Assembly (NCBI GenBank): GCA_036389795.1
Contig: DASVWD010000223.1
Location: 1 to 64,000, forward strand
Length of the DNA stretch: 64,000 nt
Reading direction: 5' to 3'
DNA from: Longimicrobium sp.
GTDB lineage: Bacteria; Gemmatimonadota; Gemmatimonadetes; Longimicrobiales; Longimicrobiaceae
Positions 1 through 64,000 of the stretch are shown piece after piece; the first letter of the stretch is position 1; the number at the start of each line of letters is the position of its first letter. Under the pieces are notes generated by a model. The model was not told the DNA's origin. It ran no database searches and was given only the letters and a program-made list of their open reading frames with translations. A program made the translations under genes and the position numbers.

Positions 1-120
1 TCGGCTCGACGGGTTCGCTACCCCGCTTCTTTCAGCGCTCCCCTCGCGGTCGGCGCCTTGCGGCTCGCTTCGGTCCCTACGACCAAGTTCCGGGAGGACT
101 TTCACCTCCTGACCACTGTC
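1..120. other. Gene-free left edge
   Basis: No gene can be supported here. Frame 1 on the plus strand is open from the first base through this stretch, so the tail of something truncated by the window edge is possible, but the GC-rich composition gives open frames by chance and no motif was recognised. Confidence 0.3.
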
Positions 121-140
121 CATGCTGGGCACACACGAAA

Positions 141-172
141 AGCCGCCGCGGCACGAGGTTGCCGCGGCGGCT
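141..172 (-). terminator. Rho-independent terminator of the lipoprotein gene
   Basis: A perfect 13-bp stem (141-153 with 160-172) closes a 6-nt loop. Read on the minus strand it is followed by TTTTCG. It lies 34 bp past the stop codon of the minus-strand lipoprotein gene. Confidence 0.8.
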
Positions 173-205
173 CTTCGTTCTCCCGAAGCGGCTGGTCCCG
201 GCTGC

Positions 206-595
206 CTACTGCCGCGTGAGGGTGGTGGCGGCGTTCTGGAAGCCGGACTGGTTGAGCACTCCCTGGAGCTCCGTCCGGCTATGGAACTCACCGCTGAAGA
301 CGACCGGCTCGAACTGCCCCGAGGCAAAGGTCAGCGACAGGTCCGCGGACTGGCGCAGGCCCGTGACCGTGAACTGGAGCGTGTTCCCGCCGAGCACCAT
401 CTGCGCGGTGCCGGTGACGGCCCTTCCGCTCCCCTCCGTCAGGTTCATCGTGAGCCCGACGGAGCTCGCGGGGCCGGTCTGCGCGGTGCCGGTCCAGGTG
501 CCGGTGGCGTCGACCGTCTCGCCCAGGCTCGGGCTGTCGCAGCCTGGCAGGAGGAGCAGCAGGGCGGCCAGAGGAGCGGCGAATCGCCTGTACAT
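206..595 (-). CDS. Small lipoprotein of unknown function
   Basis: 129 aa. The N-terminus MYRRFAAPLAALLLLLPGC has a positive start, a hydrophobic run and a lipobox (LPGC), so the mature protein should be lipid-anchored at about Cys19. The remainder is rich in Thr, Gly and Ser with alternating hydrophobic residues, as in small beta-barrel or beta-sandwich envelope lipoproteins. No family was recognised. An AAGGAC ribosome-binding sequence lies about 12 nt upstream of the ATG. The gene is monocistronic, with its own terminator at 141-172. Confidence 0.75.
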   Translation of the reverse strand: MYRRFAAPLAALLLLLPGCDSPSLGETVDATGTWTGTAQTGPASSVGLTMNLTEGSGRAVTGTAQMVLGGNTLQFTVTGLRQSADLSLTFASGQFEPVVFSGEFHSRTELQGVLNQSGFQNAATTLTRQ

Positions 596-650
596 GGGTC
601 CGATGTCCTTTTGTCGCGGGAAATCCAGCCAGGTCCGCCGTAAACGTTTG

Positions 651-680
651 AAGCCCGCCGGTTGTTACGCGGGCGGGCCT
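651..680 (-). terminator. Terminator-like hairpin behind the truncated groES copy
   Basis: A GC-rich stem (about 653-660 with 670-678, one bulge) lies just past the stop of the truncated groES-like copy on the minus strand. It appears to be the original chromosomal terminator of that gene, which would mark the outer copy's 3' end as the ancestral one. Confidence 0.5.
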
Positions 681-702
681 TCCCCGGGCGGCGGCGAGCC
701 GC

Positions 703-930
703 TCAGGGGAGCGGGAGGTTGTCGCGGATGAGGAGCAGGATGGCCGAGTGGGGGACGATCAGGTACTTGTTGCCGTCGATCTCCACCTCCACGGCGTTGC
801 TGCGCAGGAAGATGGCGTAGTCGCCCTTCTCGGCCTGCAGGGGGACGTAGCGCATCCCCGTGCGGGTGCCGCCGGACCACGGCTCGCCGTCGGCCACGGG
901 CTCGGCGGTGGGGTAGCCGGGGCCCACGTT
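703..930 (-). pseudogene. Headless duplicate of the groES-like gene (3' part only)
   Basis: The last 75 or so codons of a GroES/Cpn10-like gene, near-identical to the intact copy at 5657-6019 from NVGPGYPTAEP to the C-terminal NLPLP. At 930 the homology stops abruptly and unrelated low-GC sequence begins, so the first 45 codons are missing. An open frame continues upstream to 1050, but its extra residues do not resemble GroES, so it is unlikely to make a working co-chaperonin. The last five codons encode the same NLPLP end as the intact copy but with different synonymous bases. Confidence 0.85.
716..930. repeat. 215-bp direct repeat, left copy
   Basis: Matches 5670-5884 over 215 bp; by eye I see one substitution (gcaggaagatgg against gcaggaaaatgg). 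The two copies bracket the HD/ImmA/cyclase island in the same orientation, as attachment-site-like duplications would. Confidence 0.9.
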
Positions 931-1082
931 ATATCTCACCCGTCTTTGGTCTGCTGCGCTAGTGAGTGGGAACTGATCGCGACATACTTGCGTAATTTCT
1001 AGAGTCGAAGCATACATGTGAATTGGCGCACTAGAACCTTGTTTGGCCACATGCTTCGGATCATCTAATCAGGATGCCAGCC

Positions 1083-3227
1083 ATGCTTAAGCCGAAATCA
1101 AAGCTATACGCGGACCAAATATATGGGACCAAGGTGATCAGCCCCTTGGCGGTAGCGATTATCGATACTCCAGAATTCCAACGACTGGCATCACTTCGGC
1201 AACTTGGGTTCGCTGAACTGGTCTATCGAGGAGCATGCCACACTCGCTTCTCCCATTCAATCGGCACCTATTTTATCGCACGCACTCTGTTGCGAAAGAT
1301 TGCGCAGAACCACGAACGATTCGATCTCGAACATCCTGGATCGCTGGTTTCGGAGGACTTCCAACTAATCCCCAGTAACGCAGATATCCCAGATACCTGG
1401 GGAGTTTCCCCGCAGTCGAGGTGGCGAGGACTTACTGAAATAGTAAGTGTGGCAGCGCTGCTTCACGATATCAGCCATATCCCTTTTGGACATACCTTTG
1501 AGGATGAGTATACTGGGTTGTTCACCCGACATGACCGTCTTGGGAGTAGCCGACTAGCCGAGTTCCTATTCAATCCTGAAAGCCAGCTCGCGAGAGTTTT
1601 CTCCGATGACCATGATCGTTGGTTGCCAAGGTTACGGAACTCAGACCTGAGGCAGTTACTTTACTTGATCCTCTCTTGGAAAGAGAAGGTAGACCCGCCG
1701 ACATCTTTCCCTCAGGTCCTCTCAACCGCAATTCAGGATGCAAAGCAAGAACAAGAACGTGACCGCCTCCGAGAATTGGAGGTATTCCACGAACACGCCT
1801 CTCAAGATGGAGTATTTCAACCATTTATGAGTGATCTTGTCGGGAATACGATCTGCGCAGACCTTTGGGATTACTTACCGCGCGATCGCATAAACCTTGG
1901 TATGGAAGCACGCCTACATCGTAGACTCCAACGGTATTTGGTGATTAGGAGAGGAACGTTCTTTCCTGACGAAGGGTTTCGGATCTCTATAGTCGTCCAG
2001 TCGCAGCGGCGCGGCGGGCAACGGCGAGACGTCGCAACCGCAGTTCTTGATATCATGCGGGAACGTTATGAAATGGTAGAGCGTGTATATTATCATCATA
2101 AGAAGGCGGCCGCGAGTGCGATGCTCGTTAAACTACTCGAGTTGCTCCCGGAAGACCTTCGGCCCCGTGATGACACGGCAGTTTATCCTGCACCGTGGTC
2201 AAGCAAGGACGAACCGACCGGGGTACCACATCTAGTGCATCTTGGAGATGCCGAACTGCTCACCTATTTAGGGAACGCTTCTATCGAACGAAAACCCTTG
2301 CAGAAGAAACTCTATTCAGCACTCCGATTTGCCCGCGCTGATATTTACCGGACGCTCCTGGTGATCGATGTTGACCTTGTAAATGCCAGTAAGCACACAA
2401 TTTCCTATTTCTTGGAACAGATGAGGGGACCTGCGGAAGCCTTTTCTGGTGAGCACCGCCAACGGCTTGAAGACGACCTAGCCGCGGCTGCCGGTGTCGA
2501 TAGCGGAAATGTTCTGATATATTGTCCCAATGCGCAGATGCAAGCGAAGGAGGTCGACGTTAGGCTTGAAATTGTTCCGGATCGAATTCTTCCACTGCGC
2601 GTTCAACGCGAATTCTTTGCATATCAACTTGACCTAGAAGTCTTAGAACGTTATTATCGGGAGCTTTGGAAAGCATATATTTTTGTCGATCCAAAAATCT
2701 TTGATGATCCCGGTTTATGTAAGGCGGTTGTAGATTGCGTTTGCGCTCGCTTCGATATCCCTCTTGTCGCGGCCTATCCGAAGGTTCGTCACCACCAATT
2801 TGCGCAGGAGCCGGAAGCCAGCGCTGCCGCCGCATTAACTTGTGTGCGGCGTTTTATTGAAAGATTACCGTTCAAGGATGTACCGCAATCAATAACGAGC
2901 GCACTTCTAGACGGGGCTGCTGGAGATGCGCGTTTCCTGTCCCTCCTCGCGAGTACCGCAAGCGATGGCTCTGCGGTTCATCAGCGGCTTACCGCGCTAT
3001 TTGGGGCACAGGTGATCACCAGTTTAGCTGGAACGAAAGGATTTCCCCGGAAGGAGAAAAAAGCAGCTTTGGCGCTCCGGTCAGCATTACTCGCCGGAGA
3101 GGCCGACGTTGCGGTTGCAGCTCGGCTCGACGATCCAAGCTACGACGCATACTTGAATCGGATACTGCTGCTAATCCGTCACCAAGTTGGCGCTCGCGCA
3201 GTGGAGGAGGCGGATGGACGTCGGTAA
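1083..3227 (+). CDS. SAMHD1/dGTPase-like HD-domain phosphohydrolase
   Basis: 714 aa from the ATG at 1083, chosen because AGGA (1071-1074) sits 8 nt upstream; an in-frame ATG at 1074 overlaps that sequence. The N-terminal third has the dGTPase/SAMHD1-type HD signature: FQRLASLRQLGFAELVY, then HTRFSHSIGT (about residues 53-62), LLHDISHIPFGH (metal-binding HD, about residue 126) and DLWDYLPRD (distal Asp, about 261). Family members hydrolyse dNTPs or related phosphoesters; the substrate here is unknown. The C-terminal 400 residues match nothing I recognise. The gene is AT-richer than its neighbours and overlaps the metallopeptidase gene by 14 nt, so the two are probably translationally coupled. 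Confidence 0.85.
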   Translation: MLKPKSKLYADQIYGTKVISPLAVAIIDTPEFQRLASLRQLGFAELVYRGACHTRFSHSIGTYFIARTLLRKIAQNHERFDLEHPGSLVSEDFQLIPSNADIPDTWGVSPQSRWRGLTEIVSVAALLHDISHIPFGHTFEDEYTGLFTRHDRLGSSRLAEFLFNPESQLARVFSDDHDRWLPRLRNSDLRQLLYLILSWKEKVDPPTSFPQVLSTAIQDAKQEQERDRLRELEVFHEHASQDGVFQPFMSDLVGNTICADLWDYLPRDRINLGMEARLHRRLQRYLVIRRGTFFPDEGFRISIVVQSQRRGGQRRDVATAVLDIMRERYEMVERVYYHHKKAAASAMLVKLLELLPEDLRPRDDTAVYPAPWSSKDEPTGVPHLVHLGDAELLTYLGNASIERKPLQKKLYSALRFARADIYRTLLVIDVDLVNASKHTISYFLEQMRGPAEAFSGEHRQRLEDDLAAAAGVDSGNVLIYCPNAQMQAKEVDVRLEIVPDRILPLRVQREFFAYQLDLEVLERYYRELWKAYIFVDPKIFDDPGLCKAVVDCVCARFDIPLVAAYPKVRHHQFAQEPEASAAAALTCVRRFIERLPFKDVPQSITSALLDGAAGDARFLSLLASTASDGSAVHQRLTALFGAQVITSLAGTKGFPRKEKKAALALRSALLAGEADVAVAARLDDPSYDAYLNRILLLIRHQVGARAVEEADGRR

Positions 3228-4257
3228 GTCGAAAACTGCCCAGTTTTTTGTGGATCTTCACGGCAAAACTAGCCTGAGTACGGCTATCGAAACCGCAGCG
3301 CGTGCCCTCAGGTCTGCCCTTCTGCCGCAGTATCCCGAACTCCCTGTTGACGTGGAGGATATTGCTCGAGCATGTGGAATACGTTTCTCCAACCAGCCTC
3401 TGATGGGCTCTTGCCCAGAAGGCCTTCTTGTCCCGGACGGGGGCTACTTTCTACTGCACCTGCGTACCGGGGTAGCTCCCGCTCGAAGGCGATTCTCTAT
3501 CGCGCATGAAATCGGACATACTTTTTTCTACAAGCGCGGGGTCGGTGGACTACGACATCAGGTTGGTATCCTTTCTGAGCAGGAGTTGAAAGCGGAAGAG
3601 GCTATCTGCGATCAGTTCGCTCGCGCTTTGCTTGTCCCGCCCGAGTTCCTTGTTTCTTTCTTCAAGCAAACGAATCCATGTAGCGCCTGGGACTTTCTTC
3701 GTCTCACTGAAGATATCGCGCGGAAGTTGCACGTCAGCATTCCGGTAGTTGTCTCCCGGTTGCAAGATGTCGCTGTTGATGCACCCGCGGCGATTATGTT
3801 GGTGCTTACCCACAGACCTCACTCACAGCGCCAAGGTGAAAGCCAACTACGAGTAAATAATGTCGGTGCAATTGGTCCTGCTAAGGGTAGGATATGGGTC
3901 TGGAGAAACAAAACTGCGCGGTCTCTCGGATTAGAACATGCAGAAACCCTATATCGACGATGGAGTCATGAAGGCACAGAAGGCCAGCAGATCACGCTGG
4001 CTGGCCGATTCACCCTTGATGCTGCCGGTGATTTGGTGAGGGTGACCGATTCGGCGGCAGCCCAACATATCAAGGCTTGGTTGCGAGTATCTGAATTTAA
4101 CTCAGGGCGTTGGTACAAACCTCTCCTCGATGCAGACATTGCCGACTGCCTCTACGCCCGACCAAAGGGGGAAATCAAAGAGGCTTATGTCGTGTCCGCC
4201 TGGACTGGACCGGCTCTCGTCAAAGCTACTCGGGAGGGTGAGAGTCATGCCCTTTAG
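3214..4257 (+). CDS. ImmA/IrrE-family zinc metallopeptidase
   Basis: 347 aa. The ATG at 3214 is preceded by GGAGGAGG (3203-3210); a TTG at 3187 is in frame but has no such site. The ImmA/IrrE core is clear: SIAHEIGHTFF (HExxH zinc site, about residue 97) and EEAICDQFARALLVPPEFL, which carries the third-ligand helix. In known members this fold cleaves a repressor when damage or phage induction is sensed (ImmA, IrrE). About 150 extra C-terminal residues form an unrecognised domain. The start lies inside the 3' end of the HD gene, and the stop meets the stop of the convergent cyclase. Role is inferred: a regulator protease or effector of the same module. Confidence 0.85.
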   Translation: MDVGKSKTAQFFVDLHGKTSLSTAIETAARALRSALLPQYPELPVDVEDIARACGIRFSNQPLMGSCPEGLLVPDGGYFLLHLRTGVAPARRRFSIAHEIGHTFFYKRGVGGLRHQVGILSEQELKAEEAICDQFARALLVPPEFLVSFFKQTNPCSAWDFLRLTEDIARKLHVSIPVVVSRLQDVAVDAPAAIMLVLTHRPHSQRQGESQLRVNNVGAIGPAKGRIWVWRNKTARSLGLEHAETLYRRWSHEGTEGQQITLAGRFTLDAAGDLVRVTDSAAAQHIKAWLRVSEFNSGRWYKPLLDADIADCLYARPKGEIKEAYVVSAWTGPALVKATREGESHAL

Positions 4258-5513
4258 CGTGGTGGGCTTGGATTCCCACATTCGCGCTCTCGGTCGAAAA
4301 CATTGTAAACGCGTAGTTCTACTCCGTGCTTGACCGCTCTAGGTCCGAGTAACTGAAATAAGGACTTTAGATGTTCAGCGATGTTTCCAACCGCCTCAAA
4401 GGCGGCGTCTGTGGCGATAATGTGCCAATCGTCTCCGAGAGACATAGCACGTACAGCAAGATTGATCCCATTACCTGCAACGTTTGGATTTTCATTCACG
4501 TCGGAGTACTTAAACACAGGACCAGCGTGAATACCCGTACGAAATGAGAATTGCTTCTGCTCCGGCACCGTCGAGCGATAGCGTTTTACAGTATCTTGGA
4601 GCATGAAAACTATTGGGAGGAGTGTCTCCGGATGATCTTCAAAAATCAGTATCATTCCGTCGCCGGTGGGAAGATAAATGATTTCCCCGTGATTGTGCCC
4701 ACGCACCTGCCGAATGGCTTCTTTAGTCAACTTGTTAAATTGCATAATCATTTGCTTTTGGACATCGGCCGTTCGTAAACTGTAGCCTACAATATCGAAG
4801 GCAACTACGTAAACTGTCTTAGGAGCATCTTGCTCCCGAAGCCACCTCAAACCTCGTTCGACTTTGCTCAATTTCGTCGTAGTAGAGTTCAGTAGAACCG
4901 GTGTCGCTCTCCGTAGCATTTGCAACTGTGAATCGAGTGGCATAACATCCCCGAGCACCTCAATTTCCATCTCACCGAAATATTCGCTGAAGCGACCCTC
5001 TAAAGGACTATAATAAAAATATTTATCATAAGCAAGTTCATACGATGAATTTTCGGTCTTTAACACCATTGTGGTGCGGCGGTTGTGGACTGTAAGAATG
5101 TGGCGGATCGGGCCAAGCTCTATTGCTTGACCGAGATGCATTCGAAGTAGCGACAGCAGAGCGTCGGGCTGCCGCAGCAGTTTCTGGAACTCACCGTCTT
5201 CAAAGTCAGTTTCGATACGGTGCAACGCATCATCAACTGTCGATTGATCTTCGACCTTCAAAGTAGCCGTGATACTCCCGTTGCGGAGCCGTCGCCGAAG
5301 ACTGCAGTGGTTGCGAAGCAGTGTAAAGCCAGGATCATCGAAGTATTCATCTTGAATTTTTCTTTGAGCGCTATCCTCGACAGTGATGTCCAGTAACTCA
5401 CAAAGCATTTTCACCTTTTCTGATACAACCCGTCCACTTTCAACCGGTGAGAATTTGAGCTGAATATTCCCGAGGCTAACAAACTTAAATTCAGATTCGT
5501 AGTTAGTAGACAT
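4254..5513 (-). CDS. CYTH domain fused to a class III adenylate/guanylate cyclase
   Basis: 419 aa. Residues 1 to about 210 form a CYTH (triphosphate tunnel) domain: ESEFK (ExExK, 6-10), LRRRLRNGSITATLK, YELAYDKY, GEMEIEVLGD and TTKLSKVERGLR are its usual landmarks. Residues about 233-419 are a class III cyclase: VAFDIVGYS (metal Asp240), LPTGDGMILIF (second metal Asp285) and GINLAVRAMS (Asn351 and Arg355, transition-state residues). All key residues appear present, so an active NTP cyclase is plausible; ATP or GTP preference cannot be read. GGAGGAG lies 6 nt upstream of the start. It is transcribed convergently with the HD/ImmA pair and has the same lower-GC composition. Confidence 0.85.
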   Translation of the reverse strand: MSTNYESEFKFVSLGNIQLKFSPVESGRVVSEKVKMLCELLDITVEDSAQRKIQDEYFDDPGFTLLRNHCSLRRRLRNGSITATLKVEDQSTVDDALHRIETDFEDGEFQKLLRQPDALLSLLRMHLGQAIELGPIRHILTVHNRRTTMVLKTENSSYELAYDKYFYYSPLEGRFSEYFGEMEIEVLGDVMPLDSQLQMLRRATPVLLNSTTTKLSKVERGLRWLREQDAPKTVYVVAFDIVGYSLRTADVQKQMIMQFNKLTKEAIRQVRGHNHGEIIYLPTGDGMILIFEDHPETLLPIVFMLQDTVKRYRSTVPEQKQFSFRTGIHAGPVFKYSDVNENPNVAGNGINLAVRAMSLGDDWHIIATDAAFEAVGNIAEHLKSLFQLLGPRAVKHGVELRVYNVFDRERECGNPSPPR

Positions 5514-5656
5514 TGAACTCCTCCGGGGCGATAGTTTTTTCTACGTTCGCAAACGAGCTAGTTACTCTCTTGAGCCCAAACCGAGATGGTTCGCTCACCA
5601 GGCGAGTTTCTCACATTCTACACTCTATGCGCTCGCGCGAAAAGTCTGCGTTCAGT

Positions 5657-6019
5657 TCAAGGCAGCGGCAGGTTGTCGCGGATGAGGAGCAGGATGGCCG
5701 AGTGGGGGACGATCAGGTACTTGTTGCCGTCGATCTCCACCTCCACGGCGTTGCTGCGCAGGAAAATGGCGTAGTCGCCCTTCTCGGCCTGCAGGGGGAC
5801 GTAGCGCATCCCCGTGCGGGTGCCGCCGGACCACGGCTCGCCGTCGGCCACGGGCTCGGCGGTGGGGTAGCCGGGGCCCACGTTCACCACGTAGCCGCCC
5901 ATCGCGGGCTCGTTCTCCTTCACCCCCGCCGGCAGGTACAGCCCCGACGGCGTCTTGGAGTTCTCTTCCTCGGGCTTGATGAGGACCTTGTCCCCCACCA
6001 CGACCACTTCACGCGGCAT
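5657..6019 (-). CDS. GroES-like co-chaperonin (Cpn10 family)
   Basis: 120 aa. The N-terminus MPREVVVVGDKVLIKPEEENSK leads into a roof-loop-like segment (KTPSGLYLPAGVKE), then GYVVNVGPGYP and the C-terminal EVEIDGNKYLIVPHSAILLLI, matching the Cpn10 fold. No groEL lies next to it, so this is probably an accessory copy rather than the main groES. Its 3' 215 bp are duplicated at 716-930, and its last five codons differ synonymously from that copy. This suggests that the inserted island supplied a replacement 3' end which keeps the gene intact. Confidence 0.8.
   Translation of the reverse strand: MPREVVVVGDKVLIKPEEENSKTPSGLYLPAGVKENEPAMGGYVVNVGPGYPTAEPVADGEPWSGGTRTGMRYVPLQAEKGDYAIFLRSNAVEVEIDGNKYLIVPHSAILLLIRDNLPLP
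5670..5884. repeat. 215-bp direct repeat, right copy
   Basis: Partner of 716-930. It forms the 3' part of the intact groES-like gene, while the left copy is the orphan. The low-GC sequence from 931 to about 5650 is enclosed between the two copies. Confidence 0.9.
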
Positions 6020-6195
6020 CAGACCTTCCAGGGTCGGTAGATCGGCGGAATCTCACGGGCGGCTTCCACTTTCGGGAGCCGCCCGTGCGCTGCGACGAAA
6101 GAATAACGCGGCCTCCCGGGCGATGCACGATCCCCGTCCCGAAGCCGCGCCGGCCTGTACACCGCACCCTGCCCCCGGTGCGCCCGGCGCGAGGG

Positions 6196-6882
6196 CTACG
6201 GCGCCTCGGCGGTAACGATCCCCCACATCCAGTTGCGCCAGACGCAGTCCACCCGGACGAAGCCAGCCTCCTCCAGCAGCCGGAAGTGCTCGCCGAGCGG
6301 GGTGTAGTGGTCGTGCTCGCGAGCGTGGTCGAGCAGGCTCTGGATCTCCTCTTCGCTGCAGTTGCCGGGGAGGCGGCAGAACTCCAGCCAGCGCGCCCAG
6401 TTGAGCGCCGCGTTCGCCTCCGTCCCTCCCCAGAGCTGGTCGGCGAAGCGGAAGGTGCCGCCCGGGACCAGGGCCCGCCGCAGCACCCGGTACAGCGCGC
6501 CCTTGTCGGCCACGTGGTGCAGGCTGATGCACGACGCCACCAGCTCGAACGATTCCGGCGCCGGATCGAGCTCCTCGAAGCGCTTCACCACGAAGCTCGC
6601 TCGCTGCGCCGCGGCGGGGTGCGTCTCGGAGAGGCGCGTGCGGGTGAGCTCCACCATCTCCGGCGCCGCGTCGACGAAGGTGATCGCCGCGCCGGGGAAG
6701 CGCTCCGCCAGCGCGAGCGACAGGTTCCCCGTGCCGCACCCCAGCTCCAGCACCCGCGCCGCCTCCGCCGGGAGGTAGTCGACCAGCCGCGCCGTCATCT
6801 CGTCGTAGCGCGGCACCGCGCGCCGGACCAGCGAGTCGTACTCCTCGCGCATGGGGCCGAAGTAGCCGGCGGCGGTGGACAT
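6196..6882 (-). CDS. Class I SAM-dependent methyltransferase
   Basis: 228 aa from an ATG at 6882. The SAM-binding motif I is VLELGCGTGNLSLALAERFP, followed by the acidic turn ITFVDAAPEMV and the motif IV/post-I segment ELVASCISLHHV, which are typical of methyltransferase type 11/12 folds. The C-terminal part is rich in Trp and contains no transmembrane segment. Substrate unknown. A longer frame runs upstream but enters intergenic repeat sequence, so the internal ATG (MSTAAGYFGPM) is preferred. The 40 bp directly upstream consist of AGTGCGAA-type words. Confidence 0.8.
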   Translation of the reverse strand: MSTAAGYFGPMREEYDSLVRRAVPRYDEMTARLVDYLPAEAARVLELGCGTGNLSLALAERFPGAAITFVDAAPEMVELTRTRLSETHPAAAQRASFVVKRFEELDPAPESFELVASCISLHHVADKGALYRVLRRALVPGGTFRFADQLWGGTEANAALNWARWLEFCRLPGNCSEEEIQSLLDHAREHDHYTPLGEHFRLLEEAGFVRVDCVWRNWMWGIVTAEAP

Positions 6883-7312
6883 TCGAGTGCGAAGTGCGAG
6901 GTGTGAAGTGCGAAGTGCGACGGCAAGCAGCCCTGCCTTCGCAGGCTGACTCGGCGCGGAGACCTTCCTTCGGCGCGAAAGCACGGTCCGGCAGGCGCGA
7001 AGCGCGCGGGCGCAGCCCGCTAGTCCGCGAAGGCGGACTTCGTGTGGTTGTTGCAGCGAATTCATTCGCCCGAGCCTGCCCGAACGGTAGCCTCCCGCCC
7101 GGCGGGGGCACAAGGACGCGGGCCGGAACCGGTCTTGCAGCCGCCTTCCGTCTCCCATCGCCAGAACGCGGAAAGCCGCGCGCCGCGCCGCCTTTCGGGC
7201 AGGGGCGCGATTCGGTATGTTCGCCCCAGCCGCCGCCGGCATGCGACCCCGGCGAGACGGACCGGCGGCGTGGCTCTGGCAGACCGACCGGGGAAGAAGA
7301 CAGGAGAACGTG
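6883..7312. other. Gene-free gap with dispersed repeats upstream of acnA
   Basis: 430 bp between the divergent methyltransferase and aconitase genes. It contains a cluster of AGTGCGAA words at 6886-6925 and one 78-bp repeat copy at 6994-7071. No coding sequence is supported; promoters for both flanking genes must lie here, but no clear -35/-10 pair was seen. Confidence 0.6.
6994..7071 (-). repeat. 78-bp dispersed intergenic repeat, copy 1
   Basis: The reverse complement matches 33343-33420 almost base for base. It begins GGGCGAATGAATTCGC, continues GCAACAACCACACGAAGT, then the hairpin CCGCCTTCGCGG and a GCGGGCTGCGCCCGC palindrome. Confidence 0.85.
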
Positions 7313-10219
<2,907 letters not shown>

Positions 10220-10226
10220 CCCTCCG

Positions 10227-10317
10227 AAAGTGCGAGAGTGCGAAGTGCGAAAGTGCGAGAGTGAACCCGGGTTCCCGCGTACTTTCGCACTTTCGCGCCC
10301 CCGCACTTTCGCACTCC
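10227..10317. repeat. Long imperfect hairpin of AGTGCGAA words
   Basis: Fills the gap between acnA and thiL. The left arm repeats GAAAGTGCGAGAGTGCGAAG; the right arm has complementary words (ACTTTCGCACTTTCGC) and ends one base before the thiL ATG. It probably folds in RNA and may end acnA transcription or affect thiL start access. Confidence 0.7.
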
Positions 10318-10318
10318 G

Positions 10319-11347
10319 ATGAGCGAGCGACGCCGGGGGCCGGAGCGCCGCCGCCTCCGCCTGGGCGCCGGCGCCGAGTTCGACCTGATCCGCCGCTTCT
10401 ACGCCCGCGGCGGGGGCGGCGCCGCGCGCTACGACGTGCGGGTGGGGCCGGGCGACGACTGCGCCGTGGTGGCGGGCGACGGGATCGCGCTCTCCACCGA
10501 CATCTCCGTCGAGGGCGTGCACTTCCGGCGCGACTGGATGGGCTTCCGCGACGTGGGGCGGCGCGCCGCGGCCGCCGCGCTCAGCGACCTGGCCGCCGTG
10601 GCCGCGCGCCCGATCGGCGTGCTGGCCTCCCTCGCCGTGCCGCCGGGGGACGAGAAGGCCCACGCCGAGCAGGTGATGGAAGGCGTGCGCCGGGCGGCCG
10701 AGAGCGTGGGCGCCGCGCTCCTGGGCGGCGACCTGGCGCGCACGCACGGGCCGCTGGTGGTGGACGTCACCGTGGTGGGCGAGTGCCCGCACCCGGTGCT
10801 GCGCTCCGGCGCCCGCCCCGGCGACGAGGTGTGGGTGACGGGCGAGCTGGGGGCGGCGGCGGCGTACGTCGAGCAGCGCCTGCAGGGGCGCCGGCCCGAC
10901 GGCCGCGCGCGCGCCCGCTTCGCCGCGCCCGCGCCCCGGGTGCGCGAGGCGCTCTGGCTGGCCGGGCACGGGCTGCCCACGGCGATGATCGACCTCTCCG
11001 ATGGGCTGGCGGGCGACGCGGCACACCTCTCGGCCGCCAGCGGCGTGGCCGTGCTCCTCTCGCCCGAGCTGATCCCGGTGCACCCCGCCGCCCGCCGCCA
11101 CGCCGGCAAGGGCGGCGACGCGCTGCGCCTGGCGCTGACCGGGGGCGAGGACTACGAGCTCTGCTTCACCGCGCCGATCGGCGCGGCCGAGCCGCACGTG
11201 GACGAGTTCCAGCAGACCTTCGGCGTGCGGCTGAGCTGCGTGGGGCGCGTGGGCGGCGGCGACGGGGTGTGGTGGGTGGACGCCGAGGGGAACCGGCGCC
11301 CGCTGGGGCTGCGCGGCTACCGGCACTTCGAGGAGGCCGAGGCGTGA
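10319..11347 (+). CDS. thiL: Thiamine-monophosphate kinase ThiL
   Basis: 342 aa. ThiL phosphorylates thiamine monophosphate to the active diphosphate. Landmarks of the ATP-grasp-like AIR synthase/ThiL fold are GPGDDCAVV (metal/ATP-binding acidic turn, about residue 40), STDISVEGVHFRRDW, ALSDLAAVAARP, GGDLARTHGPLVVDVTVVG, MIDLSDGLAGDAAHLS and LTGGEDYELCFTAP. The start follows directly on the intergenic hairpin, with no clear ribosome-binding site. It overlaps plsC by the tetranucleotide GTGA, so the pair is translationally coupled. Confidence 0.95.
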   Translation: MSERRRGPERRRLRLGAGAEFDLIRRFYARGGGGAARYDVRVGPGDDCAVVAGDGIALSTDISVEGVHFRRDWMGFRDVGRRAAAAALSDLAAVAARPIGVLASLAVPPGDEKAHAEQVMEGVRRAAESVGAALLGGDLARTHGPLVVDVTVVGECPHPVLRSGARPGDEVWVTGELGAAAAYVEQRLQGRRPDGRARARFAAPAPRVREALWLAGHGLPTAMIDLSDGLAGDAAHLSAASGVAVLLSPELIPVHPAARRHAGKGGDALRLALTGGEDYELCFTAPIGAAEPHVDEFQQTFGVRLSCVGRVGGGDGVWWVDAEGNRRPLGLRGYRHFEEAEA

Positions 11348-12087
11348 TCCGCACCGTGTGGTTCGGGCTGACGGCGCTGGGGATGACGCTGTTCTGGGGC
11401 CCCGCCGTCCTCTTCGCCGCCGCGTTCGGACTCAGGGACGAAGACTGGTACATGGACGTGGTGCGGCTCTGGGCGCGCACGGTGATGCGGGCCAGCGGGT
11501 GCCGCGTCGTCCTCCACCACCCCGAGCGCGTGGCCCCGGGCGAGCCGCGGGTGATCGTGTCGAACCACGTCTCCTGGTTCGACGTGTTCGCGCTGGCGGC
11601 GTCGCTGCCGGGGCGCTTCCACTTCGTCGCCAAGAAGGAGCTGCTGAAGATCCCCGTCTTCGGCCCGGCGATGCGGGCGGCGGGACACATCACCATCGAC
11701 CGCTCCAACCGCGAGCGGGCGATCGAGAGCCTGAGGGAAGCGGGCGAGCGCATCCGCAGGAGCCCCGCCGTGGTGGTGGTCTACGCCGAGGGGACGCGCT
11801 CGCGCGACGGGCGGCTGCAGCCGTTCAAGAAGGGGGCGTTCATGCTGGCCATCGAGTCGCGCGTCCCCATCGTCCCCCTGGCCGTGGCGGGGAGCTACGA
11901 GATCATGCCCAAGGGGAGCTGGCGCATCCGCCCCAACACCATCCACCTGCACTTCCTGGAGCCCGTCCCCGCCGCCGAGGTGGCGGCCGCCGCGTCGCTG
12001 GGCGTGGAGCCGCTGATGGAGCGCGTCCGCATGGCCATCGCCTCCGTCGTCGGCGACCTCGAGCCGGCGCTGCCGCCCTCCCGTTGA
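11344..12087 (+). CDS. plsC: 1-acyl-sn-glycerol-3-phosphate acyltransferase (PlsC-like)
   Basis: 247 aa. A hydrophobic N-terminal segment (FGLTALGMTLFWGPAVLFAA) anchors it in the inner membrane. The acyltransferase motifs are NHVSWFD (HX4D catalytic pair), ITIDRSNRERAI, YAEGTRSRDG (motif III) and VPIVPLAV (motif IV). It makes phosphatidic acid in phospholipid synthesis. The GTG start at 11344 overlaps the thiL stop (GTGA). Confidence 0.92.
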   Translation: MIRTVWFGLTALGMTLFWGPAVLFAAAFGLRDEDWYMDVVRLWARTVMRASGCRVVLHHPERVAPGEPRVIVSNHVSWFDVFALAASLPGRFHFVAKKELLKIPVFGPAMRAAGHITIDRSNRERAIESLREAGERIRRSPAVVVVYAEGTRSRDGRLQPFKKGAFMLAIESRVPIVPLAVAGSYEIMPKGSWRIRPNTIHLHFLEPVPAAEVAAAASLGVEPLMERVRMAIASVVGDLEPALPPSR

Positions 12088-12170
12088 CTTGCCCTACCGG
12101 AAGGTCAAGTATTAACCAACGCAACCTCAATCGAGTCGTGGATTAGTTGCGTGCGGGGCCACGAATGGCA

Positions 12171-13148
12171 CTATTTAACGCCTGCTGGTGCCCCGGAGGA
12201 GGCGTGCACGACCGCCTCGATCTCAGCCGAGAACGACGCCATCGGCTCAAGCGGGAGCGCGAGCGCGACAGCGGCATCCTCTATCAACTGCCGCACTTGG
12301 TCTGGGACGGAGGCGTTTAGCGCATTCAAGACGCCAAGGGGCCCGCGCAGATGGTCGATGGTCGCCCCGCCGGCCAGCACCGGAAACAGTGGCCTTCGGG
12401 CGCCCCAGCGCGCGCCAAGCTCAAAGAGTACGTAAGCTGAACCGATGCTCGTCGGAGTAACAAGACCGACAAGGAGTTCGGCGCCAAACACCTCCGTTCG
12501 AAGAACATCGTTCGTGTCCGCCCCGGCGGGGAGACGGTAGCCGTCTATGCTAGTGCATCGGATTTTCCGGGCAGAGATCTTTAGTGCCTTCTCAAAGAGG
12601 CGGATCAGCGCGCGGGCAATCGCCTCGTCGGCACTGCTGTGGCTGATGAACAGGGTAAGTTCGGACACTACAGGAGCGATCGGAGTCTCATCCCCACTGT
12701 GCAGCCTAGCCTCGAACTCCGGGTCGTCGTGGACAAAGCGCAGGAAGTCGCGAACGAACGGCCGGAAAATCTGCCGCACGAACTCTGCCGTGTTCGCATC
12801 AGAATTATTTGCCACCCACAGGAACGTAGCGGAGAAATCCACCAGTCTAATTTGACCCGCAGCTATTCTCCGAATCAGTTCCACCTGAGCCGCAAGACGT
12901 TCCTCCGAATTGTGGGGGTAAGACAAATCCGCACTGCCGACCATTGAGCGCTGCGTCGACCTTTGGCGCTCATACCAAGAATCGAAATCAAATCTTGGCA
13001 GGCGGGCAACGACATCACCAAGGGGCGTCCCGGTGTGCAGCGTTGAGGCGAAGCGCCGAAGCGCATCCGGAAGCGTTTTCGCATTCGCCCTGGACACATC
13101 GTCCGAATAGTCTTGGAAGTCGCGCAGCGCCCGTCGATAGGTATTCAT
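12171..13148 (-). CDS. TIR-domain protein, candidate defence effector
   Basis: 325 aa. Residues 1 to about 160 are a helical domain with no clear family (VDFSATFLWVANNSDAN, FVRDFLRFVHDD). Residues about 165-290 form a TIR domain: LTLFISHSSADEAIARAL opens it, IDGYRLPAGADTNDVL is the middle, and GSAYVLFELGARWG contains the probable catalytic Glu243. Bacterial TIR proteins often degrade NAD+ or make signalling derivatives during phage infection; that role is inferred. The gene begins one base after the stop of the small upstream partner (TGATATG). Base composition is lower in GC than plsC and the genes to the right, consistent with acquisition. Confidence 0.8.
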   Translation of the reverse strand: MNTYRRALRDFQDYSDDVSRANAKTLPDALRRFASTLHTGTPLGDVVARLPRFDFDSWYERQRSTQRSMVGSADLSYPHNSEERLAAQVELIRRIAAGQIRLVDFSATFLWVANNSDANTAEFVRQIFRPFVRDFLRFVHDDPEFEARLHSGDETPIAPVVSELTLFISHSSADEAIARALIRLFEKALKISARKIRCTSIDGYRLPAGADTNDVLRTEVFGAELLVGLVTPTSIGSAYVLFELGARWGARRPLFPVLAGGATIDHLRGPLGVLNALNASVPDQVRQLIEDAAVALALPLEPMASFSAEIEAVVHASSGAPAGVK

Positions 13149-13149
13149 A

Positions 13150-13473
13150 TCACCCGAGCTCCAGTCGACGCATCACCCATTCGTCTGCTGCAGCAGCCAT
13201 CATCTCCTTCCAAGATGGAAAGCGGGTTCGCTCACGGACGAACGTGTCCCAAGCTTCGTCCGGGATTGCATTGAAGCTCTCGATGGAACTCACGTTGAAG
13301 CCGCTAGCGGCGAACATCGCCTCAGCCGATTGGAAATCGGTGTGCCGCAACATGAACTCGTCCGAAAAGAATTCGCTCACTGGGATCTCATGCTGGCCAT
13401 CCAATAGTTCAACCCGCCGTCGGAGGTTACGAATCTCTCTTAATGCATCGTCAAAACTCACCTTCGCCTCCAT
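13150..13473 (-). CDS. Small partner protein of the TIR gene, unknown function
   Basis: 107 aa, not recognised. The N-terminal 30 residues (DDALREIRNLRRRVELLDG) look like a short amphipathic or coiled-coil helix; the rest is acidic and aromatic (SEFFSDEF, WKEMMAAAADEWVMRRL). No transmembrane segment or signal peptide is present. It lies immediately upstream of the TIR gene with a 1-nt gap, so the two form one transcript. It could be a sensor, an inhibitor or an assembly partner; nothing in the sequence decides. Confidence 0.6.
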   Translation of the reverse strand: MEAKVSFDDALREIRNLRRRVELLDGQHEIPVSEFFSDEFMLRHTDFQSAEAMFAASGFNVSSIESFNAIPDEAWDTFVRERTRFPSWKEMMAAAADEWVMRRLELG

Positions 13474-13755
13474 TCTGCTTGAATTTTGCCACTCACTTCC
13501 GCGGTGAATCTAGAGTCGCGCTCACTAATTATAGAGTCTATCACAGCCGGGCGCACCATTCGTTCAGGTCGTTCGCCGCCTACCTGACCAGTTCGTTGGG
13601 CATTGAAACGGAAAACGAACGCATGATACGGTCGGGAGCTAACAGACCAGATTTCGTTGGCGTCAGAGACATTCTTTCCTTCCGTAATCCGCACTCATCC
13701 CTTCGGAGCCGTTCTTGCAACGCCCCGCCCGCCGGAGTCGGCGAGGAGGAGAGCG

Positions 13756-14475
13756 ATGTTCCCGTTTCCTTCCCCCGGGCAGGGGCGGCGCTTCCACGAC
13801 CGCCACGACGCGGGGCGGCGCTTGGCGGAGCGCCTGCGCGTGTACGCGGGGCGGCCGAACGTGCTGGTGCTGGCGCTGCCGCGCGGCGGGGTGCCGGTGG
13901 CGTACGAGGTGGCCCGCGCGCTCGGGGCGCCGCTCGACGTGTTCCTGGTGCGCAAGCTGGGCGTGCCCGGCCACGAGGAGCTGGCCATGGGCGCCATCGC
14001 CAGCGGCGGGGTGCGCGTGCTCAACGAGCGCGTGGTGAGCCAGCTGCGCGTCCCTCCCCAGGTGATCGACCGCGTGGCGGCGGCCGAGGAGCGCGAGCTC
14101 GTCCGCCGCGAGCGCGCCTACCGCGGCGACCGGCCGCCCCCGCGCGTGGAGGGGTGCGACGTGATCCTGGTGGACGACGGGCTGGCCACCGGCGCCAGCA
14201 TGCGCGCGGCGGCGGCCGCGCTCCGGGCGCAGGGGCCGCGGCGCGTGGTGATCGCCGTCCCCGTGGCGGCGGCCGAGACGTGCGAGGAGTTCCGCGGCGA
14301 GGTGGACGAGATCGTCTGCGACCTCACCCCCGACCCGTTCTACGCCGTGGGGCTCTGGTACGAGGACTTCTCGCAGACCACCGACGACGAGGTGCGCGAG
14401 CTGCTGGCCGCCGCCGGGGGCGGGCGGCCCGGGCACGCCGCGGGCGAGGGCGCCTCGGCCGGGCGGGAGGGGTGA
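13756..14475 (+). CDS. Phosphoribosyltransferase-family protein
   Basis: 239 aa. The PRPP-binding loop is [17 protein letters not shown], and the N-terminal part has [15 protein letters not shown] and [16 protein letters not shown], both typical of the family often annotated as predicted phosphoribosyltransferases. The ATG at 13756 follows GGAGGA at 13745-13750; a longer frame begins upstream in AT-rich sequence and is not preferred. It is followed 10 bp later by an alpha/beta hydrolase. In other bacteria the two domains occur fused as one protein, which supports a shared function, although the substrate is not known. Confidence 0.88.
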
Positions 14476-14485
14476 AGGAGGGGCG

Positions 14486-15172
14486 ATGGACACGGCGCGG
14501 ACGGAGCACGGCGAAGAGCTGGTGCGGGTGGCGGCCGGGCGGGTGAGCCTGGAGGGGAGCCTGGGCGTGCCGGCCGGCGCGCGCGGGGTGGTGCTCTTCG
14601 CGCACGGCAGCGGGAGCAGCCGCCACAGCTCCCGCAACCGCTACGTGGCCGGCGAGCTGCGCGGCGCCGGGCTGGGGACGCTGCTCATCGACCTGCTCAC
14701 CCCGCACGAGGAGGCGGTGGACGCGCGCACCGCCCACCTGCGCTTCGACATCGACCTGCTGGCCAACCGGCTGGTGGGCGCCCTCCGCTGGCTGGGCGCC
14801 GACCCGCGCACGCAGGGGCTCCCCGTGGGCCTCTTCGGCGCCAGCACGGGGGGCGGGGCGGCGCTGGTGGCCGCGGCGGCGCGGGCGAACGAGGTGGGCG
14901 CGGTGGTCTCGCGCGGCGGGCGCCCCGACCTGGCGGGCAGGGCCCTTCCCGAGGTGCGCGCCCCCACCCTCCTGGTGGTCGGCGGCGACGACGTGCCGGT
15001 GATCCGCCTGAACGAGCAGGCGTACGCCCAGCTGCGCTGCGAGAAGCGGATGGAGATCGTCCCCGGCGCCAGCCATCTCTTCGAGGAGCCCGGCACCCTG
15101 GAGCGGGTCGCCGAGCTCGCCACCGCCTGGTTCGTCCGCCACCTGGGCACCGGGATCCTGAGAACCGCATAG
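14486..15172 (+). CDS. Alpha/beta hydrolase, dienelactone hydrolase-like
   Basis: 228 aa. The fold's landmarks are VVLFAHGSGSSRHSSRN (oxyanion-hole strand), VGLFGASTGGGAALVAAA (nucleophile elbow G-A-S-T-G), VVGGDDVPVI (acid strand) and VPGASHLFEEPG (catalytic His). No signal peptide, so it is cytoplasmic. It is paired with the phosphoribosyltransferase immediately upstream. Substrate unknown. Confidence 0.88.
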   Translation: MDTARTEHGEELVRVAAGRVSLEGSLGVPAGARGVVLFAHGSGSSRHSSRNRYVAGELRGAGLGTLLIDLLTPHEEAVDARTAHLRFDIDLLANRLVGALRWLGADPRTQGLPVGLFGASTGGGAALVAAAARANEVGAVVSRGGRPDLAGRALPEVRAPTLLVVGGDDVPVIRLNEQAYAQLRCEKRMEIVPGASHLFEEPGTLERVAELATAWFVRHLGTGILRTA

Positions 15173-15173
15173 C

Positions 15174-15254
15174 CTCACGCAGAGGAAGCAGAGGTAGCGG
15201 AGAGGATCGCGGCCAGCGACGAGCTCTCCGCCGACTCCGCTGACTCTGTGTGAA
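15174..15254. repeat. Long imperfect hairpin of GCAGAGGAAGCAGAGG words
   Basis: Runs from TCACGCAGAGGAAGCAGAGG to CTGACTCTGTGTGA. The arms are complementary in a word-by-word, imperfect way, and the spacing suggests a long RNA hairpin just after the hydrolase stop codon. A second member lies at 22684-22773. Confidence 0.7.
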
Positions 15255-15314
15255 ACAAGTGGTTGTCCTTGGGTCTTCCAGGGGGAGGCACGATCCCTGC
15301 CCGGGAGCCGGCGC

Positions 15315-16244
15315 ATGCGCGTGCGAGCCTTCGTCTTCTGCGTTTCGATCCTCACCGCCGCGGGGTGCGGCGGCGGGGGCGGGACGGTCACCCTCCGCGG
15401 CGACTTCCCCGCCTCGGAGTCCGCGCCCACCAGCGTGGTGGCGGTGGAGGCGGAGCAGGAGGCCGAGGTCGCGAACGGCGGCTTCGAGATCGCCGGGCTC
15501 ACGCCGGGGCCCGTCACCCTGCGCCTGGTGCGCGAGGGCGAGACGCTGGGCACGCTGGCCGTCGGCAACCTCCCCGGGGGCTCCGTCCTGGCGCTGCGCG
15601 GGCTGCGGGTGGACCCCGCGACGCGGCGCGCCTTCCCGGCGGCGGTGGAGGTCGACGGCCCCGGGCTGGTGCGGATCAACGGCCTGCGCATGGGCCCCGC
15701 CGGCGCGCTCCCCGACGAGGTGGACGAGCGAGGCGTGGTGCTCGCGACCTCGATGGGCAGCGGCATCTTCCTGCTGCGGCCCGACGACGCCGACCTCCCC
15801 GACCTGCGCGTGCTGATCTCCCCCGCCGCCGAGGCGCTCACCCCCGACGGCGACCCCGTGGCCGTCGAGGGGCTGGCCGCGGGCGACTCGGTGCGCGTCG
15901 AGGGCCGCACCGACAGCGGCATCGTTGTCGCCACCCGCCTCACCGTTCCCCGCCACCTGGCGATCGCGGAGTCCGGCGCGCCCGGCGGGGAGGGAGTCGT
16001 CTCCGCCGCGTCCGGCGGCGATGGGTCCTCGTCCGGCGAGTCCGGCGGCGGTAACGGCGGAGATAGTGGGGACGATGGATCGGACGGCGGGGACGGCGGC
16101 GGGTCGGCGGAGCCCGCGCGCAGGGTGCCGGTGGCGCTCCCGCGCGCGATCCGCGAGCGCGGCGGGGGCGGGGGCGAGCGGGGGAAGGCGCGCGGCCGCG
16201 GCGCCGACAAGCCCCACGGCGGGGGGAAGAAGCCGAAGGGGTGA
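15315..16244 (+). CDS. Lipoprotein with Gly/Ser-rich tail, unknown function
   Basis: 309 aa. The N-terminus MRVRAFVFCVSILTAAGC has a signal sequence and a lipobox ending at about Cys18. Residues 20-110 look like a beta-rich carbohydrate-binding or Ig-like fold (VTLRGDFPASE, FEIAGLTPGPVTLRLV). Residues 110-220 resemble the repeated small beta domains of DUF5666-type proteins (VAVEGLAAGDSVRVEG). The final 90 residues are low-complexity Gly/Ser/Asp, then Arg/Lys-rich, which suggests a disordered or surface-binding tail. No close family recognised. Confidence 0.75.
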   Translation: MRVRAFVFCVSILTAAGCGGGGGTVTLRGDFPASESAPTSVVAVEAEQEAEVANGGFEIAGLTPGPVTLRLVREGETLGTLAVGNLPGGSVLALRGLRVDPATRRAFPAAVEVDGPGLVRINGLRMGPAGALPDEVDERGVVLATSMGSGIFLLRPDDADLPDLRVLISPAAEALTPDGDPVAVEGLAAGDSVRVEGRTDSGIVVATRLTVPRHLAIAESGAPGGEGVVSAASGGDGSSSGESGGGNGGDSGDDGSDGGDGGGSAEPARRVPVALPRAIRERGGGGGERGKARGRGADKPHGGGKKPKG

Positions 16245-16269
16245 GAGGGCGAGGGACAAAGGGGGCAAG

Positions 16270-16324
16270 GGCGGCTGAAGCCGCGGCAACAAAGGCAGAA
16301 AGCCTCGCAAACCCCGCGAGGCTT
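16270..16324 (+). repeat. 55-bp dispersed intergenic repeat, copy 1
   Basis: GGCGGCTGAAGCCGC, then GGCAACAA, then a hairpin AAGCCTCGC...GCGAGGCTT. The same element occurs inverted at 33488-33542. Confidence 0.75.
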
Positions 16325-16386
16325 CACTTCGACTTCAACCGCACCCACGGGCGGCCGCCTCTTCGCGGCACGACGCCGCGGTTCCC

Positions 16387-16415
16387 AGGCACTGGGCACT
16401 GGGCACTGGGCACTG
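16387..16415. repeat. Tandem GGCACTG words
   Basis: Four near-perfect heptamer units (GGCACTG) in a row between the lipoprotein and the first glycosyltransferase gene. Confidence 0.7.
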
Positions 16416-16482
16416 CTTTCCCATCCGCCCCCGGAAAGCTACCTTCCCACCCGCACCGCTCCACCCCGTCCCGCCGCCCGCG

Positions 16483-18234
16483 ATGGCTCGCCGCGACAAG
16501 CCCGCAGCACGCAAGGACAAGAAGCGCCGCCCCCCGGCCGGCGCCGCGCCGGCGGTCGCGCCCGCGCCGGTCGTCACCGTGCCGGCGCCCGCCGGGGCGG
16601 AGCTGCGCTCGTGGCACCACGGCTGGCGCATCCCCGCCGCGCTGGTGCTCCTGCACGTCGTCCTCGCCCTGCTCTCGTTCGTCCCCGCGCCCCACACCGG
16701 CGGCGACAACGCCGCGTACGCCTCCCTCGCCCGTGCGCTGCTGGAGGGGCGCGGCTACGTGGAGCTGTGGGACCCGGCCGTGCGCCCCCACACCCAGTTC
16801 CCCCCCGTCTTCCCCGCCCTCCTGGCGCTGGGCTCGCTGGTGGGGCTCGAGTGGTGGGTGGGCGCCAAGCTGATCGTGGTGGCGTTCTCGGCCCTGGCCG
16901 TCCTCTTCACCTACCTGTGGCTCAGGCGCGAGACCACGCCGGGCGTCGCGATCTCGGCGGGGCTCTTCGTGGCGTTCAGCCCCGGCGTGCTGGAGCTGAG
17001 CCACTGGGAGCTCTCCGACGTCCCGTTCTGGGCCTTCACCATGCTGGCGCTCTGGGCGTTCGCGCACTTCGAGGAGCGCCCGCTCGTCCCCGGCGGCCCG
17101 GGCGCGGACGCGGGAGCGGCGCCCAGGCTCGACGCCCGCTGGATCGCGGTGGCCACCGGGGCGACGGCGCTGGCGTACCTCACCCGCTCGGCAGGGCTGC
17201 CGCTGCTGCTGGCCGGCGCCGCCTGGCTGGCGTGGCGGCGGCGCTGGCGCGCGCTGGGAGTGTTCGGGGCGGTGGCCGGCGGGCTCGCCCTCGCCTGGTG
17301 GCTGCGCGGCGAGCTGGCCGGCGGCTCCGGATACCTGTCGTCCTTCTGGGCCGTGGACCCCTACACCCCCAGCAAGGGGACCATCGGCATCGCGGGGCTC
17401 TTCCCCCGGATGGCGGCCAACGGGTGGAAGTACGTGAGCGGCCACCTGCCGCTGCTCACCGTCAACAGCCGCTTCGTGGGGAAGCTGGTGGCGCTGGCGC
17501 TGATCGGGCTGGGGATCACGGGGTGGGCGCGGCGGCTCCGGCGCGCGGGCGTGGTGGAGCTCTGGGTGCCGCTGTACGTGGGGATGACGCTGGTGTGGCC
17601 CGAGACCTGGTCGGGCGAGCGCTTCGTGCTGCCGCTGCTGCCGGTGCTGCTGCTCTACACCGGCGAGGCGCTGCGCGACCTGCCGCCGAAGACCGACGCC
17701 GGGGCGATGGTGGCGCTGGGCGCGGCGGCGATCCTGTACGGCTTCTCGGTCCCCGGCCTGGTGAAGGAGGTGCGCCGCGGCACCGCGTGCACGGCCGCGT
17801 ACCTGCGCGGCGACGAGTTCGCGTGCACCCCCGCCCCCTGGCGCGACTTCCTCTCCCTGGCCCGGCTCACCCGCGACCGGCTCCCCGAAGGCAGCGTGGT
17901 GGTCTCGCGCAAGCCGACGCTCTTCTACGCCTTCTCGGGCTACCCGGGCCGCGTCTACCCGCTGAGCGCCGACCCCGACACCTTCTTCCGGGCCGCGCGC
18001 GAGGCGAGGGCCACGCACGTGGCGGTGGACGGCCTGGTGGACCTGACGCCGCGCTACCTGCGCCCCGCGGTGCTCGCCCGGGCCGAGCGCTTCTGCTGGA
18101 TGCCGGAGTTCCGGCTGCAGACCGCCTTCATGATGCGCATCCTGCCCGGCGGCGGCAGGCGCGCGCCCGACGGAGGTCCGCCCCCCTGCCAGCCCGGCGG
18201 ACGGCCGCCCGCTCCGCTGCCGGTGAGAAGATAG
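16483..18234 (+). CDS. Glycosyltransferase family 39-like polytopic membrane protein
   Basis: 583 aa. A basic, Pro/Ala-rich cytoplasmic tail (MARRDKPAARKDKKRR) precedes many hydrophobic segments. The first loop has PHTGGDNAAYASLARALLEGRGY, the acidic periplasmic signature of PMT/ArnT-like GT-C enzymes, followed by QFPPVFPALL and LSHWELSDVPFWAF. Such enzymes transfer sugars from a polyprenyl-phosphate donor outside the membrane. Its C-terminal soluble part contains VVVSRKPTLFYAFSGYPGR. The next gene (18541-20226) is a clear tandem paralogue. Substrate unknown. Confidence 0.82.
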   Translation: MARRDKPAARKDKKRRPPAGAAPAVAPAPVVTVPAPAGAELRSWHHGWRIPAALVLLHVVLALLSFVPAPHTGGDNAAYASLARALLEGRGYVELWDPAVRPHTQFPPVFPALLALGSLVGLEWWVGAKLIVVAFSALAVLFTYLWLRRETTPGVAISAGLFVAFSPGVLELSHWELSDVPFWAFTMLALWAFAHFEERPLVPGGPGADAGAAPRLDARWIAVATGATALAYLTRSAGLPLLLAGAAWLAWRRRWRALGVFGAVAGGLALAWWLRGELAGGSGYLSSFWAVDPYTPSKGTIGIAGLFPRMAANGWKYVSGHLPLLTVNSRFVGKLVALALIGLGITGWARRLRRAGVVELWVPLYVGMTLVWPETWSGERFVLPLLPVLLLYTGEALRDLPPKTDAGAMVALGAAAILYGFSVPGLVKEVRRGTACTAAYLRGDEFACTPAPWRDFLSLARLTRDRLPEGSVVVSRKPTLFYAFSGYPGRVYPLSADPDTFFRAAREARATHVAVDGLVDLTPRYLRPAVLARAERFCWMPEFRLQTAFMMRILPGGGRRAPDGGPPPCQPGGRPPAPLPVRR

Positions 18235-18235
18235 T

Positions 18236-18309
18236 CCTTAGTGCTTAGTCCTTAGTGCTTAGTCCTTAGTCCTGAGTTCTAAGGACTAAAACACTAAGCA
18301 CTTAGGACT
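18236..18309. repeat. Long imperfect hairpin of CTTAGTGCTTAGTCC words
   Basis: Starts 2 nt after the stop codon of the upstream glycosyltransferase. The left arm repeats AGTCCTTAGTGCTTAGTCC; the right arm is GGACTAAAACACTAAGCACT. It is probably a strong RNA hairpin between the tandem paralogues. Confidence 0.75.
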
Positions 18310-18434
18310 CAGCGCTTCGGGTTCGGGCGTGTCCCTCCGCTGCGCTCCGGGCCGGGCTGCGCGCATCCCTCACGCAACTGCAGGGACAGGGGACAGCCGG
18401 CAAGGACCCGCCTCTGCGCTGATCCCGTCGAGTA

Positions 18435-18495
18435 CCCTCTCCCGAAGTTGGGAGAGGGTGGACGCCCTGAGGCGGCCGGGTGAGGGCCCCCGCCG
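18435..18495. repeat. CCCTCTCCC/GGGAGAGGG hairpin repeat
   Basis: CCCTCTCCCGAAGTTGGGAG forms a hairpin with GGGAGAGGG and is followed by GGTGAGGGCCCC. A related copy lies at 30768-30833. It belongs to a hairpin type that is widespread in bacterial intergenic DNA. Confidence 0.6.
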
Positions 18496-18540
18496 CCGCG
18501 CCGAACGTCGCACCCCGCACTCCCGACGCCGCCGCCGCCC

Positions 18541-20226
18541 GTGACGCACCCACGGTCCCGCCTCCGCAGGCACCCCGCCGCCCCGCGCCCCGCGCCCGCC
18601 GCCGGGGCGGCCGGCGCGCGCGCGGCGCGGCTGCGGATCGACCGCTGGTGGGTGCCGGCGCTGCTGGCGGCGCTGCACGTGGGGCTGGCGCTCCTGGCGT
18701 TCGTCCCCGCGCCGCACCCGGGGGGCGACAACGCCGTTTACCTCGCGCTCGCCCGCTCGCTCCTGGCCGGCGAGGGCTACCGCGACCTGTACGCCCCCGG
18801 CGCTCCCGCGCACGTGCAGTTCCCCCCCGGGTTCCCGGCGCTCCTGGCCGCGGGCCTCGCGCTGGGGCTCAGGGCCTGGGCGGGGATCAAGCTGGTGGTC
18901 GTCGCGGCGTCCGCGGCCGCGGTGGCGCTCACCTGGGCGTGGGCGCGGCGGCGCGGCGGCCCCCGCGCGGCGCTCGCCGCCGCCTTCCTCGTCGCGGTGA
19001 GCCCGGGCGTGCTGGAGCTGAGCCACTGGGAGCTCTCCGACGTGCCGTTCTGGGCGCTCACCATGGCGGCGCTGCTGGGGTGGGAGCGGCTGGGGAGGGG
19101 GAGGACGCGCCGCCTGGTCTTCGCCTCGCTCGCGACCGCGGCCGCGTACCTCACGCGCTCGGCAGGGCTGCCGCTGCTGGGGGCGGCGGCGCTCTGGCTG
19201 GCGTGGCGGCGGCGCTGGAAGCAGCTCGGCCTCTACCTGCTGGCGACGGTCCCGCCCGCCGCCGCCTGGTGGCTGTGGACGCGGGCGCAGCGCAGCTACC
19301 TCGAAGCGTTCTGGTCCGCGAACCCGTACGCGCCCGGCGGGGGGGCACTGACCCTCTCCGGCGTATTCGGGCGGATCGTGGAGAACCTGGGGCTCTACCT
19401 GGGCCGCCTCTTCCCCACCCTGCTCTGGGGCTCGGCGGGCACCCTCTTCGTCGTCCTGGGCGGCGCGGTGGCGGCGCTTGCGCTCTACGGCTGGGCGCGG
19501 CACCTGCGCCGGCCGGGCGTCGCCGAGGCCTGGTTCCCGCTCTACGCCGGCATGCTCCTGCTCTGGACCCCGCAGTGGGCCGGCGAGCGCCTGGCGCTCC
19601 CCCTCCTCCCGCTGGTCCTCCTCTACGCGGGCGAAGGCGTCGTGGCGCTCGCGCGGCTCATGCGGGCGGCCTCGCCCCGCGCGGTGGCGACCGCCGCGGC
19701 CGCCGTCTTCGCGCTGGCGTGCGCACCGGGGCTCGCGGCGAAGGTGGGCGCGGGGTCGGCGTGCACGCGCGCGTACCTGGACGGCGACGCCTACGCGTGT
19801 CTCTCCGCCGAGTGGCACGACTTCTTTGCGATGGCCGAGGTCGCGCGGGACCGGCTGCCGGACGGCGCGGTGGTGGTCTCGCGCAAGCCGGCGCTCTTCC
19901 ACGCCGAGTCCGGCCTGCGCGGGCGCACCTTCCCGCTGGCGCGCGACCCCGGCGCCTTCTTCCGCGCGGCGGAGGAGGCCGGCGCCCGCTACGTGGTGCT
20001 CGACTACCTGGACGAAGTCTCCACGCAGTACCTCACCCCGATCCTGATCCGCCGCCCGCGGGCGTTCTGCGTGATCGAGGCGCTGGGCCCCGAGCGCGCG
20101 GTGCTCTTCGGCATCGCCCCCGGCGCCGCGCGGATGCCCGACCAGCGCGCCGACCCCGGCGCGGCGGAGGTGGACGTCGGCTTCAAGCCGTGCGGGCGGG
20201 AGTACCTGCGAACCGAAGTGCGTTAG
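18541..20226 (+). CDS. Glycosyltransferase family 39-like membrane protein, tandem paralogue
   Basis: 561 aa from a GTG start; the frame is continuous, but no good ribosome-binding sequence is visible, so the start may be off by some codons. It shares blocks with the upstream gene: PAPHPGGDNAVYLALARSLL, QFPPGFPALLAAG, LSHWELSDVPFWAL, AAYLTRSAGLPLL and VVVSRKPALFHAESGLRGR. The conserved acidic periplasmic loop and multiple membrane spans mark a GT-C-type enzyme using a lipid-linked sugar. The pair probably arose by tandem duplication. Confidence 0.82.
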   Translation: MTHPRSRLRRHPAAPRPAPAAGAAGARAARLRIDRWWVPALLAALHVGLALLAFVPAPHPGGDNAVYLALARSLLAGEGYRDLYAPGAPAHVQFPPGFPALLAAGLALGLRAWAGIKLVVVAASAAAVALTWAWARRRGGPRAALAAAFLVAVSPGVLELSHWELSDVPFWALTMAALLGWERLGRGRTRRLVFASLATAAAYLTRSAGLPLLGAAALWLAWRRRWKQLGLYLLATVPPAAAWWLWTRAQRSYLEAFWSANPYAPGGGALTLSGVFGRIVENLGLYLGRLFPTLLWGSAGTLFVVLGGAVAALALYGWARHLRRPGVAEAWFPLYAGMLLLWTPQWAGERLALPLLPLVLLYAGEGVVALARLMRAASPRAVATAAAAVFALACAPGLAAKVGAGSACTRAYLDGDAYACLSAEWHDFFAMAEVARDRLPDGAVVVSRKPALFHAESGLRGRTFPLARDPGAFFRAAEEAGARYVVLDYLDEVSTQYLTPILIRRPRAFCVIEALGPERAVLFGIAPGAARMPDQRADPGAAEVDVGFKPCGREYLRTEVR

Positions 20227-20293
20227 TACGTGAGTGCGGAAGTGCGTAACTGCTGCGTCCCAACGCACTCACGCACACGCACTCACGCACTTT
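20215..20293. repeat. Long imperfect hairpin of GTGCGTGAG words
   Basis: Spans the end of the second glycosyltransferase gene and stops 5 nt before the convergent kinase stop codon. Arms: GAAGTGCGTTAGTACGTGAG and CTCACGCACACGCACTCACG. It probably acts as a bidirectional terminator between convergent genes. Confidence 0.7.
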
Positions 20294-20297
20294 CTTC

Positions 20298-22046
20298 TCA
20301 CCGCGGCCTGCGATTGACGCGGTACACCTGCAGCTGCTTCTCGGAGACGATCACCCAGCGTCCCTCGCGCTTCTCCAGGATCAGCTCCTGGCGCATGGAG
20401 CCGGTCCACGCCTCGTCGTCGCCCAGGAACTCCCAACTCTTGTCCACCAGGTCGCGCGCGCGGCCGTCGTCGCGGAAGGTGACGGCCTGGCGGTGCACGG
20501 TGATGCTGCGCCGCGGGTACTGCTCCAGCGCCGTCCGCCGGTCGCGGCGCACGAATGAGCGCGAGGCGTTCTCCTCGTTGTAGTAGTCCACCCGCCGGCC
20601 GTAGTACGACATGTGGCGGTCCAGGTCGCCGTCCACCCAGGCCTTGTTGGCGTCCAGCACCGCCGCCTGGATCGCCGCCGCCTCGGCGCGCTGCGACGCG
20701 GCCCGCGCGGCCGCGGTGTCTTCCGCGGGCGGGGCCGGGGCGCTCTCGGCGGGGAGCGCCGCGGCGGGCGGGGGCGCGGCGGTGTCTTCCAGCGACTCCG
20801 ACGCCGCGCCCTGCAGCCGCACGAACTCCTCCTCCAGCGCGGCGAGCCGGCTGGTGTCGGGGAGCGCCGGCGCCGCCTCGGCCGTGCGCTCGCGGTCGCC
20901 GCCGCCGCGCGTGGCCGCCCACACCGCGATCAGCCCGGCGAGCAGGACGGCCGGGATCCCCCACAGCGCGGGAGAGCGGCGCCGCGCGCGCCGGACGGAG
21001 GCCGCCGGACCCGGGCCGGGCGGCGGGCCGACCACGATCGGCGGCGCCTCGCGCGGCGCGGCGGGCGGCGGGGCCGGGGGCGCGGAAGCGGCCGCGGCGG
21101 CGGCTGCGGGCATGGCGACGGTGGCGTCCGCGGGGACGGCGACCGGCGCCTCGGCGAGGGGCGGGTGCAGGAGCGTGCGGTCCTCCGCCTCGGCGAGCGC
21201 CTCGGCGAAGGCGGCGGCGTTGGGGTAGCGCTCGGCGGGGTCGCGGCGCAGCGCGCGGCCGATCACCTCGCGCAGCGGCGCGGGAACGGCGCGCCAGCGC
21301 GGCGTCTCCACCAGCGGCACCTCCTCGCCGGCCAGGAGCCGCTTGCGCTCGCGCTCGGAGAAGGGGCGCTCGCCGGTGAGCAGCTCGTAGCCGATCAGCC
21401 CCAGCTGGTACACGTCCGACGCGGGACTGACGGCGCGCTCGGGGTCCAGCTGCTCGGGCGACGCGTACGCGGGGGAGTGCGGGAGCTGGCCCAGGATGGT
21501 GATGCTGTCCGAGTCCGCGCCCTCCAGCGGCTTGGCGATGCCGAAGTCCAGCAGCCGCACCGACTCCAGGGCGCCGGCGCCCACCAGGAACACGTTGGCG
21601 GGCTTCACGTCGCGGTGCACGATCCCCACGCGGTGGCCGGCGGAGAGCCCGCGCGCGGCCTCGCGCAGGATGCGCAGCGCCTCCTCGGGCGGGGGCGGCC
21701 CGTCGACGAGCGCCTGCTTGAGGTCGCGCCCGCGCAGGAGCTCCATGACGATGAAGTCCAGGTCCAGCTCGGGGTCGGTCCCGTAGTCGTAGATCTGGAC
21801 CACGTTCGGGTGGTGGGGGATGCGCGCCGCCGAGGCCGCCTCGCGCCGGAAGCGCTCGCGCAGGTTGTCGCGCAGCCCCTCCGACTCGGCCGGGATGGAG
21901 ACCACCTTGACCGCCACGGGGCGCCCCAGAGTGTGGTCGAGCCCGCGGAAGACCACGCTCATCCCGCCGGAGCCGATCACCTCCTCCAGCTCGTAGCGCC
22001 CGGCGAGCGTGCGCCCGACCAGGACCCGTCCGAAGGGCTGGCTCAT
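20298..22046 (-). CDS. PknB-type Ser/Thr protein kinase with C-terminal NTF2-like domain
   Basis: 582 aa. Kinase motifs: IGSGGMSVVFRG (Gly loop), PVAVKVV (Lys), IVHRDVKPANV (HRD, catalytic Asp), LLDFGIAK (DFG) and PAYASPEQLDP (APE region). A Pro/Ala linker from about residue 300 leads to one membrane span (ALWGIPAVLLAGLIAVWAA, about residue 385), then a coiled-coil-like stretch and an extracytoplasmic domain (DANKAWVDGDLDRHMSYYG) resembling SnoaL/DUF4440 NTF2-like folds, a likely ligand sensor. The start overlaps the DinB stop (ATGA), so the two are coupled. The long frame upstream of the ATG is a shadow of the DinB gene. Confidence 0.9.
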   Translation of the reverse strand: MSQPFGRVLVGRTLAGRYELEEVIGSGGMSVVFRGLDHTLGRPVAVKVVSIPAESEGLRDNLRERFRREAASAARIPHHPNVVQIYDYGTDPELDLDFIVMELLRGRDLKQALVDGPPPPEEALRILREAARGLSAGHRVGIVHRDVKPANVFLVGAGALESVRLLDFGIAKPLEGADSDSITILGQLPHSPAYASPEQLDPERAVSPASDVYQLGLIGYELLTGERPFSERERKRLLAGEEVPLVETPRWRAVPAPLREVIGRALRRDPAERYPNAAAFAEALAEAEDRTLLHPPLAEAPVAVPADATVAMPAAAAAAASAPPAPPPAAPREAPPIVVGPPPGPGPAASVRRARRRSPALWGIPAVLLAGLIAVWAATRGGGDRERTAEAAPALPDTSRLAALEEEFVRLQGAASESLEDTAAPPPAAALPAESAPAPPAEDTAAARAASQRAEAAAIQAAVLDANKAWVDGDLDRHMSYYGRRVDYYNEENASRSFVRRDRRTALEQYPRRSITVHRQAVTFRDDGRARDLVDKSWEFLGDDEAWTGSMRQELILEKREGRWVIVSEKQLQVYRVNRRPR

Positions 22047-22564
22047 CCCGCGCCCGCCTCCACGGCGGGCGCGCGGGCGTCCTGCCCTCGCACCGCCAGC
22101 GCGATCTGCCGCACGGCGCCCAGGTGGTAGGCCGCGTGCGCGAGCGCCCCCGCCACGGCCGCGAGCGTGAGCTCCTTCCAGTCCCGCACCTCGTCGACGG
22201 TGCGGCGGAGGCGCTCGTACTCGCCCCGGAGCGCGGCCCGCAGCTCCTCCCACCCGCGCTCGTCGACCGTCTCCACCGCCCAGCTCCGGGCCCAGTCGGG
22301 ACGCACCCGCTCGCCCGCGATGAAGCGCGACAGCACGTCCATGCTGAAGCGCAGGTGCTCGGCGTGCGCGGCCACGCTCCTCCTCCCCGACCCCGGCGCG
22401 CGCGACGCCTCCCCGGCCGAGAGCGCGCGCAGGGTGCCGAAGAGCCCGGAGTCCGCCGCGTTCTCCACGAACCACGTCATCCGCGGGTCGCGCGGCCCCT
22501 CGTACCCTTCCGCCAGCACTTCCAGCAGCGAGCGCAGCACCGCGTCCCGCGTGAAGATCGACAT
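22043..22564 (-). CDS. DinB-family four-helix-bundle protein
   Basis: 173 aa starting MSIFTRDAVLRSLLEVLAEG. The DinB/YfiT-type metal-site histidines are seen in VAAHAEHLRFSMDVL and AGALAHAAYHLGAVRQI, arranged as in metal-dependent thiol transferase-like bundles. Biochemical role unknown. It is the first gene of a two-gene operon with the kinase (4-nt overlap). A longer in-frame ATG at 22675 adds a low-similarity extension and is not preferred. Confidence 0.78.
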   Translation of the reverse strand: MSIFTRDAVLRSLLEVLAEGYEGPRDPRMTWFVENAADSGLFGTLRALSAGEASRAPGSGRRSVAAHAEHLRFSMDVLSRFIAGERVRPDWARSWAVETVDERGWEELRAALRGEYERLRRTVDEVRDWKELTLAAVAGALAHAAYHLGAVRQIALAVRGQDARAPAVEAGAG

Positions 22565-22683
22565 CCTCGTCTCCGTACGCCTGGGTCGAACCCGAGCGAA
22601 GGAGGGGGAGCAAGGGGTATGCCTTGGACGGATCGCCCTTCCCGGATGCCGCTCGTGCGCTTCCCCGGTGGTCAACTGCTCAT

Positions 22684-22773
22684 CTCACACGGGGGAAACA
22701 GAGGAAGCAGAGAACTCACCGCTCGTCGTGGTTTCCTCTGCTACCTCTGCTTCCTCTGCGTGAGGCCAGGCAG
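22684..22773. repeat. Long imperfect hairpin of GCAGAGGAAGCAGAGG words, second copy
   Basis: Arms AACAGAGGAAGCAGAGA and TCTGCTACCTCTGCTTCCTC; outer ends are TCACAC and GCGTGA, as in the copy at 15174-15254. It fills the gap between the antiporter stop and the DinB start. Confidence 0.7.
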
Positions 22774-22792
22774 TTCGTGGTTTGATCTCATA

Positions 22793-24076
22793 TCACACGA
22801 TGAGCTGCACCCGCTCGGGCTCGCTCTCAGCCTCCGCCTGGTCGGCGCGGATCAGGCGGGCGGGGTAGACCAGCTCCAGCAGCGGCGAGGTCATGAAGGT
22901 GGTCGCCAGCGCCATCAGCACCAGCATGGCGAAGAGCGCGGGCGAGATCACCCCGATGTCCAGGCCGATGTTCAGGATCACCAGCTCCATCAGCCCGCGC
23001 GTGTTCATCAGCACCCCGATCGCCCCCGCCTCGCGCCAGCCCATCCCCGTCGCCCGCGCCGCCACCGCCGAGCCGCCCCACTTCCCGGCGATGGCGACCA
23101 CCACGATCACCCCGCAGAACGCCCACATCTCCATCCCCTCCAGCAGGCCGACCCGCGTCCGGAGGCCCGTGAAGGCGAAGAAGAGCGGGAGGAGCAGCAC
23201 CACGGTGAGGTCCTCCAGCTTCTCGGAGAGCGCGTGGACGAAGCCCTCGCCGCGGGGCATCACCGCGCCGGCCAGGAAGGCGCCGAAGAGGGCGTGGATC
23301 CCCAGCGCCTCCGTCGTCCAGGCGGACGCGAGCACCACCAGGAGGATCGCGGCCAGCATGTCCTGCGTGAGCACCTCGCCCCGGCGCGCGTACCAGCGCT
23401 CCAGCCCCGCCAGCGGGCGGCGCGCCACGAAGAGCATGAGCAGGATGAAGGCAGCCGAGCCGCCGAGCGTGGCCCAGAGCGGCGGCCCGCCCGCGCCCGA
23501 GCGCACCAGCGCCACCACGCCCGCCAGGATCCACCACGCCGTCACGTCGTTCACCGCCGCGCAGGCGAGCGCCACGGCGCCCACCCGGGTGCCCAGCAGG
23601 TCGCGCTCGGTGAGGATGCGCGCCAGCACGGGGAAGGCGGTCACGCTCATGGCCGCGCCCATGAAGAGCGCGAAGCCGCCGAAGCGCACCCCGTCGTCCG
23701 AGAGGCGCGGGTAGAGGAAGAGCGCCAGCGCGGCGCCCAGCACGAAGGGCACGGCGATGCTGGCGTGGCTGGTGACCACGGCGGTGCGGCTCCTCCCCCG
23801 CAGCAGCCGCGGGTCGAGCTCCAGCCCCACCAGGAACATGAAGATGAGCAGCCCCACCTGGCTGATGGCGCCCAGCAGCCCCAGCGACCCGGCCGGGAAG
23901 AGCCGCTCCGACACCGCCGGCGCCGCCCAGCCGAGAAGCGACGGCCCCAGCAGGATCCCGGCGACCATCTCGCCCATCACCTGCGGCTGGCGGATGCGGC
24001 GGAAGAGGACCCCCACCAGCCGCGCGGCCGCCACGATCACGCCCACCTGCACCAGCAGGAGGAGGAGGTCCGTCAT
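22793..24076 (-). CDS. CPA2-type cation:proton antiporter (KefB/NapA-like)
   Basis: 427 aa, about 12 hydrophobic spans. Features of CPA2 exchangers: GILLGPSLLGW, LLIFMFLVGLELDPRLL, SVTAFPVLARILTERDL, CAAVNDVTAWWILAG (the ion-binding ND of the core) and GIHALFGAFLAGAVMPR, then NTRGLMELVILNIGLDIG. It lacks the C-terminal TrkA-N domain of KefB, so it ends just after the membrane part. It exchanges Na+ or K+ for H+ across the inner membrane. It overlaps the following membrane-anchored gene by 4 nt (ATGA). Confidence 0.92.
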   Translation of the reverse strand: MTDLLLLLVQVGVIVAAARLVGVLFRRIRQPQVMGEMVAGILLGPSLLGWAAPAVSERLFPAGSLGLLGAISQVGLLIFMFLVGLELDPRLLRGRSRTAVVTSHASIAVPFVLGAALALFLYPRLSDDGVRFGGFALFMGAAMSVTAFPVLARILTERDLLGTRVGAVALACAAVNDVTAWWILAGVVALVRSGAGGPPLWATLGGSAAFILLMLFVARRPLAGLERWYARRGEVLTQDMLAAILLVVLASAWTTEALGIHALFGAFLAGAVMPRGEGFVHALSEKLEDLTVVLLLPLFFAFTGLRTRVGLLEGMEMWAFCGVIVVVAIAGKWGGSAVAARATGMGWREAGAIGVLMNTRGLMELVILNIGLDIGVISPALFAMLVLMALATTFMTSPLLELVYPARLIRADQAEAESEPERVQLIV

Positions 24077-24534
24077 CGGCGCCCCCTCCCCCGCCCCGCC
24101 GGCTGCCGGACGGCGGCGACGTGCGTCGGGCGGCAGCGCGGGTCGCCGGGGATCAGGATCGTCCCGGTCATCCGGTCGGGCTCGGCGGCGCGGTCGACCC
24201 GCGCCCGGAAGACCATCCCCCGCCCCGGGTCGCACGGAGAGTCCGCCGGCGGGACAGGACCGGTCTTCTCGACGGCCAGGATCGAGTCGCCCTGGAGCAC
24301 GCCCGTGAACCGGAGCACGCCGGCCTGGACCACCAGGTGGACGCCCGACTGCTCCACCTCCAGCAGCAGCGGCTCGGGGCGCCTCTCGCTCCGCCACGTC
24401 CCGCCGACCGACGGCGGCGCCTGCAGGCCGCGGCCCGCGCGCAGGATCGCCAGCAGCGCGGCCAGCGGGAGGCCCACCAGCAACGCGTAGAACAGGAGCG
24501 CGCGGAGCGCGGAGGCGCGGGGGATCGGGCTCAC
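24073..24534 (-). CDS. Membrane-anchored protein of unknown function
   Basis: 153 aa from a GTG at 24534; the exact start is uncertain because no clear ribosome-binding site precedes it and the frame stays open upstream. One N-terminal hydrophobic helix (LRALLFYALLVGLPLAALLA) is followed by an extracytoplasmic beta-rich domain (GTWRSERRPEPLLLEVEQSG, RFTGVLQGDSILAVEKTG). It is the upstream partner of the antiporter (ATGA overlap), so it may be an accessory subunit. Not recognised. Confidence 0.6.
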   Translation of the reverse strand: MSPIPRASALRALLFYALLVGLPLAALLAILRAGRGLQAPPSVGGTWRSERRPEPLLLEVEQSGVHLVVQAGVLRFTGVLQGDSILAVEKTGPVPPADSPCDPGRGMVFRARVDRAAEPDRMTGTILIPGDPRCRPTHVAAVRQPAGRGRGRR

Positions 24535-24780
24535 GGGTGCGTACGTCAACAAAAAGCCGCCTCGTCGGCGCGGGCGGCGGAGAAAAGCGCGTTCCGGGGG
24601 CGCGGGGCGGAATCTAGCTGCCGCCGGTCCGGACGCAACGCGGACTTCGCCCTCGCCCTCCCCTGCACGCCGCACCGGGCACGCGCGCCCGACCGTCTCT
24701 CCCTCTCACCTCCACCGATCACCGGAGCGGGCGTGGACAAAGTGTACAGCGTTTGCCAGCAGTATGTCCAATGTTGTACC

Positions 24781-24797
24781 TGGACAGGTCATGAACA
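24781..24797 (+). promoter_or_regulatory. Candidate CarH operator, upstream pair
   Basis: TGGACA (24781) and TGAACA (24792) begin exactly 11 bp apart. CarH-type photoreceptors are known to bind tandem 11-bp repeats containing TnnACA. Further TnnACA motifs occur at 24734 and 24743. Confidence 0.5.
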
Positions 24798-24858
24798 AAC
24801 CCGGTCGCCGTCAGTGTTTTCGCATCAGTCGCGTCAATTCGCCGTCCGTGGAATCTCT

Positions 24859-24888
24859 TGACAAAGATTGAACAGACCTTGTAGGCTT
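24859..24888 (+). promoter_or_regulatory. Candidate promoter overlapped by a second CarH operator pair
   Basis: A perfect -35 (TTGACA, 24859-24864) with a TAGGCT -10 at 24883-24888 (18-bp spacer). The -35 itself fits TnnACA and is followed 11 bp later by TGAACA (24870), so repressor binding would cover the -35. Confidence 0.55.
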
Positions 24889-24895
24889 CTCGCCA

Positions 24896-25848
24896 TGTCA
24901 CGGGACGACGTGGAGCGGGAGCCGAGACACCCGATCCGGGTGGTGAGCGAGCGCACGGGGCTCTCGCCCGACGTGCTGCGCGCCTGGGAGAAGCGCTACG
25001 GCGCCGTCGCCCCGCCGCGGCGCGAGGGGATGGGGCAGCGGCTGTACAGCGACGCCGACGTGGAGCGGCTGCGGCTGCTCCGGCGCGTGACCCAGGCCGG
25101 GCGCCCGATCGGCCAGGTGGCGGGGCTGGGCGACGACGAGCTGCTCAGGCTGGCGCGCGAGGACGAGGAGCAGCGCGCCCTGCTGGCCGCCTCGCCCGCC
25201 GCGCGGCGCGACGGCCGGGCCGCGGCCGCGTACGTCAGCCGCGCGCTGGACGAGGCGCGCGCCCTGGACGGCCCCGGGCTGGAGGGGGTGCTGCGGCGCG
25301 CCCTGGTGGCCATGGGGGCCGAGTCGTTCATCGACGAGGTGGCGGTGGCGTTCCTGCGCGCCGTGGGCGCCGGGTGGGAGGAGGGGCGGCTGGGGGTGGC
25401 GCACGAGCACCTGGCCTCGGCGGCGCTGACCGGGGTGCTGGCGATGGTCACCGACACGGCCGAGGCCAACGGGGCGGGGAGGGTGGTGGTGGCCACCCCC
25501 GCCCGCCAGCGGCACGAGCTGGGGGCGCTCCTGGCGGCGGCCACGGCGGCCACGGCCGGGTGGCGGGTCACGTACCTGGGCGCCGACCTCCCCGCCGAGG
25601 AGATCGCCCGCGCCGCCGCGCAGACCGACGCCCGCGCCGTGGCGCTCAGCGTGGTCTACCCCGCCGACGGCGCCGCGCTGGGCGACGAGATGCGCCGGCT
25701 GCGGCGCGCCCTGCCGCCCGGGACCGCGGTGATCGCCGGCGGCGAGGGGGCGCGGCGCCTGGGCCCGCTCCTGCACGAGACGGCGATCACCTTCCTCCCC
25801 ACCCTCCCCGAGTTCCGCCGCGCGCTGGAGCAGATGGGAAGTGCGTGA
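24896..25848 (+). CDS. CarH/LitR-type B12-dependent photoreceptor transcriptional regulator
   Basis: 316 aa from ATG 24896. Residues 15-80 form a MerR winged helix (IRVVSERTGLSPDVLRAWEK). Residues about 110-190 are the B12-binding helical bundle with the CarH signature W-x9-EH (WEEGRLGVAHEH), which caps adenosylcobalamin. Residues about 190-310 are the Rossmann-like cobalamin domain with the lower-ligand His in RQRHELGALLA, then WRVTYLGADLP. In characterised homologues the dark AdoCbl tetramer represses carotenoid genes and light disrupts it. The promoter shows 11-bp-spaced TnnACA repeats, so autoregulation is likely. Carotenoid genes are not in this window. Confidence 0.85.
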
Positions 25849-25889
25849 GGGCTCCTCCGCGGCAACTACGATCGAGCGGGGATTCGGCG

Positions 25890-27011
25890 CTATTCCGATT
25901 CGAGGACCTGCAGCTGGGATTCCATCCGCCTGCGAGCAGCCGTGATCGCGGTATGGAGCTTCTGCTCGAGGATTTCCCGCGGCGGCAGCTCGGTGATGTA
26001 CTCAGCGACCCGGATGCCGCTCTTCTCGAGCTGGAGCAGCTCGACGTGCTCCTCTGACTTGCCTGCACACAGGATGAGGCCGAGCGGCGACTCCTCGCCT
26101 GGACGCTGCTCGTATTTCTGAAGCCACCGGAGGTACAGCTCCATCTGTCCTTTGTCCGCCGCCTGGAAACGGCCCAGCTTCAGGTCGATCGCGATCAGGC
26201 GCCGCAGCCGCCGGTGGAAGAAGAGGAGGTCCAGCCGGTAGTCGACGCCGTCGACGGTCATCCGCTTCTGGCGGCCCACGAAGGCGAAATCGGTTCCGAG
26301 CTCGGCGATGAAGCCCTCGATCTCCCGGAGGATCGCCGTTTCGAGGTCTCGCTCGTCGTAGGCGTCCTTCAGGCGGAGGAAATCGAGAACGTACTGGTCA
26401 CGAAAGACCAGATCCGCGCTCATGCGATCTTCGTTGCGAAGAGCTTGCAGCTCTTTTGCGGCGAGGATCTCCGGTTTCCTGGAGATGGCGGTCCTCTCGA
26501 AGAGCATGCCCTGGATCTTCTGCTGGAGCGTGCGGACGCTCCAGCGCTCGGTCATGCACATCTGCGCGTAGAACTCGCGCCGGAGCGAATCGTCGAGGGC
26601 TGTCAGGACCACGAGGTGCGACCACCCCAATTGTGCAGACATCGTCTGCACAATCTCCGCGTCCGGGAAAGCCCTTGCCACCCGCACCATGTTGAAGAGG
26701 TTGCGCCGCGAGAAGCCGGAGCCGTACTCGGTGGCGAGGCGGTCCGCCAGCCGCTCCACGACCTGTTTTCCGTATTCGCCACGATCATCGGCCAGGACCT
26801 CGCGCCCGATCCTCTCGCCGATGCTCCAGTAGGTGATGGCCATCGCCGAGTTCACCACCCGTGCGGTGTGCTGGCGGGAGGCCTCGATCAAGGAGCGGAT
26901 CTCGGCCAGCAGCCGCCGCTCGCCGGAGGGCGGTCTCCCGGCCGGTGCCAGGTGTGCGCCGCCCACGCGTGAGATGGGCTCCGCCTTGCCTTTGGTGACT
27001 TTGTCGCTCAT
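25890..27011 (-). CDS. YhcG-family (DUF1016) PD-(D/E)XK nuclease-domain protein
   Basis: 373 aa from ATG 27011 (MSDKVTKGKAEPIS). The N-terminal DUF1016 helical domain shows ITYWSIGERIGREVL, GFSRRNLFNMVRVARAFPD and EIVQTMSAQLGWSH. The C-terminal nuclease domain has VDYRLDLLFFHRRLRRLIAI followed by DLKLGRF, with the D...(D/E)XK layout of PD-(D/E)XK enzymes, and QMELYLRWLQKYEQ. Such proteins are common near mobile and defence loci and are thought to act on DNA, but the biological role is not established. A perfect DNA palindrome lies within the coding sequence and a near copy lies upstream. Confidence 0.85.
   Translation of the reverse strand: MSDKVTKGKAEPISRVGGAHLAPAGRPPSGERRLLAEIRSLIEASRQHTARVVNSAMAITYWSIGERIGREVLADDRGEYGKQVVERLADRLATEYGSGFSRRNLFNMVRVARAFPDAEIVQTMSAQLGWSHLVVLTALDDSLRREFYAQMCMTERWSVRTLQQKIQGMLFERTAISRKPEILAAKELQALRNEDRMSADLVFRDQYVLDFLRLKDAYDERDLETAILREIEGFIAELGTDFAFVGRQKRMTVDGVDYRLDLLFFHRRLRRLIAIDLKLGRFQAADKGQMELYLRWLQKYEQRPGEESPLGLILCAGKSEEHVELLQLEKSGIRVAEYITELPPREILEQKLHTAITAARRRMESQLQVLESE
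26630..26654. repeat. Perfect 25-bp palindrome inside the YhcG gene
   Basis: ATTGTGCAGAC, three bases, GTCTGCACAAT. It encodes the conserved EIVQTMSAQL segment. A near-identical palindrome lies at 27128-27152. Confidence 0.85.
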
Positions 27012-27127
27012 CAGAATGGAATGGGAAGGAAGGTTTGGAGCGGGGGGACGGCATAATACACGAAACTGGACCGGAGCGCATCTGTCTCGAGCTTCGGCTC
27101 CCCCGTGCGCGGTGAAGCGGATGGGCC

Positions 27128-27152
27128 AATGTGCAGACGCCGTCTGCACAAT
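27128..27152. repeat. Near-perfect 25-bp palindrome upstream of the YhcG gene
   Basis: AATGTGCAGAC, GCC, GTCTGCACAAT; one mismatch between arms. It lies about 117 bp upstream of the YhcG start and continues with TTGG on the minus strand, as the in-gene copy also does after one additional base. Confidence 0.85.
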
Positions 27153-27248
27153 CGGCATCGGCTGCGCCCTTGCGGACGCCGCCCGCGCGACACAGGTTCA
27201 TCGGCGCCGCCGCGGCCCGCGGCGGACTTCTTCTTCTCGATCATCCCG

Positions 27249-27776
27249 ATGAACCATAGCATCTACCTTTCTCCCGACGAGTTGTCGCGCCTGGTGGTGG
27301 AGGCGGCCGTCAACGCCGACGAGCAGGGCTTCTGGAACGGCCCACGCCCGATCGCCGAGGACGCCGTCGGCCACCTGGTGCGCTTCCTGGGGCTGCTCCT
27401 GGCGGGCGACGACGACATCAGCCCGAAGGAGATGGACGTCTTCGCCGACGTGTTCGCCGCGGCCGCGGGCGAGCGGCCCCCGCACGAGGAGCTGCGCGCC
27501 TCCGTGCTCGACAGCGTGCTCCTGGCCGACGACCCCGACGCGCTGCAGGAGTACCTGGTGTCCACCCCCGACTACCTGCGCGCGGTGATGGCGATGGACC
27601 GCGAGCGCGGCACCCGCAACGCCGACCAGGTGGTCACCGCGCTCAGCGGCCTGGGCCTGGCCGTGCTGGCCGCCGACGGCCAGGCCGCGGTGGAGGAGGA
27701 CGCCATCTTCATCACCCACCTGAACCACCTGCGCGGCGAGCTGGAGGCCCAGGGCGTGGCCGTCACGACGGATTGA
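27249..27776 (+). CDS. Acidic helical protein of unknown function (possibly TerB-like)
   Basis: 175 aa from ATG 27249. The sequence is acidic, helix-rich and cytoplasmic (no signal or membrane segment). SPKEMDVFADVFAAAAGE and GLAVLAADGQAAVEEDAIF recall the paired helices of TerB-like (tellurite-resistance B) domains, where acidic residues bind metal, but this is weak. The frame stays open upstream through repeat sequence, so the internal ATG (MNHSIYLSPDELSR) is preferred. Terminator at 27803-27834. Confidence 0.65.
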   Translation: MNHSIYLSPDELSRLVVEAAVNADEQGFWNGPRPIAEDAVGHLVRFLGLLLAGDDDISPKEMDVFADVFAAAAGERPPHEELRASVLDSVLLADDPDALQEYLVSTPDYLRAVMAMDRERGTRNADQVVTALSGLGLAVLAADGQAAVEEDAIFITHLNHLRGELEAQGVAVTTD

Positions 27777-27802
27777 CCGCCGCAGCACCGCGTCCGAACG
27801 CG

Positions 27803-27834
27803 AAGGCCGCCTCCTCGCCGGGGGCGGCCCTTTT
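27803..27834 (+). terminator. Rho-independent terminator
   Basis: Stem GGCCGCC (27805-27811) with GGCGGCC (27823-27829), followed by CTTTTG. It lies 29 bp after the TerB-like gene. Confidence 0.75.
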
Positions 27835-27911
27835 GCGATCGGTCAGCTTCGTGCGGCAAAGACAGGTCTTCGGGCTCGATCGGCCGAGCCCATGCAAGGG
27901 AGGATCGGTCC

Positions 27912-28886
27912 ATGTCCAACCACCCCCGCGGCAGGCGCGCCGTCTTCTTCTTCTGCGCGGAGCTGGAGCGCGACCCGGTGGCGGCGCGCGTGTTCGAGGC
28001 GTCCGCCCGCCTCCTCGACCTGCGCGAGACGGGCGAGGAGGTGGACGGCTTCCCGGTGCTGGCCCACCGCGACGCGCACGGCCGCGAGCTCGCGTACGTC
28101 CGCACGGCCGACGTGCTGAGCCACGACTACCCCCGCTACCTCCCGGCGCTCACCGGGCGCTTCGCGGCGTACGACCTGGCCCTGCTGGTCAACTGGCACG
28201 AGGGCGCCAACGCGCCGGAGCGGATCCTGATGGCCCACACCACCGGCGACGTGCCCTCGGCGACGTTCGGGGCGGCCGACCCCGGCCTCACCCTGGGCGT
28301 GCTGCGGGCGCTGGAGAGAGCGCGCGCCGAGGCCGGGCTGGACCACTACCGCACGGTCACCGAGGCGACCCACTGGTCCGGCGTGCCGCGCGGGCATCCG
28401 CCCGCGCTGCTGGCGGCCTACCCGGTGCCCCTGCTGGACGTGGAGATCGGCAGCAGCCCCGCGAGCTGGGCGGACCCGGCGGCGGTGGAGGCGCTCGCCC
28501 GCGCCCTGCCGCGGGTGTTCGACGAGGCGGACGGGCCGCACGCATCGCTCCTCTGCCTGGGCGGGGTCCACTTCGAGCCCGCCTTCCGCGACGCCGTGCT
28601 GGGCGAGGCGCGGCCGCACCGGGTGGCCGTCTCGCACATCCTGGCCAACCAGTGGCTGGCGGCGGGCGGCTACGAGGGCGAGGAGGGGGTGGAGAAGCTG
28701 GCCGCCTGCGCGGCGACCATCGCCGGCGGCGTGGACGCGGTCGTCTTCCACGACAACCTGAAGGGCCCGCTCAAGGCCTCCGCCCGCGCCCTGGCCGAGC
28801 GGCTGGGCGTCCCCGCCTTCCAGCACCGGCGGCTGCGGCAGCCCGAGCCGCTGTTCCCGGCGCCCGTCCCGGAGCGGCGGGGGTGA
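27912..28886 (+). CDS. D-aminoacyl-tRNA deacylase, archaeal/plant DTD2 (DtdA/GEK1) type
   Basis: 324 aa. The sequence has the layout of DTD2-like enzymes: LLVNWHEGANAPERILMAHT in the middle, then THWSG, LLDVEIGSSPASWADP (the EIGS...W motif), LLCLGGVHFEP (GG.H metal site) and VAVSHILANQW. DTD2 removes D-amino acids wrongly attached to tRNA. The family is best known from archaea and plants, so a bacterial copy is of interest. The N-terminal 60 residues (VFFFCAELERDPVAARVFE) match the family's usual start. Predicted cytosolic. Confidence 0.75.
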   Translation: MSNHPRGRRAVFFFCAELERDPVAARVFEASARLLDLRETGEEVDGFPVLAHRDAHGRELAYVRTADVLSHDYPRYLPALTGRFAAYDLALLVNWHEGANAPERILMAHTTGDVPSATFGAADPGLTLGVLRALERARAEAGLDHYRTVTEATHWSGVPRGHPPALLAAYPVPLLDVEIGSSPASWADPAAVEALARALPRVFDEADGPHASLLCLGGVHFEPAFRDAVLGEARPHRVAVSHILANQWLAAGGYEGEEGVEKLAACAATIAGGVDAVVFHDNLKGPLKASARALAERLGVPAFQHRRLRQPEPLFPAPVPERRG

Positions 28887-28920
28887 GCGGCGCCGGCGGC
28901 GGCGGACGCCGGCCGGTCCC

Positions 28921-30582
28921 TCAGCGGCCGCGCCCGCCCGCGCCGAGCCGGGCGAGGACCGCCTCCAGCGCCGGATCGCGCAGCCCCAGGTAGTCCGCCC
29001 AGCTCGCCGCCACCGGCACGTCCGGGTCGACGCTCGGCACGGAGAGGTCGTAGCAGTACGTTTCCGGGGGGCAGGGCGCCGGGGAATAGCTGTGCGCGCC
29101 GTTCGCGAAGTGCGCCTTGAACCCGGAGTTCGGCAGCCTGACGTTCCCTCCCTCCGCCCACGTCTCCAGCACGTCGCCCACGGGCTCGCCCACGATCGTC
29201 ACGTCCCCCGCCTCGCGCCACGACGCGACCTGCGTGATCCCCGCCGAGAAGGTCGCCCGCCCGGTGATCACGAACCGCGGGATCCCGCGCGTGCGCTCCT
29301 GCAGCTGCTTCATCAGCTCCGCGGCGAGCGTCAGGTTCCCGCCCGTGTTGAAGCGGACGTCCATCACGAACGCCCTGGGCTTGTGCTGGTCGAGCGCCGC
29401 CAGCAGCCGCTCGCCGAACCGGGCCGTGCTCTCGCCGGCCGCGTCCTGCGAGCGGTTGTACTGGAAGTACAGCACGCCGCTCTCCGGCAGGTACTCGAAC
29501 CAGTAGTTGCGGGTCGGGTTCCTCAGGTACAGGGGCAGCGGTCCACGCGACGCCGACAGCACCTGCACCCACGTCGAATCGGTCCCGGGATGCAGCGGCG
29601 ACAGGTCCCACCACGCCTCGACCGCGGCGTCGCGCCGGGCCAGGGGAAGCGGCTTCACGACGACGCGCCGCCCGGTGCCGCCCCGGCAGTCCGATACGCC
29701 GAACGCCACCGAGTCCGGCGACGGGACGATCCCGAAGCCGTGCAGCATCTCGGGGCTGGTGAGCGAGTAGACGCTCTTGTAGTCGACCCAGGACGGGTTG
29801 CCGGCGAAGGCCGGCGCCACGCGGTCGCGCGCCTGCCGCGCGATGGTGCCCGCCACGTCGTCGACCCGGCAGCCGAGCAGCGCGCGGTGCTCCGGCGTGG
29901 CGCGGACCACGCGCAGGCCGTCGCTGAACCACCACAGGCGGACCGGCAGGCGGCGCAGCTCGGTGGCGTTGCGCAGGAGGTAGAGCCGCGTGTGGGCGTT
30001 GCCGCCGAGCGCGATGGCCGAGGCCAGGCGCACGATCACCTCGTCGTCGTCGAGCTCGGCCAGGCGGGCGCGCGTGTCGGCGAGCCGCTCCAGGAAGAGC
30101 GCGCGCTCGCCGGGGCTGAAGCTCCTGTCCAGCTCGATGAAGCGCGTCGCCAGCGCGTCGATGTCCTGCGCCCAGGCCTCCACGCGGTCGCGCGGCTTCG
30201 GGTAGTCGGGGATGCGCCTGAGCGCGAAGGCGAGCGTGTCGCGCCCCTGCCTGAGGCTGCCGACCAGCCGCCCCTCGCTCAGCGCGGCGCCGACCATGAC
30301 GGCCATCGCGCCCTCGCCGATCCGCAGGGTGACGGAGTCGCCCGCCAGCCGCACCTCGTCCGCCGGGAACGTCCGGCCCAGGGTCTCGAGCGCGCCGCCG
30401 GGCCCGCCGGTGTCGGGGCGCAGGGTGAGCGTGATGAACTGGGGCCAGCGCGAGGTGCGCATCTCGCCCTCCCACCCCCCGTACAGCGCGCTCCCGGCCG
30501 CGGCGGAGGTGGGCTGCTGGGCGGGGAGGCGGCCCGCGTGGAGGACGGCGCCGGCGAGGAGGAAAAGGACGCTGCGAAGCAT
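28921..30582 (-). CDS. Secreted S41-like (C-terminal processing) peptidase
   Basis: 553 aa from ATG 30582; the N-terminus MLRSVLFLLAGAVLHAGRLPAQ is a Sec signal. The C-terminal S41/TSPc region has VMDVRFNTGGNLTLAAELM, VITGRATFSAGITQVAS (catalytic Ser in FSAG) and GEPVGD. No PDZ domain is obvious; the middle instead has a beta-rich part. Substrate unknown; likely periplasmic or outer-membrane associated. A longer frame upstream is a non-coding extension. Confidence 0.82.
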   Translation of the reverse strand: MLRSVLFLLAGAVLHAGRLPAQQPTSAAAGSALYGGWEGEMRTSRWPQFITLTLRPDTGGPGGALETLGRTFPADEVRLAGDSVTLRIGEGAMAVMVGAALSEGRLVGSLRQGRDTLAFALRRIPDYPKPRDRVEAWAQDIDALATRFIELDRSFSPGERALFLERLADTRARLAELDDDEVIVRLASAIALGGNAHTRLYLLRNATELRRLPVRLWWFSDGLRVVRATPEHRALLGCRVDDVAGTIARQARDRVAPAFAGNPSWVDYKSVYSLTSPEMLHGFGIVPSPDSVAFGVSDCRGGTGRRVVVKPLPLARRDAAVEAWWDLSPLHPGTDSTWVQVLSASRGPLPLYLRNPTRNYWFEYLPESGVLYFQYNRSQDAAGESTARFGERLLAALDQHKPRAFVMDVRFNTGGNLTLAAELMKQLQERTRGIPRFVITGRATFSAGITQVASWREAGDVTIVGEPVGDVLETWAEGGNVRLPNSGFKAHFANGAHSYSPAPCPPETYCYDLSVPSVDPDVPVAASWADYLGLRDPALEAVLARLGAGGRGR

Positions 30583-30767
30583 GGCGGGATCGGGGGATCG
30601 ACGTCGGAGTGGGGGCCGGGACGTGCCGCCGGCCGCGAACCCCGGCTTGGACACGGGAAGCGGTCGATAGGCTGGAATCGCGGCGACAAACTGTTATCCG
30701 CAGATCATCAGAGCCATAGCGTCGGCACAGTGCTGCGTCCCCGCGCTCGCTACGAGCGAAGCGAGGA

Positions 30768-30833
30768 CGTCCTCCCCCAGGCCGTTTTGGGGGAGGGACA
30801 GGCGCCCCAGGCGCCAGGGAGAGGGCCCCGCGG
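30768..30833. repeat. CTCCCCCA/TGGGGGAG hairpin repeat, second copy
   Basis: GTCCTCCCCCAGGCCGTTTT, then TGGGGGAGGG, then CAGGCGCCAGGGAGAGGGCC. Same architecture as 18435-18495. It lies just past the stop of the histidine kinase. Confidence 0.55.
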
Positions 30834-30840
30834 GCCGCCC

Positions 30841-33183
<2,343 letters not shown>

Positions 33184-33532
33184 GGCCTTCGGGCGGCGGG
33201 TTCGGACGGCTCGTCATCGCGGCTCAGCCGCGTCACGGGCCCGGGACTGCGCCGCCCGACGCAAGTTCCGTGGCGACACGTCACTACCGCGCCGTCCGCC
33301 GGTGAGATGGATGGGTGGGGAACGCGGAGTGCGAGGGGGGCTGGGCGAATGAATTCGCGGCAACAACCACACGAAGTCCGCCTGCGCGGACTGGCGGGCT
33401 GCGCCCGCGCGCTCCGCGCCCGAGATCGGCGTGCCGGCGCCGAACGCGGCCTCCGGACCTCGCCTGGCGGCTGGAAGCTCGCCCCGCAGCCTCGCGCAGT
33501 TTGCGAGGCTTCCCGCAGTTGTTGCAGCGGCT
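33184..33532. other. Repeat-bearing gap downstream of a zinc-ribbon gene
   Basis: 349 bp with no gene. It holds one 78-bp repeat (33343-33420) and most of one 55-bp repeat (33488-33542), the two families side by side. Confidence 0.65.
33343..33420 (+). repeat. 78-bp dispersed intergenic repeat, copy 2
   Basis: Inverted match of 6994-7071: GGGCGAATGAATTCGC, GCAACAACCACACGAAGT, CCGCCTGCGCGG, GCGGGCTGCGCCCGC. A few substitutions occur, mostly in loops. Confidence 0.85.
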
Positions 33533-33542
33533 TCAGCCGCCC
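33488..33542 (-). repeat. 55-bp dispersed intergenic repeat, copy 2
   Basis: Inverted copy of 16270-16324. The stop codon of the flanking minus-strand gene (33533-33535) lies inside the GGCTTCAGCC palindrome of this repeat. Confidence 0.75.
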
Positions 33543-34024
33543 GGCGCGGGGGCCTTCGCCTGCCGGTCGAGCGCGCGGCGCAGCTCGACGGTGTTGCGCG
33601 CCGTCGCCGCGACGGTGAAGCAGAGCGTGCCGGCGATCACCGACTGCACGATCGTGGCGATCCCCAGCATCCAGCCCAGGCCGTTCGCCCGCCTCCCGCC
33701 GCCGGTGTAGACGCCGAGCGCGTCGTACGCCGGCAGCTCGGTGGTCCCCAGCGTCGAGATCGTCCAGATCCCCAGGATGACGCCGAAGACGATGATCAGG
33801 TAGCCGAGCACCTCCAGGAACGGTGCGGAGAGCTCGCCCGGGTAGCCGCCCTGGACGGGCCGGGCCTGCGGCACCCCGCCCTCGTCGGCCGTGCGCGCCG
33901 TGCGAGCGCCGCCCAGGAGCTGGCTGCAGTTGTAGCAGCGCTCCGCGTCCGGCCCGTTCCGGTTGCCGCAGTTGGGGCAGACGACGCTGGCGGCGGATTC
34001 CTGGGGCGGGTCGGGTGTGCTCAT
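33533..34024 (-). CDS. Zinc-ribbon membrane protein of unknown function
   Basis: 163 aa. An N-terminal zinc ribbon (VVCPNCGNRNGPDAERCYNC, CxxC...CxxC) is followed by a Gly/Arg/Pro-rich linker and two membrane spans (VLGYLIIVFGVILGIWTIS, IATIVQSVIAGTLCFTVAA). Small proteins of this make-up occur widely and have no assigned function. The stop codon lies in the 55-bp repeat family element, so the end of this gene is shaped by that repeat. Confidence 0.75.
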   Translation of the reverse strand: MSTPDPPQESAASVVCPNCGNRNGPDAERCYNCSQLLGGARTARTADEGGVPQARPVQGGYPGELSAPFLEVLGYLIIVFGVILGIWTISTLGTTELPAYDALGVYTGGGRRANGLGWMLGIATIVQSVIAGTLCFTVAATARNTVELRRALDRQAKAPAPGG

Positions 34025-34078
34025 GAGCTCGATCCCGGGATTCGGTCGAAGACGTTTGGGAGAGAAGTCACCGCGCCC

Positions 34079-35454
34079 TCACCTGCGCTGCGGGTTCCAG
34101 GCCGGATAGGCGCCCTCCTTCGCCAGCAGGCGCGGGCCCGAGCCGTCGAGATTCATCACCCACACCTCCGACGGCAGCGTCGCCAGCTCGTGGATGCTCC
34201 CGCCCCGCACCCGCTCGAAGGCGACGCTCCGCCCGTCGGGCGAGAGGCTGAAGCGGCGCACGAACTCGCCGGTGAAGTCGGTGAGCTTCGCGAGCTGCTT
34301 CGTGGCGAAGTCGAAGCGGTAGAGGTTGACGTCCTCGTCCAGCAGGTCGTCCTGCCGGGCCACGACGAAGCCCGAGGCGTCGGGGAGCCAGCGCAGGTCG
34401 GTGACGCGCACGTAGCGGCCGAAGCTCGCCACCGGCGCGCCGCGCTCGCGGGCCCCCTCCTTCACCCGCAGCACGTGCGTGGTCCCCGACTCGGTGAACT
34501 CGCGCGGGTCGGCCAGGAGGAGCTCGTCCGCCGCGGACGCTGGCCCCCAGTCGGCGGCGCAGACGGAGCCGAACACCTCCGGGTCCAGGAGCGGCTCGTA
34601 CGACGGCCCGGGCGGCGCCGCGGCCGGCACCTGCCGCAGGAGGCAGGTGGGGCCCAGGAAGAAGCCGACCTTCGCGCCGTCCGCCCGCCAGAACGGCGCG
34701 TCCGCCCCGAAGTGCTCGACCGCGCCCGAGAGCGTCAGCGTCCCCGCGTCCACCGTGCGGCCCGCCCGCACGTCCGCCGCGGCCGCGGCGTCCCACCAGC
34801 GGTTGATCCCGCTGATCGCCACCACCGGCTGCGCCACGCCGTCGCCCAGGTCCGCCACGCCGGTGAAGGTCAGCTTCTTCCCCATCCCCACCGTGAGCGA
34901 GACCTGCTGCGGCCCGGGCGCGCCGGCGACGTAGATGAAGAACGGGCCTGTGTCCATGGTGGCGCTCTGCACGGTGACGGTGACCGTGCCTTCGGCCGCG
35001 AGGCGAGCTCCGGGTGCGCCGGCGGGTTGGTGATCCTGCGCAGCCCGCTCCCGTCCGGCGCCACGGCGTACACGTCGCGCTCGTACAGCGAGACCGCCAT
35101 CTCGTGGTTGCTGGTGAAGGCGATCTCGCCGCCGTCGGGCCTCCACGCGGGCGCCGCGACCGAGTACATCGTGTCCGCCTCCTTCCAGACCAGCCGGCCG
35201 CCGCTGCCGTCGGGCTGCACCAGCCGCAGCTCGCGGCCGTCCGCGCCGACGTAGGCGATGGCGTCCGGCGCCGTCGCCCGGACGGGGGGAGGCGCGGCGC
35301 TGCGTGCACCGGCCCGCCGTCCCTCCCCGCCGCGCGCATCGCCCGCGTCGCCGCCATCGCCGCCGCCGCACGCGGCGCTGAGAAGGATGGCGAAGACGCA
35401 GGAGGAGACGAGTGTGAAAGCCCGCGACGACGGTGCTGCCGGTACGCGTTCCAT
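34079..35454 (-). pseudogene. TolB-like propeller lipoprotein, interrupted by one frameshift
   Basis: The N-terminal part (35454 to about 35000) has the signal and lipobox FTLVSSCVFAILLSAACG, then TolB/WD40-like blades (YVGADGRELRLVQPDGSGGR, APAWRPDGGEIAF). At about 34990-35015 the reading frame must shift by one: before it the peptide reads NPPAHPELAS, after it AEGTVTVTVQSA, which continues to 34079 with further blades (WVMNLDGSGPRLLAKEGAYP). The gene is otherwise intact, so either a real indel or a sequencing error splits it. Likely a periplasmic TolB-like domain protein if restored. Confidence 0.75.
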
Positions 35455-35919
35455 GGGCGGGGGGCCTCCGTCCAGGGTTCATGAGCGAAGCCGCGCGAGA
35501 ACGTAGGTCGCTGCTTCCCCGGCTTCAACCGTGACGGGGGTGACCGGGATGAATACGACGGAAAGCGCCGCGGCGAGGCCGCCGCGGCGCTTCCGGTTCA
35601 CCCGTCCCGCGGGCCCAACGCCCGTGGGACATCCGTTTGCCGCCAACGAAACGGGAAGGGACGAGGGGCTGCTCGCGGCGACGGAGCCTTCCGCGTGGTG
35701 AAGAGCCAGGTGCTGCGGAAAAAAGACCTTGCGGATTCGGGATGGCGGGGTTTCTGTAAAGATGGCCGCAGATGGGAGCGGCCGAAGCGCCATGCTCCGC
35801 AGGCCGATCCCGCGAGAACCGGGACGCGCCGGGAGCCCCCGCTGGATTCGGCGTCTCGATCGATCCCGGACGCGAACGCCTCGCGTCCGGAAGCCCATCC
35901 CCTAACGCGCAGAGGACCG
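35455..35919. other. Gap with hairpin, no supported gene
   Basis: 465 bp. It contains a strong hairpin (35563-35574 with 35581-35592) but no convincing coding sequence; open frames on the minus strand here are shadows of GC-rich sequence. The right end holds the upstream region of the small Cys-rich peptide gene. Confidence 0.55.
35563..35592. terminator. GC-rich hairpin, terminator-like
   Basis: Perfect 12-bp stem AAGCGCCGCGGC with a 6-nt loop. No T-run of note on either side, so orientation is uncertain. It has the same style as the terminators at 141-172 and 36173-36204. Confidence 0.45.
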
Positions 35920-36144
35920 ATGAAGAAGCTCAGGTTGAACCCCGACGAGCTCAGGGTCGAGCCCTTCGAGCTGGAATCCCGGGAGGCGGAGGCGAGCGGC
36001 ACGGTCCACGGCAACGACCTCACGGGGGCCGGCTGCCCCACGTCGCCCCAGTACAGCTGCGGCTACCCGCGCACCTGCGGCGGCACGAGCTGCGACACGG
36101 GATACCCGCTCTGCTACCAGTGCACCGGCCGCTGCGGGGCATGA
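35920..36144 (+). CDS. RiPP-like precursor peptide, Cys-rich core with pinensin-like leader
   Basis: 74 aa. The leader MKKLRLNPDELRVEPFEL resembles leaders of pinensin-type lanthipeptides (MKKL.L...L.VE.FE). A Gly/Thr/His junction (SGTVHGN) then precedes a core of about 40 residues with seven Cys and several Thr/Ser: GCPTSPQ, YSCGYPRTCGG, TSCDTGYPLC and YQCTGRCGA. Such cores can be cyclised with Thr/Ser-Cys bridges. AGAGG lies 4-8 nt upstream of the ATG. No LanB/LanC/LanM, radical-SAM or transporter gene is next to it, so modification would need enzymes elsewhere; an unmodified secreted Cys-rich peptide is the alternative. A good terminator follows. Confidence 0.7.
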   Translation: MKKLRLNPDELRVEPFELESREAEASGTVHGNDLTGAGCPTSPQYSCGYPRTCGGTSCDTGYPLCYQCTGRCGA

Positions 36145-36172
36145 CCGGCGGAAGGGCGTCATCCAACGAACG

Positions 36173-36206
36173 AAAGCGCCGCAGCGAAGTCGCTGCGGCG
36201 CTTTTA
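36173..36206 (+). terminator. Rho-independent terminator of the RiPP-like gene
   Basis: Perfect 14-bp stem (36173-36186 with 36191-36204), 4-nt loop, and a run of T residues (CTTTTAT) across and beyond its 3' arm. It lies 29 bp after the peptide's stop codon. Confidence 0.85.
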
Positions 36207-36210
36207 TCTG

Positions 36211-36373
36211 ATACCAGATCCGTTGAGTAGTTTACGTTCGACCGAACCGATGTCATCCCGAGGGGAGCGGTAGCGACCCGAGGGATCTACTCGACGGTTC
36301 TGGTGGGTGGCGAGTCGAGCAGATTGCCTGACGCGCCCCGTCTGATCACCCACTGTTCATCCGGATCTGGTAT
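36211..36373. mobile_element. MITE-like element with 12-bp terminal inverted repeats
   Basis: ATACCAGATCCG at 36211-36222 is the perfect reverse complement of CGGATCTGGTAT at 36362-36373. The 163-bp interval encodes nothing and contains GTCATCCCGAGGGGAGCGGT, part of a repeat type seen in many bacterial intergenic regions. No transposase is present, so it would be non-autonomous. Confidence 0.55.
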
Positions 36374-36394
36374 GAGGTGCCCCGACAGGACGAC

Positions 36395-36868
36395 TCAGGT
36401 TCGGGACCCGTTTCGCTCCTCCTCGAACACCAGGATCTCGTCTCCCTGGGCATCACGCTCTCCCGTCGGCCGCCAGCCCTGGGATCGGTAGAAGCCGTGC
36501 GCGCGCACGCCCGGGTCCGGGCTCGCCGCCAGCCAGATCCGGCCGCAGCCGCGCGAGCGGAGCCACTCCACCGCTTCGGCGAGGAGCCGCTTGCCTACGC
36601 CCCTGCCCTCGTACTCGGGCAGCACCGCCAGCACGAGCACTTCCCCACCGACCGCATCGGCGCTGCAGAAGCCGACCGCGCGCGCCCCGTCCAGACAGAC
36701 CCAGCCCTTCACGTCTCCGGAGCGCAGCCCCGCGGCCGCCGAGGCGGGCGTGATGCCCACCGCCGCGAGCTGTTCGCGCGAGATGGGGTTCTCCCTCGTC
36801 CGCGCCCGGATGTCGAAGAGGCTGTCGATGTCTTCTTCCCGCGTCTCGCGGATCAGCAGTGCGGTCAT
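36395..36868 (-). CDS. GNAT-family N-acetyltransferase
   Basis: 157 aa from ATG 36868 (MTALLIRETREEDIDSLF). Acetyl-CoA-binding motif A is VLAVLPEYEGRGVGKRLL; motif B contains GFYRSQGWRPTGE. Close in layout to proteins acting on small molecules or protein N-termini, but substrate cannot be read. A longer frame upstream overlaps repeat-like sequence and is not preferred. The right neighbour is a tRNA remnant. Confidence 0.88.
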   Translation of the reverse strand: MTALLIRETREEDIDSLFDIRARTRENPISREQLAAVGITPASAAAGLRSGDVKGWVCLDGARAVGFCSADAVGGEVLVLAVLPEYEGRGVGKRLLAEAVEWLRSRGCGRIWLAASPDPGVRAHGFYRSQGWRPTGERDAQGDEILVFEEERNGSRT

Positions 36869-37397
36869 CGAGCTTGCGGCAGGACGAAGTGGAGCCTGAC
36901 GGTGCAGCTTCAGGGAGCGGTTTTCACCGGGGCACATCCGTGGAACCAGAAGGCCGCTGAAAGCCGAGTAGCTTTCAGCGGCCCACCTGGTCAGTGCCCC
37001 CGACAGGACTCGAACCTGTGACCTACGGTTTAGGAAACGCCGACGGCCCGTTACGTCGCGTCACGGAGGCAACAAAAGTCTAGCATTTCTGCGGAATTTT
37101 CGCAACCCGGCGTTACTGGAGATCACCGCGTGTTACCGGTTTTGTTACTCCGTTTTGTTACTGGCTCGCCCCAATCGAGCTATCGGTCGATCCTTATGGC
37201 GCAGTAAAGGCAGCGGCCGCTGCCCTGATTGCTCTCGTCGGTCTGCGCCATGGTGCCTCGGTCTGCGGGGCGGCCGAGTCACGCACGGCATGGACCCGCG
37301 GATCTCCAGCCACCTGTGCGGGAGGAGACTTACGCTGCCGGTCAATCTTCTGGGCCAAGTCGCGGACGGCGCCGAGACTGACTTGCTGATGCCGCTT
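36869..37397. other. Junction region with tRNA remnant and short direct repeats
   Basis: About 530 bp without a recognised gene. It contains a hairpin (36952-36964 with 36971-36983), the truncated tRNA 3' half (36995-37037) and, just to the right, tandem TTTTGTTACT words (two, near 37138-37162). Composition falls to lower GC here, marking the edge of the accessory region. Confidence 0.55.
36995..37037 (-). pseudogene. Truncated tRNA 3' half (anticodon CCT, Arg-like)
   Basis: The T arm (ACAGG TTCGAGT CCTGT), variable loop, acceptor 3' strand CGGGGGCA and the anticodon loop TTCCTAA are present. The 5' half is absent: sequence to the right departs right after the anticodon loop. This is how tRNA genes look where an integrative element has recombined in the anticodon loop. 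Its acceptor differs from that of the intact tRNA-Arg(CCT) at 48563, so the two are not duplicates. Confidence 0.65.
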
Positions 37398-37610
37398 TCA
37401 GTTCCCCCGCTGCCCCGGAGCTCCGCAACACCGCTTCCACTTACGTCCGGACCCGCAGGGACAAGGTTGGTTTCTATCCGCGCCGCGCAGTGGAGCGGGT
37501 TCCACAGCCCGCGCGTATTGGGCGCCGAGCGCCTCCGAGCCAGGTTCTTCGCCGTTCATCCTCCTCCAGCGCAACGAGTCCTCGGCCTTCCGGGCAAGAG
37601 GAGCGCCCAC
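37398..37610 (-). CDS. SEC-C zinc-motif peptide, possibly a gene remnant
   Basis: 70 aa. The C-terminal 25 residues carry the SEC-C zinc motif NQPCPCGSGRKWKRCCG, as at the end of SecA and of many small proteins. The N-terminal 45 residues have no recognisable fold and the start is unclear. It sits at the left edge of the accessory region and may be the tail of a larger gene that was cut. Confidence 0.4.
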   Translation of the reverse strand: MGAPLARKAEDSLRWRRMNGEEPGSEALGAQYARAVEPAPLRGADRNQPCPCGSGRKWKRCCGAPGQRGN

Positions 37611-37661
37611 GAACGCAGGCGGGGCTTTCGCTCCGCGTCCTGGGCAGCGGCGTTCGGTCGG

Positions 37662-38576
37662 TCAGCGGCCCTGGTGGCTGCGGCGCCGCATTTCCAGCAG
37701 GTAGTCGATGAGCGCACGTAGCGCGGATGACGCTTGCCGGCGCTGCGGATAATACAGGTAGTATCCGGGGAAGGGAGTACAAAACTCCTCGAGCACTGCG
37801 ATCACTTCCCCCCTCTCGAGGTAGGGCTGCACCCCGTCGCCCATACCGATAGTCAGCCCAAGCCCGGCGGTAACGATTCGCATCATTACGGGGAAGTCGT
37901 TTGCTACGACTCGCGACGGCACGGCGACCGAGAAGTCATCGCCGCCCGGCTCTGTAAACTCCCAGCGGTAGGGCGCGGCGTCCCGTCCCGGACGCCAGTT
38001 GATGCATGCGTGCTGCGCGAGGTCTCGCGGGTGCTCCGGTCGCGGGTGCCTGGCGAAGTACGAGGGGGCGCCGACCACGACGAGCCGCTGCGGACCGGAT
38101 GCCGGGACGGCGATCATGTCCTGCTCAATCACCTCGCCCAGACGCACCGCGGCGTCGTAGCCGGCCGCTACGATGTCGCCGACGTCCTCGTCCACGATGA
38201 TGTCGAGCTGCACCTCCAGATTCGCGCGCAGGAACCCCTCCAGAGCCGGCCCCCTCAGGAACCCCTCGGCCCCACTGTTGATGTTCAGGCGCAGCAGGCC
38301 GCGGGGCACGTCCGCCATCTCGCCCACGGCTGCGGCCGCGGTCTGCAGCGTGTCCAGCGCCCGCCGGGACGCTGTGTAGAACTGCTCGCCAGCGGGGGTG
38401 AGCCGCACGCTCCGCGTGGTCCGGAGAAGAAGCGTCACGCCGAGCCGCTCCTCCAGGTGGCGAAGTGCCTTGCTCAGCGCCGTTCCCGTCACTCCCAGGC
38501 GCCGCCCCGCCGCACGGAAGCCACCGGCCTCGACGATCGCGACGAACTCGGGCACTCCATCGGTCACATCCGCCAT
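37662..38576 (-). CDS. LysR-family transcriptional regulator
   Basis: 304 aa from ATG 38576. N-terminal winged helix: FVAIVEAGGFRAAGRRLGVT, ALSKALRHLEERLGVTLLLR and TRSVRLTPAGEQF. The C-terminal ligand-binding part (RLNINSGAEGFLRGPALEGF, LGLTIGMGDGVQPYLERGEV) is the usual periplasmic-binding-protein-like fold of the CrgA/DsdC-type regulators. It is divergent from the secreted hydrolase gene; the intervening region holds the first of three copies of a 69-bp element, so it is the likely regulator of that regulon. Confidence 0.92.
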   Translation of the reverse strand: MADVTDGVPEFVAIVEAGGFRAAGRRLGVTGTALSKALRHLEERLGVTLLLRTTRSVRLTPAGEQFYTASRRALDTLQTAAAAVGEMADVPRGLLRLNINSGAEGFLRGPALEGFLRANLEVQLDIIVDEDVGDIVAAGYDAAVRLGEVIEQDMIAVPASGPQRLVVVGAPSYFARHPRPEHPRDLAQHACINWRPGRDAAPYRWEFTEPGGDDFSVAVPSRVVANDFPVMMRIVTAGLGLTIGMGDGVQPYLERGEVIAVLEEFCTPFPGYYLYYPQRRQASSALRALIDYLLEMRRRSHQGR

Positions 38577-38644
38577 TGCGAACCTGCAGGCATCAGGGTG
38601 AGAACCTTCGTCTCGTTTATGCGAGCTACTACCCGAGATAGGTT
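38576..38644 (+). promoter_or_regulatory. 69-bp regulatory element, copy 1 (lysR/hydrolase divergent region)
   Basis: TTGCGAACC at the left, AGGCATCAGGGTGAGAACC in the middle, CTCGTTT, then ATAGGTT 62 bp after the first T. The same elements with the same 62-bp offset occur at 43207-43275 and 46622-46690. Confidence 0.7.
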
Positions 38645-38746
38645 CCTTGGGCGATCGGGTCAACCTCCGCTGCCGGGAATCATGCTTGTGGCCGATTTCC
38701 TGGGAGGGGCCCGTATCAGCGAGACAAACTCGATAAGGGAGCTCCC

Positions 38747-39958
38747 ATGACCAACGACCCAGTGATCGCCATCGGCTCGCGAAGCTTGATGGTTCGCAGT
38801 TTCTCGATTTCCAGCGCCGTCCTTGTGGCCATGACGGGGTTCCTCAGCGCCTGTGGAGGAACGCAATCGAGTCCGAACTCCGCGGCGCACGAGGCGACCA
38901 CCACCCAGCGTCCCACCGAATCAGGGTCCGTCCAGCTGAGCCAGGAGTGGGACAAGAAATTCCCCAGGAGCAACCGAGTTGACCACCAGAAGGTCACGTT
39001 CACCAACCGGTACGGAATCACGCTGGCTGCCGACCTGTACCTCCCCCGGAACCGCGGCACCGGGAGGCTGCCCGCCCTGGTGGTCAGCGGCCCGTTCGGC
39101 GCCGTGAAGGAGCAGGTGTCCGGCCTGTACGCCCAGACCATGGCCGAGCGCGGATTCGTCACGCTGGCCTTCGATCCGTCGTATACAGGCGAGAGCGGCG
39201 GTGAGCCGCGCGACGTCGCCTCTCCGGACATCAATACCGAGGATGTAAGCGCGGCCGTCGATTTCCTGGGGCTCCATCAGTCGGTTGACCGTGACCGCAT
39301 TGGCGCGCTGGGGATCTGTGGCTACAGCGGCATGTCCCTTACCGCTGCCACCAGCGACTCCCGCATTAGGGCGGTGGCGACGGCTTCGATGTACGACATG
39401 TCCCGCAGCATCAGCCGTGGTTACAGGGACAGCTACACGACGGAGCAGCGCCGCCGGGTCATCGATTACATCAGCCAGCAGCGCTGGGCCGACGCAGAAG
39501 CCGGTCGTCCGGCGCGGGGTTACCACGAGGTGCCCTTCGACGCACAGAACAACATCGTACGAGGTGACCGGGGCCTTCCCGAGTCTCTGCCCGATGGTGC
39601 GGACACCGTGACCGCTGCGTTCTTCAGCTACTACCGGACTGAGCGGGGTTTCCATCCCCGGAGCGTGAATTCGACTACGGCATGGACGGCCACGACGCCG
39701 ATGTCATTCTTCAACTTCCCAATGTATGCGAACTTGGAGATGATCTCGCCGCGGCCCGTCCTTCTAGTGGCCGGTGAGAACGCGCACTCGCGCTACTACT
39801 CGGAGGACGTGTACCGGATGGCTTCCGAGCCCAAGCAGCTGCTGATCGTGCCCGATGCGGACCACGTGGATCTGTACGACCGGCTGGACAAGATCCCGTT
39901 CGACGCGCTCGCGGAGTTCTTCAACAGGAACCTAAGCGCGCGCCAGCCAGCCAACTGA
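38747..39958 (+). CDS. Secreted or lipid-anchored alpha/beta hydrolase
   Basis: 403 aa. An N-terminal region leads to a lipobox-like segment (AVLVAMTGFLSACGG, about residues 25-37), then the hydrolase: LPALVVSGPFGAVKEQ, LAFDPSYTGESGGEPRD, the elbow GICGYSGMSL (likely nucleophile Ser), VLLVAGENAHSRYYSED and VPDADHVDLYD (acid and His). It resembles the YcjY-type dienelactone-hydrolase-like group. The start has a GGGAGCTCCC sequence just before it. A terminator lies at 40028-40060. Substrate unknown; likely part of the LysR-controlled set. Confidence 0.85.
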   Translation: MTNDPVIAIGSRSLMVRSFSISSAVLVAMTGFLSACGGTQSSPNSAAHEATTTQRPTESGSVQLSQEWDKKFPRSNRVDHQKVTFTNRYGITLAADLYLPRNRGTGRLPALVVSGPFGAVKEQVSGLYAQTMAERGFVTLAFDPSYTGESGGEPRDVASPDINTEDVSAAVDFLGLHQSVDRDRIGALGICGYSGMSLTAATSDSRIRAVATASMYDMSRSISRGYRDSYTTEQRRRVIDYISQQRWADAEAGRPARGYHEVPFDAQNNIVRGDRGLPESLPDGADTVTAAFFSYYRTERGFHPRSVNSTTAWTATTPMSFFNFPMYANLEMISPRPVLLVAGENAHSRYYSEDVYRMASEPKQLLIVPDADHVDLYDRLDKIPFDALAEFFNRNLSARQPAN

Positions 39959-40027
39959 GGTCGTTCCTCGCCCCTTGCCTCCGCTGAGAGGGCGCGACGA
40001 TCCCCTGCCTCCACTCGAGGCAATCGA

Positions 40028-40060
40028 GAACGCTCCTCGGCGCCGTGTCGGGGAGCGTTC
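40028..40060 (+). terminator. Hairpin after the hydrolase gene
   Basis: GAACGCTCC (40028-40036) pairs with GGAGCGTTC (40052-40060). A short CTGCC run follows; no long T-run. Confidence 0.5.
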
Positions 40061-40230
40061 TGCCACGCCTGCAGGAGCCCCCAAGATTGAGAACCGCAAG
40101 GACACAGGGTGTCGCCTGCCATGCGATTTATCCGAACCAATCGTGCGCGTAGCTTGAGTGCCCGGAGGCTGTCACGCAGCGCGAGCAGCCCACACCGTGA
40201 TCAATTCGACCACAGGAAGCAGGAACCATC

Positions 40231-40974
40231 ATGATCAAGGACAAGGTCGTCATCATCACCGGCGCTTCGTCGGGCATCGGCGAGGCAACCGCGCGGCTCC
40301 TGGCGAGCGAGGGTGCCAAGGTCGTCCTGGGCGCGCGGCGCACCGAGAAGTTGAAGGAGATTGCTGACGACATTCGGGCTGCAGGCGGGAACGCGGCCTA
40401 TCAGGAGCTCGACGTGACCGATCCCGCGGCGAATCAGGCGATCGTCGATCTCGCCAAGGCGGAGTTCGGCCGACTGGACGTCATCTTCCTCAACGCCGGC
40501 ATCATGCCGAACTCGCCGCTCTCGGAGCTCAAGACCGACGAGTGGCACCAGATGGTGGACGTCAACATCAAGGGCGTGCTGAACGGAGTGGCCGCGGTGC
40601 TGCCGACGTTCATTGGGCAGAAGTCCGGTCATGTGATCGCGAACTCCTCCGTCGCCGGCCTGAAGGCGTATCCGGGTGGCGCGGTCTACGGCGGCACGAA
40701 GTGGTTCGTGCGCGACTTCATGGAGGTCCTCCGCATGGAGAGCGCCGGAGAAGGGACGAACATCCGCACGGCCACGATCTACCCGGCCGCCATCAACACC
40801 GAGCTGCTGAACACGATCAGCGATAAGCCCACGGCGGAGGGAATGACGCAGCTCTACGAGCAGTTCGGGATCTCGCCGGAGCGAATCGCGCGGGTGGTAG
40901 CCGTCGCGATCGACATGCCGGAAGACACAACGATCAACGAGTTCACGGTTGGTCCGGCAAGCCAGGTGTGGTGA
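40231..40974 (+). CDS. Short-chain dehydrogenase/reductase
   Basis: 247 aa. The NAD(P) dinucleotide-binding turn is IITGASSGIGEATARLL (TGxxxGIG); the NAG motif FLNAGIMPNSP and catalytic tetrad Asn (MVDVNIKGVL), Ser (NSSVAGLKA) and Tyr-Lys (VYGGTKW, YxxxK) are all present. GARRTEK after the second strand suggests NADPH preference. An AGGAA site lies about 7 nt upstream of the ATG. It is followed closely by a GNAT gene and a cupin, probably as one operon. Confidence 0.93.
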   Translation: MIKDKVVIITGASSGIGEATARLLASEGAKVVLGARRTEKLKEIADDIRAAGGNAAYQELDVTDPAANQAIVDLAKAEFGRLDVIFLNAGIMPNSPLSELKTDEWHQMVDVNIKGVLNGVAAVLPTFIGQKSGHVIANSSVAGLKAYPGGAVYGGTKWFVRDFMEVLRMESAGEGTNIRTATIYPAAINTELLNTISDKPTAEGMTQLYEQFGISPERIARVVAVAIDMPEDTTINEFTVGPASQVW

Positions 40975-40979
40975 GCCCC

Positions 40980-41720
40980 ATGGCAAACGAGCGGGGGCGG
41001 ACGGCGCTGTTTTCCGTGATCGGAGGCCCGGGGCTCCAGCGGCTCTCGCTTCGTGCTGACACGCTGGGAAACGCCCCGCCACCAGCCAACGAGGTCGGGG
41101 TGCGCCGGGCGACGGATAGCGACCTCCACACGCTCGGACAGCTTGGCGCGCTGCTCATGCGCATGCACCACGAATCTGATCCCCGGCGCTTCGTGGCCGC
41201 GGCACCAGGGACGGAGTCCAAGTATTCGTCCTTCCTCGGAAGCCAGCTCCGAGATCCCAATGTGGTCATGCTGGTTGCGCAGTTGGACGGGGCCGTCGTC
41301 GGCTACGCTTACGCGGCGCTCGAAGGGACGGACTGCATGGCCCTTCGCGGTCCCGCCGGTGTGTTGTATGACATCGTGGTCGACCCGAGGCACCACCGGT
41401 GCGGCGTCGGCCGCCTGCTGCTCGATGCCATCGTGTCCGAACTCACGTCGCGGGGTGCGCCGCGCATGGTCCTTTTGACCGCGACGGCCAACCTCGCGGG
41501 GCAACGCCTGTTCTCTGCCGCGGGTTTTCGCTCCACCATGCTCGAGATGACGCGGGAGCTGAATGATCAGCTCGCAGGCCCGGATGATCGCTGGGCGGAC
41601 CCCGTGCCCAGCCGTCAGGATCGTTCCGGCGCAGTGAAGGGTGTTACTGGGGACCGGACCGAGCGCCGGAGGCACCGGCGGATATACCTAAAAGCTATTC
41701 GAGGCGAGGATCAATCATGA
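40980..41720 (+). CDS. GNAT-family N-acetyltransferase
   Basis: 246 aa from ATG 40980; in-frame GTGs at 40968 and 40971 are alternatives. Acetyl-CoA motif: [20 protein letters not shown], then [20 protein letters not shown]. The C-terminal 50 residues are basic and unrecognised and may be a non-homologous tail. The start lies 5 nt after the SDR stop, and the stop overlaps the cupin start (ATGA), so transcription and translation are coupled through all three genes. Confidence 0.85.
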
Positions 41721-42217
41721 AACACCTCTTTGTCTTCGGGATCACGTTCGCCGCCATCGGCGCCGTCCCCGTCCACAGTCAGCAGATCGAGATCACGCCG
41801 GTTAGCGCCCGCCCCTCCGAAATTGGGTCCGCACAGTACTTCACCGGGTCTGCGCTGGTCGACGCACTGTTCGCCCCGACCCCACACACACGGGCTGCGG
41901 CCGCGCAGGTCACCTTCGCGCCACGCGCCCGCTCCGCTTGGCACAGCCATCCGGCGGGGCAGACCCTCATCGTGATGTCCGGGACCGGCTGGGTGCAGGA
42001 ATGGGGAGGCCAGCGGCGTGAGATCCACCCGGGCGACGTGATCTGGACACCGCCGGGCGTGAAGCATTGGCATGGGGCCACCACCGCGAACAGCATGAGC
42101 CACATCACCATTCAGGAGGCTGTGAACGGCGAGGTTGTGCGCTGGATGGAACACGTCAGCGACGAGCAGTATCTGGCCAATACCGCGGCGCCCGGGCAAC
42201 GATCCGATCCCAACTGA
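41717..42217 (+). CDS. Secreted cupin-domain protein
   Basis: 166 aa. Signal peptide [21 protein letters not shown]. The cupin metal site is [16 protein letters not shown] (motif 1: HxH...), with [11 protein letters not shown] as motif 2. It is closely related to the cupin at 46751-47149 ([20 protein letters not shown]). Cupins of this carboxymuconolactone-like group bind a metal and act on small oxidised carbon compounds; the exact reaction is unknown. ATGA overlap with the preceding GNAT gene. Confidence 0.88.
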
Positions 42218-42219
42218 CC

Positions 42220-42996
42220 ATGAACAACGAACCGGCTTCCCGCCGCCCACGCGTGATCTGCCACATGATCTCAGCGGTTGATGGACGCATCGTCACCGGA
42301 GGATGGCCCCTCTCGAAGGAGGGGTACGGGCAGTACGAGCAGGTGCACTCGAGCTACGAGCCGGAGGGCTGGATCTGCGGGCGCGTGACGATGGAGCACC
42401 TGGCGGCGGGTACGCGGTCCGACGCGGACGTGACGTGCGAATACGAAGGGCCCGAACGCGAGGACTTCGCGTCCCCCGGGGCGCACGGCTCCTTTGCCAT
42501 CGCCCTCGACCCGCGAGGGAAGCTCCTATGGGATTCGGGGAATCTCCAAGGGGACCATGTCGTCGCCGTGCTCACGCACCGCGTCGCGGATGAGTATCTC
42601 GCTCTTCTGCGTGAGCGTGGCGTCTCGTACCTGCTCGCCGGAACCGAGGAGGTCGATTTGGCGCTGGCGCTGGAGAAGATCGGAGCTCGGCTCGGCGTGC
42701 GGACGCTCATGCTCGAGGGCGGTGGCGGCATCAACGGGAGCTTCCTGCGCGCGGGACTCATCGACGAGCTGAGCCTGTTGCTGGCCCCCGTGGCTGACGG
42801 GCGTTCTGGTACGCCCACAGTCTTCGATGTCCCCGGTGAGGAGGCGGGTTCCGCACCGGCTAGTCCTGGAGAGCGTGGAACACCGAGCGGACGATGTCCT
42901 CTGGCTCCGCTACCGGATCACTGCGCGCGCGGCAGAGGTCGCCAACGCGTGAGGGTGCGAACGCGCGGCGGCACAGGATCGGCCCCGGGGTATTGA
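42220..42996 (+). CDS. Dihydrofolate reductase-like (RibD C-terminal domain) protein with frameshifted end
   Basis: 258 aa as read. N-terminal RibD_C/DHFR fold: CHMISAVDGRIVTGGWP, ICGRVTMEHLAAG, LTHRVADEYLALLRERGVSY and TLMLEGGGGINGSFLRAGLI. After PTVFDVPGEEAG (about 42836-42862) the natural C-terminus appears in another frame, reading RLVLESVEHRADDVLWLRYR and ending at 42952. The frame given here instead runs into junk (APLPDHCARGRGRQRVRVRT) to 42996. A one-base indel therefore replaces the last 35 or so residues; the start of the fold is intact. An NADPH-dependent reductase role is inferred. Confidence 0.78.
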   Translation: MNNEPASRRPRVICHMISAVDGRIVTGGWPLSKEGYGQYEQVHSSYEPEGWICGRVTMEHLAAGTRSDADVTCEYEGPEREDFASPGAHGSFAIALDPRGKLLWDSGNLQGDHVVAVLTHRVADEYLALLRERGVSYLLAGTEEVDLALALEKIGARLGVRTLMLEGGGGINGSFLRAGLIDELSLLLAPVADGRSGTPTVFDVPGEEAGSAPASPGERGTPSGRCPLAPLPDHCARGRGRQRVRVRTRGGTGSAPGY

Positions 42997-43359
42997 CGCC
43001 GAGGAGTTCGTAGTGCGAAGCACATGCTGCGCAGGTGGCATGCGCGGGCGCCCGGTGGTGGTGTTTTGAGGACGAATAGAACTACTGCGTCAGAGCCGCA
43101 CGGCGCTGGCAATTTGGGCGTTCTGCGACTGAAGGATCGGACGGGCCACCGGGGCACTCTGCCTGGTGGCCCGCTCGCGCTCAACCGGTCGAATCGGCAC
43201 CGGGGATTGTCAACCCTCAGGCATCAGCCTGAGAACTTCCGTCTCGTTTTTCTCACTCCGGGCCAGGCATAGCTTTACGGCCGTAGAGGGCTGAGCAGGG
43301 TCGAGCCTCGATGCTTTCGCTGGAGACCTGACAGCTGCCTACCTACCGGAGGACAGAAC
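42997..43359. other. Gene-free promoter region with regulatory element copy 2
   Basis: 363 bp between the frameshifted reductase and the next SDR gene. It holds the second 69-bp regulatory element. No gene is supported on either strand. Confidence 0.65.
43207..43275 (+). promoter_or_regulatory. 69-bp regulatory element, copy 2 (upstream of SDR-MFS)
   Basis: TTGTCAACC, then CTCAGGCATCAGCCTGAG (a perfect inverted repeat with a 4-nt centre), GAACTTCCGTCTCGTTTT, and CATAGCTT 62 bp from the first T. It lies 85 bp upstream of the SDR start. Confidence 0.7.
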
Positions 43360-44208
43360 ATGAGCAAGGTGTACTTCATAACGGGCGCTGGACGCGGGAT
43401 GGGCGTCGACTTCGTCCATGCAGCACTGGCCGCAGGGCACAGGGTCGTCGCCACGGGGCGCCGCCCTGAGGAGGTCGAGCGGGCGGTGGGCCGCGCCGAG
43501 AACCTGCTGGTGGCCAAGCTCGACGTCACGGTTCCCGAGGACGTTGCGGCGGCCGTGGCCGCAGCAGCCGAGCGGTTCGGCGGGGTCGACGTTCTGATCA
43601 ACAACGCCGCTAGCTTCCAGGCCGGGTTTTTCGAGGAGTTGAGCGCCGAGCAGTTCCGCGCGCAGATGGAGGTCAACTTCTTCGGCGCGCTGAACGTGAC
43701 TCGCGCGTTGCTCCCGGTAATGCGCCGCCAGCGGGGCGGCCAGGTGGTGACAATCTCCTCCACGGCGGGAATCGTCGCGGGCGAATTCGCTTCGGCTTAC
43801 GCGGCCTCGAAGTTCGCACTCGAGGGCTGGATGGAGGCCCTGAACCAGGAGGTGGAGCCCTACGGGATCCGTACCACGGTCGTGGAACCCGGGTTCTTCC
43901 GCACCGGGCTGCTCGAGGAGGCGTCGACGACGTGGCCCGCGCTTTCAATCGAGGACTATGCCGGGCGCACCCGGCACCTGGTCGCGCTCTGGAAGAGCAT
44001 GAACGGGAAGCAGTCGGGCGACCCTGCGAAGCTGGGACGCGCCCTGATCACGCTGCTCGACTCCCCGGCACCGCCAGCCCGATGGGCCGCCGGGAGTGAC
44101 GCGGTAGATGCCGTCCTTCAGAAGGCGGAGCGGCTCCGCAAGGAGGCCACTGCCCATCGGGAGCTTTCCACAGCGCTCGCCCACGACGGCTGGGAATATG
44201 GAACTTAG
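43360..44208 (+). CDS. Short-chain dehydrogenase/reductase
   Basis: 282 aa. NAD(P) turn FITGAGRGMGVDF, VVATGRRPEE (second strand, NADPH-type Arg), VLINNAASFQAGFF, MEVNFFGALN and the catalytic pair SSTAGIVAG and YAASKFALEGW. It groups with the DltE/YkvO-like oxidoreductases. The start has GGAGGACAG upstream. It overlaps the MFS exporter by 11 nt. Both are controlled from the upstream 69-bp element. Confidence 0.92.
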   Translation: MSKVYFITGAGRGMGVDFVHAALAAGHRVVATGRRPEEVERAVGRAENLLVAKLDVTVPEDVAAAVAAAAERFGGVDVLINNAASFQAGFFEELSAEQFRAQMEVNFFGALNVTRALLPVMRRQRGGQVVTISSTAGIVAGEFASAYAASKFALEGWMEALNQEVEPYGIRTTVVEPGFFRTGLLEEASTTWPALSIEDYAGRTRHLVALWKSMNGKQSGDPAKLGRALITLLDSPAPPARWAAGSDAVDAVLQKAERLRKEATAHRELSTALAHDGWEYGT

Positions 44209-45397
44209 GGTTCGTCACGAGAGCGACGCAGCCGCGCCGGTCTTCCCGAGGTGGGGTGCCGTCTTCGCCCTTACCCTCTGCGTTTCGACGCTGATCGCGT
44301 CCGAGTTCATGCCCGTCAGCCTGCTGACGCCGATCGCCTTCGATTTGCACATCTCCGAAGGTCAGGCGGGTCAGGCGATCGCGGTCTCCGGAGTCTTCGC
44401 AGTCCTGGCGAGCCTGGGCATCTCGTCCGCGACGCGCGGGATCGATCGACGCACGGTCCTGCTGTGGCTGACGGTGCTGATGATCGTCTCCGGCCTCATG
44501 GTCGCGTTCGCGCCCGGCGCCCCCGTCTTCATGGCGGGCCGTGCCCTCGTTGGTGTGGTCATCGGCGGGTTCTGGTCGATGTCGGCGGCCACCGTGATGC
44601 GACTCGTCCCGCCCGCGGACGTGCCACGTGCGCTCGGGCTGCTGAACGGCGGCAATGCGCTCGCGACCACCGTTGCCGCGCCGCTGGGCAGCTTCCTCGG
44701 CCAATACGTCGGATGGCGCGGTGCCTTCTTCGCGGTGGTGCCGCTTGCCGCGGCGACACTCGCCTGGCTCTTCGCCACCCTCCCGTCGATGCCTTCGGAG
44801 CGGACCTCCGGAGGCGGAACCGTCTTCAGGGTTCTGCGTCGGCGGAATGTCCCGCTGGGGATGACTGCCGTCACGCTGTTCTTCCTCGGGCAGTTCGCCC
44901 TGTTCACCTACCTGCGGCCGTTCCTCGAGACGGTAACGCGCGTCGGCGTCTCGGCGCTCTCGCTTATCCTGCTGCTGACGGGAGCCGCAGGGGTGGTCGG
45001 TACCTGGGTGATCGGCATTCTACTCCGAACCCGGCTGAACAGCCTGCTAATCGTGATCCCGATCCTGATGGCCGGGATCGCGGTTGCACTCACGGGGCTG
45101 GGCAGCTCCCCGGTCGCGGTCGCCGTCCTGCTCGCTGTATGGGGGCTCCTCGGGACCGCAGCGCCTGTCGCATGGTGGACGTGGCTCAGCCGAGTGCTCC
45201 CGGATGACGCGGAGGCCGGTGGTGGGCTCTTGGTTGCGGTCATCCAGCTGGCGATCGCACTGGGAGCCACCGCGGGGGGCCTCCTCTACGACGCGAGCGG
45301 CTACCGAAGCACCTTCGCGCTTAGCTCGGCCGCACTCTGTGCGTCTGCCCTGATCGCTGCCGTCGGCTCGGGTCGCAAGAGGCCAGAAACTCCCTGA
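44198..45397 (+). CDS. Major facilitator superfamily exporter (DHA1 type)
   Basis: 399 aa from ATG 44198, in the tail of the SDR gene. About 12 membrane spans. The motif A-like loop ATRGIDRRTVLLWLTVLM lies between spans 2 and 3, and FMAGRALVGVVIGGFWSMSA and RALGLLNGGNALATTVAAPL are typical of the AraJ/YdhP drug/arabinose-efflux group. Predicted drug or metabolite:H+ antiporter in the inner membrane, partnered with a reductase, as in detoxification operons. Confidence 0.9.
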   Translation: MELRVRHESDAAAPVFPRWGAVFALTLCVSTLIASEFMPVSLLTPIAFDLHISEGQAGQAIAVSGVFAVLASLGISSATRGIDRRTVLLWLTVLMIVSGLMVAFAPGAPVFMAGRALVGVVIGGFWSMSAATVMRLVPPADVPRALGLLNGGNALATTVAAPLGSFLGQYVGWRGAFFAVVPLAAATLAWLFATLPSMPSERTSGGGTVFRVLRRRNVPLGMTAVTLFFLGQFALFTYLRPFLETVTRVGVSALSLILLLTGAAGVVGTWVIGILLRTRLNSLLIVIPILMAGIAVALTGLGSSPVAVAVLLAVWGLLGTAAPVAWWTWLSRVLPDDAEAGGGLLVAVIQLAIALGATAGGLLYDASGYRSTFALSSAALCASALIAAVGSGRKRPETP

Positions 45398-45592
45398 CAA
45401 GGCCGCCCGGAGGCCGGCCTTCCGCATGCGCAGAGACGACGCGGCCACGGGTGGCCGGTACGCCCAGATGGTCGGGTGGAGCCGTGAATGATGCCCGAGA
45501 TTCAACGCACTAGCCCAGTGACCTGCGCCACCTGTGCACAGAGTTCGTCCCCAGCTAGTGATCATCGAACGCATTGACGAGTGAGAACACAC

Positions 45593-46510
45593 ATGACGAA
45601 TGGAATCAGCCCCCTCCTGACGCTGAACAACGGCGTCGCGATGCCGGCCTTCGGGCTGGGCGTGTTCCAGAGCACCCCGGAAGAGACGGTCAAAGCGGTT
45701 GAGGCCGCCATCGGCGTCGGTTACCGGATGATCGATACCGCCGCGGCCTACTTCAACGAGCGAGAGGTCGGCGAAGGCATCCGCAGGAGCGGAATCGACC
45801 GTGCCGAGCTTTTCGTGCAGACCAAGCTGTGGATGAGCGACTACGGCTACGAGCGAACGCTCCGCGCCTTCGACGCGAGCCTCCAGCGGTTGGGGCTCGA
45901 ATACGTGGACCTCTACCTACTGCACTGGCCCGTGCCCTCAGACTTCGCACGGACGGTCGACTCCTACCGAGCAGCGGAGGGGCTGCTCGCGGAGGGACGG
46001 GCGCTGGCGATCGGCGTCTGCAACTTCAGCCCCGACAACCTCGAGGATCTGCTCGCACGCACCAGCGTGGTGCCCGCCGTCAACCAGGTTGAACTTCATC
46101 CGTACTTCAACCAGAGATCGGTGCGCGAGGCCGACGGCCACCTCCGGGTCGTCACCCAGTCCTGGTCGCCGCTCGGCGGCGTGAACGTGTATGCGCATGG
46201 CGAAGGCCAGGGCAGGCACCTCCTTGAGGATCCGACGATCCAGCGCCTCGCCACGCAGTACGGGAAGACCGCTGCGCAGGTGGTGCTCCGCTGGCACATC
46301 GAGCACGGGCTGTCTGTTATCCCGAAGTCGGTCCGCCGCGAGCGCATCGCGGAGAACTTCGGGGTCTTCGACTTCGCGCTGAGCCCCACGAACCTCGTGG
46401 AGATCGACGCCTTGGACACCGGGATGCGGGGCGGGCCCGATCCCCAGGCCGTCCATCCCGCGATGTTCCCGATCTCCGTCGAGGGGCACTACGCCCAGGA
46501 GCCGCGGTGA
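45593..46510 (+). CDS. Aldo/keto reductase
   Basis: 305 aa from ATG 45593; a GTG at 45581 is in frame but less likely. The AKR TIM barrel tetrad is complete: Asp and Tyr in MIDTAAAYFNE, Lys in VQTKLW and His in YLLHWPVPS. Other family marks: ALAIGVCNFSPDNLEDLL, VVPAVNQVELHPYFNQ, TQSWSPLGG and SVIPKSVRRERIAENFGVFD. An NADPH-dependent reductase of aldehydes or ketones. It lies between the SDR-MFS pair and the second cupin. Confidence 0.95.
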   Translation: MTNGISPLLTLNNGVAMPAFGLGVFQSTPEETVKAVEAAIGVGYRMIDTAAAYFNEREVGEGIRRSGIDRAELFVQTKLWMSDYGYERTLRAFDASLQRLGLEYVDLYLLHWPVPSDFARTVDSYRAAEGLLAEGRALAIGVCNFSPDNLEDLLARTSVVPAVNQVELHPYFNQRSVREADGHLRVVTQSWSPLGGVNVYAHGEGQGRHLLEDPTIQRLATQYGKTAAQVVLRWHIEHGLSVIPKSVRRERIAENFGVFDFALSPTNLVEIDALDTGMRGGPDPQAVHPAMFPISVEGHYAQEPR

Positions 46511-46621
46511 ACCACACGCTTCTGCGGAACCGAGAGGCGCAAGGCACGCCGACCTGGCTCTGGTCGCCACTCGCTCCTCTGCCGCCGCCCCGACCACGGG
46601 ACGCTATCGTTCTCGTCCGCG

Positions 46622-46690
46622 TTGTCAACTCAGAGTCATCAGCCTGTGCACCTCGAGCCTCTATATGGCTTGTGACGGACTCAATAGCTT
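46622..46690 (+). promoter_or_regulatory. 69-bp regulatory element, copy 3 (upstream of second cupin)
   Basis: TTGTCAACT, CATCAGCCTG at the same offset as in copy 2, and AATAGCTT 62 bp from the first T. More diverged than the other two copies. It lies 61 bp upstream of the cupin start. Confidence 0.65.
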
Positions 46691-46750
46691 CATCGGCCAG
46701 CAATCGCAACCGCCTGCTACCGACCCTTTAGTGGTCAGAGGAGAATCAAG

Positions 46751-47149
46751 ATGAACATCAAGCATGCGGGCTCAACGCCCTCGATGGCAGGGCCTTCGGA
46801 GTGGTTCCGCGGCTCTGTCCGCATCGACCCGCTCTTCAACCCCGAAGGAGATGCGCGGGCCGCCGGCAACGCGGTCACCTTCGAGCCCGGCGCTCGCACT
46901 GCGTGGCATTCGCACCCGCTGGGGCAGACGCTGATCGTCACCTTCGGGCTGGGTTGGGTGCAGCGTGAGGGCGGCCGCGTCGAAGAGATCCGCCCCGGGG
47001 ACGTGGTGTCGTTCGACCCCGGGGAGCGGCATTGGCACGGCGCCTCTGCCACGACGGCCATGCAGCACATTGCCATCCAAGAGGCGCTGGACGGGGAGTC
47101 AGCAATCTGGATGGAGCACGTCACCGACGACCAGTACCGGGGTCAGTAG
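46751..47149 (+). CDS. Cupin-domain protein
   Basis: 132 aa. Like the first cupin but without signal peptide: [20 protein letters not shown] (metal motif 1) and [20 protein letters not shown] (motif 2). AGAGGAGAATCAAG gives a strong ribosome-binding site. Predicted cytosolic metal-binding enzyme, controlled from regulatory element copy 3. Confidence 0.9.
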
Positions 47150-47461
47150 AACGCTGTGGCGTGGGCTGTCTCGGCCGGCCGCCCTCTCGAGCGAGCTTAC
47201 CGCACCATCGGGCTCGTGGGACGGAAGACCCAGACTCGCCAGCGGGCTGCGAGTACGCGCGACCGTCGAGGCAGTCCGGCCGGGTGTCGCGATGCGGTAC
47301 GCCAGGGGCAGGCTCTGCAGGACCAGGTAGGTTGCACCACGCGCAGACGAAAAGAGGGTACTCTGTCCATAAGCACGCTCCGCATCGGCGACCACGTTCG
47401 CTTGGTCGGGGACACCCACCATGTCCGAGCGCCGGACCTGCGAGTTCTGCTCGGACTGAGC
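47150..47461. other. Gap upstream of the cyclophilin-like gene
   Basis: 312 bp. A frame on the plus strand is open through the region but lacks features of a real N-terminus until the hydrophobic run just before 47462. No separate gene or site is supported. Confidence 0.5.
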
Positions 47462-47920
47462 ATGTTGCTCGGCCTGCTCGTGCTCGGCGGATGCGAAGCC
47501 AGCCAAGCTTCGAAGTCTAGCTCGCCGCCAGTTGTCACGGGTGCCGCACCGCCATCCGCGAGACCGGAGGAAACACGCATGTGGATGACCGTCGGCGACC
47601 GTCGGTTCGCCATCACTTTAGCCGACAACGCAGCCGCTCGTGCGTTCGCGGGTCGACTGCCCCTTATGCTCGAAATGAGCGAGCTCAACGGTAATGAGAA
47701 GCATGCCGACCTAGGGGAAGCGCTGCCTGCGAATGCGACGCGCCCAGGGACCATCCAGCGCGGCGACCTCATGCTGTATGGCACCACCACCCTGGTGGTG
47801 TTCTACGCGACGTTCAACTCCTCGTACTCGTACACTCGCCTCGGCCGCGTGGACGACCCCGCGGATTTGCCACAGGCGCTCGGCCCGCGCGGAGTAAAGG
47901 TCGGGTTTTCCCTGAACTAA
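47462..47920 (+). CDS. Lipoprotein with cyclophilin-like fold domain
   Basis: 152 aa from ATG 47462, which leaves a short signal (MLLGLLVLGGC) with a lipobox; the true start may lie upstream, since LRVLLGLS precedes it in frame. The domain (MWMTVGDRRFAITLADNAAA, LPLMLEMSELNGNEKHADLG, GDLMLYGTTTLVVFYATFNS) matches the small cyclophilin-like family (DUF369/PF18050-like). No catalytic role is established. Last gene of the accessory region. Confidence 0.75.
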   Translation: MLLGLLVLGGCEASQASKSSSPPVVTGAAPPSARPEETRMWMTVGDRRFAITLADNAAARAFAGRLPLMLEMSELNGNEKHADLGEALPANATRPGTIQRGDLMLYGTTTLVVFYATFNSSYSYTRLGRVDDPADLPQALGPRGVKVGFSLN

Positions 47921-48522
47921 GATGTCGGCTACTCCATTCATGACGACGAGGACGAGCAACGACATCGAAGGGAAGGTCATCGACGTTCATGATGTCCTCC
48001 GGTAGAGTAACCGATAGGACGGGCGCGCCCGGTCTGTACTCGTGCGGATCGAAAGTCTCAGTCTCGGCGCGCGCGGTGGCGGGCTCCGGCCGACCGGGAT
48101 CGGCCGGCCAACGGCCTTGTGCCCCACACGTGCCGCGCCGACTCCCCCGGCGTGATCTTGTTCGCCTATTCCCGTGTCCAGACTAGGGACGGACGGAAGG
48201 GTGATAGGACAGAGCCTCGGGCCACAATGGGGGGGCTCTGCTGCTTGCTAGTGGACTGTCCTAGCGGGCGTGCACTACACTAGCCGAGTTTATTTTTCAA
48301 GCGGGCGCGAGCCGATTTGCCAAAACCCTTTAGCGCACTAGCCGGGTGTATTTCAGAGCGGGTTCCAGAACGTAGGTGGGACGTTGGGCCTACTAGCCGA
48401 CTTTGTTTTCTTTTTACACTGATTAAGCGCTGGCGCGAGTGGCTGTGCCATCGACAATCGCTTCTCCGGTCGGTCAACAGCGCCGGCAGGATTTCAGCCG
48501 GACGCAAGTGCTCGTAAATCAA
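47921..48522. other. Gene-free stretch with spaced direct repeats
   Basis: About 600 bp with no gene. It includes three spaced direct repeats (48279-48417), which could be arm-type binding sites of an integrase. The composition is lower GC than the core. Confidence 0.6.
48279..48417 (+). repeat. Three spaced direct repeats, ACTAGCCG units
   Basis: Units begin at 48279 (ACTAGCCGAGTTTATTTT), 48337 (ACTAGCCGGGTGTATTTC) and 48392 (ACTAGCCGACTTTGTTTT), with 58- and 55-bp spacing. They lie about 150 bp from a tRNA gene. Confidence 0.65.
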
Positions 48523-48556
48523 AACGGCCACGTTCCCCTCGGGGAGCGTGGCCGTT
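48523..48556 (-). terminator. Terminator of tRNA-Arg
   Basis: Stem AACGGCCACG (48523-48532) with CGTGGCCGTT (48547-48556), extended inwards by CCCC/GGGG. On the minus strand it is followed by TTGATTT, directly after the tRNA. Confidence 0.8.
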
Positions 48557-48562
48557 CGTACA

Positions 48563-48636
<74 letters not shown>

Positions 48637-48718
48637 GCTGATGTGGCGCTAAATCTAGCACAATCTGCGATTCTTTTCCACACCCGGTGGGGTGACCGTA
48701 CGCAGACCGGCTACTAGC

Positions 48719-49867
48719 CTAGCGCGCGTCTTCTGTCTGGCGGCGGGCCATCTCCTCAGACAGGCGCCGCTCGCAGGCGAAGAACCTCGCCCCGACCTCC
48801 ATGACCATGTGGCCCATCGCCTGAAGTGCGATCCTGTCGAACGGGAACGGGCGCCACTCCATGAGCGCCCGCGCGAGGAGCCCGAGCGAGCCTGCCGTCC
48901 GCGCACCGGGTTCCAGTAACCCGAATTCCGTGCCACGCGTCAGAAACAGAGGCGTCGCACCCTCCGATTTCCCCGGATTGTCCACCAGTGCTCCCGGACC
49001 GGCATGGATCGCTTGACTGGCCGATTTGTATGCTGCCCGGTGCACTCGCAGGTTCAAACTGGCTTCAATGTCCATAAACGTTGGCGGCTTTCCGTCCGGC
49101 TTTCGCCCGAGCGCATGGGCTGCCCACCCGTAGTCTCCCAGGAACACGGCTCCGTACTTCCGACGCAGCTCCTCGTACCGGTCAGCAGCTTCCTTCATCT
49201 CCTCGTCTGTGTACGGCTCGAGCCCGAGTTCGCGGTGATGCTCCTGCTCGCTGTCCATGGCCTTCTTCACCCGCACGTGGTCGTGTTCCGCGTAGCGCTC
49301 CACGGTCTCGGTCCCATGCTTCGCGATGAACGCCGCGACAACTGCCGTTTCATGGAGCGTGCGCCAGCGCGCCTCCGCGCCCGCCGCGAATCCGCACCTG
49401 AGAAGCGCGAGCGTCTCCTCGCCCACCTGAACCCCGCGCGAATGGAGATCGATCAGCAGCGGGTACGTCCGGGGGAAGCGGTCAGGCGCCGAAGCCAACC
49501 GTTTGATATGAAACATCCCGAACTCCTCGGAAACCGAGAGGAGCTGATCAAGTAGATCAAGCGCCTCGCCCCACCACCGCGCCACACGGCCCGCCACATC
49601 CCCGCGCTCCTCGGCGCGGATCGCGATCTCCGACGCCCCCACCGTTTTCCAGCCCTCGTACTGGGCGCGGCCGGCGCCTTCGAGAAATGGTTCGATCCGA
49701 TAATTGGCGAAGTCGCGGAACGAACGAGTGTATGGAGAGGGCGTGTTGGGATCGTAGCCCTGAGCGACTTGGTGCTGGCAGTACTCCGCCCAGAGGGACT
49801 GGAGGAGAGGATCTCGCGTCATTTCCATGCGGATCACCGGATCCGCCGGTTCTGGCACGTTCGTCAT
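48719..49867 (-). CDS. DUF5677-like protein of unknown function
   Basis: 382 aa from ATG 49867; an ATG at 49897 gives a 10-residue longer form. No signal or membrane segment. The mostly helical sequence contains TLHETAVVAAFIAKHGTETV and ERYAEHDHVRVKKAMD, recalling the His/Glu-rich helix of DUF5677-type proteins, and KYGAVFLGDYGWAAHALG further on. Function unknown. It is the last gene (downstream) of the conjugation-block side, next to tRNA-Arg. Confidence 0.7.
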   Translation of the reverse strand: MTNVPEPADPVIRMEMTRDPLLQSLWAEYCQHQVAQGYDPNTPSPYTRSFRDFANYRIEPFLEGAGRAQYEGWKTVGASEIAIRAEERGDVAGRVARWWGEALDLLDQLLSVSEEFGMFHIKRLASAPDRFPRTYPLLIDLHSRGVQVGEETLALLRCGFAAGAEARWRTLHETAVVAAFIAKHGTETVERYAEHDHVRVKKAMDSEQEHHRELGLEPYTDEEMKEAADRYEELRRKYGAVFLGDYGWAAHALGRKPDGKPPTFMDIEASLNLRVHRAAYKSASQAIHAGPGALVDNPGKSEGATPLFLTRGTEFGLLEPGARTAGSLGLLARALMEWRPFPFDRIALQAMGHMVMEVGARFFACERRLSEEMARRQTEDAR

Positions 49868-49939
49868 AGGAATTTTGAAGAAAAGAAAGGGGCGCACGAG
49901 CTGGCGCCCGTACGCCCCTCCACGGCTCTGGAGCGGCAG

Positions 49940-50101
49940 CTACTTCTCCGACCGGGTCTCCTGCTCCGCGAGACGGTCTTCCCAATCCTCCGGCCTCTCA
50001 TCCTCGCCCCGCGACTGCCAGTAGGCATCGTGCTCGGGGTTGAGTTGATTGGCCCGGTTGTCGATTTCCGCCTGCGGGCGGTCGCTGCTGCGCTTCGTCA
50101 T
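49940..50101 (-). CDS. Small hydrophilic protein next to traG
   Basis: 53 aa starting MTKRSSDRPQAEIDNRANQL with GGAGGAT about 6 nt upstream. It is Asp/Glu/Arg-rich and has PEHDAYWQSRGEDERPEDW, a kind of short charged protein often seen beside TraG/Trb genes. No known function. Longer upstream in-frame starts exist but lack a site. Confidence 0.6.
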   Translation of the reverse strand: MTKRSSDRPQAEIDNRANQLNPEHDAYWQSRGEDERPEDWEDRLAEQETRSEK

Positions 50102-50259
50102 CTCGCCATCCTCCAGTTGAAGGCCGAGCAAGCCGGAATGGCCAGCTCCGAGTGACCGTGCCTGGGGATGCCGAGTGCCGTGCTCCAATACCGCAAACGA
50201 ATGATAACGCCCTCGCCGACGGCCGCAAGCGTCATTCAGATCGCCGTGTTGCTACCTTG

Positions 50260-52308
50260 TCACGCGTACATCGGATTCTGCTTGAACAGCGGCTTGCCGT
50301 CCGCCCCACGGAACTCCGGGTCGGTGAGGTAGTTGATCTTGTCCACCAGCAGCGGCGAGCTCCCCTTCACGAAGAGCAGCTGCTTGGAAGGCGGCAGCCG
50401 CAGCACCTCGTCGGCCATGAGGAGCCGTCTCCCTTTTTCCGAGACCGACTCGCCGTAGTTCGTTGAGTGCCCGCTGCTCTTCCCATAGCTCCGGCCCTTG
50501 CCGGAAGATCCACCTTCGGTGAACAGCGTGGTCTCACCCGTCATCCTCGACAGCAGATCGGCGGTAGTCCAGTCGTTCGTGCCGAAGCACTGCTTGACGT
50601 CGCAGTTCGCGAAGATCGTCTCCCAGTTGTCTCTGTAGAGCCCTTTCAGCTGCGCCAAGTCCTGGATGATGACCCAGAAGAGCACGCCGTAGCCGCCTAC
50701 CAAGCTGATCCCCTCGACCACCGGCCGGATGTGCCCGAGCTGCGCGAACTCGTCCAGCAGCATCAGAATCCGGTGCGTCGGCCGGCCCGGGATGCGCGTG
50801 ATCATGTTGTTGATGCACGCGATCATCATCCGGACCCAGGCCGCGTGCGTCTTCAGCGCCTCCGGCGGGATGACGAGGTAGATAGTCATCGGGACGTCGC
50901 CCTTGATGAGCGAGAGGTCCACCTGCCGCGGGCGTTTCTCGGGGTTCTCCGCCTCCAGGTCGGAGCCGGGCGGAGGCACCAGCACGTTGGCCATCGGGAT
51001 CGAATCCAGGAAGTCGATCCCGCGCTGGGCGGTGCTGATCACGCCCGTGCGCTCGCGCTCCTCCTTCTGCTGCAGCCGCGCGACGCCCCGGCGGACCAGC
51101 TCGTTGTCGCTGTTTCCCATCTGCTTCAGGAGCTTGTTGAACTCCTCCGCCGGGAGGGTGAGGAGCTCGCGCACCTTCATGAGGGTGCGCTCCTCGCGCC
51201 GGCCGTTGAACTCGTCGCAGACGTACAACATGAAGCAGGCGAGGAGCGAGCGGCCCTCGTCCGAGAAGTGCCGGTTCTCCTTCCCGTCCTCCTCCACCAG
51301 CATCTCCGCCAGCGTCTTGCAGTCGTCCAGCGCGCGGTCCTTCCGCGAGCCGTGTGTGTCGATGGTATCGAGCGGGTTCGCGTAGGCGTGGAGAGCGTGC
51401 TCGTACCCCGTGACGCGGAACGGATCGAGGACGTAGACCTCGCCGCCCGCGAAGAGCCGCTGCTTGTGCGTGACGTGGAAGTTCTCCCCCTTAATGTCCA
51501 TGCACACCACGGAGCCCGGGTACCACAGGAGCGAGGGAACGACCGCGCCGACGCCCTTCCCGGAGCGGGTGGGCGCCATGGTGAGGATGTGGCTTGGACC
51601 GCGGTACCAGAGCAGATGCCCCGGCCGGGAGCGCCGCGGCCACGAGGACGCGGTGGAGGGTGGGAGCCGGCCGATCATGACACCGGGCATGCCCTTCTTC
51701 CCGGCACGTTGCCGCTTCTCCCACCGCAGCCCCTCCTCCGGCGAAAGGAGGAGCTCCTTCCCGGTGCCGAACGCGGCGGTGCCGTGCGCGTTCGAGGCGT
51801 GCTTGACGGAGCCGCCGAGGCAGAGGTAGCCGCCGGTGCAGAGCGCGGCGAGGAAGGCGGCCATCCCCACCGGGACCGCGCCGTCGAAGATCGCCTGCAG
51901 GGGCGCCCACTGGGCGGCGTCGTGTGCCGTCGCGCCGTGGAACGCGACCCTCCACTGGACGACGCGGCTGGGGGGGTAGAAGGGCCCGCGCGCGGCCGCG
52001 AACGCCGCCAGCGCGACAAGCCCCAGCAGGGGGGCGGCGTGGCGTGCGTGTGGAACCCGCCAGCAGGCCGCGCCGATCAGGAGCGCGGCCAGGCCCAGGG
52101 CCACGCAGAGCGCAGGCGGGTAGGCGTCGCGGGGATAGAGCGCGGGGCCGAGGTTGGGGTGATAGCCCAGACGGTCGGCGGCGTACTGCGTGGCGGCGGC
52201 GAAGCCCGCGAGGGCGGAGGCGGCGACGAGCGCTGCCACCGTGTAGGGGTGGACCGGGGCGCCCTGCCGCGTCTTCCGGAAGCGCAGCGTGTCGGGGGAG
52301 ACGGACAT
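50260..52308 (-). CDS. traG: Type IV coupling protein TraG/VirD4
   Basis: 682 aa. Four N-terminal membrane-associated stretches precede the ATPase. Walker A: APTRSGKGVGA (about residue 243). Walker B: ILMLLDEFAQLG (about 514). Further: VIIQDLAQLKGLYRDN and CFGTNDWTTADLLSRMTGE, the usual TraG/VirD4 C-terminal blocks. It links the relaxed DNA to the Trb channel at the inner membrane. It is the last large gene of the trb block and lies 36 bp after trbI. Confidence 0.95.
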   Translation of the reverse strand: MSVSPDTLRFRKTRQGAPVHPYTVAALVAASALAGFAAATQYAADRLGYHPNLGPALYPRDAYPPALCVALGLAALLIGAACWRVPHARHAAPLLGLVALAAFAAARGPFYPPSRVVQWRVAFHGATAHDAAQWAPLQAIFDGAVPVGMAAFLAALCTGGYLCLGGSVKHASNAHGTAAFGTGKELLLSPEEGLRWEKRQRAGKKGMPGVMIGRLPPSTASSWPRRSRPGHLLWYRGPSHILTMAPTRSGKGVGAVVPSLLWYPGSVVCMDIKGENFHVTHKQRLFAGGEVYVLDPFRVTGYEHALHAYANPLDTIDTHGSRKDRALDDCKTLAEMLVEEDGKENRHFSDEGRSLLACFMLYVCDEFNGRREERTLMKVRELLTLPAEEFNKLLKQMGNSDNELVRRGVARLQQKEERERTGVISTAQRGIDFLDSIPMANVLVPPPGSDLEAENPEKRPRQVDLSLIKGDVPMTIYLVIPPEALKTHAAWVRMMIACINNMITRIPGRPTHRILMLLDEFAQLGHIRPVVEGISLVGGYGVLFWVIIQDLAQLKGLYRDNWETIFANCDVKQCFGTNDWTTADLLSRMTGETTLFTEGGSSGKGRSYGKSSGHSTNYGESVSEKGRRLLMADEVLRLPPSKQLLFVKGSSPLLVDKINYLTDPEFRGADGKPLFKQNPMYA

Positions 52309-52344
52309 CGGCTTCGGGGAGGAGCGCGCGCGGCCGCCCCGCCG

Positions 52345-53802
52345 TTAGCGGCGGGACGGCTGCGTGAAGACGAGGTCGCGGTCGAGGATGATCGAGAACG
52401 GCGTCACCTGGCCCCGGCTGGTCCAGGTCGGCTTGATGTCAAGGTTCCGGCGGGTCACCTCCGCGGCGGTCTGGCCGAGCTGCTGCGCGGTGGCGTCGGC
52501 GAGCACGTCGCGCGCGGAACGGCGCTCGTCCTCACCCCGGTCGCTGCGCCCCAGGTCGAACCCGGCGGCGATCACCGACGAGAGGAGCGCCTGGCCGAAG
52601 ATCCTGCCGTAATGGTTGTTCACCCGGCCGGGAAGCCCACTCGCCCCGGTGCGCTCCCCCGCCCGCAGCGCGGGGAGCTCGTAGGTGTCGCCGTTCGGGA
52701 AGCGGATCGCCGTCCACTGCACGACCAGCCGCGCCTGGCCGGTGGCCACGTCGCTCTCGTACGTGCCGAAGAGCCAGCTGTAGCGGGGGATCACCACCAC
52801 GCGCTGGGTGGCGTCGTAGACGTTGCGGGTCACCATCCCGACCACGCTCCCGGGGAGGTCCGAGTTGACCCTGGTGTGGAGCTGGCCCTCGATGATGGTC
52901 CCGACCGGCACCACCACGCTCCCCGCCGCGGCGCCTCGCGGCGCGAGCTGCTGCGGGGCCGCCGCGCGCGGGCCGCCGCCGGAGCCACCGGTCACGTACG
53001 ACGAGCGGGAGGACCGGCCGGCCGGCGCGCTCCCGTAGTCCACGAACGGCGGGGTCGCGGCGGCCGGGGGGCCCCCACCGACGGAGAAGCCGCCGCTCGC
53101 CGCCGGTGGGACGGAGCGGCGCTCCGCTTCCGCCTGCGCCGCGGCTTCCATCTCCGCGAGCGTCGGCGGCTCCGGGAGCTCGTCCTCGCCGCCCGCCTCG
53201 GCCGCCTGGCCCCGGTCGGGCGCGAACGACGCGCCGCCCTGCAGCGGCTTGGAGCGGAGCGCGGCGAGGAACGCCTCGCGGCGCGGGTTCTCGGCGGGCG
53301 CCGCAGCAGTCTCCCCGCGCGCAACCGCCGTGGAGTCGGCGGTCGCGCCGCTGTCCGGCTGCACGCCGGCCTGGTCGTAGCCCCGCGCTCCGCTCCCCGC
53401 CGGACCGTAGACCGGGGGTACCACCGTGCCGGGCGCGCCGGCGATCCGGCGCGCGGTGTCGGCAGCCTGCATCCAGCTCGGGTCCGCCTCGTTGGCCATC
53501 CCCTCGACCGCGGAGGCCGCCCCGGCGCTCTCCCGGTCCTGCTGGGAGGAAGCGGCCCTCTCTTCCGGGACCGACCGGAAGAGCATCCACAGGAGGATCG
53601 CACCCGCCACGGCCGCGAGCACGACCAAGAGCGTGCGGCGCGGGCCCTCTTCAACGGGCTCCGCTTCAGGAGCGGAGGCGGGCGGCTGGGTCGCGGGTCC
53701 GGGGGTGGGAGCGGCGTCGGCGGCAGTCACCGCGCGCCGGAGGTTGGCGGAGTCCTCGCTTCCGACGAACGCCGGATCGGCTGCGCCGGTGGGGTCGGTC
53801 AT
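52345..53802 (-). CDS. trbI: TrbI/VirB10-like channel protein
   Basis: 485 aa. One membrane span near residue 60 (TLLVVLAAVAGAILLWML), a long Pro/Ala/Glu-rich periplasmic spacer, and the C-terminal VirB10 beta-barrel domain: GSVVVPVGTIIEGQLHTRVN, VVIPRYSWLFGTYESDVATG and ARLVVQWTAIRFPNGDTYEL. It spans inner to outer membrane in type IV secretion systems. ATGA overlap with trbG. Confidence 0.93.
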   Translation of the reverse strand: MTDPTGAADPAFVGSEDSANLRRAVTAADAAPTPGPATQPPASAPEAEPVEEGPRRTLLVVLAAVAGAILLWMLFRSVPEERAASSQQDRESAGAASAVEGMANEADPSWMQAADTARRIAGAPGTVVPPVYGPAGSGARGYDQAGVQPDSGATADSTAVARGETAAAPAENPRREAFLAALRSKPLQGGASFAPDRGQAAEAGGEDELPEPPTLAEMEAAAQAEAERRSVPPAASGGFSVGGGPPAAATPPFVDYGSAPAGRSSRSSYVTGGSGGGPRAAAPQQLAPRGAAAGSVVVPVGTIIEGQLHTRVNSDLPGSVVGMVTRNVYDATQRVVVIPRYSWLFGTYESDVATGQARLVVQWTAIRFPNGDTYELPALRAGERTGASGLPGRVNNHYGRIFGQALLSSVIAAGFDLGRSDRGEDERRSARDVLADATAQQLGQTAAEVTRRNLDIKPTWTSRGQVTPFSIILDRDLVFTQPSRR

Positions 53803-54764
53803 CGGGGGCAGTCCTTCCGGTTGCGGGTGATGAGCAGTCGCTGCTCCTGCCCCTCACGCCCCGTCCCGACCACCAGCACGCCGCGCTGGAGGACCCGGTC
53901 GACCACGTAGAACCCGGCGCGCACCGCGTAGTTGACCAGGACCAGCTCGCCGCCCGGCCCCACCTCGAACAGCGCGGGCGTCTCCGCCTGCTGCGCCGCC
54001 TCGGGGAGCTTGATGTAGGTGTGCTCCGCGTCGGCGAAGACCTGGTCGGGACGCCACGGGTAGCCGCGGTCCCGGCACATGAAGTAGCCGAAGTCGAGGG
54101 AGGTGGGATCGAACGGCGCGGCGGCCACGGCGACCTGCCGCTCCTGCTCGGCTTGGACCGCGCGCGCCTGCTCCTCCTCGTCCGCCGCGAGCCGCTGGAG
54201 CAGTTCCTCGGGGTAGTAGAAGCGGACGATCCGGTTGTAGGGGAGGTCCGGGTTCTGCCCCGCCGTGTCGCGCGCCGTGCAGGGCGGCGAGTCGAGCGTG
54301 AGCTGGTAGAGCCGCCGGTCGGTGGGGATGGTGAGGTTGGTGGTCAGGTTGCAGTCGCTGGGCTGCACGACCACGAGCGTGGTGTTGCGCGGCCCTGGCG
54401 TGGTGCCCACGAACCAGCGCTCGGAGTCGCCCACGTAGGGCTTGAACTCCGAGACGCCGGCCGGCGGGCGCTCGCCTTCCTCCATCTGGATGTTGCAGGC
54501 CCGCAGCGGAGCGCAGGTGAGCCGGGGCTGCGTCTGGCCGAAGGGATAGACCAGGTACGCCCCGGTCTGCAGCACCCGCGCGTGGCCGCTCCGCTGGTAC
54601 TCGCGCGTGGCGGCGATCACCGCCGCGTCTTCCTGGACCGGGCGCGCCGGCGCGGTCGCGTGGGAGCCGGCCGGCGGTCCGGCCTGCGGGCCGGGCTGCG
54701 CCGCCAGGGGCGCGGGAAGGGCGAAGGCCGCCGCCAGCGCGGCGGCCCGGAGGAAACTCGTCAT
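53799..54764 (-). CDS. trbG: TrbG/VirB9-like channel protein
   Basis: 321 aa from ATG 54764. Signal peptide (FLRAAALAAAFALPAPLAA). VirB9-like blocks: AYLVYPFGQTQPRLTCAPLR, RWFVGTTPGPRNTTLVVVQP, NLTIPTDRRLYQLTLDSP, NRIVRFYYPEELLQRL, and a C-terminal PALFEVGPGGELVLVNYAVR and YVVDRVLQRGVLVVG. Part of the outer-membrane core with TrbI. The shared promoter-like element lies 89 bp upstream. Confidence 0.93.
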   Translation of the reverse strand: MTSFLRAAALAAAFALPAPLAAQPGPQAGPPAGSHATAPARPVQEDAAVIAATREYQRSGHARVLQTGAYLVYPFGQTQPRLTCAPLRACNIQMEEGERPPAGVSEFKPYVGDSERWFVGTTPGPRNTTLVVVQPSDCNLTTNLTIPTDRRLYQLTLDSPPCTARDTAGQNPDLPYNRIVRFYYPEELLQRLAADEEEQARAVQAEQERQVAVAAAPFDPTSLDFGYFMCRDRGYPWRPDQVFADAEHTYIKLPEAAQQAETPALFEVGPGGELVLVNYAVRAGFYVVDRVLQRGVLVVGTGREGQEQRLLITRNRKDCPR

Positions 54765-54852
54765 GCGAGCTGTAAATGGAGACGCTTCGGTGTGCACGGC
54801 CGGAGCGGGCCGTGGCCCCCACACAGCCGCGCGGGCCGGCGGGCTCTCCAGC

Positions 54853-54884
54853 GAGATACCGTGACCTCCGGAGAACGGTTCTTG
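54853..54884 (-). promoter_or_regulatory. Shared promoter-like element, copy at trbG
   Basis: AGATACCGTGACCT, five variable bases, GAACGGTTCT. Nearly the same as 62430-62460, upstream of the first trb gene. The minus strand gives GGTATCT as a possible extended -10. Confidence 0.65.
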
Positions 54885-54893
54885 GGATGCGGA

Positions 54894-54925
54894 GAAGGCC
54901 GGAGCGCGGGGTCGCGCTCCGGCCT
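54894..54925 (-). terminator. Intra-operon hairpin between trbF and trbG
   Basis: Perfect 14-bp stem (AAGGCCGGAGCGCG with its complement) and a 4-nt loop. It lies just upstream, in the direction of transcription, of the second promoter-like element. No T-run, so it may be a weak terminator, an attenuator or an mRNA stabiliser. Confidence 0.6.
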
Positions 54926-54961
54926 TCAGGCTGGGGGTAGAGGACGGTACCGTGCCGCTGC

Positions 54962-55774
54962 TCAGCGGGAAGGCGCGTGCGCTGGCGGGGTGACGGGCTG
55001 TGAGTCAGCCGGAGCGGCGGCCGTCGGCGGGGGACCCGGCGCCGGCGCCGCGGAAGCACGCTCGCGGACGCGGTTCCACTCGATGGAGGTGATCCGGATC
55101 CCGGCGGGGTTCGCCCACACCGCCTCCTCCGTCCCACCCGGCACGAAATCCACCTTCAGCGTTCCCTGCCAGACCGACTCGGCGTACCCACCGTGCGGGG
55201 AGACGTCGAGCTCGCGCCACTGCAGGTACCACACTGGCCGGTCCACGTCCCTGGAGATGCTCACCAGCTCCACCGTACGCGACAGGTCCCGCAGCAGGAG
55301 CGCGGGGTTGCGGGAGGGAGCCGAGAAGTACCGGTCCAGCCATTGGTCGGCCTCCGGCGACAGCAGCCGCTTGGCCGCGCGGGCGCGGTCCAGCTGGGCG
55401 ACGGGATCGCCGTAGTAGATCCCGCGGACGTTCACCAGCCAGCGCCCCAGCTCCGACTCGACGATGGCGCGGGGCGGGTCCTTGAACCGGCTCAGGTCGT
55501 CGTAGTGGATGACGCGGCCGAACTGGTCGTAGGGGATGAAGATCGGCCGCACGCCGCCGCGCAGCGCGATCATGACCAGCCCGGCCGCCAGGACGATGTT
55601 TCCGGCCCCGGACAGGTAGTTCTTCAGGCTCGACTGGTCCAGCGCCCGCGCGAGCTGCGCGAGGCGCATCTCGTATCCCTCGCGGGCGATGTCGTACCGG
55701 CTTCGGTAGGGGCCGGACTCGGCCTCCGCGCCGGGCGTGGAAGCGGCCGGGGAACGTCTCCGGAAGATGAGCAC
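54962..55774 (-). CDS. trbF: TrbF/VirB8-like protein
   Basis: 270 aa. One membrane span (NIVLAAGLVMIAL, about residues 60-72) and a periplasmic VirB8-like domain: VIHYDDLSRFKDPPRAIVES, LVNVRGIYYGDPVAQLDRAR and YLQWRELDVSPHGGYAES, then GTLKVDFVP. Bridging component of the type IV channel. It is followed by the hairpin and the second promoter element rather than directly by trbG. Confidence 0.9.
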   Translation of the reverse strand: MLIFRRRSPAASTPGAEAESGPYRSRYDIAREGYEMRLAQLARALDQSSLKNYLSGAGNIVLAAGLVMIALRGGVRPIFIPYDQFGRVIHYDDLSRFKDPPRAIVESELGRWLVNVRGIYYGDPVAQLDRARAAKRLLSPEADQWLDRYFSAPSRNPALLLRDLSRTVELVSISRDVDRPVWYLQWRELDVSPHGGYAESVWQGTLKVDFVPGGTEEAVWANPAGIRITSIEWNRVRERASAAPAPGPPPTAAAPADSQPVTPPAHAPSR

Positions 55775-55855
55775 GGGGCGGGCGGTTCAGGGAAATACGC
55801 GCGGAACGGCTGCGGGCTGAGCGGGAGGACGAACGGCGACCGTCCCCCCCCCCCG

Positions 55856-56965
55856 CTAGTTACCCCGGCCGCCGTCGGAGGGACCGAAGTGGACCTCGGA
55901 GGGGAAGCGCCGGCCGACCGAGCCGGGGATCTTCCACGCGAGGTAGGCGAAGGCGACCGCCGCGAAGGTGAGCGCCACCGCGACCTGCCAGTCCAGGAAC
56001 GGCGGGTTGAGCACCCAGTGCATCTCGCCGCGGGAGGCGTCGTACTTCAGCAGCCCCCGCGCGATCTGGTACAGGGTCTCGAACAGGTCGTAGCCGACGC
56101 CCGCGATCACCTGGAGGAAGAAGAAGCGGACGGCGACCTCGAGCGCGTAGCGGAAGTAGGCCTTGGCCAGCCCCGCGGTGAGGCTGAACGAGCCGAAGGG
56201 AACGAACACGATCGCGGTGTTGAGGACCAGGATGCTTTCCAGCTTCACCAGCAGCAGTTGCAGTGCGATGATGAAGTAGGCGACCACCACCACGATCGCG
56301 ACCAGGAGCACCACGGCGGCCGAGTAGAGCATGGAGAACATCGCGTTCACCAGCCCGATCCCGAACGCGTTGTAGACCCCTTTGACCCAGTTCGAGAAGC
56401 GCGTGAGCAGCCCCTGCTCCTCGGGCGGCTCGAGCGGCATCCCCTGCTCGGCGCCGAGCTGGTCCACCAGCCGCTGGGCGATCTCACTGCCCTGCGTCAC
56501 GATCTCGGTCGGCGTGAGCGCCATCCCTGACCGGCCGGCGATCATCCCGCCCAGATGCGCGAACGAGTCGATCACCCGCTCGGTGGTGAGGTGCGGGTAG
56601 CGGAAGAAGAACATCAGCACCGCGACCGCGCCGATCTTCCACACCAGCGAGTAGAGGATGTGGTCGATCCCGACCCGTTCCTTCTGCCACTTGAGGCTGG
56701 AGTAGGAGATCTCGAGCACCAGGAGCCCGCCGAAGAGGCCCAGCAGAAGGTTCTGCGCGTTCGCAAGCCACTCCTGCTGGCGGCTGCGGAAGATCGCCTC
56801 CAGGTCGGTCTCCCGGACACGGGGAGCCTGCGCCGCGAGGTCGGTGGCCAGCAGCGCGTGCAGCGTGAGCGCGAGCCCCAGGGCCGCGAGCGCACCGGCG
56901 AGGCACGGGTGCGCCCGCAGCCAGCGGCGGACGGCGGCGACGGCTGCGCGGGATCGCGCGCGCAT
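55856..56965 (-). CDS. trbL: TrbL/VirB6-like polytopic membrane protein
   Basis: 369 aa. An N-terminal span, then several further membrane segments: AQNLLLGLFGGLLVLEISYS, MLYSAAVVLLVAIVVVVAYF, ILVLNTAIVFVPFGSFSLTA and AVALTFAAVAFAYLAWKI. This is the TrbL/VirB6 layout. It forms part of the inner-membrane platform. It starts 1 nt after the trbJ stop codon. Confidence 0.88.
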   Translation of the reverse strand: MRARSRAAVAAVRRWLRAHPCLAGALAALGLALTLHALLATDLAAQAPRVRETDLEAIFRSRQQEWLANAQNLLLGLFGGLLVLEISYSSLKWQKERVGIDHILYSLVWKIGAVAVLMFFFRYPHLTTERVIDSFAHLGGMIAGRSGMALTPTEIVTQGSEIAQRLVDQLGAEQGMPLEPPEEQGLLTRFSNWVKGVYNAFGIGLVNAMFSMLYSAAVVLLVAIVVVVAYFIIALQLLLVKLESILVLNTAIVFVPFGSFSLTAGLAKAYFRYALEVAVRFFFLQVIAGVGYDLFETLYQIARGLLKYDASRGEMHWVLNPPFLDWQVAVALTFAAVAFAYLAWKIPGSVGRRFPSEVHFGPSDGGRGN

Positions 56966-56966
56966 G

Positions 56967-57788
56967 CTACTGCTGCGGCAGGGTGCGCTGCCGGGCGCTG
57001 CGCGCGCGCTCGATGCTGTCCTGGCGCGCGAGGACCCGGCGCCGGGCCGCCTCGTGCACGTCCTGCCGGTACGCGTCGTAGACCGCGCGGGCGGTGTCCT
57101 CCATCGCCTCCCGCGCCGCCTGGTCGGCGCGCAGCGCGACGTCCACGGCCTGCATGTTTGCCGTGCCCATCTCCAGGTTGCGCTGCATGAGCTGCTGGTC
57201 GAGCTGCTCGGCGGCGATCCGGTTCTGGATCTGCGCCACCTCCCGCTCCGTCGCCGCGCTCGCCAGGTCCAGCTTCAGCTGGTCCAGCCGGCGCTGCGAG
57301 CGGCCGATCTCCAGGTGGTGGTCGCGCGCGCTCAGGAGCACGTTGTAGGCGGCCTCGCGCGCGGCGCGGGCCTGCTGCCCGGCGGCGCGGTGGTTCCACT
57401 CCGCCAGCTCCGGGAAGGTGCTCCGGAAGAGCCGGTCGAGGTGGCTGTTCCCGTAGCCGATGCTCTCCCCCGACCCGTAGCGCCCGTCGATCCGGTCCAG
57501 CACCTCCCCGAGCGAGGGGATGCGCAGGCGCCCGATGTGGAAGCCGCGCGCCTGCTGGATCACGTGGTTGGCCTGGCGGGTCGCCACCACGAGCTGGCGG
57601 CCCATCTGGTTCGCCTGCAGGATGAGCTGCCCGTAGCGCAGCACCGCGTTGGCGTGGTTCGCGGGGTCGTACACGACGTCGCCGATCCCGAAGATCGCGT
57701 GCGCCGGGCGCGGCACGGCGGCCACCGCGAGCGAGGCGAGGAGGACGGCCGCGGCGCCGCGGCGCAGTCGGGGAGACGAGGGTCTCAT
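56967..57788 (-). CDS. trbJ: TrbJ/VirB5-like periplasmic protein
   Basis: 273 aa from ATG 57788. Signal peptide (AAVLLASLAVAAVPRPAHA), then FGIGDVVYDPANHANAVLRY, the conserved TrbJ start, followed by long Gln/Arg/Ala-rich helices (coiled-coil forming). Associates with the pilus in type IV secretion. The much longer open frame upstream is a shadow of trbE. Confidence 0.9.
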   Translation of the reverse strand: MRPSSPRLRRGAAAVLLASLAVAAVPRPAHAIFGIGDVVYDPANHANAVLRYGQLILQANQMGRQLVVATRQANHVIQQARGFHIGRLRIPSLGEVLDRIDGRYGSGESIGYGNSHLDRLFRSTFPELAEWNHRAAGQQARAAREAAYNVLLSARDHHLEIGRSQRRLDQLKLDLASAATEREVAQIQNRIAAEQLDQQLMQRNLEMGTANMQAVDVALRADQAAREAMEDTARAVYDAYRQDVHEAARRRVLARQDSIERARSARQRTLPQQ

Positions 57789-57814
57789 GGTGCTTCCCTG
57801 GTGGGGTGCGGGGA

Positions 57815-60358
57815 TTAGGCCGCGAGCGCGGCCGGGGTCGGGTACATCTCCGCCGCCTGGCCGTGGAGGCCGGCCTCCTCCAGCCAGAGGCGCGGCCAGT
57901 CGGCGCCGTGCTGCGCCTGGAGGCGCCGGGCGCGCTCCACCGAGGCGGCGGTGGTCATCCCCGGCCGGGAGCCGAGGAAGGCCAGCGCGACGGGGCCCAG
58001 CTTCAGCTCGAAGCGGCGGCTCCCGTCGGGGCTCTTGAAGAAGTAGTCCCGCTTGGTCTCGCCCGTGGCGAGGATCTCGACCTCGCGGTCGTTCAGCTTG
58101 TAGGCGCGGTAGAGCTCGGCGACGTCCTCGCTGACGGCGTTCCGGTTCGGGAGGAAGACCATCGTCGGGGCGCTGGAGAGGATCACGTCGCGGTGCTCCG
58201 ACTTCGCCACGTCGGCCGGGTCCTGCGTGGCGAGCATCAGCGCGCCGTTGGCCTTGCGGACGGTGCGCAGCCACTCCTCGATCTTGGCGGCGAAGAGGGA
58301 GCGCATCAGCGCCTCCCACGCCTCGTCGATCGGGATGAACGTCGGCCGGTTGGAGCGGAGCCGAAGCTCGATCTGCCGGAAGAGGTGCAGGAGCGTGGGG
58401 ACGACGATGCGGTCGCCCATCCCCATCAGGCGGTGCATCTCGAAGGTGTGGACGTTCCCGGAGGCGAAGCCGTCCTTCGCGCCGTCCAGCAGGTAGCCGT
58501 AGGGGCCCGTGCCCGTGTACTGCTCCATCGCGGCGCGGATCTCCAGGTCCTGCACGTGCATGACGAACGCGCGGATCGTCCGCTCCTCCGGCGGCCGGTC
58601 CCCGAGCACCCGGAGCGCGCGCTGGATCGCCTGCCGCTTCGCGAGCGACGGCTCCACGCCCTGCAGGTGGACGGCGGTCTCGGTCCACTCCGCCGCCCAC
58701 GCCTGCTCCTCCGGCTGGTCGACCAGCGCGTAGGGCTGGAACTGGAGCCCGGTGCGCGGGTCCGGCTTCGGGCGGATGTCGTAGTGACGCCCGCCCATCG
58801 CGGCGGTCAGCAGGTAAGCCGAGTGCCCCTTGTCGAACCAGAATACCTGCGCGCCCTCGTAGCGCATGAACTGCGCGACGCAGAACCCCATGAACGTGCT
58901 CTTCCCCGCCCCGGTGGAGCCCACCAGCAGGGTGTGCCCGACGTCCTTGTGGTAGAGGTTGAGCCGGAAGGGCGTCGCGTCGTCGGTGTCGACGTAGGCG
59001 AGCGCGGGGCTGCGCACCGGGAAGAACGGAGACGGCACGTGGCGCATCCCCGCCCACGACGAGGTCGCCGGGAGGAGGTCGGCGATGTTCTCGGTGGGGA
59101 GCGGCGGGCGCCGGAGGTTGTGCCACCCGTCGCCGGGCATGGTGGAGAAGAACGCCGGGCAGGCGTGCAGCCCCTCGATGCGCGCCGTGAAGCCGCGCTC
59201 GTTCACCTGGTGCATGAGCTGGCGTGCGACCTCGCGCGCCTCCGCGTCGCTGTCCCCGTGGACGACCAGCGTGGAGGTGTAGAGCGCCGCGCGCCCGCGC
59301 CCGCTCTGGAGCGCGCCCAGCAGATCGCTGAGCCGCGCCGCCGCGTGGCGGGAGTGGGTGTTCTCGAAGACCTTCTCGTCCTCCAGCTGCTGCGGCGTCT
59401 TCTCGCCGCTCTGCAGCATCCCCTGCGTGAGCGTGGCGGCGCCTTTCCGGTTCTTGAACCAGGTGTCGCGGATGCGGCCGATGATCCGCGCGGCGGGGCC
59501 GTAGCCGAGGGGGATGACGCGCGTGCTCCAGCGGTACGGCGCGCCCACCTTGGTGAGCGGGTCCAGCACGCCGGACCAGGACTCGGGAGCGAAGCCGAAG
59601 AGCGAGACCACGCAGACGTGCTTGTCGCCCACGCGGGGGCGGGTGCCGCGCACGAACTCCTGGCTGGCCAGCACCCAGTCGAGGTGGCTCGCGTCCGGCG
59701 GGGCGAGGACCTTGTGCTCCAGCCCGGTAAGGCAGAAGTGCAGGTGCGTGAGATACTCGTCGGAGCCCATCGGCTCCAGGTTGAGCCGGGCGCCCAGGCG
59801 GTCCATGAGCCGCTCCGCGCCGTCCTGCACGAAGCGCTGGAGGTGCCGCTCCCACGAGGTGGTGGACGCCTCCCCACGCACGAGCCAGCGCCGGAGCTTC
59901 GCCGCCGTGTCCGGCGGCGGGCGGTAGGTCAGCGAGAGCACGCACTCGGTCTCGTACTTCCGGCCGCTCCGGGCGTACTCCCGCCGGCGCTCCTCGTCGA
60001 TCCCCCGCGTTGCCGCGTCGGGGAACGCCCCGGACTCCGGGTACTCGAAGGAACGCCGCCGCACCGCGTCGAAGTGGAACATCCACTCGTCGTGGTACGG
60101 GTAGAGCGCGCGGTTCAGGTGCGCGGAGAGCGCGTTCAGCTCGGCGTTGGTGGCCGACGCCGTGTCCGGCCCGCGGAAGCGGAAGCCCGTGAGGAATGCC
60201 CCGTCCTTGAGCTGCACCACGCCGGGGGCGACGAAGTACCCCCAGGGGAGGCTCCCCGGCAGCCCGCGGGGGACGGCGCGGGCCACCCGCAGCGCGTCGA
60301 AGCCGCGCATGGCGGCCATGCCGCTGCCGAAGAGGAAGGCGCCGACGAAGGGATCCAC
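57815..60358 (-). CDS. trbE: TrbE/VirB4 ATPase
   Basis: 847 aa from a GTG at 60358. VirB4 N-terminal region (PWGYFVAPGVVQLKDGAFLT), Walker A in LLVGSTGAGKSTFMGF (about residue 478), Walker B in FIPIDEAWEALMRSLFAAKI (about 674), and the C-terminal motif LMLATQDPADVAKSEHRD. It energises assembly of the conjugative pilus at the inner membrane. The upstream gene is trbD, with a 2-nt gap. Confidence 0.94.
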   Translation of the reverse strand: MDPFVGAFLFGSGMAAMRGFDALRVARAVPRGLPGSLPWGYFVAPGVVQLKDGAFLTGFRFRGPDTASATNAELNALSAHLNRALYPYHDEWMFHFDAVRRRSFEYPESGAFPDAATRGIDEERRREYARSGRKYETECVLSLTYRPPPDTAAKLRRWLVRGEASTTSWERHLQRFVQDGAERLMDRLGARLNLEPMGSDEYLTHLHFCLTGLEHKVLAPPDASHLDWVLASQEFVRGTRPRVGDKHVCVVSLFGFAPESWSGVLDPLTKVGAPYRWSTRVIPLGYGPAARIIGRIRDTWFKNRKGAATLTQGMLQSGEKTPQQLEDEKVFENTHSRHAAARLSDLLGALQSGRGRAALYTSTLVVHGDSDAEAREVARQLMHQVNERGFTARIEGLHACPAFFSTMPGDGWHNLRRPPLPTENIADLLPATSSWAGMRHVPSPFFPVRSPALAYVDTDDATPFRLNLYHKDVGHTLLVGSTGAGKSTFMGFCVAQFMRYEGAQVFWFDKGHSAYLLTAAMGGRHYDIRPKPDPRTGLQFQPYALVDQPEEQAWAAEWTETAVHLQGVEPSLAKRQAIQRALRVLGDRPPEERTIRAFVMHVQDLEIRAAMEQYTGTGPYGYLLDGAKDGFASGNVHTFEMHRLMGMGDRIVVPTLLHLFRQIELRLRSNRPTFIPIDEAWEALMRSLFAAKIEEWLRTVRKANGALMLATQDPADVAKSEHRDVILSSAPTMVFLPNRNAVSEDVAELYRAYKLNDREVEILATGETKRDYFFKSPDGSRRFELKLGPVALAFLGSRPGMTTAASVERARRLQAQHGADWPRLWLEEAGLHGQAAEMYPTPAALAA

Positions 60359-60360
60359 GG

Positions 60361-60708
60361 TCAGGGCTGCGGGATGGAGGGGCGGACCCGGTCGGCCGGG
60401 TCCCAGATGGACGGGTGCGGCTCCGAGAAGGCGTGCTCGTTCAGGAGCCAGTGGAAGAAGACGTCGATCGCGAGCGCGTCCTCCTCGCAGGCGCGCGCCA
60501 GCTTCGGATGCACCGCCGCCATCCCGAGCGCGAACACGGCGATGCCCAGGAGGAAGTGGGTGCCGCTGCCGACCGCCACCGCCGCCGAGGCGAGGGTGGC
60601 GAGCCACACCACCAGGTAGTGCTGCGGGAGCCCGAGGAAGAGCGGCGTCCGGTACATCGGCTCCGGGATCGGGCGCCGCTCCAGCTCCACGTCGCGCCGC
60701 GACGCCAA
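60361..60708 (-). CDS. trbD: TrbD/VirB3-like inner-membrane protein
   Basis: 115 aa. Typical TrbD/VirB3 start: RPIPEPMYRTPLFLGLPQHY, then two adjacent membrane spans (LVVWLATLASAAVAVG, FLLGIAVFALGMAAV). Small partner of VirB4. It starts 3 nt after the trbC stop codon. Confidence 0.88.
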   Translation of the reverse strand: MASRRDVELERRPIPEPMYRTPLFLGLPQHYLVVWLATLASAAVAVGSGTHFLLGIAVFALGMAAVHPKLARACEEDALAIDVFFHWLLNEHAFSEPHPSIWDPADRVRPSIPQP

Positions 60709-60711
60709 TGC

Positions 60712-61035
60712 TCAGACGACCGCGCCCTGGAAGCCGATGGAGGCCAGCAGGGTGCCGCCGCCCAGGATGACCGCGAGGACCACGAACGCCTTCCCCGCCC
60801 ACTGCACGATCCCCTCGCCGTTCTTGGCGAAGAGCCAGGCGAGCGCGCCGATCATCAGCGCCAGGACGATGGTCGGCACGGCCGCGTCGCGGATGAAGTC
60901 GATGATGCCGTTGATGAACCCGAACGGCTCGGGGACGGTGGTGGCGGCCGAGAGATGGCCGGGGACGGCGGCCAGCACGGCGGCGAGCGCGGCGGCTCCG
61001 AACTCGCGGGGGCGGAGACGGGGCATGGCTCTCAT
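60712..61035 (-). CDS. trbC: TrbC/VirB2-like prepilin
   Basis: 107 aa. A signal-like N-terminus (FGAAALAAVLAAVPGHLSAA) precedes the mature pilin with two hydrophobic stretches (VPTIVLALMIGALAWLFA, AFVVLAVILGGGTLLA). Start is uncertain: ATGs at 61035 and 61026 are both possible. Major pilus subunit by position and layout. Confidence 0.85.
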   Translation of the reverse strand: MRAMPRLRPREFGAAALAAVLAAVPGHLSAATTVPEPFGFINGIIDFIRDAAVPTIVLALMIGALAWLFAKNGEGIVQWAGKAFVVLAVILGGGTLLASIGFQGAVV

Positions 61036-61071
61036 GCGGGTAGGAGGATCGGGAGTTCGGCCCCTGCGGAC

Positions 61072-62085
61072 TCAGAGGCTCGTCAGCAGGTACCGGCCTC
61101 TCCGGTACCCGGTGCACTGGGCCACCTCGGTCACGCGGCGGCCGTTGGGTGTGGGCTTGATCACGACCACGAGCTGGACGGCGTGGGCCACCAGCCACCC
61201 CTCGTTGCGCCCGGTGTCGCGGCGCGCGAGATAGCCCAGCCGCTGAAGCGCCCCCTCGGCCGACTTCGCGTGGACGGTGCAGAACCCCGGGTGCCCCGTG
61301 GCCCACATGTCCAGCATCTGGAATGCGTAGCGTCGGCACTCGCCCACGTGGAGATACTTCGGAGTAATGCGAAGCGAGACGTAAAGCAGGATGTCGAAGT
61401 CGCACTCCGGCGTGGTGCGCAGGGACACGGTGTTTGGCGCCTCGCTCAGCACCTCGACGGTGTCCTCCACCACGAAGACGGGATCGTTGGGAGAATCCAT
61501 CGTGCGCGCCTGTTCGCGCAGCATGGAGTTCAGAAGGTACGTCTTGCCCGAGCTGGCCGGTCCGGCGATCGCGATCCCGAAGTCCTGCGAAATTCCCCAC
61601 CGGATCGCATCGTATTGGGCCCGCGTCATCACACCCTGCGCGAGGTAGTCCTCCAGAGGCACGATCTTGTTCGGGCGCTTGCGCATCTTGAACATTGGTC
61701 CGGTCGTGACCGGCGGGATCAAGCCCTGGAGGCGGGCGCCGCCGAAGATCGGGCGCGGGAGCTCACCCTGCAGCCGCGGGGAGATCGGCGTGATCGTCTC
61801 CTTCAGCCGCGCCGCGGCCACGTTCAGGAAGGCCTCGACCTGCGACGCGCGCAGCCGCAGGCCCGTGGGCGCGTGCCCCCGCCCGTGCGCCACCGACCAG
61901 ACGCGCCCGTCGGGGTTCACGTAGACCTCGGAGGTGGCGTGGAGGTCGAAGACGCCCATCACGTCGGCGCCGAGGATGCGCTGCATCTGCACCGCGTACT
62001 CGTACTCCAGCGCGTCGCGCTCCTCGTACTCCCCCACGCCGGCCTCGGCGAGGGCGGGTCGGTCCAGCACGGCGCTCTCCGTCAC
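61072..62085 (-). CDS. trbB: TrbB/VirB11 ATPase
   Basis: 337 aa from a GTG at 62085. Secretion ATPase motifs: IAIAGPASSGKTYLLNSMLR (Walker A, about residue 177), VFVVEDTVEVL (Asp box region), LHVGECRRYAFQMLDMWATG (Walker B region) and GFCTVHAKSAEGALQRLGYL (His box). First ATPase of the system, in cytosol at the membrane base. It overlaps the small upstream gene by 4 nt (GTGA). Confidence 0.94.
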   Translation of the reverse strand: MTESAVLDRPALAEAGVGEYEERDALEYEYAVQMQRILGADVMGVFDLHATSEVYVNPDGRVWSVAHGRGHAPTGLRLRASQVEAFLNVAAARLKETITPISPRLQGELPRPIFGGARLQGLIPPVTTGPMFKMRKRPNKIVPLEDYLAQGVMTRAQYDAIRWGISQDFGIAIAGPASSGKTYLLNSMLREQARTMDSPNDPVFVVEDTVEVLSEAPNTVSLRTTPECDFDILLYVSLRITPKYLHVGECRRYAFQMLDMWATGHPGFCTVHAKSAEGALQRLGYLARRDTGRNEGWLVAHAVQLVVVIKPTPNGRRVTEVAQCTGYRRGRYLLTSL

Positions 62086-62354
62086 GCCGCCGCGGCCGCG
62101 GGCCCGCCGGCGTGGACGTCGAAGGCAAGCGCCGGCCGGGACGCGGCCGGCGCCAGGCCGTGCCGGGCCAGCACGCGCACGAGCTCGGGAACCGGCTCCC
62201 CCAGGTCCAGGCACTCCCACTCGCGGACCAGCTTCTCGGAGACAGCGCGGACGACCCACGCGGAGTCGTCCACGCTGTCGCGCTCGAGGGCCGCCGTGCT
62301 GATCGCCGCCTGCTTCACCAGGTGGCGGATCTCGGCGGGCATGCTGAGGTTCAT
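62082..62354 (-). CDS. Small protein, possible ribbon-helix-helix regulator, first gene of the trb operon
   Basis: 90 aa from ATG 62354. The N-terminus MNLSMPAEIRHLVKQAA and the following helices, ending AWVVRAVSEKLVREWECLD, look like a ribbon-helix-helix DNA-binding protein; the rest is Ala/Pro-rich. In other Trb operons small proteins of this kind regulate the operon. A promoter-like element containing GAACGGTTC lies 76 bp upstream; binding there is a guess. Confidence 0.6.
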   Translation of the reverse strand: MNLSMPAEIRHLVKQAAISTAALERDSVDDSAWVVRAVSEKLVREWECLDLGEPVPELVRVLARHGLAPAASRPALAFDVHAGGPAAAAA

Positions 62355-62429
62355 GCGGGAAGCGGAAGGCACGGGGTCGGGCGGTCGCGGGTCGCATCGA
62401 GGCACGCCGCGGCGTGCCGCTCACGAGGC

Positions 62430-62460
62430 AGATACCGTGACCTTCCGCGAACGGTTCTGG
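62430..62460 (-). promoter_or_regulatory. Shared promoter-like element, copy at the trb operon start
   Basis: AGATACCGTGACCT, five variable bases, GAACGGTTCT: 28 of 31 positions match the copy upstream of trbG. On the minus strand GGTATCT could be the -10 and GAACCGTTC a near-palindromic operator. Confidence 0.65.
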
Positions 62461-63206
62461 CCCTGTACTGCTCGACGCCTATGCGCTCGCTGCCTGCGTC
62501 TGGGCGGACCGGCCGACGGAGTAGCAGGCGGGCGTTGAGCATCGCCAGCACCGGCGCGGCCCGCACGACAGCGTGTTGGTGCTGCCGGAATCCAAGACAC
62601 TCTTAGGAGCGGTTGCGAAATACGAGAGTTGTGTCCGTCTCACAAAAGTACGGTCCCTCCAAGGGGGCTACTCCCAGGAGGTTCGGCCCAGAACAACGCG
62701 CTCACCCCGGGAGCGCCAACTCGCAGACGGTTCGAGCACACCTTCGCCTATGTGGGCCCGTTTGGTGCCTGGCTCCATCCGACCGGGCAGAGGGGCGAAT
62801 GTCCTTCTGTACACTATGTTTACATCTCAAATGTAAGCCTGATCTCCCCCGATCTCATTTAGTCGGAAATTGATCTCATCACCTGCCCCAGTGAACTCGG
62901 CCAGGTATCTGGGCACTCTTTTCATAACATCGCATGGCCGGTCATCACTTCGTAAACCTCTGCCACCCAACTTGGTCGCAGAGCAACCCCTGGAGCGCTA
63001 ATACCACACAATTTGCAAGCGGGGGCGGCGCCCCAGTAATGGGCCCGAGAGCGGCAGCTCCTCCCATCGCAACCTATTATGCGTCAATTGTGTACAACGA
63101 GAACCTTGCGTTCAGAACAAAGCCTGAATAAGATTTGACTCGGGACGTCGGTTAAGCAGTCTCGTTAGGAGCGCTTCTTCGACCCAACGGCAGGAGGTGG
63201 TTCGCC
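62461..63206. other. Gene-poor stretch between trb operon and propeller gene
   Basis: About 750 bp of lower-GC sequence. Several short overlapping frames exist, including a 65-codon one at 62934-63131, but none shows a recognisable motif or a convincing start. No RNA gene was identified. Confidence 0.5.
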
Positions 63207-63380
63207 ATGCCGTTTACGTACGCGGTTCATGCCCCCGCAGAACCTGAGTGGCTCACGTCTCCCCCCAGTGAGCGCCTTCTCGGTGTATACCTTTCTTCCC
63301 TTCGGCACCTCGTTTCCCGCATGAGCCCCTCTGCCCCCCAGCGAACTCGGTGCTTGCGTGCGCTTCGTATTCAGTGGAAG

Positions 63381-64000
63381 ATGAAGTGTTCGTTGTTCAT
63401 CGCGCTAGTCACTACTTCTTGTTCGGCTGCATCCTGCCAGGTTCCTCAGCATGTGCCGCGGGGGACTGCGGCGATGCAGGTGCGCCTGCCGGAGCCGAGC
63501 TTGGCAGATTACATAGACTTCAACGATGAGATCGTTTTCACAGGTGAGCTCGCGAGCGGCTCCCTGGATGTGTTTTTCGATTCTCGCGGGGGATTCGTCG
63601 TTGCTGACCGCGGCCAGAATGAAATTCGGGTTTACTCTGGAGAGGTCAAGTTGCTTTGGTCCGCCGGAAGGGAGGGACCAGGACCCGGGGAGTTTCAGCG
63701 GTTGCGGTCGGCCGTTCGTACTTCATCAAACGAGATCATTGCTATCGATAATGCTGGGAGGCTCAGCATCTTCGACGCGACGGGCGCTTTGAAGCGCACC
63801 ACCAACACAGGATTGCAACCTGTCAACAACGCGCTCTTACTGAACGACAGCACTCTTCTCATAAGCGGACGTCAGCCGGGAATGCTGGATACGCCGTTGC
63901 TCCACATTTGGAATATATCCTCGGAATCGATCGTGCGAAGTTTCTTCTCAACGCCGCCACACCCGAAAGAGTACGACGAAGCATACATGTTCACGGGTTG
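63381..64000 (+). CDS. 6-bladed beta-propeller lipoprotein, partial (runs off window)
   Basis: At least 206 aa from ATG 63381, which begins a signal-like lipoprotein N-terminus (MKCSLFIALVTTSCSAASC). The domain has RVYSGEVKLLWSAGREGPGP followed by GEFQRL (the GRxGxGPGEF box of 6-bladed propeller proteins common in Bacteroidota and Gemmatimonadota), then GRLSIFDATGALK and further strands. An in-frame ATG at 63207 with a strong AGGAGG (63192-63197) would add 58 residues before the signal sequence. It is truncated by the right edge. Function unknown. Confidence 0.75.
   Translation, partial: MKCSLFIALVTTSCSAASCQVPQHVPRGTAAMQVRLPEPSLADYIDFNDEIVFTGELASGSLDVFFDSRGGFVVADRGQNEIRVYSGEVKLLWSAGREGPGPGEFQRLRSAVRTSSNEIIAIDNAGRLSIFDATGALKRTTNTGLQPVNNALLLNDSTLLISGRQPGMLDTPLLHIWNISSESIVRSFFSTPPHPKEYDEAYMFTG

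Follow-up and report, generated by a model that had tools for sequence, protein, structure and literature searches.

A Cys-rich peptide gene of Longimicrobium is a predicted class I lanthipeptide precursor within a genome-wide library that one split LanB-LanC may serve

We find that a short Cys-rich peptide gene in a 64,000-nucleotide stretch of Longimicrobium sp. DNA (the window, on contig C223) carries a leader that recurs throughout the same genome (G000; 7.5 Mb in 285 contigs, 98% complete), and the gene is very probably the precursor of a class I (pinensin-type) lanthipeptide that is modified in trans, in a library of about 150 precursors served by one split LanB-LanC. This reading of the sequences rests on the sister genes, the single split LanB-LanC, the intact motifs of these enzymes, strict co-occurrence of leader and LanB, and operon linkage of the two in relatives. 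The original prediction, which was made from the window only, described the gene as an orphan, a description that about 150 sister genes in the same genome overturn; its suggestion of a stand-alone precursor dependent on remote enzymes appears correct, as the sole LanB locus lies on another contig and the leader tracks LanB.

Results

The window gene and its signals

The gene and its associated elements are as follows.

35866–35890, + strand: 10-bp perfect inverted repeat CCGGACGCGA-ACGCC-TCGCGTCCGG, upstream of the ribosome-binding site (repeat search and subfamily comparison)
35911–35916, + strand: AGAGGA, resembling a ribosome-binding site; fair, not strong, and scored as a partial match
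35920–36144, + strand: precursor peptide gene, leader plus Cys-rich core, ATG to TGA, 74 aa (leave-out leader profile; core-conserved orthologs)
35920–36006, + strand: leader, residues 1–29, MKKLRLNPDELRVEPFELESREAEASGTV (alignment A1 of sister leaders)
35998–36015, + strand: GTVHGN, conserved leader-core junction (G27, T28 and V29 invariant)
36007–36141, + strand: core with seven Cys plus Ser and Thr (subfamily motif SCGYPxTCGGTSCDxGYPxCYQC kept in other species)
36173–36204, + strand: intrinsic terminator hairpin, perfect 15-bp stem followed by T's (inverted repeat and folding energy)

The peptide belongs to a subfamily with a VEPF leader, with a paralog on contig C154 (70%) and, in two further species of the genus, orthologs (73–74%), some in tandem copies, in which the core motif given above is conserved. 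Median dN/dS in this subfamily is about 0.33 for the leader and 0.53 for the core, which points to purifying selection on the product, and, judged by its sequence conservation, the open reading frame is a real gene. The 74-residue gene originally predicted is thus upheld, and its translation confirms the core of seven Cys plus Thr and Ser, with all seven Cys of the peptide located in this C-terminal part. GTVHGN is the probable region in which the leader is removed, given the invariant G27, T28 and V29 and the subtilase gene that accompanies sister arrays.

A good ribosome-binding site and a terminator had both been proposed; the terminator stands, while AGAGGA is only fair. The terminator arms (36173–36187 and 36190–36204) form a 15-bp perfect inverted repeat that runs into T's, with a minimum free energy of −29.7 kcal/mol (z = −6.3 relative to shuffled sequences). 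This hairpin is not among the calls of a simple consensus terminator scan of the window, probably because the T run is absorbed by the stem. Terminators are not a trait of the family, as they follow 18 of 150 precursors compared to 48 of 611 controls. At the 5' end, several members of the VEPF subfamily have stems at the same place as the 35866–35890 repeat, with compensating changes, and other precursors mostly lack them; the repeat may be an operator or a 5' UTR hairpin. No convincing promoter motif is shared upstream of the precursors; enriched upstream k-mers, considered as such a motif, are largely coding sequence of upstream sisters and vanished when only leading genes were used. Just beyond the terminator lie inverted 15-nt arms, CTGATACCAGATCCG and CGGATCTGGTATGAG, 139 nt apart (36208–36376), possibly a small mobile repeat.

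The flanking genes examined encode a PD40-repeat protein, a GNAT acetyltransferase, a LysR regulator and a CHASE/PAS histidine kinase, all unrelated to the precursor. Searches of contig C223 for LanB (PF04738) and LanC (PF05147) return no match, in line with the expectation that no modification enzyme lies within the window, and Pfam and NCBIfam searches with the window peptide alone likewise return none.

A pinensin-like leader shared by about 150 genes

Alignment of 49 sister leaders (A1, also used as the search profile) gives the consensus KKLxLxxDxLxVESF...GTV, in which K3, L6, L11, V13, F16, G27, T28 and V29 are invariant. A leave-out profile built from the 47 other leaders, excluding the window peptide and its closest paralog, recovers the window gene with E = 2e-14 among 1039 window frames, compared to E = 1.1 for the next-best frame, so that the leader match is not due to chance. 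The pinensin-like leader of the original prediction is borne out by the sisters: NCBIfam model NF038180 (pinensin family lanthipeptide) describes the same leader family and, of 30 sisters sampled, recognizes 26 at E ≤ 1; some of these exceed its cut-off (32.6 vs. 24 bits), and many others score below it. At E ≤ 0.001, the model matches 18 genes in G000 and 25 in a related genome, G009, with 31 candidates scored in each genome. No hit to NF038180 is obtained with the window peptide, which is too divergent (VEPF instead of VESF), and its tie to pinensin therefore runs through the sisters that it joins at E = 2e-14.

When G000 is searched with the window peptide, 26 matches are obtained; the 49-leader profile yields 150 at E ≤ 0.01 among the matches listed, on 66 contigs, with 148 of these at E ≤ 0.001. 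About 150 is a fair count for this genome, since the last matches listed are already marginal. The leader-match sites correspond to 151 distinct open reading frames, no two of them identical (median 75 aa, median 6 Cys); a few look truncated or disturbed in frame. Fifty-five of the 150 precursors are solitary, with no sister within 1.5 kb, and the others cluster in sets that range from two genes to about 13. Their dispersal is not solely the product of a fragmented assembly: on individual contigs of G009, which has 60 in all, leader genes are separated by hundreds of kilobases. Counts across the leader-bearing genomes range from 1 to at least 150, a number also reached in two relatives of G000.

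A single split LanB-LanC and its linkage to the leader

G000 contains exactly one LanB locus (C225:8283-15041), on a different contig from the window gene. It encodes a Lant_dehydr_N protein of 1077 aa, an adjacent, separate Lant_dehydr_C protein of 350 aa and then a LanC of 681 aa (LANC_like, E = 4e-49), the best NCBIfam match of which is TIGR03897, the cyclase part of the LanM model. The motif Y..R...K..PF of LanB-N is conserved in orthologs and corresponds to Y80, R83 and R87 of NisB, with Lys at the R87 position; these residues and H961 belong to the NisB active site (PMC4341554). Conserved LanB-C motifs are FIRY, RYGG and SYxHMxxNR, and the His of the last is probably the equivalent of H961, from a match at the level of the motif. 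A PDB search with LanB-N gave no match to NisB (best, 6ec7), so its active-site residues are matched by motif rather than by structure. In LanC, the zinc ligands C309, C356 and H357 are invariant in six orthologs, and its two CHG motifs are conserved in orthologs. LanC also has a C-terminal extension of ~250 aa (L036:14300-15041), conserved in orthologs and with no convincing match to a known domain.

C225 holds no precursor, and the contig ends 335 bp past LanC, so a precursor beside this gene may be missing from the assembly. Elsewhere in G000, a precursor array on C206 is followed by genes for an ABC transporter, HlyD and an S8 subtilase, identified by Pfam. In four relatives, G015 (L093), G014 (L094), G008 (L097) and G009 (L098), the LanB-N/LanB-C/LanC operon includes leader-family precursors; a gene for an ABC transporter of the same type follows the operon in G015, G008 and G009, and HlyD- and subtilase-like genes, recognized by their start sequences, also follow in G015 and G009.

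Across G000 and 60 related genomes, the leader is found in exactly ten of the 61, and LanB scores over the cut-off in the same ten. Repeating the comparison on 21 genomes of the family gives both in 10 and neither in 11, with no exception (Fisher p = 2.8e-6 with genomes treated as independent, which overstates their independence since they are related); within the genus, seven genomes have both and three have neither. The leader is not common to unrelated proteins lacking a modification signature; it is found instead almost only on Cys/Ser/Thr-rich cores, and only in LanB-bearing genomes.

Core composition and alternative explanations

The cores are composed of 16.6% Cys, 13% Thr and 6.7% Ser, with Ser/Thr enriched 2.5-fold at position −1 and 2.2-fold at position −5 relative to Cys. 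A Cys-Cys spacing of four is preferred, giving an [ST]C-x-x-[ST]C pattern that alone is no proof of lanthionines; the [ST]C dipeptides, which account for half of all Cys, would also suit disulfide-containing or metal-binding peptides. The precursors might accordingly be read as secreted disulfide-rich or metal-binding peptides, with a leader that is an export and cleavage signal for the ABC-HlyD-subtilase system and with LanB-LanC modifying just a few of them, a reading in keeping with the 55 solitary genes away from LanB, with repeats of the [ST]C and Cys-x-x-x-Cys kinds and with a few scattered, weak hits to Cxxx-repeat models. We consider it unlikely, as none of the 61 genomes has leader-family genes but lacks LanB, one leader is common to solitary and LanB-linked precursors, and Ser/Thr equals or exceeds Cys in 127 of 141 cores; odd and even numbers of Cys are about equally frequent (73 and 68), as would not be expected if all Cys had to pair in disulfides. 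The alternative proposal of a new class of secreted Cys-rich peptide, read as unmodified, is not supported.

Other modification enzymes would have to be credited if the cores were substrates of the two LanM enzymes on C28 or of the LanC-HopA1 (class V-like) set on C285, both of which are present in G000. This is very improbable, given that the LanM cluster has double-Gly leader peptides of its own, from another family, and that neither set carries the library leader, whereas the split LanB does so in four relatives. We give even less credence to a radical-SAM substrate of the ranthipeptide/SCIFF or Cxxx-repeat type: such targets share Cys-dense cores and Cys-x-x-x repeats with our precursors, and single sisters match TIGR04114 or TIGR04117 weakly, but it is LanB that tracks the leader and is operon-linked to it, and no matching enzyme recurs beside the dispersed precursors, where the only recurrent neighbors are an SDR-type family and, at three loci, an ABC transporter.

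Discussion

Proposed pathway

For the lanthipeptide reading, we infer from sequence the chemistry, the relation of one enzyme set to all precursors, export, leader cleavage and the role of the product. The shared leader would deliver each precursor to the single split LanB, of which LanB-N would glutamylate core Ser/Thr with Glu-tRNA as donor and LanB-C would eliminate glutamate to give dehydro-residues; the single zinc LanC would then join Cys thiols to these residues, forming (methyl)lanthionines. A dedicated ABC/HlyD exporter may secrete the peptide, with the subtilase predicted to cut off the leader near GTV, and the product may be antimicrobial or act in signaling.

Relation to known systems

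Pinensin systems divide glutamylation and elimination between two proteins, and pinensin-type LanC is reported to be closer to LanM cyclase domains (PMC7268733). The system described here resembles that of pinensin (Chitinophaga, class I) in the NF038180 leader of the sisters, the split LanB and the LanM-like LanC cyclase, and differs in its ~150 precursors, most of them far from the enzymes, and in its Gemmatimonadota lineage; pinensin is from Bacteroidota, and the largest single-cluster class I set reported in the same paper comprises 10 precursors (PMC7268733). The window precursor does not stand beside the enzymes. Such proximity is customary for the pinensin type and not a matter of chemistry, and sister genes do show it in G008, G009, G014 and G015.

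In layout the library is like the prochlorosins and synechococsins, for which ProcM and SyncM have 29 and 79 substrates (PMC10783134, PMC9872173): a conserved leader, hypervariable cores, scattered solitary and tandem genes and one enzyme set, with shared processing here a prediction from that layout. The G000 library is about twice the largest reported set that we found (79). Despite the like layout, it is outside the prochlorosin class, since the enzymes, leader and zinc ligands differ: a class I split LanB and a separate CCH-type LanC here, one LanM with CCC ligands there, and a library leader with neither Nif11 character nor a double-Gly site, followed by Cys-rich cores (median 6 Cys). The CCC ligand set is that of the promiscuous ProcM (PMC11251773); the C225 LanC is of the CCH type, so promiscuity would need another cause.

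It is probable, if less firmly so than the assignment of the window gene, that one class I LanB-LanC pair, lacking the CCC site linked to ProcM promiscuity, processes ~150 Cys-rich, multi-ring precursors encoded chromosome-wide (at least 150 in two relatives); if so, this would be the first class I lanthipeptide library and, of all classes, the largest natural one in a single cell. A literature search found no class I or Longimicrobiaceae precursor expansion, with subscription journals mostly outside its scope, so an earlier report may exist. In the papers found, in-trans, diversity-generating lanthipeptide biosynthesis involves only class II ProcM-like enzymes; if our proposal is true, the strategy evolved independently around another dehydratase and another cyclase. 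Peptide engineering would then gain a promiscuous set of class I enzymes, and a phylum that has received little study would supply many natural multi-ring peptides. Mining of gene clusters misses most peptides of the G000 library.

Other lanthipeptide loci

The C28 cluster of G000 (6000-25900; L037) comprises two LanM genes and about ten short peptides with double-Gly leaders (ELxDEALEQVAGG), and is a separate class II lanthipeptide cluster. At about 109.9–113.6 kb of C285 (L038:9896-13594) are genes for a LanC-like protein of 438 aa, a HopA1-family protein of 342 aa and a third protein, of 374 aa, that has no Pfam match; this set resembles class V lanthipeptide enzymes and adjoins two large proteins without an assigned role. 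Two further leader-family precursors, L103:11000-11242 and L095:6825-7097, have cores that are almost pure (SC/TC xx) repeats, and each is found near a divergent LanB of its own; the former is the only precursor of its genome.
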